This document shows positions 1 through 46,292 of a DNA stretch of 46,292 nt, in pieces (position 1 is the first letter of the stretch; each line of letters opens with the position of its first letter). The notes beneath the pieces were generated by a model, which did not search any database, was not told the origin of the DNA, and worked only from the letters and a program-made list of their open reading frames with translations. Both the position numbers and the translations under genes were made by a program. The stretch comes from an uncultured Verrucomicrobiota bacterium (GTDB lineage: Bacteria; Verrucomicrobiota; Kiritimatiellia; Kiritimatiellales; Tichowtungiaceae), in assembly GCA_903826865.1 (NCBI GenBank), contig CAIKGD010000064.1, positions 1-46,292 on the forward strand. Direction: 5' to 3'.

Positions 1-324
1 GTCAGCCCGTCCGTCTTCAATGGAATTAACCGTAATACGTCCGGTTTGGAGCCCTCCGCGGTGGACAAACTGGAGCTGAAAGGGAAGACGCTCCATGCGC
101 CAGACAGCAGCCTTGGGATCAAAACGGATGTTGCGCATGTCATCGTAGTTGAAGTGCTGCAATTCTTCGGGCAGGGTTCGGTCTGAAGGCTGATAAGGTG
201 CGGCAGCCAGATTCTGTGCCCGGTTTTTGAGTGAATTGGAATCGAAAACAGAAGCGCTGTTTTGCGCGACACTATTTAGTGCGGTGCACAACAGTACAAT
301 TGGGACAAGACTATGTTTATTCAC
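1..324 (-). CDS. opgG: Periplasmic glucan biosynthesis protein OpgG/MdoG-like, partial (N-terminal 108 codons)
   Basis: The minus strand is open from a GTG at 324 to the window edge (108 codons, in frame throughout). The product begins with a secretion signal (MNKHSLVPIVLLCTALNSVAQ), followed by the pattern typical of the OpgG/OpgD family: an alanine-rich helix leading to a PYQ motif, LPEELQ, YDDMRNIRFDP and LPFQLQFVHRGG. Family members act in the periplasm in synthesis of osmoregulated glucans. An in-frame TAA lies upstream and no ATG is available between it and 324, so GTG is the likely start; no strong Shine-Dalgarno is visible. The C-terminal three quarters lie outside the window. OpgG and OpgD cannot be told apart from this fragment. 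Confidence 0.72.
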   Translation of the reverse strand, partial: MNKHSLVPIVLLCTALNSVAQNSASVFDSNSLKNRAQNLAAAPYQPSDRTLPEELQHFNYDDMRNIRFDPKAAVWRMERLPFQLQFVHRGGLQTGRITVNSIEDGRAD

Positions 325-519
325 GCGCGGAGCATATTCAAAGTGTATTTAAATGCACGAAAAAAAGAAGAAGCCGTTGAATAATTAAGAGATCAAGCGG
401 CTTTTAGACGGGGGTCTGTTCTTCATTTCCCGTTTTAATTTGACAACGACAGGGGCTCTTTTTATGGTTCAACGCTTCTCTCGGGAGGGAGGGGTGTTTT
501 TTTTGGCATTAAACGGGGC
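325..519. other. Intergenic region between opgG-like gene and tRNA-Gln
   Basis: This 195-bp spacer separates the divergent opgG-like gene and tRNA-Gln. It carries an imperfect hairpin around 370-405 (AAGCCGTTGA against TCAAGCGGCTT, one bulged base, then TTTT) and the tRNA promoter described separately. No gene is visible. Confidence 0.4.
440..468 (+). promoter_or_regulatory. Sigma-70-type promoter for tRNA-Gln
   Basis: A perfect -35 hexamer TTGACA (440-445), a 17-base spacer and a -10 hexamer TATGGT (463-468) precede the tRNA by about 50 bases. This is the best housekeeping promoter seen in the window. prs follows the tRNA by only 63 bases and may share the transcript. Confidence 0.6.
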
Positions 520-590
520 TGCCCGATAGTGTAATGGTAGCACACAAGATTTTGATTCTTGGCGTCTAGGTTCAAATCCTAGTCGGGCAA
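520..590 (+). tRNA. tRNA-Gln (anticodon TTG)
   Basis: A full cloverleaf can be folded. The acceptor stem is TGCCCGA/TCGGGCA, the D-arm contains GTAATGGTAGC, the anticodon stem is CAAGA/TCTTG with loop TTTTGAT (anticodon TTG), and the T-arm is TAGG-TTCAAAT-CCTA. The discriminator base is A and no CCA is encoded (ATC follows), so CCA must be added after transcription. Confidence 0.95.
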
Positions 591-653
591 ATCCACCACT
601 ACGGCGGACAAACCGGTTTAAGAGAACACGTTATAATAAGGAACGAAGCAACT

Positions 654-1583
654 GTGAAAATTTTGTCAGGAACAGCTCATCGGGATTTGGCGGAGCGCAT
701 TGCTGCCAAAGCCGGCGGGAAGCTATGTGATGTGCAAATCAGCCGGTTTCCGGACGGGGAAATCTTTATAAAGATTGCCGAAAACGTCCGCGGGCGCGAT
801 GTGTTCATCATTCAGCCGACTTCTTACCCGCCGAATGAAAATCTGATGGAATTGCTGATTATGATTGATGCGGCCAAGCGCGCCTCAGCTTCGCGTATTA
901 CCGCCGTGCTTCCGTTCTACGGCTATGCCCGGCAGGACCGTAAAGACCAGCCGCGTGTTCCGATTACCGCCAAACTGGTGGCCAATCTGCTGGTGGCCGC
1001 CGGCACCAACCGGTTGTTGACGATGGATTTGCATGCGCAGCAGATACAGGGTTTCTTTGATATACCCGTGGATCACCTCTATGCCGCACCGGTTTTTGTG
1101 AAGTATCTGCGCGAGCAGAAACTGAAAGATCTTGTAGTAGTGGCACCGGATACAGGCGGCATGAAGCTGGCCGCAGCCTATGCCGATATGCTTGAGGCCG
1201 GTGTGGCGGTGGTTGGTAAAGAGCGCAAAAGCGCCGAGCGGGTTGAGGCAACCCATCTGGTGGGTGATGTGAGCGGTTGTAATGCTGTGCTGGTGGACGA
1301 TATGACGTCAACCGCCGGTACGCTGACGGCGGCTGCTAAACTGCTGGAACAGGCCGGCGCGGCTTCAATCCGCGCAGCGGTGACTCATTCGCTGCTGAAC
1401 TGCAAAGGTGTCGAGCGGCTGAATGAATCGCCGATTATTGAGATGGTGACGACGGACAGTGTTCCGGCGCGTTGTGATATAGGCAGAAAGGTTAAGGTTC
1501 TTTCTGTGGCGGAACTGCTGGCCGAAGCGATCTGCCGCATTCACGATAATAATTCGGTAACATCGCTTTTCAGAATAACTTGA
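654..1583 (+). CDS. prs: Ribose-phosphate pyrophosphokinase (PRPP synthetase)
   Basis: The enzyme makes phosphoribosyl pyrophosphate from ribose-5-phosphate and ATP, feeding purine, pyrimidine, NAD and histidine synthesis. The 309-aa product has the usual family length and motifs: FPDGE and ENVRG near the N-terminus, the catalytic flexible-loop region YARQDRK, the DLHAQQIQGFFD stretch, and the PRPP-binding loop VDDMTSTAGTL. Translation starts at a GTG at 654 behind AAGGA; a TATAAT-like hexamer lies at 632-637. It heads the conserved block prs-rplY-pth-rpsF, and rplY starts 13 bases after its stop. Confidence 0.96.
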   Translation: MKILSGTAHRDLAERIAAKAGGKLCDVQISRFPDGEIFIKIAENVRGRDVFIIQPTSYPPNENLMELLIMIDAAKRASASRITAVLPFYGYARQDRKDQPRVPITAKLVANLLVAAGTNRLLTMDLHAQQIQGFFDIPVDHLYAAPVFVKYLREQKLKDLVVVAPDTGGMKLAAAYADMLEAGVAVVGKERKSAERVEATHLVGDVSGCNAVLVDDMTSTAGTLTAAAKLLEQAGAASIRAAVTHSLLNCKGVERLNESPIIEMVTTDSVPARCDIGRKVKVLSVAELLAEAICRIHDNNSVTSLFRIT

Positions 1584-1596
1584 GGAGATAAAGAGT

Positions 1597-2250
1597 ATGG
1601 ACGCAAAAATTATAATTAAGAGCAGAGATGTGAAAGGTTCAGCCAGTGCACGCCGTCTGCGCCGCGACGGCTTGGTGCCGGGTGTTGTTTACAGTGAAGG
1701 CGGTGCCGCCCGTGCAGTTTCCCTGCCGAAGCACGAATTCGAACAGATGCTGCGCCACCATGTGAGCGAGCATGTGATGATTAAAATCCAGATTGATGAC
1801 GGTGCGGAAGAAGCCGTGCTGCTGAAAGAAGTGCAGCATAACATTATCTCCGGCGGCGTGGTTCATGTGGATATGCAGAAAGTGGCATTGGATAAGAAAC
1901 TTCGCCTGGAAGTTCCGGTTGAACTCATCGGCGAGGCCGAAGGGGTTAAAAATCAGGGCGGTGTGCTTGATCATCTGCTGCACCACATTCAAATTGAATG
2001 TTTCCCGGCGGATATCCCCGAGCAAATCAATGTGGATGTTACCGGGCTGAAACTCGGCGATACGCTTACGATCAAAGATATTCGAATCGATACTGCGAAG
2101 TATGCCATTTTGATGGATGCAGACGTGGGCGTGGCTTCGGTCACACAACCGAAGGTGGTCGAAGAAGAACCGGTCGCCGGAGAAGTTGCGGCCGCACCGG
2201 CTGAACCGGAAGTGATCCGCGAGAAGAAACCGGAAGAAGGGGCGGAATAA
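1597..2250 (+). CDS. rplY: 50S ribosomal protein L25/general stress protein Ctc (long form)
   Basis: This 217-aa protein is the long (TL5/Ctc) form of L25, which binds 5S rRNA. The N-terminal domain (roughly residues 1-95, with the typical RDVKGSASARRLRRDGLVPGVVY stretch) is followed by the C-terminal beta domain (about 100-185), then an acidic Ala/Glu/Pro-rich tail. The start has a good Shine-Dalgarno (GGAG, 9-base spacing). The neighbouring order prs-ctc-pth is widely conserved in bacteria and supports the call. Confidence 0.93.
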   Translation: MDAKIIIKSRDVKGSASARRLRRDGLVPGVVYSEGGAARAVSLPKHEFEQMLRHHVSEHVMIKIQIDDGAEEAVLLKEVQHNIISGGVVHVDMQKVALDKKLRLEVPVELIGEAEGVKNQGGVLDHLLHHIQIECFPADIPEQINVDVTGLKLGDTLTIKDIRIDTAKYAILMDADVGVASVTQPKVVEEEPVAGEVAAAPAEPEVIREKKPEEGAE

Positions 2251-2276
2251 ATCCGTCCTTTGCGGAGACTGTTTGA

Positions 2277-2843
2277 GTGAAGGTTATTGTCGGGCTTGGA
2301 AATCCCGGGCGGGACTATGAAATGACCCGCCACAACATCGGGTTTCTGGTGCTGGATGAACTTGCTGTCCGACTGAATCTGTCTTTCCGCCGGAACTGGT
2401 GGTTTCCTGTGCAGACGGCCAAAGGCATGATCGGGCGTGAAGCGGTGCGGCTGGTGAAACCGCAAACGTTTATGAACCGCAGCGGACGGGTTGTAGGGCC
2501 TCTGCTTCGCAGGTTGGGCGGACAAACCGGCGATCTGCTGGTGGTGTTTGACGATGTGGCGCTTGGCTGGGGTCAATTGCGTGTCCGGGCGCAAGGCTCG
2601 GCGGGCGGGCATAACGGAGTGCAGTCGGTGATAGATGCGCTGGGGGACGGCGCTTTCGGCAGGATTCGGATTGGCATCGGCCCGAAACCTGATAGTCTGC
2701 CGCTTTCAGATTATGTCCTCGGGCCGTTTACGGATGCCGAGCGGCAAAGTTTGAAAGATGTGGTTCGCCGTGCCGCGGATGCGGTGGAAATGGTTTGTAC
2801 CGCAGGGGTCGAGCAGGCCATGAACTGCTTTAACAGAGTATAG
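2277..2843 (+). CDS. pth: Peptidyl-tRNA hydrolase
   Basis: Pth releases peptides from prematurely dissociated peptidyl-tRNA so the tRNA can be recycled. The 188-aa product has the family hallmarks: GLGNPGRDYEMTRHNIGF at the N-terminus with catalytic His (about residue 20), KPQTFMNRSG, the catalytic Asp in VVFDDVALGWG, and GSAGGHNGVQS. It starts at GTG 2277 preceded by GGAG. Length and motifs are complete. Confidence 0.95.
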   Translation: MKVIVGLGNPGRDYEMTRHNIGFLVLDELAVRLNLSFRRNWWFPVQTAKGMIGREAVRLVKPQTFMNRSGRVVGPLLRRLGGQTGDLLVVFDDVALGWGQLRVRAQGSAGGHNGVQSVIDALGDGAFGRIRIGIGPKPDSLPLSDYVLGPFTDAERQSLKDVVRRAADAVEMVCTAGVEQAMNCFNRV

Positions 2844-2861
2844 GAGCGAAGGAGAGAGAAA

Positions 2862-3173
2862 TTGAAAACACTGTATGAGGGGCTTTTTATTTTCCCCGAA
2901 ACACTGGAAGAAGCGCAGCTTGATCCGGCTATCGAAGCCGTAAAGACCGAGCTGGAAAAACTGGGCGGCACACTAGAGAGTTCGACGCGGCTTGGAAAAC
3001 GGTCGTTTGCGCGTCCGCTCAGAAAGAAAAAGGCCGGTATTTATGTGGTGATCATGTTCCGTCTGGAAGGCGGACAGATTGATGCGTTCAAGCGCCGTCT
3101 GAAACTGGCCACCAATGTGTTCCGTGCGCAATTTCTGCAGAAAGACGAGACGGTCGTAGCGCAGGAGGCATAA
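2862..3173 (+). CDS. rpsF: 30S ribosomal protein S6
   Basis: The 103-aa protein has the ferredoxin-like S6 pattern: YEGLFIF start, a central GKRSFARPLRKKKAGIYVV segment and a terminal strand with NVFRAQFLQKDE. It begins at a TTG codon (2862) with a strong AAGGAG at 7-base spacing; no ATG fits. It is followed one base later by ssb, in the conserved rpsF-ssb-rpsR-rplI order. Confidence 0.93.
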   Translation: MKTLYEGLFIFPETLEEAQLDPAIEAVKTELEKLGGTLESSTRLGKRSFARPLRKKKAGIYVVIMFRLEGGQIDAFKRRLKLATNVFRAQFLQKDETVVAQEA

Positions 3174-3174
3174 G

Positions 3175-3603
3175 ATGTCGACCCTGAATCGAGTATTCCT
3201 GATGGGCAACCTGACCCGCGATCCTGAAGTGCGTTATACGCCCTCGGGAACGGCGGTAGGCGACTTGGGACTGGCCGTCAACGAGACCTATAAAAACAAA
3301 GCCGGCGAAACGGTTGAGAGTACGGTTTTTGTGGATGTAGAAGTCTGGGCGCGGCAGGCTGAAACCTGCGTGGAGTACCTGTATAAAGGTTCGCCCGTTT
3401 TCGTTGAAGGTCGCCTGAAGCTCGATCAGTGGACGAATCAGCAGGGGGAAAAGCGCAGTAAGTTAAGGGTTCGTGCGGATCGGGTACAGTTTCTCGGTGC
3501 GCCCCGGCGCGGAGCCGAAACCGCCGACGCGCCCCAGAGCAGTATGCCGCCGCCGGCGGACTTTGAAGCACCGGCTGCGGATGAGGAAGACATTCCATTT
3601 TGA
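3175..3603 (+). CDS. ssb: Single-stranded DNA-binding protein
   Basis: SSB coats single-stranded DNA in replication and repair. The 142-aa product has an N-terminal OB fold (about residues 1-105, starting MSTLNRVFLMGNLTRDPE, with the VEVWARQAE and GSPVFVEGRL strands) and a Pro/Ala-rich linker ending in the acidic tip DEEDIPF that recruits partner proteins. Its ribosome-binding site AGGAGG lies inside the end of rpsF and only one base separates the two genes, so translation is probably coupled. Confidence 0.95.
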   Translation: MSTLNRVFLMGNLTRDPEVRYTPSGTAVGDLGLAVNETYKNKAGETVESTVFVDVEVWARQAETCVEYLYKGSPVFVEGRLKLDQWTNQQGEKRSKLRVRADRVQFLGAPRRGAETADAPQSSMPPPADFEAPAADEEDIPF

Positions 3604-3622
3604 TAAGGAAAGGATATAGACC

Positions 3623-3832
3623 ATGGCATATGTTGAGAATAAAGAGGAAAAAAGCGGTCGGCTTTTGGAAGGCGTGACCGAGATTGATTGCAAGGACGCT
3701 GAACTGCTCCGTAAATTTATGACCGAGCGCGGTAAAATTCTTCCGCGGCGTTATACCGGCGTGACTTCCAAGCAGCAGCGGGAGGTCAAGCGGGCCATCC
3801 GTCAGGCGCGTGTAATGGGACTGGTGCGCTAG
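3623..3832 (+). CDS. rpsR: 30S ribosomal protein S18
   Basis: This 69-aa basic protein carries the S18 signature: [27 protein letters not shown] followed by [14 protein letters not shown]. It sits in the standard place between ssb and rplI, 19 bases after ssb. In the ribosome it contacts S6, encoded two genes upstream. Confidence 0.94.
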
Positions 3833-3856
3833 AGCGCGAACAGAGGAGATTCAGAA

Positions 3857-4306
3857 ATGGCTGTAGAAGTTTTATTGATGGATGCGGTGCCCGGACTCGG
3901 GATTGAAGGCGATGTGGTGCGTGTGGCTGAGGGCTACGCCCGGAACTACCTTTTTCCCAATGGACTGGCCTCGGAAGTGACTGAGGGCAAAAAACGTCAG
4001 ATTGAGAAAAAACGCATTGAGCGTCTTGAGCTGATGCGTAAAGACCAGATGGCGGCTGAAGAGCTGGCTAAAAAGTTTGAAAGCATCTCCTGCACTATCG
4101 CCGTGAAAACGTCCGAAGGCGGCAAGATGTTCGGTTCGGTCGGTGTGGCGCAGGTTATCGAGAAGCTTGCCGAACAGGGGGTTACCCTTGAGCGCGGGCA
4201 GATCAAACTTGACTCGCCGCTGCATGAACTTGGCGTATTTGACGTGACCGTCACCCTCCACCCTGAAGTGAAAACCGTGCTGAAGGTATGGATCGTTGAA
4301 GAATGA
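3857..4306 (+). CDS. rplI: 50S ribosomal protein L9
   Basis: The 149-aa product has the N-terminal rRNA-binding domain (MDAVPGLGIEGDVVRVAEGYARNYLFPNGLA), a long connecting helix rich in Lys/Glu (about residues 40-75) and the C-terminal domain with GGKMFGSVG. GAGGAG precedes the start by 8 bases. Its TGA overlaps the dnaB ATG in an ATGA junction. Confidence 0.95.
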   Translation: MAVEVLLMDAVPGLGIEGDVVRVAEGYARNYLFPNGLASEVTEGKKRQIEKKRIERLELMRKDQMAAEELAKKFESISCTIAVKTSEGGKMFGSVGVAQVIEKLAEQGVTLERGQIKLDSPLHELGVFDVTVTLHPEVKTVLKVWIVEE

Positions 4307-5679
4307 GTTCTATCGATCAGAGCGGGCGCCGTCTTCCGCCCTGCAGTGAGGAAGCCGAACGTGGCGTTCTTGGCTCCGCTCTGATCGAATCCGATAAAGT
4401 TATTGAGCTTTGCATTACTAAAGCACTTTCGGCTGACTCTTTTTATGTCCCCGCCCATAGACTGCTTTTTGAGCAGCTTCTCGGGATGTACCAAAGCGCA
4501 CGGGTCGTCGACTTGCTGACTGTCGGTGAAGATCTCAAAACAGGCGGGCGGCTCGATCAGGCGGGCGGCTATGCTTTTCTTGAAGGATTGATCGACAGTA
4601 CGCCGACATCGGCGCATGCCGAATACTACATAGACATCGTTCAACAAAAGCATCTGTTGCGGAAGATCATCAGTCAGGCAGCCGAAGCCATTGACCATTG
4701 CTATACGGATGACGATGCGGAAGAGTTGCTCAGCCGCACCGAAGAGGCGTTTTTTGAGTTAAGCGATAAAAAAACCGCTTCTTCCGAAGACTGGAAAAAT
4801 GTCGTTTATAACACTGCCGGGCAGATCATTAACGGCAACATTCTGGACAACGGTGTACCGACCGGGTTTATCGATCTCGACAAGCAACTGCGAGGGCTGC
4901 ATAACACGGATATGATCGTGCTGGCAGCGCGTCCTTCCATGGGAAAAACCTCGCTGGCCATGAATATTGTTGAAAATGCCGCACTTGGGCGCGGCGGCGG
5001 AAAAAAATATTCAGTAGGCGTATTCAGTCTTGAAATGTCGCAGGAGCAACTGGTTCGCCGCATGCTTTACTGCAAAGCCGGAGTGCCCGCCTGGAAAGAT
5101 TTTTTTTCCGAAACCGACCAAAGCAAGATTTCGTCTGCCGCTGACCAGCTGGGGAAAGCTTCGATTATTGTGGATGACTCAGCCGGGCTGGATGTGATGG
5201 ATTTACGCGCCCGCGCCCGGCGGATGAAACGGATTCATAATGTCGATTTGATCGTAATCGACTATTTGCAGCTGCTGGCCGACAAGCGCCGGTCGCGCGA
5301 AGGACGCCAGCAGGAAACGGCGTCTATTTCAAACAGCATCAAAGCCATGGCTAAGGAGTTGAAAATCCCGGTGCTTATTTTGAGCCAGCTCAGCCGTGCA
5401 CCGGAACAGGGCGGACGGGAAGGGAATAAGCCGCGGCTTTCCGACCTTCGTGATTCGGGTGCTATTGAACAGGATGCAGATGTCGTACTGTTGCTTCAGC
5501 GCCCGTCTTACTATAATAAAGAACTGGATGCAGCCTCCGGGGAAGATACGCTGGCAGTCTTAGACATTGCCAAGCACCGTAACGGGCCGACCGGTGAAGT
5601 TAAAATGAACTTTTTCAGAGAGATTACACGGTTCGAGGATCGCGACACACGGCACGGAGTTGATGGCACAGCGGAGTGA
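4303..5679 (+). CDS. dnaB: Replicative DNA helicase DnaB
   Basis: DnaB is the hexameric helicase that unwinds DNA at the replication fork. The 458-aa product has the N-terminal helical collar domain (about residues 10-110, starting PPCSEEAERGVLGSAL), a linker, and a RecA-like motor with Walker A ARPSMGKTS (near residue 210), Walker B LIVIDYLQLL, and ILSQLSRAPEQ / DLRDSGAIEQDADVV. No intein is present. It overlaps rplI by 4 bases and its stop overlaps the GTG of bamA, placing it inside one operon. Confidence 0.96.
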   Translation: MSSIDQSGRRLPPCSEEAERGVLGSALIESDKVIELCITKALSADSFYVPAHRLLFEQLLGMYQSARVVDLLTVGEDLKTGGRLDQAGGYAFLEGLIDSTPTSAHAEYYIDIVQQKHLLRKIISQAAEAIDHCYTDDDAEELLSRTEEAFFELSDKKTASSEDWKNVVYNTAGQIINGNILDNGVPTGFIDLDKQLRGLHNTDMIVLAARPSMGKTSLAMNIVENAALGRGGGKKYSVGVFSLEMSQEQLVRRMLYCKAGVPAWKDFFSETDQSKISSAADQLGKASIIVDDSAGLDVMDLRARARRMKRIHNVDLIVIDYLQLLADKRRSREGRQQETASISNSIKAMAKELKIPVLILSQLSRAPEQGGREGNKPRLSDLRDSGAIEQDADVVLLLQRPSYYNKELDAASGEDTLAVLDIAKHRNGPTGEVKMNFFREITRFEDRDTRHGVDGTAE

Positions 5680-8060
5680 AAAATATGATGAATAAAAACA
5701 AAAAACTATGGGGCATGTTGATACTGACGGCCGGACTGGCCGCATCCGGATTTTCCATTTTAACGCTCAGTGAAATCCGTATAGAAAACGTTGAGAACGG
5801 CGTGCTGGATGAATCTTTTGTACAGGCATACACCTCCTTGCGCGCCGGACAGCAGATTGAAAGCGAAACCGAACTGAATGCCGCAGTTGCTCACGATGTT
5901 GACAATCTGCGCCGTTCCGAACGCTTCTCCTATGTACGCGCTGTTGTCGAACAGGCCGGCGAAAAGTTTACACTGGTCTATAAAGTGGCCAGTCGATTGA
6001 GGCTGCGCCAGATTGAAATCACTGGTGCGGAAGGGGTCGGAAACCGCAAGATCAAAAAGGAACTCGAACTTGCGCTGGGCGACTATGTGGATCAAGCCTT
6101 GGTTGGCGAAAAAGTCCGCAAGGTTGAAGAATACTGCCGCAAGCACAAGTATCCCGCTGCCACTATTACCTGGGATCTTAAGGCCGATGGGAAAACCGGC
6201 GCGGCGGATTTGCTACTCAAGGTGAATGAGGGCGAAAAATTGCGGGTTAAGAGGATTAGTTTTGAAGGAGAAAGTTTTGCCGGCGACAGTGTCTATAGAC
6301 GAATGATACCCAATATTTTTCCTTCCCGTAAGAGCTCTGACCGGTTTGATCCGTGGGAGCTACGAAAGATAATGCAGCAGAAAAAAACCTGGTGGATTAC
6401 ACCGTGGGGCGGGGCTTATAAGCCGGAAACGAAAGAGGCCGACATTGCGGCCATCCGCAAATTTTATCAGGACCGCGGATTTTTGGACGTGAAAGTGGAC
6501 GGCCCCGAGCTCAAACAGCTTGGTGACGGAAAGCTGGAGCTGATCTATCACGTACAGGAAAGTGTTAAGTATCAGATCGGCTCGATTGGTTTTGACGGGA
6601 ATACCCTGTATGAACGCGCCGAGCTCGAAAAGCAGGTCAAACTAAAGTCCGGAGCTGTTGCCTCCCGCGCGGCGATTGATGATGCCGCTTCTTCAGTGAA
6701 TCATTATTACGGCAACCGCGGATATATTCACAATGATGTGCAACCGGTGATCAGCACCGATCCTGCGACGAAAATTGCCAGTATTCGTTTCAGTGTGCGT
6801 GAAGGCGAGCTGGCAAACATCAATGAAATAGATATTCGGGGGAACGAGAAAACCCGCGACGAGGTGATGCGCCGCGAACTGGCCGTTTATCCCGGTGAAC
6901 TTTTCCATCAGCAGAAAGTGGAAACCAGCGAAAGCCGTCTAAAAAACCTTGGCTATTTTGAAACAGTCAACAGTTCATACGCTCCGGCGGCAGAAGGAAC
7001 CAATGCCTATGATCTTGCCTTTAAGGTAAAAGAAAAGGCCATGGGTAGTTTTCTGGTCGGCGCGGGTTTTTCCAGCGTGGACGATTTGGTCGTCTTTGCA
7101 GACCTTTCGCACGGAAACTTCGATATCAGACGCTGGCCGCCGGTCGGTGACGGGCAGAAGATGAAGGTTCGTGTGCAGGCGGGCACGAAACGTAATGACG
7201 TGGAAGTCTCTTATATTGAACCTTGGTTTATGGATCGCAAACTGGCGCTGGGCGAAGATTTATATTATCGCAACAACGGATATTACAGCGATCAATTTGA
7301 TCTTCAGACGCTGGGAAGCAGGACTTCGCTAACGAAACCGCTGGGAACATTCACGCGTGGCACGGTGAGTTATTCTCTCGAGCAGTTTAGAGTCGATAAT
7401 GTGACCGCCCCGGCTGCTGCCGATATATGGAACGACGCAGGTACTTGGCTGAAATCAACAGTCGGTACCAGTATTTCATTCGATACGCGCGATCAGTTTT
7501 TTATCCCTACAAAAGGGAATTACAGTTCGACCGGTGTGGAAGTGTCCGGAGGTCCGCTTGGCGGGGATGAAGACATTTATACGTTGGAGCTGAAATCCTC
7601 AGAGTTCTGGCCGGTATTGAAAGATCATGTGTTCAATATCAAAGGCGAGCTGCGCACAGTTGACAGCTATGGCAGCTCAAGCCGGGTGCCAGTTTTTGAT
7701 CGTCTTTTTCTTGGCGGTCCGCGCAACCTGCGCGGATTTAAATACCGGTATGTAAGTCCGCGCGATCCGAAAAACGACAACGAACCGCTGGGCGGTCTTA
7801 GCAGCTGGTATTGCACTGCGGAATACACCGTGCCGCTGTGGAGCAAAATCCGCGCCGCAGTGTTCTATGACATCGGCGCAGTCTCTGAAGATACTTTTGA
7901 TTTTTTTGGTGCCGATATTAACTCTGACTTCGGTATCGGTATGCGCATCGATCTGCCGATGTTTCCGTTGCGTCTGGATTATGCGATTCCGCATATTATG
8001 GACAAAAATAATGACGGTGCCGATGGACGATTCAGCTTCCTGCTGGGTTACTCGTTCTGA
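5676..8060 (+). CDS. bamA: Outer membrane protein assembly factor BamA
   Basis: BamA folds beta-barrel proteins into the outer membrane. The 794-aa product has an N-terminal hydrophobic signal segment, five POTRA-like repeats (about residues 35-440; for example the GNEKTRDEVMRREL segment) and a C-terminal 16-strand Omp85 barrel ending in the aromatic signature GYSF, with the conserved LRGF motif of the L6 loop near residue 690. The start may be the GTG at 5676 that overlaps the dnaB stop, or the ATG at 5685 or 5688; all are in frame. It is followed by skp and lpxD, a common envelope gene order. Confidence 0.93.
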   Translation: MKNMMNKNKKLWGMLILTAGLAASGFSILTLSEIRIENVENGVLDESFVQAYTSLRAGQQIESETELNAAVAHDVDNLRRSERFSYVRAVVEQAGEKFTLVYKVASRLRLRQIEITGAEGVGNRKIKKELELALGDYVDQALVGEKVRKVEEYCRKHKYPAATITWDLKADGKTGAADLLLKVNEGEKLRVKRISFEGESFAGDSVYRRMIPNIFPSRKSSDRFDPWELRKIMQQKKTWWITPWGGAYKPETKEADIAAIRKFYQDRGFLDVKVDGPELKQLGDGKLELIYHVQESVKYQIGSIGFDGNTLYERAELEKQVKLKSGAVASRAAIDDAASSVNHYYGNRGYIHNDVQPVISTDPATKIASIRFSVREGELANINEIDIRGNEKTRDEVMRRELAVYPGELFHQQKVETSESRLKNLGYFETVNSSYAPAAEGTNAYDLAFKVKEKAMGSFLVGAGFSSVDDLVVFADLSHGNFDIRRWPPVGDGQKMKVRVQAGTKRNDVEVSYIEPWFMDRKLALGEDLYYRNNGYYSDQFDLQTLGSRTSLTKPLGTFTRGTVSYSLEQFRVDNVTAPAAADIWNDAGTWLKSTVGTSISFDTRDQFFIPTKGNYSSTGVEVSGGPLGGDEDIYTLELKSSEFWPVLKDHVFNIKGELRTVDSYGSSSRVPVFDRLFLGGPRNLRGFKYRYVSPRDPKNDNEPLGGLSSWYCTAEYTVPLWSKIRAAVFYDIGAVSEDTFDFFGADINSDFGIGMRIDLPMFPLRLDYAIPHIMDKNNDGADGRFSFLLGYSF

Positions 8061-8087
8061 CAGATGATGAAGAAAGAGGGGAATGGT

Positions 8088-8720
8088 ATGAAAAAAATAT
8101 TAAAATTAGGCGCGTTCATCTTTCTGCTGGCCGGCATGGTTGGTGCTGCTGAGAAGATTGTTTTTGTTGATCTCGAGCGGGTTTTTGACGGATTTTATAA
8201 AACCCAGCTGGCTAAATCAAAAGTCGAAGTGCAACAGCAGGATATTGAAAAAGAAAAACAGGTAATGGTAGACGAACTGACGGCCATCAGCAGCGAAGTT
8301 GATTCGCTCAAGAAAGAAGCACGCGATACTACGTTAACCGATGAAATCCGCGACAGCAAGCGGTTGCTGTACGAGGAACGCCTGCTCAAACTGCGCACCA
8401 AACAGAAAGAAATAGAAGAATTTTCTGCCAGACGGCAGCAGCAGCTTCAAGTTCAGATTACCCGCATGAGTCAGGCCATTATGGATGAAATACGGCAAAC
8501 TGTTGTGGAATATGCGAAAAGTGAAGGTCTTCAGGCGGTTGTCGATAATTCGTCGCGCCGCGCGGCTATCGGTGTTTTTATTTACACTCATCCTGATCTC
8601 GAAATCACAGAAGCCATTCTTGCCGCGCTCAACAGCAAACGGCCTGATGTGCTGGAGAAAGACGAGCTGTTTAATGACGGATCGGATCCGCAAAACAAAA
8701 CCGCAAAAGGCGCAAACTAA
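8088..8720 (+). CDS. skp: Periplasmic chaperone Skp/OmpH family
   Basis: Skp holds unfolded outer-membrane proteins in the periplasm on their way to BamA. A signal peptide (MKKILKLGAFIFLLAGMVGAA) is followed by the EKIVFVDLERVFDGFYKT strand-helix start, long charged coiled-coil helices (about residues 35-115) and a C-terminal EGLQAVVDNS segment. The frame is open from 8064, but the ATG at 8088 has a GAGGGG ribosome-binding site and starts exactly at the signal peptide, so it is preferred. The gene sits between bamA and lpxD. Confidence 0.85.
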   Translation: MKKILKLGAFIFLLAGMVGAAEKIVFVDLERVFDGFYKTQLAKSKVEVQQQDIEKEKQVMVDELTAISSEVDSLKKEARDTTLTDEIRDSKRLLYEERLLKLRTKQKEIEEFSARRQQQLQVQITRMSQAIMDEIRQTVVEYAKSEGLQAVVDNSSRRAAIGVFIYTHPDLEITEAILAALNSKRPDVLEKDELFNDGSDPQNKTAKGAN

Positions 8721-8722
8721 TC

Positions 8723-9751
8723 ATGAGACTTTCTGAGGTGGCTGGGAAAATAGGAGGCAGACTCGAGGGGGACGGTAGTGTAGACATACGCGGCGTAGCC
8801 GGAATCAGCGAGGCTGGCGAGGGGGAAGTCAGTTTTATAGCAAACCCTCATTACACCGATGAAGCCGCAATGACAAAAGCCTCTGCGGTCATTGTATCTG
8901 AAAACTGGAACAGCGCCTGTTCGGCGGCGCTGATTCGCACTAAGAATCCTGACGAGGCTTTTACAAAAGCCGCCGGACTTTTTTATACGCCGCCGGCGCG
9001 GCCGGCCAAGGGGATACATCCGTCTGCTTTGGTGGCAGCTGATGCGGAAATCGGTGAAAACGTTTCTATTGGTATGTTATGCATAATTGAATCCGGCGCG
9101 GAAATCGGTGCAGGCACTGTTATTCTGCCGCAGTGCTATATAGGCCGCAAAGCAGTTCTTGGCGAAGACTGCTGGCTTTATCCTCAGGTGTCTTTGCGCG
9201 AAGGAGTAAGAATCGGTAAACGGGCCATCGTGCATAATGGAACCGTCATTGGCAGTGACGGGTTCGGCTATACAGTTGATGCTCAAGGCGGGCGCACGAA
9301 AATCCCTCAGCTAGGAATTGTCGAAATCGGCGACGATGTTGAAATCGGGGCCAACGTTACAATTGATCGTGCCCGGTTCGGTAGAACCCTCATCGGCAAC
9401 GGCGTCAAAATAGATAATCTGGTTCAGATTGCGCACAATGTTGTGATTGGCGATCACGCTGTTATTATTGCACAAAGCGCTATTGCGGGGAGTACCCATA
9501 TCGGTAGGAAGGTTATAATTGCCGGACAGGCGGGGATCGCCGGGCATCTTCATGTGGGTGACGGAGCTGTTATTGGGGCAAAAGCGGCTGTGACCAAGGA
9601 TGTTGAGCCCGGCGTATATGTTATCGGTGTTCCTGCCCTGCCGGCGGCAAAATTCAAAAGAGCCCAAGCAGGGCTAATGCTTCTTCCGAAGTTCAAGGAG
9701 CGTGTCGCCGAACTTGAGGCGAGAATACGTAAACTGGAAGAAAACAGATAA
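8723..9751 (+). CDS. lpxD: UDP-3-O-(3-hydroxyacyl)glucosamine N-acyltransferase LpxD
   Basis: LpxD adds the second acyl chain in lipid A synthesis. The 342-aa product has the N-terminal uridine-binding domain (about 1-100, with GEVSFIANPHY), followed by many hexapeptide repeats forming a left-handed beta helix (about 105-300; includes the catalytic-His region QIAHNVVIG) and a C-terminal helix with ELEARIRKLEE. It starts two bases after skp. Its presence shows the organism makes a lipid A-type outer membrane. Confidence 0.94.
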   Translation: MRLSEVAGKIGGRLEGDGSVDIRGVAGISEAGEGEVSFIANPHYTDEAAMTKASAVIVSENWNSACSAALIRTKNPDEAFTKAAGLFYTPPARPAKGIHPSALVAADAEIGENVSIGMLCIIESGAEIGAGTVILPQCYIGRKAVLGEDCWLYPQVSLREGVRIGKRAIVHNGTVIGSDGFGYTVDAQGGRTKIPQLGIVEIGDDVEIGANVTIDRARFGRTLIGNGVKIDNLVQIAHNVVIGDHAVIIAQSAIAGSTHIGRKVIIAGQAGIAGHLHVGDGAVIGAKAAVTKDVEPGVYVIGVPALPAAKFKRAQAGLMLLPKFKERVAELEARIRKLEENR

Positions 9752-9987
9752 GCTTAACAGATTTGTATTTCAACAATAAAAACAAATACAAAAATGTGTG
9801 ATAAGCAACAGTATGCTTAATGGAAAAACAGCTTTTTATTAATCGTAATGTATTAAAAGTAAACGGTTTAAATATATTAATAATTACACAGTGAATTCAG
9901 GAACGATTTCTGCTAAAATCTAAAAATGTTCCCGTTCCTCAAAAAAGGGTTGAACATTTATTTAACGGAATAAAAAGGAGAAATAAA
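9752..9987 (+). promoter_or_regulatory. AT-rich leader between lpxD and glnN
   Basis: No gene is visible in this 236-bp AT-rich stretch. A 9-bp perfect inverted repeat TTTGTATTT/AAATACAAA (9762-9770, 9784-9792) follows lpxD and could help end its transcript. Further on, AGGAACG (9899-9905) and CGTTCCT (9933-9939) form a second inverted pair that brackets a possible -10 box TAAAAT (9914-9919), so it may be a regulatory site for glnN. No sigma-54 -24/-12 element was found. Confidence 0.35.
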
Positions 9988-12039
9988 ATGGCTAATCCAA
10001 CCGATCTGTTTGGCGAAAATGTATTCAGTATGAAAGTTATGCGCGAGCATCTTTCCGAAGCGACTGTAAAATCCCTCAAAGAGACCATTAACGCCGGCAA
10101 AAGCCTTGATGCAAGTATCGCGGATGAAGTGGCTGAGGCGATGAAAGAGTGGGCTATCGGCAAGGGTGCAACGCACTACACACATTGGTTCCAGCCGCTG
10201 ACCGGCTCCACCGCTGAGAAACACGATTCGTTTATCGTTCCGGACGGTGAAGGTTCAGTGGTTTGTAAATTTTCCGGTGCCGAATTGATTCAGGGTGAAC
10301 CGGATGCCTCCAGTTTTCCGTCTGGCGGGTTGCGTGCCACCTTTGAAGCACGCGGATACACGGGATGGGATCCAAGCAGCCCCGCCTTTATTAAAGACAA
10401 CACGCTTTGCATTCCTACGGTATTCTGCGGATATCACGGCGAAGCGCTCGACAAAAAAACTCCGTTGTTGCGCTCCATGAAGGCACTTGACAAGCAGGCC
10501 TGTCGTCTGGGCAAGCTTTTCGGTATTAAAATTAAGCAAAAAGCGTTTGCGACACTCGGTGCAGAGCAGGAATATTTTCTGATAGATGAAGAACTCTATA
10601 ATGCACGCCTTGATCTTCAACAGACCGGAAGGACGCTTTTCGGCAGCTGTCCGGCTAAGCATCAACAGATGGAGGATCATTATTTCGGTGCAATCAAAAC
10701 CCGCGTATTGGCATTTATGGAAGAGCTGGACGCGGAGCTTTGGAGAATGGGGGTTCCATCTAAAACACGGCACAATGAAGTTGCTCCGGCTCAGTTTGAA
10801 ATGGCCCCGGTATTTGAAGAACTCAACCTTGCCGTTGACCATAACATGATAGCCATGGAAGTGTTGCGCAAGACCGCTGAAAGACACGGCCTGGTCTGTC
10901 TGTTGCATGAAAAACCCTATGCCGGTGTCAACGGTTCCGGTAAGCACAATAACTGGTCTCTTTGCGGACCAGACGGTAAAAACTGGCTCTCACCCGGGGA
11001 CAACCCGCACGAAAATGCAAAATTCATAACTATGATCTGCGCGCTGATCAAAGCGGTTGATACCCACGCTGACCTGTTGCGTTCAACAGTTGCCACAGCA
11101 GGCAACGATCATCGGTTGGGAGCCAACGAAGCGCCTCCGGCGATCATCTCAATATTTCTGGGCGATCAGCTCACTGATATTATTGAGCAAATCGAAAAAG
11201 GCGGAGCCAAGAGTTCTAAAGCCGGCGGATCCATTAACCTCGGCGTGGACACCTTGCCGACCTTGCCGCGCGGTAATACAGACCGTAACCGAACCTCGCC
11301 GTTTGCTTTTACCGGAAACAAGTTCGAGTTCCGGGCTGTTGGTTCCAACCAGAGCTGCGCCGGTTCAAACGTGGTACTCAACACTATCGTTACCGAAGCG
11401 CTCGATGAAATCTGCACCCGGCTCGAGGCGGATGTAAAAGCCGGCAAAGATTTCAACGTCGCCTTGCAGGCTGTTCTTTCCGGCATAATTAAAAAGCACA
11501 AACGCATTCTTTTTAACGGCGATAACTACACAGCCGCCTGGACTGCTGAAGCCGAAAAACGCGGTTTGCCGAACGTTAAGAAAACGCCCGAAGCACTTGA
11601 AGCGTTCACGACTCCGAAAGCGGCCAAGCTTTTCAGCAAATATGGCGTACTGACGGAGAAGGAGTTGCATTCCCGCCACGAGATTTATAAAGAAACCTAC
11701 GAAAAAGTTATCGAAATCGAAGCTGGCGTCATGATCACCATGGTCAAGACTATGATCATTCCAGCCGTTTTGGCCGCACAGGGAGAACTGGCAGCAACGA
11801 TAGAAACCGTAAAAGCATGCAAAGGAAAAACAGCGGGGTCGCAAACTATGCTTAAGGCGATCTGCGATGGAACCGAAGTGCTGTTTAAGGCTGTTTCTGC
11901 TCTCGAAAATGCTCATGGCGCAGCTAAACTGATTGCCGGTATGAGTAAAGTCCGCGTAGCGGTTGATGCTCTCGAAAAGATGGTTCCGGAACAGTTTTGG
12001 CCTGTTCCGTCCTACGCCGAAATGTTGTTTATGATGTAA
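9988..12039 (+). CDS. glnN: Glutamine synthetase type III (GSIII)
   Basis: The enzyme condenses ammonia with glutamate using ATP. The 683-aa length and sequence mark the large type III form: [16 protein letters not shown] at the N-terminus, the [21 protein letters not shown] segment, EQEYFLID with metal-binding Glu residues, [12 protein letters not shown], the [10 protein letters not shown] nucleotide-binding region, and [23 protein letters not shown]. It starts behind AAGGAG at 7-base spacing and stands as a single-gene unit with its own leader and terminator. Confidence 0.95.
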
Positions 12040-12064
12040 TTCACGCCGACACATCAAAATGGCG

Positions 12065-12092
12065 AAAAGCTCCCCAAAGGGAGCTTTTCTCT
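12065..12092. terminator. Bidirectional rho-independent terminator
   Basis: AAAAGCTCCC (12065-12074), loop CAAA and GGGAGCTTTT (12079-12088) form a perfect 10-bp stem. T tracts follow in both orientations. It lies between glnN (plus) and the end of the minus-strand glycan-type operon at 12117, so it can stop both. Confidence 0.85.
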
Positions 12093-12116
12093 TGTAGACA
12101 GCAGAAGGCGGAGATA

Positions 12117-12782
12117 TCAGTGTCCCAGAAAATGACTCTGGAAGATATCGATGCCTAGATAGCTTTTGACGAAATAGATAATCAACATGATGCATATCCC
12201 GATGCTCAGGGCGAGGACGCCCAGCGCAAGCATCAGAGCCAGAATATTTCCGAAAAGCGGCGCGCCGTACCGGAAAGACTGCTGGGCGATGACGCGCAGG
12301 CGGTAAAGCCAGTAGGGGGCGCTGTATATCTGTTTATCTATGTCTTTCTGGTCGCGCAGCAGCTGCTGCTGAAGCGTTTCAATGTCGTACTGACGGACTG
12401 CTTCACGTACGGTCTGCTGAATGTCAGTCGGCGAGGCTGGTTTTTTAATGAAACGGAATATCTGCCCCTCGTTAATGGCTTTGATAAACTGGTCAGTCTC
12501 AAGCGCCGCGCTGAAAAGCACACTTTTGATCTGCGGGTTCCGCTGCTTGAGTGTGATCAGAAAGTCAAGTCCGCTTTGGCCGGGAAGGATATGGTCGCAT
12601 AGAATAGCCTTAACATGACGCCCGCGCAGAACCTCGACGGCTTCTTCAGATGACCCCGCCTGATAAAGGGTGTATTCCTTCTGCAATACCCGGTAGAGTA
12701 CCTTCAGCATAAACGCATCGTCATCGATAATCAGGACGGCGTCCTTTTCTTTCGAGGCAAACTCTTGGGGTATATCAGTCAC
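12117..12782 (-). CDS. Response regulator receiver protein with C-terminal membrane segment
   Basis: Residues about 14-130 form a CheY-like receiver with all key residues: acidic pocket Asp20-22 (IIDDDA), phosphoacceptor Asp63 (LCDHILPG), Ser91 and Lys113 (FIKKP). Instead of a DNA-binding or enzymatic output domain, a helical linker leads to a hydrophobic stretch around residues 172-207 that should span the membrane once, then a short tail. It starts at GTG 12782, overlapping the AlkP-like gene by 8 bases, and is the last gene of the operon. A sensor kinase is not encoded nearby. A role in placing or gating the upstream glycan enzymes at the membrane is only an inference. Confidence 0.75.
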   Translation of the reverse strand: MTDIPQEFASKEKDAVLIIDDDAFMLKVLYRVLQKEYTLYQAGSSEEAVEVLRGRHVKAILCDHILPGQSGLDFLITLKQRNPQIKSVLFSAALETDQFIKAINEGQIFRFIKKPASPTDIQQTVREAVRQYDIETLQQQLLRDQKDIDKQIYSAPYWLYRLRVIAQQSFRYGAPLFGNILALMLALGVLALSIGICIMLIIYFVKSYLGIDIFQSHFLGH

Positions 12783-13929
12783 AATAGCCGGTCTCCTTGT
12801 GCATTAGATGATAGATTTGATGTATCTTTGTCAAGCTCTCAGGCAGTTCGCGGTTGGAACAGATGGATGCTGCTGAGTCTGCATCCTGCGGAGAATAGCC
12901 GTGCATTCCTTTAATCTGCTTAATACCCATGAAGCTGGGAACGATCTGAATGCCGGAATTTATTAAGAAAATAAGTTCACCGTACAGATGGTCGGCAAAG
13001 TAAATTCCTTCGTGTTTCAACGCATCATCGGTCAGAAGGCGGCCCTTCGGGTGAGTATTCAGTCGAGCTGTGATTTTCTGACGGGCTTCGTCGGTTAAAA
13101 ACCAGAAACGTGCCATGGTGGAATCATAGAACGCGACATAATCCTCATTCCATCGCAAACCGGTTTCTTGAATGTCGGAGATCAAATCATATCCTTCAGT
13201 GATGTCGTGCATCCCGTGGTCGGTGAAAACATACCACGAAACCTCTTCATAATGCTCTTCTGCTGTCGTAATCAGACGGCGCACCTGTTGATCGTACCAA
13301 TGGATCAGCTCAGTAACTTTCGGATCGCGCGTGCCGACAGCGTGCATCAGAGCATCAAGTTTTCCGAGTGAGCAGTAGGCAAACTCAATGCGCTGCGATT
13401 CGATGTCTGCGGTAAGGCGCGCCAGCTTGGTTTCGTCGCTTACGGCGCTGTCGTGAACGTAATGCGGAATGCCGTGCCGTGCTAACTTGTCAAAAATTGT
13501 TTCACCGTGCAACAATCCGCCCGGTACCCATATTCGTTTTTTTTCAGCGTAATTGAAAAGCGGAAGATATTTAAACGGAACGCCGTAGAGCTGGAAATAG
13601 CCGGTGAATCCCAGCACTTTTTTTATCAGCCGGCTTAAGTAGTGCCGCACCCGCCCGCGCAGGAAAATTGAATCCGGCAGAATCGCCAGAGCTCTTGTCC
13701 ATTTGAAAGGCGAGCCTTTGGGGTCGTAATAAAATGACGACCACATCAGGTGCTCGCAAGGCAGTTTGCCGGAAATAATCGACGGATCACACGCCGAGGA
13801 ATAGCCCAGAATGGTGTCGAGTTTTTTATGGTCGCGGATCAGTCCTTGCAGGAAGAACGGGTGGCGGAGAAAAATTTCCCTGCCGAACGCATCAATAAAA
13901 ATAAAAAGACTCAGCTTTGGCTTTTTCAT
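12775..13929 (-). CDS. Alkaline-phosphatase-superfamily protein (type I phosphodiesterase/nucleotide pyrophosphatase-like)
   Basis: The 384-aa product has the metal-binding pattern of the AlkP superfamily: an N-terminal Asp in LFIFIDAFG (D13), a Ser-rich candidate nucleophile region GYSSACDPSIISG (about 42-54), the metal ligands FTDHGMHD (about 235-242) and a late His in KGMHGYSP. There is no signal peptide, so it probably acts in the cytoplasm. The frame is open further upstream, but the ATG at 13929 forms an ATGA overlap with the preceding gene and begins at the first beta strand. Substrate is unknown; its operon partners suggest a phospho-sugar, nucleotide or polyprenyl-linked intermediate. 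Confidence 0.7.
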   Translation of the reverse strand: MKKPKLSLFIFIDAFGREIFLRHPFFLQGLIRDHKKLDTILGYSSACDPSIISGKLPCEHLMWSSFYYDPKGSPFKWTRALAILPDSIFLRGRVRHYLSRLIKKVLGFTGYFQLYGVPFKYLPLFNYAEKKRIWVPGGLLHGETIFDKLARHGIPHYVHDSAVSDETKLARLTADIESQRIEFAYCSLGKLDALMHAVGTRDPKVTELIHWYDQQVRRLITTAEEHYEEVSWYVFTDHGMHDITEGYDLISDIQETGLRWNEDYVAFYDSTMARFWFLTDEARQKITARLNTHPKGRLLTDDALKHEGIYFADHLYGELIFLINSGIQIVPSFMGIKQIKGMHGYSPQDADSAASICSNRELPESLTKIHQIYHLMHKETGYCD

Positions 13930-15044
13930 GAAAACCTTTGCTGGAGAGCATAGAAAGCCCGGCACAGATCTTCAAATCCGTTTTCATCGGTGTGAAGCAG
14001 CCAGCGTATTTCTTCGCGGTCCGGATGTTTCGTCAGCAGCAGCAGCGGCAGCGCCGCATAAAGCCGCAGGCGCGGATGGGCAAAGCAGTACGGAAGTACG
14101 CGCGGCCCGAAGGTGCGCAGGTTGTGCATCGCGTTTTTCAGCGGTGAACCTTCTGTTCCAAGGTTTGGAAAAGCGCGCGCATATTTTTCAAGAGTCGGGA
14201 ACTTTCGGTTGAGCCGCCGCGGCTCATACCACATAAAAAAACGTTCGTAGCGTTGTACAGTTTCTGCAAACTGCAGATGAATATTTTTGCTTTCCAGAGC
14301 TTGAAAATTCACCCGCTCTTTGAAGTCAATCGCACGGCTGTAAGCGTTAACAAAATCGCACGGATCGTTCAGTCCGGACAGGTCTGTTTCCGGCAGACGG
14401 TGTTTTTTGACGACATACGAAAGGTCGTAAGCTCCGCGCAGCAGCAGCGCACAATCGCCGAAGGCCAGATCGGCCTTAAACAGGAATTTAATGAAGCGGT
14501 GACGCTCTTCACGCGTCAGTGTTTCGGGCTGGGCGAGCCGGCGCTTGATGTCGAGCAGCAGCTTACCGCGGTTCATCAGCAGGCGCGTACCTTCCGAAAG
14601 AGGAATGGCGCAGTTTGGATAGGCCGGCAAGGCATCGAGAATCGTTTGGTCGCCGCGGATTACGCGGTGGCCGTACTTCATCTCGTAGTTCAGTAATGAA
14701 AATTCGCATTTCGGCAGCGCGTTCTTAAGGTAGGGATAGAGATCAACCGGCAGGCCCAGTTCTTCTGTAAGCGTCTTTTCCAGTTTCTTGAGCGCGCGTT
14801 TCAGCAGCGGATCAAGCGAATTTGTTACCACAATCAGGTCATAGTCGTTGAACGGTAGCTCCTGGTCGTCCGGGCCGATCATCGGTGAACCTTCGCCCCG
14901 CCCGTAGCCGCCAAGCAGCACCAGCGCTTGCCAGTGTTTTGAAAAGGGGGAAGCGTACAACGCGTCGGCGATACGCTTCATGTCCGCATCAATGCGGGCA
15001 TCGAACGCCGGTGAGCCTTTAACGGAATATTTACCCACGGGCAC
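13926..15044 (-). CDS. Nucleotidyltransferase-fold protein of unknown substrate
   Basis: The 372-aa product carries the polymerase-beta-like nucleotidyltransferase signature: GGYGRGEG (residues 45-52), then NDYDLIVV (D67 and D69 as candidate metal ligands), followed by a long helical part with many Arg/Lys residues. It starts at GTG 15044, overlapping the GT2 gene by 14 bases, and its TGA overlaps the ATG of the AlkP-like gene. The position between glycosyltransferases and a phosphodiesterase-like protein suggests transfer of a nucleotide or nucleotide-derived group in glycan assembly, which is inference. No closer family is recognised. Confidence 0.6.
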   Translation of the reverse strand: MPVGKYSVKGSPAFDARIDADMKRIADALYASPFSKHWQALVLLGGYGRGEGSPMIGPDDQELPFNDYDLIVVTNSLDPLLKRALKKLEKTLTEELGLPVDLYPYLKNALPKCEFSLLNYEMKYGHRVIRGDQTILDALPAYPNCAIPLSEGTRLLMNRGKLLLDIKRRLAQPETLTREERHRFIKFLFKADLAFGDCALLLRGAYDLSYVVKKHRLPETDLSGLNDPCDFVNAYSRAIDFKERVNFQALESKNIHLQFAETVQRYERFFMWYEPRRLNRKFPTLEKYARAFPNLGTEGSPLKNAMHNLRTFGPRVLPYCFAHPRLRLYAALPLLLLTKHPDREEIRWLLHTDENGFEDLCRAFYALQQRFS

Positions 15045-15870
15045 CTTCTTTCAGCCCCCGGTAAAGACCGGTGTGGATGACGGCGCGGTAGGCAATGTTA
15101 TAGGGAATCGTGTCGAGCCGACCTTTGCGAACGGCATAGAGCAGATCGCGCGCCCACTCTTTCAAAAGTTCCAATGTTTGTAAAAACAGGTTGGCGTGCC
15201 GGCCGTAGGTTTGCGCAAAGGTCACACCGTGACGGAACTTTTTGTGATACAGCCCGTTAAGCGTGTAATTGTGAGAGTGCTCAACCGTTGAATCTTTGAC
15301 CAGTTTGAAGCTTCCGCCTGCCGCCCGGCAGAGTTTGGCCCAGGCGACATCTTCGGCGTAACCCTGTTCCGGAAATTTTATTTTTTTCCAGAGGTCTCGC
15401 CGGAAGGCGCAGGTGACAGCGGAGAAAAAGTCGGCGTTGTTTTCTTTGATGTTCTTCGGATCGTAAGCGCGCAGATAATCGTAAGCGACGATGAAATGCG
15501 CGTCTGGGCGGGTTATCTGTGTGCTCATTACGGCATCGGCTTCGCCGGCGAAAAGCGGACGGAGCAGTTTTTCGAGCGCATCATCGCTCAGAAAGATCGC
15601 ATCGGCGTTTTGGAAAACAACGAACTCCTGCGTTGTTCTTGCGGTCATATCATTGAGTACCTTGCCCGGGATGTAAGCGGCAGAAGGAATACAGATCAGA
15701 TGGGCGGCATCTACTGCGGCGCGCAGGATTTCCAGCGAACCGTCAGTTGAACCGGAATCAACAGCGAACAGTTCAATGTCTTTGAACGTCTGCCGCTGAA
15801 GACTGGCGATAGCTGCCGGAAGGTACGGCATCTCGTTTTTTGAGCGCATGATAACGGCGACGCGACTCAT
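15031..15870 (-). CDS. Family 2 glycosyltransferase
   Basis: The 279-aa product has the GT-A fold start of GT2 enzymes: VAVIMRSKNEMPYLPAAIASLQ, then AVDSGSTDGSLEIL, and a FQNADAIFLSDDAL segment in the place of the metal-binding DXD. Later EDVAWAKL resembles the acceptor-side ED motif. It resembles rhamnosyltransferase-type GT2 proteins. It begins in an ATGA overlap with the GT4 gene, so the pair is translationally coupled. Donor and acceptor cannot be read from sequence. Confidence 0.82.
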   Translation of the reverse strand: MSRVAVIMRSKNEMPYLPAAIASLQRQTFKDIELFAVDSGSTDGSLEILRAAVDAAHLICIPSAAYIPGKVLNDMTARTTQEFVVFQNADAIFLSDDALEKLLRPLFAGEADAVMSTQITRPDAHFIVAYDYLRAYDPKNIKENNADFFSAVTCAFRRDLWKKIKFPEQGYAEDVAWAKLCRAAGGSFKLVKDSTVEHSHNYTLNGLYHKKFRHGVTFAQTYGRHANLFLQTLELLKEWARDLLYAVRKGRLDTIPYNIAYRAVIHTGLYRGLKEGARG

Positions 15871-17003
15871 AATCCCGCAGTCCTTTCGTAGATGTCGAGA
15901 GTCTGCCTTGCTGTGCGGTTCCAGTCAAACTCCGCTGCATATGCAATACCGTGCAGGCGCTTCTCCTCGCTCCAGCCTTCCAGGAGTGTTTTTTTCAGAC
16001 ATTGCGTAATTTCTTCGGTGCTGTGCGGATTGAATTTCGGCACCACATTTCCGGCGATTTCGCGCATGGAAGAAGTGTTTGAGCACATGACAGGGGCTCC
16101 GCAGGCGAGGGCTTCAATGATCGGAAACCCGAACCCCTCGAAGAGCGAAGGGAACGCCATGAGATCGCAGACACTGTAGAAAAGCGGCAAATCCTCCAGA
16201 GGAAGGAATCCGGGAAAAAGAATATCGCCATGTACCGGACTGGCTGCAGCGCGTGCGCGGATGACGGGCGCACCGTTCCAGTCGGCACCCGGCAGTACCA
16301 GTTTGTGCGGGCTGTCCGTTTCCGCCTTGAAGCGCTCGAATGCCTCAATCAACCGGACATGGTTTTTCGCCGGATGTTCCAGCCGTGAAACATAAATTAT
16401 GAAAGGCTTGCCGAGGTTGTACTTTTCAGCGAGTTGCGCGCGGGCGGCCTGCTTTTCGACAGGCTTGAAAATCTGATGGTTGATGCCGGAGTAGAGTACG
16501 GTGATCTTTCCCGGCGGTACGCCGACACGCTCGACGATGTCTTTCTTCGAATAATGGCTGACGGTGATGATATGGTCAGCATTGCGAATCTGGGCCGGGA
16601 CGATGCGGCGGTTATAGAACATCCGCGCGGCGTCATATTTGGCGTCCATCGAAAGGGTGGCGACGTCGTGAACGGTTGCGACGATCGGACAGGTTTTCAC
16701 CAGTGGAATCCGCCGGTAGCTCGGCACATGCAGCAGATCAAACTTTTTGATCTTTCCAATGAGCGGAAGCATGGTGTTGTGCCACGCGATATTGACCACC
16801 GGATGGGAAACAACCCCGGAATAGAGGGTTTTGTAAAAATTCGGCGAGGTCAGTTTGATCAGATCGGCTTCGCGTAACGGCATCATGATATCGTAGTGAC
16901 TGACCGGATCTTCCTGCTGGAGGTGCCGAATCAGTTCCCGGATGTAGGAAGCCACGCCGGAGCGTCCCCCTTGCATTACAAATGCTGAAAATCCAATGTT
17001 CAT
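15867..17003 (-). CDS. Family 4 (GT-B) glycosyltransferase
   Basis: The 378-aa product is a retaining GT4: an N-terminal acceptor domain with a glycine-rich loop (MQGGRSGVASYIREL), a linker with YVSRLEHPAKNH, and a C-terminal donor-binding domain with the EX7E-type motif FPSLFEGFGFPIIEALACG (near residues 285-303). It is the first gene of the five-gene minus-strand operon. It probably adds a sugar to a lipid-linked or surface glycan on the cytoplasmic side of the membrane. Confidence 0.87.
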   Translation of the reverse strand: MNIGFSAFVMQGGRSGVASYIRELIRHLQQEDPVSHYDIMMPLREADLIKLTSPNFYKTLYSGVVSHPVVNIAWHNTMLPLIGKIKKFDLLHVPSYRRIPLVKTCPIVATVHDVATLSMDAKYDAARMFYNRRIVPAQIRNADHIITVSHYSKKDIVERVGVPPGKITVLYSGINHQIFKPVEKQAARAQLAEKYNLGKPFIIYVSRLEHPAKNHVRLIEAFERFKAETDSPHKLVLPGADWNGAPVIRARAAASPVHGDILFPGFLPLEDLPLFYSVCDLMAFPSLFEGFGFPIIEALACGAPVMCSNTSSMREIAGNVVPKFNPHSTEEITQCLKKTLLEGWSEEKRLHGIAYAAEFDWNRTARQTLDIYERTAGL

Positions 17004-17424
17004 TGACGGCGGATTCTAGCCATACCGGAGCAGTTTTAAAACAAACTTCCCTGTAAAAGTTGGATTCTTAAAAGCACATGGGTGGATTGTGCGCCTTTTG
17101 CGATATTCCGGATGGCCGGACTGGCTGAAACTTCAAACTCAAGCTGGCGTATTTCCCGTTCTGCCTCAATGAGAATTGTCAGTGCGTGCGGTTTGAAAAC
17201 CAATCACGCCATTGTGCTGCGAAAGCAAGCTTCGCATGCAGGCCGCGACGGGCCCGACACTTTTCTTTTATCGGTATCGCAACCCCGGACACATCAACCA
17301 GAAATTTCTGAAATTAACTTTACAAGATACATAAATTCAGTTTAAAAGAAATGAAATACATTCAATACAACACAAGAGTTGTAAACAGTAACAGCACTAT
17401 GGCGATGATGTGTTCGGAGGCGCA
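17004..17424. other. 420-bp divergent intergenic region
   Basis: This region separates the minus-strand operon from the large secreted-protein gene and should hold both promoters, though no clear -35/-10 pair stands out. It contains a 12-bp perfect palindrome CAGAAATTTCTG (17299-17310) and a weak 6-bp stem TGCGAA/TTCGCA (17218-17236). A weak minus-strand open stretch at about 17030-17200 has no start-site or family support, so I see no gene here. Confidence 0.35.
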
Positions 17425-20400
17425 ATGGGAAAGACAATAGTTTTTGGTCTATGTATTGCAGTTGCGGGACTGCCTCCCGTAATGCCGGTTTACAGCAGCA
17501 ATCTGATTGTCCATGGAGAAGCCGCGAGTAACGGACTGAATGTTGTTATACATACACCGGACGAGTTTACAAATCGCGTCGAGATTTTCGCCTGTTCTGA
17601 TCTCATTTCCGGCGACTGGCGCGTTGCAGCTGAAAATCTGCGTCTGGTCGGCGGCAATCCAGCCCGATGGTATACAGAAGTTGATGATACCGGTTTTTTT
17701 ATGGCTGAAAACATGGACATAGACAGCGATGGCGACGGGCTGTCAGATGCACGTGAAAAATATGTTCATAAAACAGATCCGTTGGTATCTGACAGTGACC
17801 GCGACAGGATGCCGGACCGGTGGGAAGTTCAGCATGCACTTAATCCTCTGAGCGACGCAGACGCTACAGCTGATCGGGATGGCGACGGGATGAATAATCT
17901 GGAAGAATATCAGACAAGTCCGGACTTATCTTCATCTGATCTGGACGGTGATGGATTTATTGATGCTTACGACCGGAATCCTGACGCGTTTGACTATCCA
18001 GTGGGCGGAGAAAGCATATTTAACATGGTCGCATCGACATGGTCTATAGGTTATGCGTATGCATTTGGGTTCAGTTTGCATGGAGAACAGCTGTTGACCT
18101 TGCGTTGGAGTGATGATTTCTTTTTCCCGCCGCATCCCGATCATCATAATGGTGGATTTTGTACCGCAGGTTCTTCCAGTCTTGAGTGGGTTGGTAAAGG
18201 GTTGCCCGATGACGGTTTCTTTTTTTACCGATTCAAGGATTATTATTGGTGGCACTTGGATTTATTCTGGTCGTCATGGAAGCCCTCATTACACCCCAGC
18301 TTCCACGGGCTGGAGCTTTATGAATATGACAGGTACTTTAGTGATCCCGACAGAGGAGCTGCGGACGCTGTGGCCGAGGCCATGGCGGAATATGTGTTTA
18401 ATAACCCTTCATTTCTTAGCGATATTCATGCCCCGACAAACGGTTCCGGCCACGTTCATTTACTGGGGGGAAGCGATGATGGTTCTCAGCGTTGTGTGAT
18501 ATTTACTGTTGACCCGTCCAAATCGGCCACTGTGTGTTTTCTGGAAAGTTCCGGAAAGATGAAAGCGGTAGACTATGCGGTCTCCACGTATGACGGATAT
18601 TCACCAGGTACCGGTTTACCGTCATCTCAGACAGCCAGATTTAAATTTATTTTCAATCAGCCGGTCACAAACAAAACAATCAAGTGGCTAACGTACAATT
18701 ATGATTATGACGTAGCATGTCACGTGAATTTTGCCATTCACCGGTGCGAAGTGAACGGGATAGAAAGTGAATTGTTTGGTCTTAACTCATCTGAAATGAT
18801 CGTACCGACTGTGGATTTGAACGGAGATTTTGACTCGGATGGTGATGTAGATGCGGACGACACCATTTTGCGCGCCTCTGCAGATGCAAGTTTACGGGTC
18901 GTTCAATCAGGTCGGGCAAGCGAAACGCCCGGAAACGGAGTCGTGTCTGTAACTGTCGGCTCCAATGTGATTGAACCCATCGTGCCTGAAAGCGTACTGA
19001 GGATTAAATTTTCAGGCGTTGAACCGGGGGAACTCTTCCGTCTTTGGAGCACAACCAATATAATCCCGGAAGAACCGCCGGCGCAGGGGGTAATCGGCGG
19101 GGGCGGGGGCCGGGTTGAACGGATTGCCGATCCTCCGTTACTCATCAGCACCGAAGAAGGATTCGACTACGCATGGCCGGTTAAAAACATCTCGCCGCTT
19201 ATGCAAGGGCGCGACTATATTTGCAGATACACTTACACGCCGGAATTTCCGAAAACGCTTTATCTTGAATGCGTTTCCTGCGGTGCAACTAACGATGGCC
19301 GGGCAAAAATTGAACTTATCTATGAATACAACGGGGAAGAAATCTGCTCTGCCGCCTTGCCGATCACCGTGATCCGCTCCAAGCTTATACCCGACTGGAA
19401 CCATGATCGGATGATCGATGCGGACGATCAAAATCAGAGCACAAACAACGCCCCGTTCCGGTTCTGGATCAATGACGACAATGACAATGGAGATATATCC
19501 GAAGGGAACAGTGATGTGCCCGGTCAAGGCGGCGGGTGGCTTGATAATGCCAATTACAAGGACGGTAAGGTGAATGGACGCAGCGATCTGCTGGACTTTT
19601 TTCCAGTCTGGCTCGATATAAAATTGGCGCTGAACAACTATCCGGTTACCAATGGTGCCGTTTACAAATTGAGACAGGCTGACGAAGCTCTGCGATTTGT
19701 CTATACCGACCTGACCCGCGCTCATGCCGGAGATTACCTTGTCGTCAGCAATAGCACATGCGGTGTTGCATTCAGCCAAAACGCCTGCGAAGCCGATACC
19801 GTCAAGATTGACTCGTCGGGGGTAACGCTTAACACCAACTTCCTGAACCGGATTGTTGCCGACCCCGACAAAGGCGTCCTGATGATGGAGGCGATAGCTC
19901 CGTCAACTTCGCCGCTGATACTCGAAATCTGGCAAAATGACAGCAAAGTCTGGGAGACCAGCCTTGCCCTGAGCTTTTCGGGTGTTGAGGCCATGTATCG
20001 TAAAGTGAACCTGCGGAATATGGAGAATCCGGGCATTTTAACCGAACCGGCTAATAATCCTGACGCTTCCAGCAACGGCAAGAATCTTGTCTTCCTGCAT
20101 GGTTACCAGCCGGATGTTGGTGACAGTGGCGATATGTCCACCTGGTTGGCGGAAATGTTTAAGCGGTTCTATCAGTCGGGATCAAAGGCAATGTTTCACG
20201 GGATTTTGTGGTATTCCAATCAGGGCGATCCGATGGATTACCAGAAGAATGTCACCAACGCTTTTCAAACGGCACCGGTATTGAAGAGTTACGTTGACGG
20301 ACTCAGCGGGCCTGTGATCGCAGCGGCGCACAGTCTCGGGAACATGGTGGTGTCGAGCGCTATCGTCGATCAAAATATGACGGTGTCCAGGTACATGATG

Positions 20401-21267
20401 TGCGACGCGGCGGTGGCTTCAGAGGCCTATGATGCAACCATGCTGCAGGATGACCGATTAGTTAATGAATGGTGGGCCGACTACAGCAGCCGGACCTGGG
20501 CAGCCAACTGGTATCAGCTTTTTTCAGAAACCGGTGATTCCCGTGAGAGTCTTACATGGAAAGATCGGTTCGCCGATATCGGCACTAGCACCGAGACTTG
20601 GAATTTTTATTCCACTGGGGATGAAGTGTTCGCTTTGACACCAAATCAGGGATTGTTTGCCGGCACCATAGGCGTTGATGCGGACTGGCGTTTCATCATT
20701 CCTGTCGGAGTGGATGTTAACGTCAACTTTGGCAGGCATTCGTGGCAGAAGCAGGAATTGTTTAAAGGTTGTCGTTACTCCGATGGATGGACAAGCTTTG
20801 GCGGAACAAGTTATGCCGGTTGGGGCTTTGAATCAGACTTGCAGTTAACCATCTGGCATGGGCTGCCCGCGCTTGTATTGGTTCAAACATATACTAATGC
20901 CGCCGGAGCAAATATGGCAACAGATGAACAATTGCGCAGTTATCCCGTTTTTGAACATGACCCGGACTGGCTGACAAGTACCGGTGTACTTTCTCTCGCT
21001 CAGATTAATGAAATACTTTGCATGGGCATTCCATCCCTCACACCTTCGATTGGTAAGACGCAAATCAAAATGAGCATCATTCCGGCCGAAAAACAATTTA
21101 ACTTAAATAGTGAGAATGCTAATGAAGTTAATTTTAAACCGAATAGTTGGCCAACAAGACCTCGTCCGGACTTGCAGAACTGGCTTCACAATGACATGAA
21201 GGATGTAGCGTATTTCTATAGCTACAAACTGTTCGACAGAATTGCTTACATTGGAGGTATAAAATGA
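17425..21267 (+). CDS. Large secreted protein with TSP3-like calcium repeats and lipase-like alpha/beta-hydrolase domain
   Basis: The ATG at 17425 follows GGAGG by 4 bases and begins a signal peptide (MGKTIVFGLCIAVAGLPPVMPVYS); the frame is open from GTG 17410. Residues about 100-190 hold Asp-rich thrombospondin-type-3-like calcium repeats (DIDSDGDGLSDAREK, DSDRDRMPDRWE, DRDGDGMNNLEEY, DLDGDGFIDAYDRN). Two more EF-hand/dockerin-like loops occur near residues 475 (DFDSDGDVDADD) and 660 (DWNHDRMIDADD). The last third looks like an alpha/beta hydrolase: LVFLHGY, a nucleophile elbow AHSLGN (Ser near 970), GDEVF (Asp near 1066) and RHSW (His near 1105). Substrate is unknown. It ends in an ATGA overlap with the next gene. 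Confidence 0.75.
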   Translation: MGKTIVFGLCIAVAGLPPVMPVYSSNLIVHGEAASNGLNVVIHTPDEFTNRVEIFACSDLISGDWRVAAENLRLVGGNPARWYTEVDDTGFFMAENMDIDSDGDGLSDAREKYVHKTDPLVSDSDRDRMPDRWEVQHALNPLSDADATADRDGDGMNNLEEYQTSPDLSSSDLDGDGFIDAYDRNPDAFDYPVGGESIFNMVASTWSIGYAYAFGFSLHGEQLLTLRWSDDFFFPPHPDHHNGGFCTAGSSSLEWVGKGLPDDGFFFYRFKDYYWWHLDLFWSSWKPSLHPSFHGLELYEYDRYFSDPDRGAADAVAEAMAEYVFNNPSFLSDIHAPTNGSGHVHLLGGSDDGSQRCVIFTVDPSKSATVCFLESSGKMKAVDYAVSTYDGYSPGTGLPSSQTARFKFIFNQPVTNKTIKWLTYNYDYDVACHVNFAIHRCEVNGIESELFGLNSSEMIVPTVDLNGDFDSDGDVDADDTILRASADASLRVVQSGRASETPGNGVVSVTVGSNVIEPIVPESVLRIKFSGVEPGELFRLWSTTNIIPEEPPAQGVIGGGGGRVERIADPPLLISTEEGFDYAWPVKNISPLMQGRDYICRYTYTPEFPKTLYLECVSCGATNDGRAKIELIYEYNGEEICSAALPITVIRSKLIPDWNHDRMIDADDQNQSTNNAPFRFWINDDNDNGDISEGNSDVPGQGGGWLDNANYKDGKVNGRSDLLDFFPVWLDIKLALNNYPVTNGAVYKLRQADEALRFVYTDLTRAHAGDYLVVSNSTCGVAFSQNACEADTVKIDSSGVTLNTNFLNRIVADPDKGVLMMEAIAPSTSPLILEIWQNDSKVWETSLALSFSGVEAMYRKVNLRNMENPGILTEPANNPDASSNGKNLVFLHGYQPDVGDSGDMSTWLAEMFKRFYQSGSKAMFHGILWYSNQGDPMDYQKNVTNAFQTAPVLKSYVDGLSGPVIAAAHSLGNMVVSSAIVDQNMTVSRYMMCDAAVASEAYDATMLQDDRLVNEWWADYSSRTWAANWYQLFSETGDSRESLTWKDRFADIGTSTETWNFYSTGDEVFALTPNQGLFAGTIGVDADWRFIIPVGVDVNVNFGRHSWQKQELFKGCRYSDGWTSFGGTSYAGWGFESDLQLTIWHGLPALVLVQTYTNAAGANMATDEQLRSYPVFEHDPDWLTSTGVLSLAQINEILCMGIPSLTPSIGKTQIKMSIIPAEKQFNLNSENANEVNFKPNSWPTRPRPDLQNWLHNDMKDVAYFYSYKLFDRIAYIGGIK

Positions 21268-22256
21268 TTCAGCGTATCTTGGGCTTAATGTTATTGATGA
21301 CTTCGGTTGCAGTTGCTCAGAAAGGTATTCCATCCACGATAACATTCATCGTAAAGAATGATTTAGGACAGCCAGCAACGAATGCTGCAGTTGAAGGAGG
21401 ATTCCTCGATTTTAGTCAGTCTGGCGCACGAGATCGCTTCAAAGGAATGACAGATACAAATGGTATTTATGTAGCCGAAGGTAATGCAGTACTTGGCGTT
21501 TGCGCTGGTTTTAGTTCCTTCGGGTTTGTTTATCCAACGGAGATAAAGAAAAACATTGAGTACAAGCGCAAGCAGGACGGGCAAGGCTATGAACGTATTG
21601 ACCACTGGGATGTCGAAATTCCCGTCTTGTTAAAACGGATCAGGAATCAGATTCCGATGTTTATGAAAGGAGTTGAAAATCCGTATGTTTCCGCCTTTGA
21701 GGGTGTCGGCAAATACTGCCTAGGGAAAACATCAAGTTATGACTTTGTAAAGGGGTCTTTCCTTCCGCCACACGGTAATGGTGAGGTGGCTGATTTAGAC
21801 TTTAAGTGGTGGATGGCAATCTACACGAAAAATAAAGCTGGCCGAGCTATTGACTACGATACGCTTTGCGAAGTCCGACTGACTAATGTTGTGGACGGTA
21901 TTTGCAGGGGGACGCCAGATGGAGACGAGGATGGTCAGGTTGGAAGCGCTTACTTCTCGGATTATAATGCGCCAGTAGAAGGGTATACCAATACCATTTC
22001 GTTTTATGACAATGTCCGCGGCACGAAAGCCGACAGCAATGATGACCGCCATTATCTTTATTACTTTCGAATTCGGACACAGACCAACGCAGCAGGTCAG
22101 GTGACGAACGCACTGTATGGCAAAATATACGGCCAAATTAACGGCCGCTTTACCTACTACCTGAACCCGACGCCGAACGATCGGAATGTGGAATTCGCTC
22201 CGAAGCAGAATCTCTTCAAGAAGCTCCCTCCGCAAAAAGAGGTTCGGAAGCCGTAA
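21264..22256 (+). CDS. Secreted protein of unknown function, partner of the upstream lipase-like protein
   Basis: The 330-aa product has a signal peptide (MIQRILGLMLLMTSVAVAQ) and then an N-terminal beta-rich segment (TITFIVKNDLGQPATNAAV ... TDTNGIYV, about residues 25-75) that looks like a carboxypeptidase-regulatory or Ig-like domain. The rest is rich in Tyr, Asn and Gly and matches no family I recognise. The ATGA overlap with the 1280-aa gene upstream argues for co-expression and perhaps a physical complex outside the inner membrane. GGAGG lies 7 bases before the start. Confidence 0.6.
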   Translation: MIQRILGLMLLMTSVAVAQKGIPSTITFIVKNDLGQPATNAAVEGGFLDFSQSGARDRFKGMTDTNGIYVAEGNAVLGVCAGFSSFGFVYPTEIKKNIEYKRKQDGQGYERIDHWDVEIPVLLKRIRNQIPMFMKGVENPYVSAFEGVGKYCLGKTSSYDFVKGSFLPPHGNGEVADLDFKWWMAIYTKNKAGRAIDYDTLCEVRLTNVVDGICRGTPDGDEDGQVGSAYFSDYNAPVEGYTNTISFYDNVRGTKADSNDDRHYLYYFRIRTQTNAAGQVTNALYGKIYGQINGRFTYYLNPTPNDRNVEFAPKQNLFKKLPPQKEVRKP

Positions 22257-22389
22257 CGCTGTTGAAAGACAGGTCGGCCTGTGCGGAGCTCTTTTGTGAT
22301 GGGCAGCCTTTGCAAGGTTTCCGGTTGCAGTGTACAGTGCCGGTAATTGACACCTCAGACCCTGTGACGGTGCAGGCGGTGCAGTAAAC

Positions 22390-23508
22390 GTGAAAATCAT
22401 TTTTAAAATTCTGGCCGCGTTGTTTTTATGCGGGATCGCGCAGGGTGCGGAGCCGGTGCCGATCGATTTTTTCTACGAGCCCGGCTGCCGGGAGTGTGAG
22501 AAAATTCAGACAGAACTTCTTCCGGAGATCGGGACGCGCTTTCCGGGAGCCTGCACCATTCAATCGCACGATATCGGTATAGAGACCAACTTCCTGTATC
22601 TGCTGCAGCTGGAGCACGGGTTGGGTTATACGAGTCCGGAGCGGGCGTACCTGATTGTCAACAGGCAGTACATTTTCGGATCGTCGCCATCGCACGAAGA
22701 ATTCTTCGCGGTAATTTCAAACGTGCTGAAACAGGGGGTTGTCCGTCCGGTGCCGGAAAAGGTTTCGCCGGACGTAGCGGGGAAACGATTCGGCGGATTT
22801 ACATTCCCGGCTGTGGTCGCAGCCGGACTGATTGACGGAATCAATCCCTGTGCGATTTCAACGCTGGTATTTTTCATGAGCCTGCTGGCCGTTTCCAAGG
22901 TTCGGAACCGGCAGTTGATCCTGCTGGGAGTTTCGTTCTGTCTGGCTTCGTTTCTGACTTATCTCGCGCTGGGATTCGGACTGTTTCGCATCCTTCATCT
23001 GTTTTCGGGTTTCACCTTGCTGCGGAGCGTGGTGGAGAAGGGAATGGCGGCGGTTCTGCTGATTCTGGCAGCTTTGTCCACGCGTGACGCCATCCGCTTC
23101 CGGAGAACCGGCCGCGCCGCCGATGTAACGCTTCAGCTGTCAGCCGGTATGAAAAAGCGGATTCACGATGTAATGCACCGGGGGCTGGGGAGCACGAGCA
23201 TCGTCTCGGGCGGACTGTTGATCGGTTTCGCGGTAACGGTGCTGGAGAGCGTTTGTACCGGACAGGTCTATGTGCCGGCACTGGTTCTGATTCTGAAAGA
23301 AAGCGCCTTTTCAGAGCCCCGGGCGTGGCTGCTTCTGCTACTGTATAATATACTGTTCGTTTTGCCGCTGGTCGTTGTTTTTATCGCGGTTTACTTCGGC
23401 CTCCGGACGGAAACCCTGCTCGCCTGGAGCCGCCGGAACGTAGTGGTCTCCAAGCTTCTGCTAGGACTTTTCTTCGTCTTGATGGCGCTGTTTATCGTTT
23501 TTGGATAA
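22390..23508 (+). CDS. Thioredoxin-like/CcdA-like membrane fusion protein
   Basis: The 372-aa product joins a signal peptide (1-20), a thioredoxin-like domain with CXXC at C33-C36 (FFYEPGCRECEKIQ) and about six transmembrane segments (from residue 140 on) of the CcdA/DsbD type. The membrane part has the paired cysteines expected for transmembrane electron transfer: C154 in DGINPCAIS and C289 in ESVCTGQVY. It probably carries reducing equivalents across the inner membrane to an extracytoplasmic thiol. It starts at a GTG with a weak ribosome-binding site and ends 4 bases from the convergent ugd stop. Confidence 0.75.
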   Translation: MKIIFKILAALFLCGIAQGAEPVPIDFFYEPGCRECEKIQTELLPEIGTRFPGACTIQSHDIGIETNFLYLLQLEHGLGYTSPERAYLIVNRQYIFGSSPSHEEFFAVISNVLKQGVVRPVPEKVSPDVAGKRFGGFTFPAVVAAGLIDGINPCAISTLVFFMSLLAVSKVRNRQLILLGVSFCLASFLTYLALGFGLFRILHLFSGFTLLRSVVEKGMAAVLLILAALSTRDAIRFRRTGRAADVTLQLSAGMKKRIHDVMHRGLGSTSIVSGGLLIGFAVTVLESVCTGQVYVPALVLILKESAFSEPRAWLLLLLYNILFVLPLVVVFIAVYFGLRTETLLAWSRRNVVVSKLLLGLFFVLMALFIVFG

Positions 23509-23512
23509 CGGA

Positions 23513-24880
23513 TTAGATGTGCTTCAGCGCGGCTTTGCCGATCGAATAGACGTTGAAGCCGATCTTATGCAGGGCTTTGTGGTCGAGGTGGTTTCGTCCG
23601 TCAAACAGAAACGCGGGCTGAACCATGCCGTCAAAGATTTTCTGGTAGTCGAGCGTCTTGTACTCTTTCCATTCGGTCAGCAGCGCGACGGCATGTGCGC
23701 CTTTGGCCGCCTTGTACGGATCCGGCTCAAAATTGATGCGGTCAATGACGTCGGCCAGATCAATCTTGGCGTGCTCCAGCGCCTGCGGATCGGTGATGAC
23801 CACTTCGGCGTTTTCTTCCAGCAGTTCGCGGGCGATCAGAATCGCCGGGCTTTCGCGCGTATCGCCGGTATCCGCCTTGAAAGCGAAGCCGAACAGCGCG
23901 ATGCGCTTGCCGGCGATCGTGTTGAACATTTCCTTGAGCATACGGGAAACAAAGCGGCGTTCCTGATACTCGTTCATCTTCACCACCTGCCGCCAGTATT
24001 CAGCCACTTCGTGCAGTCCGTAGCTTTCGCAGAGGTAAACGAGGTTCAGGATGTCTTTCTTGAAGCAGGAGCCGCCGAAGCCGACGCTGGCTTTCAGAAA
24101 TTTCGGGCCGATCCGGCTGTCCATACCGATTGCCCGAGCCACTTCGCCGACATCGGCGTCGGTCGCTTCGCACAGCGCGGAAATGCTGTTGATGGAACTG
24201 ACGCGCTGGGCGAGGAACGCATTAGCCGTCAGCTTGGAAAGCTCGCTCGACCAGAGGTTGGTGGTGAGAATTTTTTCTTTCGGAACCCACGCGGCATATA
24301 CATCAACCAGCGCCTTGATCGCTTTCTTGCCTCTGGCTGTCGGATGGCCGCCGATCAGAATGCGGTCAGGATTTTCCAGGTCGGCGATGGCGGTGCCTTC
24401 GGCCAGAAATTCGGGATTCGATAGAACATCGAAGTGAACTCCGTTTTTTCCGCTGTCGAGAATACGCTCCATCGCGGCGGCGGTACGGACGGGCAGCGTG
24501 CTCTTTTCGACCACGATTTTGTCGGAGGTGGAGAGTTCCAGAATGCGGCGGGCGCACTTTTCCCAGTACTGCAGGTCGGCGGCGCAGCCCGCGCCGTGAC
24601 CGAACGTTTTGGTCGGCGTGTTCACGCTCACAAAAATGATATCGGCTTCTTTGATGCCTTTATCCACGTTGGTGGAGAAAAAGAGATTTTTGCCGCGCGC
24701 CGCCTTGACCACTTCGTCGAGACCCGGCTCGTAGATCGGCAGATTATCGGAGTTCCAGGCGTCGATGCGCTTCTGGTTGATGTCCACCACGGTCACTTTG
24801 ACCTTCGGATTTTTTTTGGCGATCATCGCCATCGTTGGCCCGCCGACATAACCCGCGCCGATGCAGAGAATTTTGACCAT
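23513..24880 (-). CDS. ugd: UDP-glucose 6-dehydrogenase, animal-like type
   Basis: The enzyme oxidises UDP-glucose to UDP-glucuronate for surface polysaccharides. The 455-aa product starts [21 protein letters not shown] and shows the Rossmann motif [36 protein letters not shown], the catalytic Cys region [10 protein letters not shown] and [16 protein letters not shown]. Many of these stretches match vertebrate UGDH better than the usual bacterial Ugd as I recall them. The ATG at 24880 has AGGAG upstream; the longer open frame reaches into a repeat (24908-25050) and its extra residues (MEGRLPRRP) are repeat-encoded. UDP-glucuronate could serve glycosyltransferases such as those at 15-17 kb. 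Confidence 0.93.
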
Positions 24881-24907
24881 AATCAACTCCTGTAATCTTT
24901 TCGAATC

Positions 24908-25050
24908 TGGAGGGCGCGGTTCCACCCGCGCCATATTTAAATTCGGACGGCGTGGAAGCCGTCCCTCCACCCATCCATCAGGACGAAACTGACAGGATGT
25001 ATAACCGTTTTCCGAACCGCCCGCCAGCCCTTGCTGCCGGAAAGTTCTCT
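24908..25050. repeat. REP/BIME-like repeat, copy A
   Basis: This copy starts with two hairpins facing each other. The left one is GGAGGG, arm CGCGG, loop TTCCAC, arm CCGCG, CC (24909-24932). The right one is its inverted counterpart with stem GGACGGC/GCCGTCC and loop GTGGAA (24945-24968). About 80 bp of conserved tail follows. It is near-identical to copy B at 26213-26356. The copy fills the whole gap between mbpB and ugd, ends at the mbpB stop codon and places hairpins in the ugd 5' leader. Confidence 0.85.
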
Positions 25051-25636
25051 ATGAGCGGGCGAATGCGATCAGCGGTTGAATATCGAATCGGTCTGCGGCG
25101 CGCAGTGCGGCAATGTAGGTTGAGCGGGCATCACTGGCGTTTACAAGATTTTTGCCGCCCCACGTGAACCTTGGCTGATGCAGTACGTTCTCCAGAAGAA
25201 GATCCGCCATCAGGCGCGCATGCCTTCCGTTGCCGTTCGAAAACGGGTGAATGGATACCAGCCGGTGATGCAGACGCGCGGCCATTTCGTCGGGCGGCAT
25301 GGGTTTGGCTTCGATCCATACCGTGACGTCGGCGAAAAGTTTTTTCAGTTCGACCGGAACCTGATGCCACGGCCCGCCGATGTTTTTATCGCTGAGCCGG
25401 AATTTACCGGCCCACTTCCAGACGCTGCCAAACATTTTCCGGTGCAGTTTGCGAATGAACTGTTCATTCAGAATATCTTTCGGACGGGTTGATTCCAGCC
25501 AGCCCAGCGCCTCCAGAATATTGTCCAGTTCCCAGCGGTCGAGTTCGCTTCGCGAGGTGATGTGTGTCAGCTTGAGTCCTTCAATCTCATCGGGATCAAG
25601 CGGTGTGGCTCCGTCAGGATAATCAAAGTTAATCAT
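25049..25636 (-). CDS. mbpB: Fic family protein, mobile mystery protein B
   Basis: The 195-aa product is a Fic-fold protein with a full active-site motif HPFSNGNGRHAR (residues 130-141), the motif that catalyses transfer of AMP or a similar nucleotide group to protein hydroxyls. The N-terminus (INFDYPDGATPLDPDE) and the WKWAGKFR segment are typical of mobile mystery protein B. The ATG at 25636 lies 6 bases after GGAG in the tail of mbpA; a TTG at 25648 is an alternative. With mbpA it forms a two-gene module known from mobile and plasmid settings. Toxin activity is inferred. Its TAG touches repeat A. Confidence 0.88.
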   Translation of the reverse strand: MINFDYPDGATPLDPDEIEGLKLTHITSRSELDRWELDNILEALGWLESTRPKDILNEQFIRKLHRKMFGSVWKWAGKFRLSDKNIGGPWHQVPVELKKLFADVTVWIEAKPMPPDEMAARLHHRLVSIHPFSNGNGRHARLMADLLLENVLHQPRFTWGGKNLVNASDARSTYIAALRAADRFDIQPLIAFARS

Positions 25637-25638
25637 GT

Positions 25639-26091
25639 TCAGCTCCAAAGCGCGGTTGGATTCTCGATCAGCTTTTCGACGGTTTCCTCAAAAACCTTCC
25701 GGTTTTCCTCTTCGCTGAGGGCCTGATCTTCAAGACCCATCGTTTGGGAAACCTGCGAAAGACGCTTGGAGGCAACTTGCCCGGCCTGCTTGCGCAGGGT
25801 TGTCTCCAAATCGGTTTTCGGAACAAACCCGTAAACGAAAACGCAGTCCAATCCTTCGGCGACCCGGCGCATGGTTTTCAGCGTGACCGCGCCGGAGAAT
25901 TCGCCCTTCTCAACGACCGCAATCCGCTGCTGAGTCATTCCTGTACGCCCGGCCAGCTGCTTGGCGCTCATACCCAACGCATCGCGAATTGCACGAATCC
26001 AGCCTTTTTTAGGGGTTTTAACCTCTAAAAGTGCGCTGAATTGAGACAATTTCGCCCCAAGTTGCTCTCGGACAAGGTTTTTATTTTTCAT
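25639..26091 (-). CDS. mbpA: XRE-type HTH regulator, mobile mystery protein A
   Basis: The 150-aa product has an N-terminal helix, then a helix-turn-helix of the Cro/CI type (about residues 30-85; WIRAIRDALGMSAKQLAGRTGMTQQRIAVVEKGE) and a C-terminal extension with FVYGFVPKTDLETTLRKQA, the layout of mobile mystery protein A. It is the likely antitoxin or autoregulator for the Fic protein downstream. AAGGAGG precedes the ATG by 5 bases. Three phased operator-like palindromes lie directly upstream (26118-26197). A classic Fic-inhibitory motif was not found in it, so inhibition may be transcriptional or use another contact. Confidence 0.85.
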   Translation of the reverse strand: MKNKNLVREQLGAKLSQFSALLEVKTPKKGWIRAIRDALGMSAKQLAGRTGMTQQRIAVVEKGEFSGAVTLKTMRRVAEGLDCVFVYGFVPKTDLETTLRKQAGQVASKRLSQVSQTMGLEDQALSEEENRKVFEETVEKLIENPTALWS

Positions 26092-26117
26092 ACCGGCCTC
26101 CTTAAAACAGATAATTT

Positions 26118-26197
26118 ACAACATATAGATTGTTTAAATTCAAATAAAAACAATAAATAGATTGTAAAAATATGGATTAAAACAATTTATAAGTTGT
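26118..26197. promoter_or_regulatory. Three phased 16-bp operator-like sites upstream of mbpA
   Basis: Three imperfect palindromes of identical length occur at 26118-26133 (ACAACATATAGATTGT), 26150-26165 (ACAATAAATAGATTGT) and 26182-26197 (ACAATTTATAAGTTGT). The start-to-start distance is exactly 32 bp both times, about three helical turns, so the sites face the same side of the DNA. The outer ACAA...TTGT arms are invariant while the intervening DNA differs. The array fills the AT-rich mbpA promoter and ends at repeat B, as expected for autoregulation by MbpA. Confidence 0.72.
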
Positions 26198-26212
26198 TAA
26201 TCGTATTTGTTT

Positions 26213-26356
26213 TGGAGGGCGCGGTTCCACCCGCGCCGCATTCGATTCAGGACGGCGTGGAAGCCGTCCCTCCACCCATCTATCAGGACGAAACCGGCAG
26301 AATGCATCACCGTTTCCCGAACCGGCCCGCCAGCCCTTGCTGCCGAAAAGTTCTCT
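26213..26356. repeat. REP/BIME-like repeat, copy B
   Basis: This is the second copy of the repeat at 24908-25050, in the same orientation. Its hairpins are at 26214-26237 and 26250-26273. Differences are confined to the 12-bp spacer between hairpins, scattered substitutions and one 1-bp indel in the tail. It starts right after the third 32-bp operator unit. Confidence 0.85.
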
Positions 26357-26463
26357 GCTTTGTCACTTTTCGGCGCAGGCGAAATCCGGACATCTATGGG
26401 GTTTCTGGATACAGCGCGAAAATCAACAACGCAATACAGAGAATTCTGAGGATGATTGTGGGT
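26357..26463. other. Spacer downstream of the 4-TM gene
   Basis: This 107-bp stretch between repeat B and the stop of the 4-TM gene shows no gene, terminator or repeat that I can support. Confidence 0.3.
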
Positions 26464-26928
26464 TTAGTATTCATTTGTTTCGTTGGTAATTTCGCGCTGA
26501 AGGTCAGGCAAAGTTTCCTTTAACGATGTCAATACACCTATCGACCCGATGACAGCAATGACCTCAGCTACACCTTGTTTCCAATAATCTGACCAACCAG
26601 GAATTTTCCAATCTGGGATTTTATCAGGAAAAATAAATGTCGATACCAAACCAAAGATAATATAAATGATGGCTTCAATGACTCGAAGTGAAAAAAAGGT
26701 GATCGTCCATCCCATCTTTCCTCTCGGGACGGTAAAGAAAACGAGTCCAAGAAATATTGCATGGCATAAAAGAGGATACCCTAAATCCACAACGATTCTT
26801 AATGCATCCTGTCCAAGGATTAGTTGCATTAATAGTGCAAGAGCAGTTGCACCGATGAGACTAATAGGGAGAAAAAGAATCCAGCGCAACCATTCAGGCC
26901 ATTTGCAATATCTTTTATATATTCCCAT
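26464..26928 (-). CDS. Predicted four-TM membrane protein, function unknown
   Basis: The 154-aa product has four hydrophobic segments, about residues 14-38, 44-64, 70-100 and 118-134, separated by short basic or Trp-rich loops (DWKIPGWSDYWKQG before the last). The tail is acidic and polar (NETNEY). I recognise no family. It lies 44 bases after the protease gene on the same strand and shares its AT-rich composition, so co-transcription is likely. Confidence 0.6.
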   Translation of the reverse strand: MGIYKRYCKWPEWLRWILFLPISLIGATALALLMQLILGQDALRIVVDLGYPLLCHAIFLGLVFFTVPRGKMGWTITFFSLRVIEAIIYIIFGLVSTFIFPDKIPDWKIPGWSDYWKQGVAEVIAVIGSIGVLTSLKETLPDLQREITNETNEY

Positions 26929-26972
26929 AATTTATCACCTGCCAGCTGTGTTATTGACCGTATTTCTGATTT

Positions 26973-27989
26973 TCATTCGGCTAACTTGAAGTCCAAGACG
27001 CGGATCTCAGTTTTCGCTGTAAGAGTTCGCACTTCATCAGCGTTAATGCGCCCAAGTTTGGGTGAACGACCAGCGAGATTTCCACCAATGGGGCCGTGTA
27101 TTGTGGCGAATTCTGTTTCTAATGGAAGCCCGTCGCGTGCATAGAAAATGACCAAACAAACGACATCTTGAATTGCATCGCGCAGGTTATTTCGAATAGA
27201 GAAAGTGTAATAGCCCATGAACTGGTTGTCATTCCAAGCAAAGTAACTACCGATGACGCCCTCTGAATTTCGTTCTCCAAGGTCGGCCAGAATCGACCTT
27301 TGAGACGTGACTTCTTTTATTTGCGACAAAGGTTTCACAGAACCTGTTTTTTCAATCAATATCTTAAGATAGCTTGATGGAATTGCGAAGTTGAGGTTTT
27401 GACCACTCCGGAAGGTAGCTACAGAAACGCCGACCACCTCGCCGTTGCCGCTTAATACTGGTCCACCGCTACTACCGGGCGAAATTGGGGCAGTAATTTG
27501 CAGAAGCTTGTTGGAATCGACTTCTCGGATGCTGCTGACAATGCCCTGTGAGAATGTTCCTTCTAGCCCCTGAGGGTTTCCTACGGCATAAACGGTTTCT
27601 CCAACCTGAACAGATTCACTATTGCCAAGGGTAAGTGCCGGTGCTCGAGCGCCTGAGATTTTCAGAATCACAAGATCTCGTTCGGAGTCAACGGCAACCA
27701 TACCCTCAATGTCGTACTTTGATTTCTGGCCGATGATCTTTGCGTATCCTCTGGTGGCACCTTGGACAACATGAAGATTGCTGGCAACTTCCCCCTCACG
27801 AATGAAAAACCCGCTACCGAGCGAGACGGGCTGGCCATTCGAGTCTTCCATTACCAAGAGCACTGTTGAGTCGAAGGCTCTCTTGGCAACTTCCTGAGCG
27901 GTCTGCGCCTGTACCACGTTTGTCCATTGAAACATAAGTACTAATGTCCATAGAAGTCTGATCGGTTTGTAGATGTTAGTTAGTATCAT
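26973..27989 (-). CDS. Secreted trypsin-like serine protease (S1C/DegP-like, no PDZ seen)
   Basis: The ATG at 27989 follows AAAGGA and starts a signal peptide ending near VVQAQ (residue 29). The trypsin-fold domain (about 30-215) has a complete triad: H73 (SNLHVVQGA), D105 (SERDLVIL) and S174 (PGSSGGPV). In place of a PDZ domain, residues about 220-338 form a different beta-rich region (SYFAWNDNQFMGYYTFSIRN). The frame is open upstream to 28124 but those residues look non-native. The gene sits between a HEPN-like protein and a 4-TM protein in an AT-rich island. Envelope quality control or a stress/defence role are both possible. Confidence 0.8.
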   Translation of the reverse strand: MILTNIYKPIRLLWTLVLMFQWTNVVQAQTAQEVAKRAFDSTVLLVMEDSNGQPVSLGSGFFIREGEVASNLHVVQGATRGYAKIIGQKSKYDIEGMVAVDSERDLVILKISGARAPALTLGNSESVQVGETVYAVGNPQGLEGTFSQGIVSSIREVDSNKLLQITAPISPGSSGGPVLSGNGEVVGVSVATFRSGQNLNFAIPSSYLKILIEKTGSVKPLSQIKEVTSQRSILADLGERNSEGVIGSYFAWNDNQFMGYYTFSIRNNLRDAIQDVVCLVIFYARDGLPLETEFATIHGPIGGNLAGRSPKLGRINADEVRTLTAKTEIRVLDFKLAE

Positions 27990-28081
27990 CCTGTCATCCT
28001 TTATTGTTTCCATTACGTGTGGGCTGCTTGAAAAAACTTTATATTTTACCGCGTAATATTCACGCGCTGATTGACATAATT

Positions 28082-28813
28082 TCAGGGGTTCATGAACTCC
28101 CGCAACATACCAAACTGTGTACATGAAAGAACTCCAACCAACTGTTTTAATGCTTCTGCTACTTCGGCCATAGGATTTTCATCATGGATAAACGTCTCGG
28201 TGATTTCATCATGCTCATTTTTTAATGCAAGAATTTTGACGCCCGGCATTTTTTGGTTGGTTCGGCAGTGTGCTTCGGCGACTGCTGCATCTTGGGAAAT
28301 AGGCTTAAATGAAGATTTTTTTGCGTCATTTAGTGGATCCCTTGTCATTGGGTAACGAAATATAGTGCTCGTTTTATCAGTATCGTCTATCAGTTTTATC
28401 AGTTCGTCCACGCCGTTTAGAACTGTCGACCAGTCCGTCTTTCCAATAGATCGAATCTGTTTTGAGTTTGCTTCGAGAAGGGTGTGTATCTGCCGGTAGA
28501 GATGAGAAATCGAATGAACCGTAAATACCGGCAGTGACTTCCCGTTTACAGCGATCAAAGGAAAATCATTTTGCCTAACTTGTGGGAATCCAGAACTGAA
28601 CCGCCGGTGCAAGATCGTTAGTATCGATTTCAAATACAGCTCATTGGCATGTCTGTAGAGATACATCACTGGTAGCTTGCTGCTGCTAAGGCCGAGTCCG
28701 CATTTATGTTCACCTGAGTCGAGCACCTCTGCCGCGCTATGGAAAGAATCAGCGGTAGCACCGAATCCAGAGTCGAAGTGTCGGTCTGGTGGCATGAAGT
28801 ATTCTTCAATCAC
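28082..28813 (-). CDS. Alpha-helical HEPN-like protein, function unknown
   Basis: The 243-aa product has a helix with the pattern MYLYRHANELYLKSIL (about 49-64), a second helix HSISHLYRQIHTLL (about 99-112) and an IFRYP segment (about 151-155). This layout recalls HEPN-domain proteins (RHALELxLK, then HxLxxL, then FRYP). A clear catalytic RX4-6H motif is missing, so nuclease activity is not supported. The start may be GTG 28813 or ATG 28795. It begins 38 bases after the nadE stop and is followed by the protease gene 92 bases downstream. Confidence 0.5.
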   Translation of the reverse strand: MIEEYFMPPDRHFDSGFGATADSFHSAAEVLDSGEHKCGLGLSSSKLPVMYLYRHANELYLKSILTILHRRFSSGFPQVRQNDFPLIAVNGKSLPVFTVHSISHLYRQIHTLLEANSKQIRSIGKTDWSTVLNGVDELIKLIDDTDKTSTIFRYPMTRDPLNDAKKSSFKPISQDAAVAEAHCRTNQKMPGVKILALKNEHDEITETFIHDENPMAEVAEALKQLVGVLSCTQFGMLREFMNP

Positions 28814-28851
28814 AGATTTATTTCTTTCATTTTTTCAATCTAACAGTGTTA

Positions 28852-30483
28852 TTACCCTCGATAGCGGTTGGTGATAGGCATACGGCGGTCGCGGCCGAAG
28901 GCTTTCGGCGTGATCTTGATGCCGGGCGGACCTTGCCGGCGTTTGTATTCGCTGAGGTCAACCAGCCGGACGGCTTTGCGAACGGCGGCTTCGTCGAATC
29001 CGGCGGCGAGCATCGCTTCCACGCCCATATCTTTTTCGACGTAGGCTTCAAGAATCGGGTCGAGTACGTCGTACGGCGGGAGCGAGTCGCTGTCCTTCTG
29101 GTCGGGCCGCAGTTCGGCGGTCGGCGGACGGTCGATGGTGGATGGCGGAATGACAACACCCTGTTCATTGCGCCAGCGGCAGAGGTCGAACACCAGCGTT
29201 TTCGGCACGTCCTTGATGATGGCAAAGCCGCCGGCCATATCGCCGTAGAGCGTGCAGTAGCCGGTGGCGAACTCGCTCTTGTTGCCGGTGGTGAGCACCA
29301 GCCAGCCGAATTTATTCGAGAGTGCCATGATCAGCGTGCCGCGAATGCGCGCCTGAAGATTTTCTTCCGTCAGATCAGCCTTTGCATCCTTCCAGACTTC
29401 GGAAAGCGCGCCGGTGAATTTTCCGTAGATCGGAAAAATCGGAATGGTGTGAAATTCAACACCGAGATTGGCGGCGATCAGTCCGGCGTCGGAAACCGTT
29501 GCATTGGACGAATACTGCGACGGCATGGTGACGGCGGCAACGCGCTCTTTGCCGAGCGCATCGACGGCCAGCGTCAGCACCAGCGCGGAATCAATTCCGC
29601 CGCTGACAGCCACGACGGCTTTTTTGAAACCGTTTTTATTCACGTAATCGCGTAGGCCCAGCTTGAGCGCTTCATAAACCTCTTCGATCGGATCGATCGG
29701 GTTGCAGTCATTGGAACCGGTCAGAGTAAATTCCCTGAAAAGCGGAGCCCGTGCCGTTACCTTTCCCTTCGCATCGAACGCGGCGCTGCCGCCATCGAAG
29801 ACGAGTTCATCCTGTCCGCCGACCAGATTGCAGAACAGCAGCGGCGCTTTGAGTTTCCGGGCGGCGGCGGCGAAAACCGCTTCGCGCTCCAGCCGCTTGC
29901 CCTGGTGATAAGGTGAGGCGGAAAGGTTGATTACTAGTTCCGGTTTTTTTTCTGCCAGTGCGCGGCAGGCGTCACCTTCGGGCAGCCATGAATCTTCACA
30001 GATGTGGATACCGACCTTTGTGCCGAAGGCATCAAAGGTGAACGCTTCGCGTCCGGCGTCAAAGACGCGCTTTTCGTCGAAGACGCCGTAGTTGGGCAGA
30101 AGCATTTTCCGATAGATGCCGGCGATTTTTCCGCCGTGAAAAACAACAGCGGCGTTATGGCGTCCGGTGCTGTCGCTAATCGGTGCGCCGACGACGGTGA
30201 AAACTTTTGCGGGCAGTTTATCCGCCAGCCGCTTGAGCTGGTTGCCGCAGTCCTGAATAAAGTGCGGACGCAGAACGAGGTCTTCCGGCGGATAGCCGCA
30301 CAGCGCCAGCTCGGGGAAAACAATCAGTTGCGCGCCGGTTTTCGCCGCACCTTCCGCATCGGCGATGATACGGGACGCATTCTGTTCCAGATCGCCAACG
30401 GTCGGGTTAAATTGAACCGCAGAATATCGAACAGGGAATGTCGAATATCGAAGGGAAGACTCTTTTATTTCTGCCTTCATCAT
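28852..30483 (-). CDS. nadE: Glutamine-dependent NAD+ synthetase
   Basis: The enzyme amidates deamido-NAD to NAD+ using glutamine. The N-terminal nitrilase-type glutaminase domain (about 20-260) has its triad E58 (FPELALCGYPPEDL), K126 (KMLLPNYGVFDE) and C162 (HICEDSW). The C-terminal synthetase domain has the ATP pyrophosphatase loop SGGIDSAL (near 295) and GNKSEFATGYCTLYGDMAGG. The first ~20 residues (including RYSTFPVRYS) are unlike the family and are encoded by a palindromic repeat (30422-30505). The ATGs at 30483 and 30480 lie within that repeat, AAGGA being too close to the first, so the true start is uncertain. Confidence 0.92.
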   Translation of the reverse strand: MMKAEIKESSLRYSTFPVRYSAVQFNPTVGDLEQNASRIIADAEGAAKTGAQLIVFPELALCGYPPEDLVLRPHFIQDCGNQLKRLADKLPAKVFTVVGAPISDSTGRHNAAVVFHGGKIAGIYRKMLLPNYGVFDEKRVFDAGREAFTFDAFGTKVGIHICEDSWLPEGDACRALAEKKPELVINLSASPYHQGKRLEREAVFAAAARKLKAPLLFCNLVGGQDELVFDGGSAAFDAKGKVTARAPLFREFTLTGSNDCNPIDPIEEVYEALKLGLRDYVNKNGFKKAVVAVSGGIDSALVLTLAVDALGKERVAAVTMPSQYSSNATVSDAGLIAANLGVEFHTIPIFPIYGKFTGALSEVWKDAKADLTEENLQARIRGTLIMALSNKFGWLVLTTGNKSEFATGYCTLYGDMAGGFAIIKDVPKTLVFDLCRWRNEQGVVIPPSTIDRPPTAELRPDQKDSDSLPPYDVLDPILEAYVEKDMGVEAMLAAGFDEAAVRKAVRLVDLSEYKRRQGPPGIKITPKAFGRDRRMPITNRYRG

Positions 30484-30505
30484 TCCTTGTTCGTTATTCG
30501 ATATT
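30422..30505. repeat. GAATATCGAA palindromic repeat across the guaB-nadE junction
   Basis: The decamer GAATATCGAA occurs at 30422-30431 and 30443-30452. The right arm at 30481-30505 is the inverse of the left arm (AATATCGAA, then a 7-base insertion, then C(A)GGAATG). The element fills the 24-bp gap after guaB and runs about 60 bp into the nadE reading frame, supplying its start codons. Confidence 0.7.
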
Positions 30506-30507
30506 TT

Positions 30508-31998
30508 CTAGCGCCGGTAGTTCGGTGCTTCTTTGGTGATCTTGATGTCGTGCGCGTGGGCTTCGAGCGCTCCGGCATGCGAGACGCGGACAAACTGTCC
30601 GTTTTCCTGAAGTTCAGGCACGGTGCGGCAGCCGCAGTAGCCGAGGCTGGCCTGAAGTCCGCCGCTGTACTGCTTGAGCACTTTGCTGACTGTTCCGGCG
30701 TACGGAACGACGCCTTCGATGCCCTGCGGAACGAGATCGTCGTCGCCGGCATCTTTTTGTCCGTAACGCTGGCGGGAGCCTTCGCGCGATTTCATGGCGT
30801 CGAGGCTGCCCATGCCGCGATAGACGACAAACTGGCGGCCTTCGTAGAGAATTTTTTCGCCGGGGCCTTCGTCGGTACCGGCGAGGACAGAGCCCATCAT
30901 GATGCTGGATGCGCCGGCGACGAGCGCTTTGGCGATGTCGCCGGAGTGGCGGATGCCGCCGTCGGCGATGACCGGAATGGATCCGTTAAGCGCCGAGGCG
31001 CAGTTGTAAATGGCGCTGATCTGCGGGATGCCGACACCGGCGACGACGCGGGTAGTGCAGATCGAACCGGGGCCGATACCGACTTTGACAGCATCCGCGC
31101 CCGCTTTGCGCAGGGCGAGCGCTGCTTCGCCGGTGGCGATGTTGCCCGCAATAACGTCTATGCCGGGCAGATTCTTTTTTACCCAGGTGGTCATGTCGAT
31201 GACGCCTTTGCTGTGGCCGTGAGCGGTGTCCACGACCAGCACGTCCACTTCAGCGCCGGCGAGGGCTTCGGCGCGGACATAGTCGCCGGGGCCGATAGCG
31301 GCGGCGGCGCGCAGGCGGTAGTGTTCATCGCGGTTATAAAGCGGGCGGGTGTTTTCGATCAGGTCGGCGACGTCGGTGTAGCTGTAGAGACCGACCAGTT
31401 TGCCGTCTTTAACCAGCGGCAGTTTGCCAATCTTGTTTTCCTTCATGATCTCATAGGCCCGGCGCAGGTCGGTTCCTTCACCGGCCGTGAGAACCTCTTT
31501 GGTCATGATGTCACCGGCGCGGACGTTGGTGCCGGCGGCGTATTTCATGTCCTTGGTGGTCAGAATGCCGGCCAGGTTGCCGCTGTCGTCCATGATCGGG
31601 AACCCGCTGAAACTGTAGCCTTTTTCCAGCCGGTGCTGCCGAATCTGGGCGAGGGTCTGGTTGACATTAAAGGTGATCGGTTTGCCGATGAGGCCGTTGA
31701 GGTAATGTTTAACCCGCGACACGTCGCCGGCCTGCCGATCGGGGTCGAGATTCTTGTGGATGACGCCGATGCCGCCGTGCAGGGCCATGGCGATTGCCAT
31801 ATCGGCCTCGGTGACGGTGTCCATCGCCGCGCTGAGGAACGGAATGTTGAGTTTGATGTTGGTGGTCAGACGGCTGGTGATATCGGTGTCGCCGGGCAGA
31901 AAGTCGGCGTACTGGGTGATCATCGAAACGTCGTCGAAGGTGAGCCCTTCAAAAGGAAAGGCGCTCATGAATTTATCAATATGCTTGTTCTGGCTCAT
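30508..31998 (-). CDS. guaB: Inosine-5'-monophosphate dehydrogenase
   Basis: GuaB oxidises IMP to XMP, the first step to GMP. The 496-aa product has the split TIM barrel with [10 protein letters not shown] at the start, two CBS domains (about 103-225), the catalytic loop [10 protein letters not shown] with Cys314, and the flap region [10 protein letters not shown] near the C-terminus. AAAGGA lies upstream of the ATG. nadE follows 24 bases downstream on the same strand; both consume or make adenylated nucleotides, but the pairing is more likely transcriptional convenience. Confidence 0.96.
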
Positions 31999-32051
31999 GG
32001 AAAGTGTCCTTTTGCCGCAACAGCTTGGCGACCAGGGGCAATGTAGTCAAT

Positions 32052-32155
32052 ATGGAAAAATGGAAGACTGGAATGCTGGAATAGCGGAATGCCGGAATAG
32101 CTTGTTTGCATCATGCCAATATTCCAATCTTCCATCGTTCCAATATTCCAATTTC
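32052..32155. repeat. GGAATgcTGGAATaGC tandem and inverted repeat
   Basis: The left arm contains GGAATGCTGGAATAGC and GGAATGCCGGAATAGC in tandem, preceded by TGGAAGACT. After a short spacer the right arm (32115-32155) reads CCAATATTCCAATCTTCC and further TTCCAATATTCCAA, the inverse of the left. The element takes up most of the divergent guaB/monooxygenase intergenic region and ends 12 bases before the ATG at 32168. Confidence 0.7.
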
Positions 32156-32167
32156 GGGGGCGTTCCT

Positions 32168-32485
32168 ATGCTGGCCGTACACGTGAACATACAGGTAAAA
32201 CCGGAGTGCGTTGAACGCTTTATTGAAGCGACCAAAGAGAACGCGAAAAACAGCCTCAAAGAACCGGGCATTGCGCGGTTCGATCTGGTGCAGCAGCAGG
32301 ATGATCCGACCCGCTTTATGCTGGTGGAAGTCTACCGCGATGCCGAAGCTCCGCTGCGGCACAAAGAAACGGCGCATTACGCCCGCTGGCGCGACACGGC
32401 TGAATCCATGATGACGGTTCCGCGCAGCAGCATAAAATACACAACCCTTTTCCCGGAAAAGGAAACAGGCTGGAGAAGCATATGA
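32168..32485 (+). CDS. Antibiotic-biosynthesis-monooxygenase-domain protein (LsrG/YgiN-like)
   Basis: The 105-aa product is a single ABM dimeric alpha-beta barrel domain ([34 protein letters not shown] written in two parts: [13 protein letters not shown] and [13 protein letters not shown], then [12 protein letters not shown] and [10 protein letters not shown]). Such small proteins act as monooxygenases or isomerases on quinone-like or phosphorylated ketone substrates. The frame is open far upstream, but only the ATG at 32168 gives a family-like start. It overlaps the Fe-ADH gene by 4 bases (ATGA), suggesting a shared pathway. Confidence 0.8.
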
Positions 32486-33627
32486 CCTTTGAATTTGCAA
32501 CCGCCGGGCGGATCATCTTCGGCAACGGAACACTGGCGCAGGCCGCACCGGCCGCCGCCGGTTTCGGCCGCCGCGCACTGGTCGTGACCGGACGGAACAC
32601 TGCGCGGGCGAAAACACTGCTCGACGCGCTGAAAAAAGAAAACGTCGGCGCGGAACTCTTTCCGGTCGGCGGCGAGCCGACGGTCGCGGACGTTATCAAA
32701 GCGGTGGAACGGGCGCGGATTACGTCGTGCGGCCTGGTCATCGGCTTCGGCGGCGGCAGTGTTTTGGACCTCGCCAAAGCCGCCGCCGCGCTGATGACGA
32801 ATACCCGCGATCCGTTTGATTATCTGGAAGTGATCGGTAAAGGACAGCCGCTGACCGAGCGACCCGCGCCGTGCATTGCGATTCCGACGACCGCCGGAAC
32901 CGGCTCGGAGGTGACGAAAAATTCGGTACTGGCTTCGCCGGAGCATCGCGTCAAAGTCAGCATCCGCCATCCGCTGCTGATTCCGGCTGTGGCGATTGTC
33001 GATCCGGAATGTACGTTCTCCATGCCGCCCGCCGTGACGGCGGCAACCGGGCTGGATGCGCTCACGCAATTGCTGGAAGCCTTCACTTCGCGCAAAGCCA
33101 ATCCGATGACCGACGGCTTCTGCCGCGAAGGGCTGCCGCGCGCCGTCCGCGCACTGCGCCGCGCCTTCGAAAACGGATCGGATCGCAAGGCCCGCGAAGA
33201 GATGGCGCTGGCCAGCCTGTTCGGCGGACTGGCGCTGGCCAACGCCGGACTCGGCGCGGTACACGGTTATTCCGGACCGGTCGGCGGAATGTTTAATGTG
33301 CCGCACGGTATGGTTTGCGCCGCGCTGCTCCCGCATGTGACGAAAGCCAATCTGCTGGCGCTCAGAGCGCGTGAGCCGGATGCGCCCGCGCTGGCTCGGC
33401 TGACTGAATTTGCGCAGATGACCGGCGGAAAAACAGCGGAAGACGGAATCAAGTGGATTGCCGGACTTTGCCGCGACTTGCAGACGCCGTCGCTCTCTAC
33501 GCTTGGCGTGACGAAAGCCGACTTCCCGGTTCTGATCGAAAAAACACAGCGCGCCAGCAGTATGAAAACCAATCCGGTTGATCTGACGGCGGAGGAGTTG
33601 ACGCAGGTGCTGCGGGAGGCTTTTTAA
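32482..33627 (+). CDS. Iron-containing alcohol dehydrogenase family protein
   Basis: The 381-aa product has the group III dehydrogenase layout: an N-terminal NAD(P)-binding domain with [27 protein letters not shown], and a helical metal-binding domain. Aligned on E. coli FucO from memory, the metal ligands are D192, Q196 (usual His replaced), H261 (AVHGY) and H275 (VPHGM). The Gln change may alter metal choice or affinity. It lies between an ABM-type gene (4-base overlap) and lplA (2-base gap). An alcohol, aldehyde or maleylacetate-type substrate cannot be decided. Confidence 0.87.
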
Positions 33628-33629
33628 GC

Positions 33630-34442
33630 GTGCTGATTGTTCAAACAGAGAGTCGCGATGTGTACCGTAATCTGGCGGTGGAGGAGTGGCTTCTTGACCA
33701 TGCCGAACGGCGCGGGCCGATTCTTTTTCTGTGCGTTAATCCGCCGTGCGTGGTGATCGGTAAAAACCAGAATCCGTGGAAAGAATGCCGCCTTTCGCTG
33801 ATGGAAAAAGAGGGCGTACCGCTCGCGCGGCGGATTTCCGGCGGCGGCGCGGTTTATCACGACGAAGGCAACCTGAACGTCGGCATCATCGTGCCGCGCA
33901 CGGAGTACCGAGAAGAAAAGCAGTACGAACTGATTTTCCAAACTCTGGAAAAGTTCGGCATTAAAGCATCCAAACTCCGGAAAAACTCGCTGGCGGTGGA
34001 CGGGAAGAAATTTTCCGGACAGGCCTTCTGCTTTCGCGGGCAGCACGTTCTGCATCACGGTACGCTGCTGGTGAACAGCGACCTCGACCGGCTGGGCCGC
34101 TACCTCGGCTCCGAACTTGAAGGTATCGAAACCAAGGCCGTCGCCTCCGTTCCGGCAGAAGTCGCCAACCTTTCGTCGTTCGCGCCGGAGCTGACCATGG
34201 AGAAGCTGTCGGAAGCGCTGGCACACACATTCAGTGAAATGTATGGGAGTATGGGAGTGTGGGAGTATGGGGGTGATGGAATGGTTCCGGAGGCGGAACT
34301 GTTGCCGATGATTGGGCGTCTTTCGTCCAACGATTGGAAACTTTGCCATACCCCGCGCTTTCAGGTGACGCTCGACGGCCAGACGCTCGAAGTCGAAAAA
34401 GGCCGTATCATTAATCTCAAAGGGTGGCCTTTGTTCGGTTAG
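33630..34442 (+). CDS. lplA: Lipoate-protein ligase A family protein
   Basis: The enzyme attaches lipoate (or octanoate) to carrier proteins. The 270-aa product has the biotin/lipoate ligase fold with VVIGKNQNPWKEC, the RRISGGGAVYHDEGNLN loop, the catalytic Lys region LAVDGKKFSGQAFC and HHGTLLVNSDL. It starts at GTG 33630 behind GGGAGG in the end of the Fe-ADH gene. Residues about 204-217 (YGSMGVWEYGGDG) are encoded by a low-complexity repeat (34240-34279) that keeps the frame, just after the catalytic part. Confidence 0.9.
   Translation: MLIVQTESRDVYRNLAVEEWLLDHAERRGPILFLCVNPPCVVIGKNQNPWKECRLSLMEKEGVPLARRISGGGAVYHDEGNLNVGIIVPRTEYREEKQYELIFQTLEKFGIKASKLRKNSLAVDGKKFSGQAFCFRGQHVLHHGTLLVNSDLDRLGRYLGSELEGIETKAVASVPAEVANLSSFAPELTMEKLSEALAHTFSEMYGSMGVWEYGGDGMVPEAELLPMIGRLSSNDWKLCHTPRFQVTLDGQTLEVEKGRIINLKGWPLFG
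34240..34279. repeat. TATGGGAG tandem repeat inside lplA
   Basis: Four to five degenerate copies of the octamer unit TATGGGAG/TGTGGGAG occur in tandem within the lplA reading frame. The unit resembles the intergenic short tandem repeats elsewhere in this window in design though not in sequence. Confidence 0.65.
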
Positions 34443-34462
34443 TATATTGCCGCAGATATTTC

Positions 34463-36253
34463 CTATTCTGGACGGTACAGTTGAACTTCTGCAAGTGCAG
34501 GGATTCCTTCTTCACTTGTCATTGTTATGCGAAATTTCCTGGCGATGATTGTTTGAAAGTACCCTTTGAAACCAAAGCCTTCCGTTTTACCTTCCGCAAT
34601 CTTAATCCACCTTTTATTTTCCATTGCCTCGAGCGTAAAGGTCTGGCTCATGCGCCGACGGAAACCAGGCTCATCGAATCCAAACCCAGCAATAGCTGTA
34701 TCTTGCACAAGATCGATTTCAACAGAAGCTGATTTTACATCTTTGGGAGCCAGCCAGTATTTTTTGTCAGTGCCATCCAGGATGTTTTCCGGTGCACTAT
34801 TCGGATCTGACCCTGTGGCGGTTGCGGATGCACCGACTGTCGGCAATGGCACTGCGGCAGGCTCCCCGTTGAGTTCAAGCACAACGACAGTATCAGTTGG
34901 ATCCGGTGCGGTATTTGGTACGGAGATCGCCAGTCGGTTGGGTTCGCGCGTAATTTTCAGTGGTGTGTCGGGAGAGGTTAACAACCAGGCGGCTTTAGCT
35001 TCGCTTTGCAGTGGAACGAGTAGTTGTCCGGTTAACGGCCACTTGAATACGTGCAAGTAGAGCCGATTGTCTTTTCGGGTAGCGCAACCCCATGAGAGAT
35101 TAAAGAATGGACCGGCGTGAGTTCCATAGATAGAATCACTGTTTATTTTTAGCCAGCGGCCGACCTCCTGCAAACGCTCGACACACGGTTGAGGGAATTC
35201 CCCCTCTGCAGTTGGCCCGACATTCAGAAGAAGATTCCCGCCTTTGGAGCAGGTTTCTGCCAGCTTCCGGATGAGATCGGCGGAGGATTTCCAATTCGTA
35301 TCGAGTGCATTGTAGCCCCAGTGGTCATTCATCGTCATGCAGGTTTCCCAGTCGCCCCTGTAGCCTAAAACCGGAATGAATTGCTCCGGTGTCGAGGTAT
35401 CACCTGCGAATCCGGGTCCGAGCCGATTGTTAGTGATGAGGCCGGGCCGCAGTGTTGTCAATGCAGCCAGCGGAGCCGCACGCTGTGCATTCATCCACTT
35501 CGGTGTATCCCACCAGAGAATATCAATTGGGTAACCTGTCAGGATTTCTCTCACCTGCGGTACGGCAATATTTTTCAGATAGTCATCAAAACTGCCTTTT
35601 TGTGCGTCATCCCAGCCGCCGCCCTCTTCGTATTTGAATATTCGCCCGCCTTTGGCGCCACCCCGATGAACCCAGTCTTGCGCCTGTGAATAATAGAAGC
35701 CGATTTTCAGTCCGTCGCGGTGCGCGGCATTTACCAACGGGCCGAGCAGATCTTTTTTGTATGGAGAGGCATCCGTGATATTCCAATCGCTAACTTTCGA
35801 TGGGTAAAGGGCAAAGCCGTCATGATGTTTAGCTGTGATAACAATATAGCGCATACCGGCGTTTTTTGCTATTTTTGTCCACAATTCGGGATTGTATTTT
35901 ACTGGATTAAATTGCACAGAAAAAGCGCGATAATCCTGCACAGGGATTTTCGCAAGATACATTATCCATGCGTCCGAGTCGGTTATATTGCCATATTTAC
36001 CGGCGGGCACAGCGTATACACCCCAGTGGATAAAAAGGCCGAATTTAGCTTCTCGCCACCACGCCATCCGTGCGTCATGCTGAGCGGCTGTCTCTTTGTC
36101 AGTTGGCGCAGAGACCGTCGGAGCCACTGCTATACTCTCTGCTCCTGTTTTATTGTCTGCTCTGACCGGAGCCACGAATGCGGCCAGCAGCAGAGCTGAA
36201 GCAATCCACCTGTGCATTCCAGATGCCGGTTTGATTATTTCCCGACCCCTCAT
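34463..36253 (-). CDS. Secreted alpha-L-fucosidase (GH29) with C-terminal discoidin-like domain
   Basis: The 596-aa product has a signal peptide (hydrophobic stretch IASALLLAAFVAPVRA), then a GH29 TIM barrel (about 60-370): KFGLFIHWGVYAVPAGK, AKHHDGFALYPSKVSDWN, the nucleophile D249 in IDILWWDTP, and NLLLNVGPTAEGEFP. A beta-sandwich follows, and the last ~130 residues resemble an F5/8 type C domain that could bind sugar. AAGGAG precedes the ATG by 6 bases. It releases L-fucose from host, algal or plant glycans outside the inner membrane. It converges with lplA, 20 bases apart. Confidence 0.92.
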   Translation of the reverse strand: MRGREIIKPASGMHRWIASALLLAAFVAPVRADNKTGAESIAVAPTVSAPTDKETAAQHDARMAWWREAKFGLFIHWGVYAVPAGKYGNITDSDAWIMYLAKIPVQDYRAFSVQFNPVKYNPELWTKIAKNAGMRYIVITAKHHDGFALYPSKVSDWNITDASPYKKDLLGPLVNAAHRDGLKIGFYYSQAQDWVHRGGAKGGRIFKYEEGGGWDDAQKGSFDDYLKNIAVPQVREILTGYPIDILWWDTPKWMNAQRAAPLAALTTLRPGLITNNRLGPGFAGDTSTPEQFIPVLGYRGDWETCMTMNDHWGYNALDTNWKSSADLIRKLAETCSKGGNLLLNVGPTAEGEFPQPCVERLQEVGRWLKINSDSIYGTHAGPFFNLSWGCATRKDNRLYLHVFKWPLTGQLLVPLQSEAKAAWLLTSPDTPLKITREPNRLAISVPNTAPDPTDTVVVLELNGEPAAVPLPTVGASATATGSDPNSAPENILDGTDKKYWLAPKDVKSASVEIDLVQDTAIAGFGFDEPGFRRRMSQTFTLEAMENKRWIKIAEGKTEGFGFKGYFQTIIARKFRITMTSEEGIPALAEVQLYRPE

Positions 36254-36424
36254 GTGATTCTCCTTGGGTTAAAGTGAAATCTGATTTAAACTAAAAGATA
36301 ATCAGTTCGGCGCCTAATAAGCAAAGCTGTAATTGGCGGCGGCACTTTAATATTTTCCTGTTCGCTTGCAGAGGGCGGGCGGAATGTTTAACACTCTCCG
36401 GATTCATCAGGAGAAAGGGCGCGC

Positions 36425-37759
36425 ATGCAACTGTTAGAAAAACTGATTTCAATTTTATCAGGCTGGGTGTGGGGTCCGCCGATGCTGATTCTGCTGGTCG
36501 GAACGGGCCTTTATCTGACGGTTCGGCTCAAAGGTCTTCAATTCCGCGCGCTGCCGCTGGCGTTCCGGATGATCTGGCATAAGGATCATGGTCATGCGGG
36601 CGACATCAGCCATTTTCAGGCGCTGATGACGGCGCTGGCGGCGACGGTCGGGATCGGTAATATCGTCGGCGTGGCGACGGCGATCACGCTGGGCGGCCCC
36701 GGTGCGGTGTTCTGGATGTGGATGACCGGTCTGGTTGGTATGGTGACGAAATATTCCGAGGCGGTGCTGGCGGTGAAGTACCGCGAGCACGGGCCGCACG
36801 GAATGCGCGGCGGTCCGATGTATTACATTTCAAAAGGTGTCGGTCTTCCGTGGCTCGGAACGCTGTTTGCCATTTTTACTGCGCTGGCGACGTTCGGGAT
36901 CGGCAATATGACGCAGGCCAATGCCACGGCCGGAATTTTTCATACAGTTTTTCATGTCGAACCGTGGATTACCGGGCTGGTGCTGATGGTGCTGACGGCG
37001 CTGGTGATTATCGGCGGCATCCGTTCGATCGGCAAGTTCACCTCGTTTCTTGTGCCGGTCATGATCCTCGGCTATGTGATTGCGGCGCTGGTTGTGCTGG
37101 CACTGAACATCACTGAAATTCCGCATGCTTTTGCGCTGATTTTCCGCCACGCCTTTTCTCCGGCAGCGGCGACCGGCGGGTTTGCCGGCGCCACAATTGC
37201 CGCCGCGATGCGCTTCGGGATTGCACGCGGCGTCTTTTCCAACGAGTCGGGGCTGGGCTCCGCGCCGATTGCCGCCGCTGCAGCGCGTACGCATGAACCG
37301 GTCAAGCAGGCGCTGGTGAGCATGACGCAGACGTTTATTGATACGCTGGTGGTCTGCACGATGACCGCGCTGGTGATCCTGACGGCGAAGTCATGGACGC
37401 AAGGCATCGGCCCCGGCGAACTGACCAGTGCGAGTTTTGCCGAAACACTGGGCGAATCCGGACGGATTATTGTGGCGATTTCCACCGCGCTGTTTGCCTA
37501 TTCGACGCTAATCGGCTGGAACTATTACGGCGAGAAGGCCATTGAATATCTGCTGGGCCCGCGCTCCATCCGCATCTACCGCATACTTTTCATCGCGGCG
37601 GTGATGGTCGGTTGCATGATCAAGCTGGAGCTGGTTTGGAATGTTTCCGATCTGATGAACGGCCTGATGGCTATTCCCAATCTGATCGGGCTGCTGGTGC
37701 TGTCCAAAGTGATCAAGGATGAAACCGACCGGTATTTCGTGAAGAATAAAAAGGGTTGA
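36425..37759 (+). CDS. Sodium:alanine/glycine symporter (AGCS family)
   Basis: The 444-aa product has about ten transmembrane segments and the AGCS signatures: WGPPMLILLVGTGLYLTVR, ALMTALAATVGIGNIVGVATAI, MWMTGLVGMVTKYSEAVLAVKYRE, and FSNESGLGSAPIAAAAA. These carriers import alanine or glycine with sodium. A small hairpin TCTCC/GGAGA (36395-36414) covers part of the ribosome-binding site. A glycine riboswitch was looked for upstream and not found. Confidence 0.93.
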   Translation: MQLLEKLISILSGWVWGPPMLILLVGTGLYLTVRLKGLQFRALPLAFRMIWHKDHGHAGDISHFQALMTALAATVGIGNIVGVATAITLGGPGAVFWMWMTGLVGMVTKYSEAVLAVKYREHGPHGMRGGPMYYISKGVGLPWLGTLFAIFTALATFGIGNMTQANATAGIFHTVFHVEPWITGLVLMVLTALVIIGGIRSIGKFTSFLVPVMILGYVIAALVVLALNITEIPHAFALIFRHAFSPAAATGGFAGATIAAAMRFGIARGVFSNESGLGSAPIAAAAARTHEPVKQALVSMTQTFIDTLVVCTMTALVILTAKSWTQGIGPGELTSASFAETLGESGRIIVAISTALFAYSTLIGWNYYGEKAIEYLLGPRSIRIYRILFIAAVMVGCMIKLELVWNVSDLMNGLMAIPNLIGLLVLSKVIKDETDRYFVKNKKG

Positions 37760-37776
37760 GTAGAATCATCGCAGAC

Positions 37777-37877
37777 AACCCACCCCGCCCTGCGGGCACC
37801 CCTCCGGCGGAGGGGATTTTAAAGCTCCCCTCCAAGGGAGGGGTGGACGGAACAGAGTGACGGACGGGGTGGGTGTT
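37777..37877. repeat. Complex GC-rich palindromic element
   Basis: Outer arms AACCCACCCCG (37777-37787) and CGGGGTGGGTGTT (37865-37877) enclose two inner hairpins: CCCCTCC-GGC-GGAGGGG (37799-37815) and CCCCTCC-AA-GGGAGGGG (37827-37843). The two inner hairpins share the arm CCCCTCC. The element lies between the AGCS symporter and the esterase and may also act as a transcript end or stabiliser. Confidence 0.75.
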
Positions 37878-37903
37878 ATTGTATTAAGAGGAGAAAAAAA
37901 ATT

Positions 37904-38869
37904 ATGCCGCTGCTGTTTGATATGCCTTTTGAAAAACTGAAGACCTACAAGGGGATCAACCCGAAGCCCGCAAACTTTGATGCGTACTGGAAAAAGGCGC
38001 TGGCCGAAATGCGGGCGGTCGATCCGCAGATTGAAATTATTCCCGATCCGGATTTCCAGACTCCGTTCGCGACCTGCTCGCATCTCTGGTTTACCGGGGT
38101 CGGCGGCGCGCGGATTCACGCCAAACTGCTTCAGCCGAAAAAGGCCGGCAAAAAGCATCCGGCCGTTTTGCAGTTCCACGGCTATTCCGCAAACTGCGGC
38201 GACTGGGGCGATAAGCTGGGTTATGCCGCCGCCGGATTCACGGTGGCGGCGCTCGACTGCCGCGGGCAGGGCGGACTTTCCGAAGACATCGGCGGTGTGA
38301 AAGGAAATACCCATCGCGGGCAGATTATCCGCGGGCTCGACGACACGCCGGAAAAACTGCTGTTCCGGCAGATATATCTCGATACTGCACAGCTGGCAAA
38401 GATCGTGATGGAGATGCCGGATGTGGACGCGGCCCGCGTCGGGGCAATGGGCGGCAGTCAGGGTGGCGGATTGACGCTGGCTTGCGCCGCGCTGGAACCC
38501 CGCATCAAACGGATTGCGCCGATGTATCCTTTTCTGTCCGATTACCTTCGCGTCTGGGAAATGGATCAGGCGAAAGACGCTTATGCGGAACTGAAGGATT
38601 TTTTCCGCCGGCATGATCCACAACACAAACGCAAAGATGAAATTTTTACCCGGCTGGGCTATATTGACATTCAGTATCTCGCTCCGCGCATTAAGGCTGA
38701 AGTGATGATGGGTGTCGGGCTGATGGACACCATCTGTCCGCCATCCACACAGTTTGCCGCCTACAACAAGATCAAGTCGAAAAAATCGCTGGAAATCTAT
38801 CCCGACTACGGGCATGAAGGCCTGCCCGGTTTTCAGGATAAGGCCTTTCGGTTCATGATGGGGCTTTAA
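37904..38869 (+). CDS. Acetyl xylan esterase/cephalosporin-C deacetylase (CE7 family)
   Basis: The 321-aa product removes acetyl groups from small esters or xylo-oligosaccharides. It has the CE7 motifs in place: RGQGG (residues 120-124), nucleophile S185 in GGSQGGG, D275 in GLMDTICPP and H304 in YGHEG, matching the Ser-Asp-His spacing of the family. No signal peptide is present, so it should act in the cytoplasm. GAGGAG precedes the ATG. The nitroreductase gene follows after 9 bases. Confidence 0.93.
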   Translation: MPLLFDMPFEKLKTYKGINPKPANFDAYWKKALAEMRAVDPQIEIIPDPDFQTPFATCSHLWFTGVGGARIHAKLLQPKKAGKKHPAVLQFHGYSANCGDWGDKLGYAAAGFTVAALDCRGQGGLSEDIGGVKGNTHRGQIIRGLDDTPEKLLFRQIYLDTAQLAKIVMEMPDVDAARVGAMGGSQGGGLTLACAALEPRIKRIAPMYPFLSDYLRVWEMDQAKDAYAELKDFFRRHDPQHKRKDEIFTRLGYIDIQYLAPRIKAEVMMGVGLMDTICPPSTQFAAYNKIKSKKSLEIYPDYGHEGLPGFQDKAFRFMMGL

Positions 38870-38878
38870 GAATAAGTT

Positions 38879-39400
38879 ATGGAAACAATCAAAGCCATCA
38901 TGACGCGCCGGAGTATTCGTGTGTTCAAGGACACTCCGGTGACCGAAGCTCAGATCAAAGTGCTTCTTGAAGCGGCGATGAATGCGCCGAGCGCCGGTGA
39001 CGGCCGTCCATGGCATTTTGTTGTCACCACGGATCGCGCACAGCTCGATGCGCTGGCCGATGCGGTGGACGAAGGCAATCCGATGTTTAAGCAGGCACCG
39101 GCCGCCATTCTGATCTGTTTAGATGAATCACTCGAAAAATTCAAGGGCTTCGGTCCGCAGGATTGTTCCTGTGCGGCGCAGAATCTGCAACTTGCCGCGC
39201 ACGAACTGGGATTGAGTACCGTCTGGGTCGCTGTGATCGGTGTGCCGCCGCGTGTTGCCGGCTGCCGCAAGGTTCTTGGCGTACCGGAACATATCAAGCC
39301 GTTTGCGCTTTTCCCGCTGGGCGTGCCGGGAGAACATCTCGAAGCAGAATACCGGTATGATGAAAAAAAAATCCACCGGGGTATGTGGAGTAATCTGTAA
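38879..39400 (+). CDS. Nitroreductase family protein
   Basis: This 173-aa FMN-dependent oxidoreductase has the family start IMTRRSIRVFKDTPVTE with the FMN-phosphate-binding Arg pair, MNAPSAGDGRPWHFVV, and DCSCAAQNLQLAAHELGLSTVW near residue 100. The short length fits the small nitroreductase-like subgroup. The physiological substrate cannot be read from sequence. Confidence 0.9.
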   Translation: METIKAIMTRRSIRVFKDTPVTEAQIKVLLEAAMNAPSAGDGRPWHFVVTTDRAQLDALADAVDEGNPMFKQAPAAILICLDESLEKFKGFGPQDCSCAAQNLQLAAHELGLSTVWVAVIGVPPRVAGCRKVLGVPEHIKPFALFPLGVPGEHLEAEYRYDEKKIHRGMWSNL

Positions 39401-39457
39401 TGAGTAATGCGTATTCCGTATTGATCAATACGCAGTACGTGATATGCAACAAAGAAC
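39401..39457. repeat. Short palindromic element with CGTATTGATCAATACG
   Basis: A perfect 16-bp palindrome CGTATTGATCAATACG (39417-39432) sits in the 57-bp gap after the nitroreductase gene, with GCGTATT/AATACGC overlapping it. The stretch is made of related units (GTAATGCGTATTC, AATACGCAGTACG), the same design as other repeats in the window. Confidence 0.55.
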
Positions 39458-40156
39458 ATGATTTTTATGAGTGCACAGAAAACCTATACAATCCGCTGTC
39501 CGCAATGCGGACATGAACAGAAGGTGGAGCTTTATGAGTCCATCAACGTGGCACAGCAGCCGGAACTGAAAACCGCGCTGTTCGAGAACCGGCTTAACCG
39601 CGTTCAGTGCAAATCGTGCGAAGCCTCTTTCCGCGTGGACAAACCGCTGCTTTATCACGATGCCGACCGCAACATTCTCATTCACTGGATGCCCGACACT
39701 GCCGTTTCGCGCGAAGAGATTCTGGATGAATTCGACAAAAGCATGGAAGAGCTTCGGAAAGTACTGCCGGCGGATATAGAACCGCCGCGGGTGCGGCTGG
39801 TTTTTACCCGCGCCGAACTGGTTGAACTGATTTTTATTATCGAAGCGGGGATGGAAGAGCGGGTGGTGGAGTACATCAAATACACCATTCATACGCAGAA
39901 CATGAAGCGTCTGCCGCCGGCCGGGAAGCAACTGCTGCTGAACATCCAGGATTCAACGGCCGACGAACTGCTCTTTGCGGTACAGGATGTGGCGACTTCC
40001 GGACTGGAGGATCTTCTGCGTTATCCCCGCACGGCATATCGCGGCGTGTGCGATATGTACCGCAAAAAGCCGGACGAGTTTATGGAGCTTTTCCCCGGCC
40101 CCTACATCAGCGCCCGCGCGGCGCTGATGGAAGAGAGCGGCAGCGAAGAGGAATGA
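39458..40156 (+). CDS. CpXC-domain protein
   Basis: The 232-aa product begins with a zinc-ribbon-like pair IRCPQCGHEQKVELY and VQCKSCEASFRVDKPLLYHDADRN, the hallmark of the CpXC domain (two CXXC pairs, about residues 14-60). The rest is helical and acidic, ending ESGSEEE. The function of the family is unknown. The start could be ATG 39458 or ATG 39467. It converges with the TPR gene with only one base between stop codons. Confidence 0.82.
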   Translation: MIFMSAQKTYTIRCPQCGHEQKVELYESINVAQQPELKTALFENRLNRVQCKSCEASFRVDKPLLYHDADRNILIHWMPDTAVSREEILDEFDKSMEELRKVLPADIEPPRVRLVFTRAELVELIFIIEAGMEERVVEYIKYTIHTQNMKRLPPAGKQLLLNIQDSTADELLFAVQDVATSGLEDLLRYPRTAYRGVCDMYRKKPDEFMELFPGPYISARAALMEESGSEEE

Positions 40157-40157
40157 T

Positions 40158-40808
40158 TTATTTTTGCGGTGCCGCGTCGTTGAGCGCTTTCAGTGCGCCT
40201 TCGGCTGTTCCGGCCCACAGGGTGCCGGCATTTTCCGCCAGGAAATCCTCGAGCACAATGCGGGCTTCGTCTATCTGTCCGGCCTGTTCCTTGCAACGGG
40301 CGATACTCAGGACGGCCTGCGGCTGGAGATAATTTTTGCTGTGCTTTTCAGCAAATGCAGCGAACTGAACTGCCGCTCCGGTGAAATCGCCGTCGGCTTC
40401 GGTGCAATAGGCCAGCCCCAGTTCTGCGAGCGGCTTCATTTCATGGTTTTTGTATTTTTTAAGGAAGCGCTCGTATTGCGCACGGGACTGAACGTAGTCT
40501 CCGTTATTAAAAAGGGTTTTGGCCAGATTGAGCAGGGCAACCGGCGCGGTCGGCGTCGAACTGTATTTATTCACCACCTCTTCGAGCTGCTGCGGAGTCT
40601 GGGCTGCCATCAGCTTCTGCTCGGCTGCGGCCAGCGTGGCGGCTTTGTGATGCGCACAACCCCGGGAGGCAATTACGGTTACCGCCGCAGCGAGAACGCC
40701 TGTGCCGATCAATTTTCCGTAGCGTTTGAGAAATCCGAGAACTTCCTGTACTTCGTGTGTTTCGAGCTCATGCTTTTTCTGCGGATCGTCGTTTTGCTTA
40801 TCTATCAT
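40158..40808 (-). CDS. Membrane-anchored TPR protein
   Basis: The 216-aa product has a short cytoplasmic start (MIDKQNDDPQKKHELE), one transmembrane segment (about 34-52, LIGTGVLAAAVTVIASRG) and a periplasmic TPR-like repeat region (about 60-205; units such as APVALLNLAKTLFNNGDYVQSRAQYERFL). The layout resembles YfgM-type periplasmic TPR proteins. CAGGAG lies 8 bases before the ATG at 40808; the longer frame from TTG 40880 would overlap aroK and is not supported. It follows aroK after 40 bases. Confidence 0.75.
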   Translation of the reverse strand: MIDKQNDDPQKKHELETHEVQEVLGFLKRYGKLIGTGVLAAAVTVIASRGCAHHKAATLAAAEQKLMAAQTPQQLEEVVNKYSSTPTAPVALLNLAKTLFNNGDYVQSRAQYERFLKKYKNHEMKPLAELGLAYCTEADGDFTGAAVQFAAFAEKHSKNYLQPQAVLSIARCKEQAGQIDEARIVLEDFLAENAGTLWAGTAEGALKALNDAAPQK

Positions 40809-40848
40809 AAACCAGACTCCTGTTTTGAAGGCGGCTACTCTTATCTTT

Positions 40849-41367
40849 TCAATCGCGGGATTCAAGCGCGTACAGCTCAAGAATCGGTTGCGCTGTTTCC
40901 TCGGCGGTCAGACCATCGGTGCCGATTCGGTGGGCGATTGCACCGTACAGCGGCTGGCGTTTCTCCAGCAAAGCCCGAATCTGTTCCTTTTTATCTCCGG
41001 CCAGCAACGGCCGGGACGCGTCTTTTGACAACCTTTGGAAAATAGTTTCCGGCGTCGCCTGGAGGCAGACCACCAGACCGCTTTTTTCAAAATCGGCGAT
41101 GTTATCAGGGTTCAGCACAATGCCGCCGCCGGTTGAAATGATGAGACTGCGGCGGTTCGAAAGCTCTTTAACCAGATTGCGCTCCATAACGCGGAAGGCG
41201 GCTTCGCCGTCCTGTGCAAAAATTTCCGGGATGGGCTTTCCCTGCCGCTCTTCGATGAGCGAATCCATATCCACCAGTTCCATGCCGGTGCGTTCCGCCA
41301 GCACACGGCCGGTCATTGTTTTACCGGTTCCCATGAATCCGACTAAAATGATGTTCCGCTTTTTCAT
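40849..41367 (-). CDS. aroK: Shikimate kinase
   Basis: The enzyme phosphorylates shikimate in aromatic amino acid synthesis. The 172-aa product has Walker A GFMGTGKT (10-17), DMDSLIEERQGKPIPEIFAQDGEAAFR with the substrate-binding Asp and Arg, the STGGGIVL loop, and the lid-region Arg near RPLLAGDKK. Length is normal. The TPR gene follows on the same strand. Confidence 0.94.
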   Translation of the reverse strand: MKKRNIILVGFMGTGKTMTGRVLAERTGMELVDMDSLIEERQGKPIPEIFAQDGEAAFRVMERNLVKELSNRRSLIISTGGGIVLNPDNIADFEKSGLVVCLQATPETIFQRLSKDASRPLLAGDKKEQIRALLEKRQPLYGAIAHRIGTDGLTAEETAQPILELYALESRD

Positions 41368-41379
41368 CTTTATCCGGAA

Positions 41380-41408
41380 AAATAAACGCCCCGGTGTTTC
41401 GGGGCGTT
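41380..41408 (-). terminator. Rho-independent terminator of the small basic-protein gene
   Basis: Read on the minus strand, AACGCCCCG, loop AAACAC and CGGGGCGTT (41385-41408) form a 9-bp stem followed by TATTTTT. It lies between the small gene (ending 41438) and aroK (starting 41367), so aroK needs its own promoter or read-through. Confidence 0.82.
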
Positions 41409-41437
41409 ATACAGAAACAAAACAGCTAAATACAGCT

Positions 41438-41620
41438 TCAGGCGTTATTTTTCATCAGCGACTCGCGGATATCCTTGTTGGTCATTCTGCGAATGATGGT
41501 TTCCGGGATACCGGCAACGGCCAGCCGTTTTTTCTGCTGGGCCACACGGTAGCGCTTAGGCCCGGCTTTTTTAGTCGGGCGGCGAAGCGGTTTCTTGCGC
41601 ATTGATCGGCGAATTCTCAT
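41438..41620 (-). CDS. Small basic protein, function unknown
   Basis: The 60-aa product is strongly basic (RIRRSMRKKPLRRPTKKAG, then KRYRVAQQKKR) with a C-terminal helix (ETIIRRMTNKDIRESLMKN). It has its own GGAG ribosome-binding site at 7-base spacing, a dedicated terminator and a palindromic upstream region, so it looks like a real single-gene unit. The composition suggests binding to RNA or DNA, perhaps the ribosome. I recognise no family. Confidence 0.65.
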   Translation of the reverse strand: MRIRRSMRKKPLRRPTKKAGPKRYRVAQQKKRLAVAGIPETIIRRMTNKDIRESLMKNNA

Positions 41621-41640
41621 TTTTCTTCTCCAAAGGCTTA

Positions 41641-41692
41641 TCGTTTTAAAACGAGCGACGTAAACTACACAGGCAGATTGCCCTAAGCAATC
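41641..41692. promoter_or_regulatory. Palindromes upstream of the small basic-protein gene
   Basis: A perfect 14-bp palindrome TCGTTTTAAAACGA (41641-41654) lies 20 bases before the small gene's ATG. A second hairpin GATTGC-CCTAA-GCAATC is at 41676-41692. On the minus strand a TTGCTT/TAGTTT pair with 17-base spacing lies between them and could be the promoter. The first palindrome would then overlap the transcript start. Confidence 0.45.
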
Positions 41693-41699
41693 CTTAAAA

Positions 41700-41766
41700 T
41701 GACGAAATTCAAAACTCGAAATTCAGAATAAATTAGCTAAAAAGGAACTCAAACTTCGAAATAATC
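41700..41766. repeat. Degenerate GAAATTC/CTCGAAATTC repeat
   Basis: GAAATTC occurs twice within 22 bases, separated by AAAACTC, and a related ACTCAAACTTCGAAAT follows. The pattern resembles short self-similar repeats elsewhere in the window. It sits between the small-protein promoter and the thioesterase gene. Confidence 0.4.
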
Positions 41767-41784
41767 TGCTGAAAGGAGCCGTCC

Positions 41785-42210
41785 GTGTCTCGAGCAAAAC
41801 TGGAACTTCCGCAAATCTTTCCCTTTCGCACCGAATTAACCGTCCGGATTACCGACATCAACTACGGCGGACATCTTGGAAACGCCGATGTGCTGGCTCT
41901 GATGCACGAAGCCCGTGTCCGTTTCCTCAAATCCTTCGGCTACAGCGAAATCAATGTCGAGGGATACGGCACCATCATGCTTGATTCGGTTGTCGTCTAT
42001 AAAGCGCAGGCCTTTGCGGGCGATATTCTGCAGATCGAGGTAGCGGCCGGCGACTTCAGCCGAATCGGCTGCGATATTTTCTACCGCATCACCAATAAAG
42101 AGACCGGCGCCGAGGTGGCATTGGCTAAAACCGGCATTGCGGTTTTCGATTACGCCAATCAGAAGCGCGTCTCGCCGCCCGTGACCTTTGTGAAAAAACT
42201 GGGCGGGTAA
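41785..42210 (+). CDS. Acyl-CoA thioesterase, hotdog fold (YbgC/4HBT type)
   Basis: The 141-aa product has the single-hotdog pattern with the active-site segment RITDINYGGHLGNADVLALMHEARVRFL (DINYGGHLGN as the catalytic loop and Glu in HEAR). It hydrolyses an acyl-CoA thioester; chain preference is unknown. It starts at GTG 41785 with AAAGGAG upstream. Confidence 0.87.
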   Translation: MSRAKLELPQIFPFRTELTVRITDINYGGHLGNADVLALMHEARVRFLKSFGYSEINVEGYGTIMLDSVVVYKAQAFAGDILQIEVAAGDFSRIGCDIFYRITNKETGAEVALAKTGIAVFDYANQKRVSPPVTFVKKLGG

Positions 42211-42609
42211 CAGACATCTTTTAATAGAATACAAAAATGTATTCAAAAACAATATAGATACAAAAAAGTTAACGAAAAATCTTCAAGGTCAAAATTGGAA
42301 TAATGTGTATAAATCGTAATACATTGGTGTGTAACATATTAAAAAATCAAATTTTATAAGGCACGCATTTTGCTATTTCACGGCATGTTCGTGGCGATTA
42401 TTAACGGTGAATTCACCGGAAAGATCGGCAATGAAAAAACGGTCATGCAGCAACTGGGACAATGAATACGGAATCAGACGGGAAAAAGGTGAAGGCGGGA
42501 GATGCCGGTTGACGAATTGAAAACAGAATGCGTCCGGACGAGGTTCGCACGGGGAAAGGGACTTCCGGTCGCATTCGAATACAAACTGAACAAAAAGGAG
42601 AACAGGGAA
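42211..42609. promoter_or_regulatory. 399-bp leader upstream of the TorF-like porin
   Basis: The first half is AT-rich and contains a perfect hairpin GAATACA-AAAA-TGTATTC (42227-42244). A 14-bp perfect palindrome CGGTGAATTCACCG lies at 42405-42418. A 26-codon open stretch (42385-42465) around the palindrome has no convincing ribosome-binding site. The porin frame extends up to 42502 but the signal peptide starts only at 42610. Confidence 0.4.
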
Positions 42610-43341
42610 ATGAAGAAAAAAGCAATAATGATGATGATTGCGGCACTGGCCGCAGGAGCGGTTCATGCAGTGGATGTGAGCGGCACGGCGGATTTCGCCA
42701 GCGCCTATGTTTTCCGCGGAACTACTTTCAACGACGGTATGGTGTTTCAGCCCGGTGCGTCGATTTCAGGCCTGCCGATTCCGGAACAGTACGGTGCGAT
42801 CACGCTCGGAACCTGGGCGAACTTCGACATCGGTGATTACGGCGGAACACTTAAGAAGAACCGGTTTTCGGAAGTCGATTATTACCTTACCTATGCGCTG
42901 CCGGTCAAAGTGGTTGACCTCAGCACGACCTACACCGAATACACCTATCCCAACGGTGCCAGCGCTGACCGCGAAGTGGCTTTCTGCGTCGGTAAAAAGA
43001 TCGGCGAAACCGGGCTCTATCCGTCGATTACCGCCAATTACGGGCTGGACGGCGCTGTCGAACAAAACTGGTACATTCAGGGCGGTATCGGTTACGACAA
43101 GAGCCTGACGGAAGCGCTTTCACTTTCTTCCAGCGTGAAGGCGGCCTATGCGCTCAGTGATGCCGGATCGGACGGCTTCAACGACGCAACGGCCAGTATC
43201 GGCTTGGCCTACAAGATCACGGAAAACTGGTCGCTCAAAGGTTCTGTGACTTATGTTGCACAGCTGGATGACGCAGTGCTGTCTGACGTTGCGTACGACC
43301 GGCCGGTCTATGGAATGCTGGGCGCTGCCTGCAGCTTCTAA
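42610..43341 (+). CDS. TorF-like putative outer membrane porin
   Basis: The 243-aa product has a signal peptide (MKKKAIMMMIAALAAGAVHA) followed by the VSGTADFASAYVFRGTTFNDG start and alternating hydrophobic beta strands, as in TorF family putative porins, and ends in the aromatic AACSF. It probably forms a small outer-membrane barrel assembled by BamA. AAAGGAG lies upstream of the ATG. Strong leader and terminator suggest a well-expressed single-gene unit. Confidence 0.82.
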   Translation: MKKKAIMMMIAALAAGAVHAVDVSGTADFASAYVFRGTTFNDGMVFQPGASISGLPIPEQYGAITLGTWANFDIGDYGGTLKKNRFSEVDYYLTYALPVKVVDLSTTYTEYTYPNGASADREVAFCVGKKIGETGLYPSITANYGLDGAVEQNWYIQGGIGYDKSLTEALSLSSSVKAAYALSDAGSDGFNDATASIGLAYKITENWSLKGSVTYVAQLDDAVLSDVAYDRPVYGMLGAACSF

Positions 43342-43358
43342 GACAGAACAGTTCCGGT

Positions 43359-43392
43359 AAAAAGCGCTCCGCACATGCGGAGCGCTTTTTTA
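43359..43392 (+). terminator. Rho-independent terminator after the TorF-like porin
   Basis: AAAAAGCGCTCCGC, loop ACAT and GCGGAGCGCTTTTT (43359-43390) form a 14-bp perfect stem ending in a T tract. It closes the porin transcript before the Lrp gene. Confidence 0.92.
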
Positions 43393-43450
43393 TTTGTTTC
43401 CATAGGGTTCAAAACTGTTTATAAAGCAGACTTTCCAACGGGAGAAGAAA

Positions 43451-43930
43451 ATGGACGAACTGCTCAAACAACTGAAAAATAATGCCCAAGAGAGCCCGGA
43501 AAATCTGGCTAAACTGCTGGGAACCACCGTGGCCGATGTTAAGGCCCGGATCAAAGCCTATGAAAAAGCCGGCATCATTCAGGGCTATCAGGCCGTCATC
43601 AACGAAGATAAACTTGATGACGCGCCCGTTACCGCTGTTATCGAAGTTCGGCTCACCGCCGAACGCGAAGGCGGCTTCAACCGCATTGCTGAACGCATCA
43701 GCCGCTTCCCCGAAGTCCGTTCCGCCTTTCTTATGTCCGGCGGCTACGACCTGCTCCTTTTTGTCAGCGGCAAAACCCTGAACGAAGTCGCCAGTTTCGT
43801 CAGCGAAAAACTCTCGACGCTCGGCGGCGTGGTCGGCACCGCTACCCACTTTATGCTTAAAGCCTACAAGAAAAACGACGTCCTCATGCGTGGATCCGAT
43901 GAAAACGAACGACCCCAAATCTCTGCGTAA
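43451..43930 (+). CDS. Lrp/AsnC family transcriptional regulator
   Basis: The 159-aa product has an N-terminal helix-turn-helix (about residues 15-50; ENLAKLLGTTVADVKARIKAYEKAGIIQGYQ) and a C-terminal RAM/ligand-binding domain (about 60-145) with the GGYDLLLFVSG strand. Such proteins respond to amino acids. It overlaps the aminotransferase gene by 32 bases and is likely to control it with an amino-acid ligand; self-regulation is also likely. GGGAGAAG lies before the ATG. Confidence 0.92.
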   Translation: MDELLKQLKNNAQESPENLAKLLGTTVADVKARIKAYEKAGIIQGYQAVINEDKLDDAPVTAVIEVRLTAEREGGFNRIAERISRFPEVRSAFLMSGGYDLLLFVSGKTLNEVASFVSEKLSTLGGVVGTATHFMLKAYKKNDVLMRGSDENERPQISA

Positions 43931-45083
43931 CCGCATTGCCGGCCACGTGCGCGACATTCCGCGCTCCGGAATCCGTGACTTCTTCGACATCGTCAGCGCC
44001 CGCGCCGACGTCATCAGTCTCGGTGTCGGCGAGCCGGATTTTGTCACGCCCTGGCACATCCGCGAAGCCGCCATCAGCGCGCTGGAGCAGGGTGTTACCA
44101 GCTATACTTCAAACCTCGGCCTGCTGGCCTTGCGCAAAGAAATTTCCGGCTACGTCCAGAAAATTACCGGTGTTACCTACAACCCCGATAACGAAATCCT
44201 CATCGCGGTCGGTGTCAGCGAAGCGATGGATCTGGCTGTCCGCGCTTTGGTTGAACCCGGCGACGAAGTGCTCTACCACGAACCCTGCTACGTTTCTTAC
44301 AGTCCGGTGGTAATTTTTGCGCACGGCGTTCCCGTCAAAGTGGAAACATCGGTTGCCAACGGCTTTAAACCAACCCGCGCCCAGCTCGAAGAGAAAGTCA
44401 CTAAAAAGACCAAACTGCTCATGCTCAACTTCCCGACCAATCCGACCGGGGCGGTTCTTTCGCGCCAGGAAGTCGAAGAGATTGCGGCTTTCGCCATCAA
44501 GCACGACCTGATTGTCCTTACCGACGAAATCTACGGCGAACTCACCTACGATCAGCAGCACATCAGCCTGCTTTCCGTTCCCGGCATGAAAGAGCGCACG
44601 GTTTACCTGCACGGCTTTTCCAAAGCCTGGGCCATGACCGGATTCCGGATGGGCTTTTCCTGCGCGCCGCCGGAACTCACCGAAGCCATGATGAAAATCC
44701 ATCAGTACACCATGCTCTGCGCGCCTGTTCTCAGCCAGAAAGCCGCCATCGAAGCGTTGCGTGATCCGGAACGAGACATTGCCGGAATGCGCGACTCTTA
44801 CTGTGTGCGCCGCAACTACATGCACGCCGCCTTTCAGGAAATGGGCATCGACTGTCATTTGCCCGGCGGAGCCTTCTACATGTTTCCAAACATCGAAAAA
44901 TTCGGACTTTCCTCCTACGACTTCGCCATGAAACTGCTCGAAGCGGAAAACGTCGCCGTCGTCCCCGGCACCGCCTTCGGTGCCTGCGGCCAAGGCTTTG
45001 TCCGCTGTTGCTACGCCACGGCGCTCGACGACATCAAAGAAGCCATGACCCGCATCGCCCGCTTCGTCTCAAAGCTTGGCTAA
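43899..45083 (+). CDS. Class I/II aminotransferase (aspartate/alanine aminotransferase-like)
   Basis: The 394-aa product is a PLP enzyme of the aspartate aminotransferase subgroup: ISLGVGEPDFVTPWHI, SYTSNLGLLALR, NFPTNPTGAVLS, TDEIYGEL, the PLP-binding Lys in HGFSKAWAMTGFRMG (about residue 245) and FVRCCYATALDDI near the end. The amino acid substrate cannot be decided. The ATG at 43899 or the GTG at 43890 may be used; either overlaps the lrp-like gene, so translation is coupled. Confidence 0.93.
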   Translation: MKTNDPKSLRNRIAGHVRDIPRSGIRDFFDIVSARADVISLGVGEPDFVTPWHIREAAISALEQGVTSYTSNLGLLALRKEISGYVQKITGVTYNPDNEILIAVGVSEAMDLAVRALVEPGDEVLYHEPCYVSYSPVVIFAHGVPVKVETSVANGFKPTRAQLEEKVTKKTKLLMLNFPTNPTGAVLSRQEVEEIAAFAIKHDLIVLTDEIYGELTYDQQHISLLSVPGMKERTVYLHGFSKAWAMTGFRMGFSCAPPELTEAMMKIHQYTMLCAPVLSQKAAIEALRDPERDIAGMRDSYCVRRNYMHAAFQEMGIDCHLPGGAFYMFPNIEKFGLSSYDFAMKLLEAENVAVVPGTAFGACGQGFVRCCYATALDDIKEAMTRIARFVSKLG

Positions 45084-45090
45084 ACACCTT

Positions 45091-45129
45091 TTCCAACTGC
45101 TTGGAAGAAAAGTTTCCAAACCTTGGAAA
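45091..45129. promoter_or_regulatory. Two adjacent TTCCAA-TTGGAA palindromes upstream of purH
   Basis: TTCCAA-CTGC-TTGGAA (45091-45106) and TTTCCAA-ACC-TTGGAAA (45113-45129) share the same half-site and are centred about 22.5 bp apart, close to two helical turns. They lie 70-105 bases before the purH ATG in a gap with no terminator, as expected for operator sites or a promoter-associated motif. Confidence 0.6.
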
Positions 45130-45196
45130 ATTGTTTTGTCGGCTCCGCAGTTCGTGGTTAAATCCGGTCTTAACCATTTTCCCAAGGAGCTTTTAA

Positions 45197-46292
45197 ATGA
45201 CAAAGATCACACGGGCGCTGCTGAGCGTCTCAGACAAGGCCGGGATTGTTGATTTTGCCAAGGCGCTGGCCGCGCGCGGTGTCGAACTGCTTTCGACCGG
45301 CGGAACCGCCAAAGCCCTGCGCGACGCAGGCATTAAAGTAAAAGATGTTTCCGAGTTCACCGGCTTTCCGGAAATGCTCGACGGCCGCGTCAAGACGCTG
45401 ACTCCTCAGGTGCACGCCGGACTGCTCCATCTGCGCGACAGTGAAGAGCACATGAATACCATGAAGAAGCACGGTCTCCAGCCGATCGACCTGGTTTGCG
45501 TGAATCTATATCCGTTCGAAGCGACCATTGCCAAAGCCGGGGTGCCGCTGCACGAAGCGATTGAGCAGATCGACATCGGCGGTCCGACGATGATCCGTTC
45601 TGCCGCAAAAAACATGAAATTTGTCACCGTCATCACCGATCCGTCCGACTACGCCCGCGTTCTTGAATCCATGGACGCCAACGGCGGCGGAACGACGGAA
45701 GAACTTCGTTTTGAACTCGGTCAAAAAGTGTTTGCCCGCACGGCGGCGTACGACGCAACCATCGCCGGTTATCTTGCGGGACAGATGAAAACTTCCGCGC
45801 CGCGCCCGTTCGTAAAAACTGCCGCCAACGGTGTCGAACTGCGCTACGGCGAAAACTCGCACCAGAAGGCGTGGCTTTACGTAGACGCCAAGGCCGCCGA
45901 AGCCTGCATCGCTCAAACCGATGTGCTGCACGGCAAAGAGATGAGCTATAACAACTACGTGGACGGCGAAGGCGCACTCGAAGCCGTCAAAGAACTTTCC
46001 GGCAGACCCGGCGTAGCGGTAATCAAGCATACCAATCCGTGCGGCTACGCCACCGGCGCGACGCTGGCCGAAGCCTTTGAAGCGGCATGGAACGGCGACC
46101 CTGTTTCCGCTTTCGGTTCCGTGATTGCGGTGACGCAGAAAGTGGATATGGCGACGGCGGAACTGCTGAAAGGCCGCTTCATCGAAGCGCTGATTGCGCC
46201 GGACTTCGAACCCGCCGCGCTCGAACTGCTGAAATCCAAGAGCAAAAATATCCGCCTGCTTAAACTGCGTGCGCCGATGTCCAAGGCCGGAC
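45197..46292 (+). CDS. purH: Bifunctional AICAR formyltransferase/IMP cyclohydrolase, partial
   Basis: PurH performs the last two steps of IMP synthesis. The visible 365 residues start MTKITRALLSVSDKAGIVDFAK, continue with STGGTAKAL, the cyclohydrolase domain signature TLTPQVHAGLLHLRD and DIGGPTMIRSAAKN, and enter the formyltransferase domain with YGENSHQKAWLY and KHTNPCGYATG. AAGGAG lies 10 bases before the ATG at 45197. The frame is open to the window edge, with roughly the last 150 residues missing. Confidence 0.96.
   Translation, partial: MTKITRALLSVSDKAGIVDFAKALAARGVELLSTGGTAKALRDAGIKVKDVSEFTGFPEMLDGRVKTLTPQVHAGLLHLRDSEEHMNTMKKHGLQPIDLVCVNLYPFEATIAKAGVPLHEAIEQIDIGGPTMIRSAAKNMKFVTVITDPSDYARVLESMDANGGGTTEELRFELGQKVFARTAAYDATIAGYLAGQMKTSAPRPFVKTAANGVELRYGENSHQKAWLYVDAKAAEACIAQTDVLHGKEMSYNNYVDGEGALEAVKELSGRPGVAVIKHTNPCGYATGATLAEAFEAAWNGDPVSAFGSVIAVTQKVDMATAELLKGRFIEALIAPDFEPAALELLKSKSKNIRLLKLRAPMSKAG

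Follow-up and report, generated by a model that had tools for sequence, protein, structure and literature searches.

LicD- and fukutin-type phosphotransferases apply a nucleotidyltransferase-like fold to glycan modification, and ENPP1 degrades nucleotide messengers such as cGAMP. We examined a locus that pairs a nucleotidyltransferase-fold protein (NTase) with an ENPP-type phosphodiesterase of the AlkP superfamily (AlkP). We found no description of either protein as part of the Wzx/Wzy pathway, and the open-licence literature, which leaves most subscription papers outside its coverage, yielded no description of the pair. One paper (PMC6971210) deals with an OpgE-type protein that is unrelated to this pair.

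The window analyzed here, a stretch of 46,292 nucleotides from an uncultured Verrucomicrobiota bacterium, contains a minus-strand operon with the order GT4-GT2-NTase-AlkP-RR. Consistent with the earlier note on this DNA, the open reading frame coordinates place five overlapping genes in succession, with overlaps of 4, 14, 4 and 8 bases. The operon begins with a GT4-type glycosyltransferase of 378 aa (15867..17003), which exceeds the Pfam cut-offs for PF00534 and PF13439 (Glycos_transf_1 and Glyco_transf_4) and has no transmembrane segment by hydropathy, followed by a GT2-type glycosyltransferase of 279 aa (15031..15870; PF00535, Glycos_transf_2). The third gene encodes the NTase (372 aa; 13926..15044), which was assigned an AadA-like nucleotidyltransferase fold from a structure model and a residue census, and the fourth encodes AlkP (384 aa; 12775..13929), identified by PF01663 and a structure model. 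The start of AlkP was set at an in-frame ATG; the mechanical open reading frame begins further upstream, at GTG 13965. The last gene encodes RR (221 aa; 12117..12782), a receiver domain with a C-terminal membrane segment, as judged by PF00072 (Response_reg), hydropathy and conservation in the genus. The same five genes occur in the same order in five of six same-genus genomes (its own, G026, G029, G079 and G127, but not G318), with per-gene identities to these relatives of 64-89%, and this conservation of content and order indicates that the operon is beyond chance. Approximately 6.5 kb upstream lies a UDP-glucose/GDP-mannose dehydrogenase gene (23513..24970, minus strand; PF03721/PF00984/PF03720), which immediately precedes the operon in two genomes of the same genus (L033 and L034) and is separated from it by one gene in L031, and which possibly supplies nucleotide sugar. 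A promoter scan performed at chance level, with 4 found and 3.8 expected. The family names of GT2, GT4 and RR were considered as a guide to substrate and rejected as too broad. A 683-aa open reading frame that adjoins the operon, also present in L031 and L074, resembles type III glutamine synthetase by eye.

The NTase model (pLDDT 95.3) comprises a nucleotidyltransferase fold at residues 3-279 and a C-terminal helical region at residues 280-372. As the earlier note had proposed for a nucleotidyltransferase-fold protein with a GGYGRGEG/DYD motif, both elements are present, with GGYGRGEG at G45-G52, NDYD, and acids D67, D69 and D101. The structural search suggested in that note ranked AadA-type adenylyltransferases first (AadA/ANT(3,9), VIA Z 12.5, 219-225 residues aligned, rmsd 3.5-3.9), followed by lower-ranked neighbours that include DrrA (Z 10.6), HalB (Z 10) and the adenylylation domain of GlnE (Z 8.7); OAS/cGAS-type CD-NTases were not among the structural matches listed. 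At the sequence level, Pfam NTP_transf_2 matched the window NTase at E 0.003, which is below the curated cut-off, and PF01909 was the sole family to match among 43 NTase members at E<=0.01, in 9 of them. A PDB search with the NTase family profile returned no sequence at E<=1, and a single-sequence PDB search returned nothing credible. Because the NTase thus shows no relationship in sequence to a protein of solved structure, the substrate of AadA cannot be transferred to it. NCBIfam returned no family for the window NTase or AlkP, and gave only two matches among the 43 NTases, each to a single member and seemingly spurious. No match was found for the window NTase in a plasmid collection or for the NTase of L102 in a phage collection.

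AlkP exceeds the cut-off for the Pfam family Phosphodiest (PF01663; 46.2 bits against 23), as do its counterparts in L089, L128 and L139, and its model (pLDDT 93.6) matches ENPP-type folds best (VIA Z 29.5 to ENPP6), with phosphocholine complexes of ENPP6 and ENPP7 among the tied best folds. Residues D13, S44, D192, H196, D237, H238 and H343 are invariant in 26 of 26 sequences; D192 to H238, and H343, align with ENPP5/ENPP4, and D13 and S44 were placed by motif only. From its sequence, AlkP is predicted to carry the full set of two-metal ligands and the Ser nucleophile of the ENPP/NPP family, from which we presume the metal-ligand roles of these residues, and the position of S44 is occupied by C or V in fused and most distant members. 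The AlkP sequence opens directly with the first beta strand and lacks a hydrophobic leader, in agreement with its earlier description as signal-less. A single-sequence PDB search with AlkP recovered antibody chains only (E 0.03-1), which were dismissed as chance matches.

The earlier note had staked the pairing on a neighbourhood search, and that search found the NTase-AlkP pair strongly conserved rather than lacking a shared neighbourhood. Among 387 genomes of the phylum, NTase is present in 98, AlkP in 98 and both in 96 (Fisher 3e-86, a statistic that ignores relatedness). Wza is present in 316 of the 387 genomes, and therefore general export capacity fails to explain the co-occurrence. The two genes are not always adjacent: they lie on different contigs in 31 of the 96 genomes, and 0.5-10 kb apart, with several genes between them, in another 25. 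Further genomes chosen solely by NTase also encoded AlkP in 50 of 55 cases (33/35 and 17/20). The named strain Pontiella sulfatireligans (L087) likewise encodes an NTase relative and an AlkP. Within one gammaproteobacterial order (185 genomes), 23 genomes have NTase, 15 have AlkP and 13 have both; the ten NTase genomes lacking AlkP comprise two with 80-residue fragments, six with a degenerate subfamily and two with main-type proteins, and 2 of the 15 AlkP genomes lack NTase. AlkP and NTase are also fused in two divergent proteins that are 42% identical (L130 and L135), and further fusions join GT2 to NTase (L117) and AlkP to GT2 (L202). We conclude that NTase and AlkP truly belong together in function, and that action of GT2, NTase and AlkP in one pathway is well supported.

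We also compared the catalytic acids of the NTase with the presence of AlkP. The relative L074 has lost GT4, GT2, AlkP and RR, with AlkP missing from the whole genome, and its leftover NTase carries D69N and D101N, which removes two of the three catalytic acids. Across 132 distinct NTase sequences (188 rows), the acids were intact in 5, altered in 8 and gapped in 1 of those from verified AlkP-less genomes, and intact in 110, altered in 6 and gapped in 2 of the remainder, in which AlkP presence was not checked for every sequence. Alteration was associated with verified absence of AlkP (Fisher 2e-6), with p 0.017 after six related gammaproteobacterial sequences were collapsed to one and rows with NNxD were dropped; NNxD replaces NDxD in four NTases from AlkP-positive genomes. 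Four of those six gammaproteobacterial NTases were viewed in context and all lie outside polysaccharide loci, and for this reason only L074 was counted as clean evidence of decay. The five distinct NTases with intact acids despite no detected AlkP (L133, L232, L111, L115 and L229) come in some cases from incomplete or broken assemblies, and the genome of L229 (G061) is 98% complete.

The gene context points to polysaccharide assembly, and the pair is found again beside surface-polysaccharide genes across many bacterial phyla. In relatives, Wzx, Wzy, Wza, Wzc, an initiating transferase and many glycosyltransferases surround the NTase and AlkP genes, which fits the surface-glycan reading of the earlier note, although in this genome Wza and the initiating transferases (Bac_transf) are on other contigs. 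GT2 is directly upstream of NTase in 29 of 68 NTase loci, including those of other phyla; this adjacency is a minority arrangement, and a neighbouring GT2 is missing from several of the NTase-AlkP pairs in Pontiellaceae. Among 33 loci in which AlkP mostly does not adjoin NTase, AlkP is directly upstream of the flippase in 10, and in some Chlamydiae (L096 and L098) polysaccharide genes were not observed near NTase-AlkP. As stated in the earlier note, the operon ends with a membrane-anchored receiver: RR contains a Response_reg domain followed by a single 43-residue hydrophobic stretch (residues 172-214). Its suggestion of two-component control held in part, in that a receiver is present here and the Pontiellaceae version of the module holds a sensor kinase and two receivers, but RR has no output domain by Pfam and hydropathy. 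Among the upstream genes, a 562-aa neighbour in L031 was considered as a kinase for RR and rejected as an NAD synthase.

Based on these findings, we propose that GT2, NTase and AlkP make up a module that modifies glycans in the cytoplasm during surface polysaccharide assembly of the Wzx/Wzy type, in which nucleotidylation is followed by phosphodiester hydrolysis, a reading to which we assign a probability of roughly 0.4. Several observations count against it: the intact catalytic acids of five NTases whose genomes have no detected AlkP, the NNxD variants in AlkP-positive genomes, C or V at the S44 position of the fused and most distant AlkPs, the minority of loci with an adjacent GT2, and the Chlamydiae loci. 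In this scheme GT4 and GT2 would add sugars to a precursor, and NTase, given its fold and catalytic residues, may transfer a nucleoside monophosphate from NTP to a hydroxyl of the sugar or lipid-linked unit. AlkP would then hydrolyse the resulting phosphodiester by ENPP-type metal chemistry, which could either restore the hydroxyl, so that the group served as a transient cap or as a checkpoint at about the time of flipping, or remove the nucleoside and leave phosphate on the glycan. In this genus, the membrane receiver may make the step responsive to a signal. The resemblance of the two folds to AadA and ENPP suits the earlier suggestion that a phosphate- or nucleotide-decorated glycan, here a predicted product, is built and trimmed. 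A more specific version, which we offer speculatively and consider rather unlikely as a whole, is a writer-eraser cycle in which the lipid-linked precursor of the polysaccharide receives a nucleotide from an AadA-like enzyme and loses it again to an ENPP-type phosphodiesterase dedicated to this task, as a cap-and-release checkpoint across many phyla and with a possible evolutionary relationship to aminoglycoside adenylyltransferases. If right, an unrecognized step of polysaccharide assembly would be common to lineages labelled Verrucomicrobia, Lentisphaerae, Chlamydiae, Cloacimonadota, Eisenbacteria, Acidobacteria and Gammaproteobacteria, AadA-type resistance enzymes would gain a possible housekeeping relative, and two unnamed enzyme families would receive a function.

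Other readings share parts of this evidence. The NTase-fold protein could instead act like LicD, moving phospho-X (glycerol, ribitol or a choline-like group) from NDP-X to the glycan while AlkP trims or proof-reads the phosphodiester. Loci that include L047 have a PF00485 kinase and a PF00483+hexapeptide nucleotidyltransferase directly upstream of NTase, as expected for an activated donor, and the tied phosphocholine complexes agree with such a substrate; however, the kinase is absent from most loci, including the window, AadA-type enzymes lead the fold comparison, and none of 43 NTase members matches the LicD Pfam model (which we take to be PF04991) at E<=0.01, which leaves this account decidedly unlikely. 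A nucleotide second messenger made by NTase and degraded by AlkP, through which exopolysaccharide production is controlled, would find precedent in the binding of messengers such as cGAMP by ENPP1 (structure entry title 6ael), in the similarity of NTase to HalB, an oligodeoxyadenylate-associated NTase, and in the receivers and sensor kinase that accompany the module. Yet the fusions and adjacencies involve glycosyltransferases and a flippase rather than a known messenger receptor, and six proteins had no PADLOC match at E<=1, so that we regard it as improbable.

It is quite improbable that the pair instead forms a GlnE-like protein switch, with NTase nucleotidylating a protein (e.g., GT2, Wzc or the receiver) and AlkP removing the group: GlnE and DrrA are structural neighbours and the glutamine-synthetase-like open reading frame adjoins the operon, but the best NTase folds are small-molecule O-nucleotidyltransferases and that open reading frame is conserved only among close relatives. 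The separation of NTase and AlkP by several genes in many genomes would suit unrelated steps that merely share a mobile polysaccharide locus. Direct fusion in two divergent proteins, co-occurrence far tighter than the spread of export genes, and the decay of NTase following AlkP loss in L074 argue against this view, which we consider very improbable.

Four described systems come closest to this one. In Wzx/Wzy exopolysaccharide loci, including exosortase-associated ones, the NTase and AlkP genes of relatives are embedded among the pathway parts, whereas the window operon stands apart as a satellite and contains no flippase, polymerase or exporter gene. LicD/fukutin-type systems share the NTase-like fold and, in some loci, the neighbouring kinase and nucleotidyltransferase genes, but the LicD Pfam model matches none of the 43 NTase members. 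NTase resembles ANT(3'')(9)/AadA and AAD(9) in its nucleotidyltransferase and helical domain over residues 3-279 (fold Z 11-12.5) and in its GG/GS...DxD motif with a third acid, for which we assume the roles familiar from AadA-type enzymes. It differs from these enzymes in that no match to them is seen at the sequence level, and in its additional helical region at the C-terminus, where a PR.R motif is conserved, its polysaccharide gene context and its partner phosphodiesterase. AlkP resembles ENPP5, ENPP6 and the Xanthomonas NPP over its whole length (Z 28-29.5) and in its predicted two-metal site, and its profile matches ENPP4/5/6/7 and the Xanthomonas enzyme; the proposed nucleophile is Ser in the window protein, a position taken by Cys or Val in fused members that are distant from it. 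Unlike the ENPP/NPP enzymes, AlkP appears to be cytosolic and is tied to NTase and GT2.

The operon in the window (12117-17003, minus strand) comprises five genes, for GT4, GT2, an AadA-like nucleotidyltransferase-fold protein (NTase), an ENPP-type phosphodiesterase-fold protein (AlkP) and a receiver protein (RR). ORF coordinates reproduced exactly the overlaps of 4, 14, 4 and 8 bases given in the earlier note, and Pfam confirmed the gene families named there, with NTase as a sub-threshold NTP_transf_2 match and AlkP as a clear PF01663 match. The gene order is common to the window's own genome and to G026, G127, G079 and G029, in which per-gene identity is 64-89%; G318, the sixth genome of the genus, encodes a distant NTase, with AlkP 4.5 kb from it. 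All five genes are also present at the named loci L072, L075 and L076, and L071 and L073 retain the visible part of the set; these named relatives are Verrucomicrobia/Kiritimatiellales MAGs. A 683-aa ORF lies downstream, convergent with the operon, and a divergent region lies upstream, where a plus-strand gene (17410-21267) encodes a 1285-aa protein whose sole Pfam match, close to threshold, is to a bacterial TSP3 repeat. Elsewhere in the window, both on the minus strand, are a Fic/DOC gene (25049-26091), preceded by a helix-turn-helix gene and adjoined by a UDP-sugar dehydrogenase gene, and a gene for an alpha-L-fucosidase with an F5/8 type C domain (34463-36253).

Profiles for NTase (A3, 43 rows) and AlkP (A4, 26 rows) were each run against a single set of 387 genomes from the phylum. 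Each was found in 98 genomes and both in 96, spread over many families; G061 and G202 have NTase without AlkP, and G150 and G153 the reverse. The match lists were discrete, the weakest best-per-genome matches being 3e-37 for AlkP (limit 1e-20) and 2e-27 for NTase (limit 1e-10). Fisher's test gave 3e-86, a figure that ignores relatedness. The general export marker Wza (PF02563) occurs in 316 of the 387 genomes, so the ability to make polysaccharide does not by itself account for the match. Among the 96 genomes, the genes lie less than 500 bases apart in 27, 0.5-10 kb in 25, 10-40 kb in 11 and further in 2, and on separate contigs in 31. We conclude that NTase and AlkP are a genuine pair. In G221, a second, degenerate NTase copy (L070; contig C178, 9765-10886) exists besides an intact copy adjoining AlkP.

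A scan of named genomes returned 412 NTase relatives, and the best 80 of these include records labelled Chlamydiae, Gammaproteobacteria, Cloacimonadota, Planctomycetota, Hydrogenedentota, Acidobacteria and Eisenbacteria, among others. AlkP was found in 33 of 35 genomes picked solely by NTase and in 17 of 20 from a second such set, mostly Verrucomicrobia and Lentisphaerae and partly overlapping the phylum set; it was not found in G396, G398, G599, G597 and G608. Across 185 genomes of one gammaproteobacterial order, 23 encode NTase, 15 AlkP and 13 both. A divergent gammaproteobacterial relative (L243 in G508, 6277-13142), altered in all three catalytic acids and flanked by rseB/rseC-type genes on one side and a DegP-like protease gene and lepA on the other, is seemingly a dead NTase in an envelope-stress operon.

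At the 80 named loci, a sample skewed toward close relatives, an NTase ORF was called in 69. The nearest upstream gene encodes GT2 at 29 of the 68 loci that have one, and the nearest downstream gene encodes AlkP at 28 of the 65 that have one. Elsewhere, NTase and AlkP genes are surrounded by initiating transferase, Wzc, Wza, Wzy and Wzx genes. We also retrieved 38 stretches containing AlkP genes, most of which do not adjoin an NTase gene; an AlkP ORF was called in 33 stretches, and in 10 of these it immediately precedes the flippase gene. AlkP and NTase also form a single ORF at L130 and L135, 42% identical across the fusion; L132 is identical in sequence to L130, so the two count as one instance. 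GT2-NTase (L117) and AlkP-GT2 (L202) fusions each occur once. The L117 fusion could be a frameshift artefact, an explanation that the AlkP-NTase order of L130 and L135, the reverse of the operon order, argues against for those two. The 781-aa L130/L132 protein comes from MAGs labelled Acidobacteria and Ilumatobacteraceae with similar isolate names, probably through a binning error. Thus, GT2, NTase and AlkP are linked through co-occurrence, adjacency and fusion, and are mostly found in polysaccharide loci.

The predicted NTase model (pLDDT 95.3) is closest to AadA, ANT(3,9) and AAD(9) (lowest Foldseek E-value 1.4e-4; VIA Z 11.2-12.5 over 209-225 residues), with residues 280-372 hardly covered. 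The 43 members do not vary at G45, G48, R49, G50, E51, G52, G131, E151, N158 or R159; aspartate occupies position 67 in 42 of them, and D69 and D101 are D/E in 42. The AlkP model (pLDDT 93.6) adopts the ENPP fold along its full length, and all 26 sequences compared share the predicted metal residues. Because ENPP6, autotaxin, ENPP1, ENPP5 and Xanthomonas NPP tie at Z 28.5-29.5, the substrate is not readable from the fold ranking. Residue roles are assigned after those in the AadA and NPP enzymes.

Locus L074 provides a natural experiment. Its order is UDP-sugar dehydrogenase, NTase and 683-aa ORF; GT4, GT2, AlkP and RR are absent from the continuous stretch, and an AlkP profile search of its genome, G599, gave no match. 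Its NTase, 74-75% identical to that of the window, carries D69N and D101N, which suggests that the active site was lost where AlkP and GT2 are gone. This is a single case, with which a wider but confounded catalytic-acid census is consistent.

RR combines a receiver with a C-terminal membrane segment strongly conserved in six sequences, and lacks an output domain. In Pontiellaceae, the position between GT4 and GT2 is filled by a long protein together with one or two receivers, and the long protein scanned (L089, 1396 aa) has solute-binding, PAS, GAF, HisKA and HATPase_c domains. Judged from these domains, RR here and kinase-type protein plus receivers there, signal control of the module is recurrent, via different parts. 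At L189 (3440-8842), a STAS protein adjoins the flippase, and at L220 (7080-8396) a receiver-SpoIIE protein lies near AlkP; partner-switch control of such loci is therefore likely. At L189, the gene immediately upstream of AlkP encodes a protein of glycosyl hydrolase family 9.

Given its likeness to AadA and its link to GT2, NTase would act on a glycan hydroxyl, and AlkP, from its ENPP fold, would cleave the phosphodiester so formed. The lack of a leader and the flippase adjacency suggest that this step would be cytosolic. The fold families and the host pathway are already known, whereas their combination and its proposed chemistry appear to be new.
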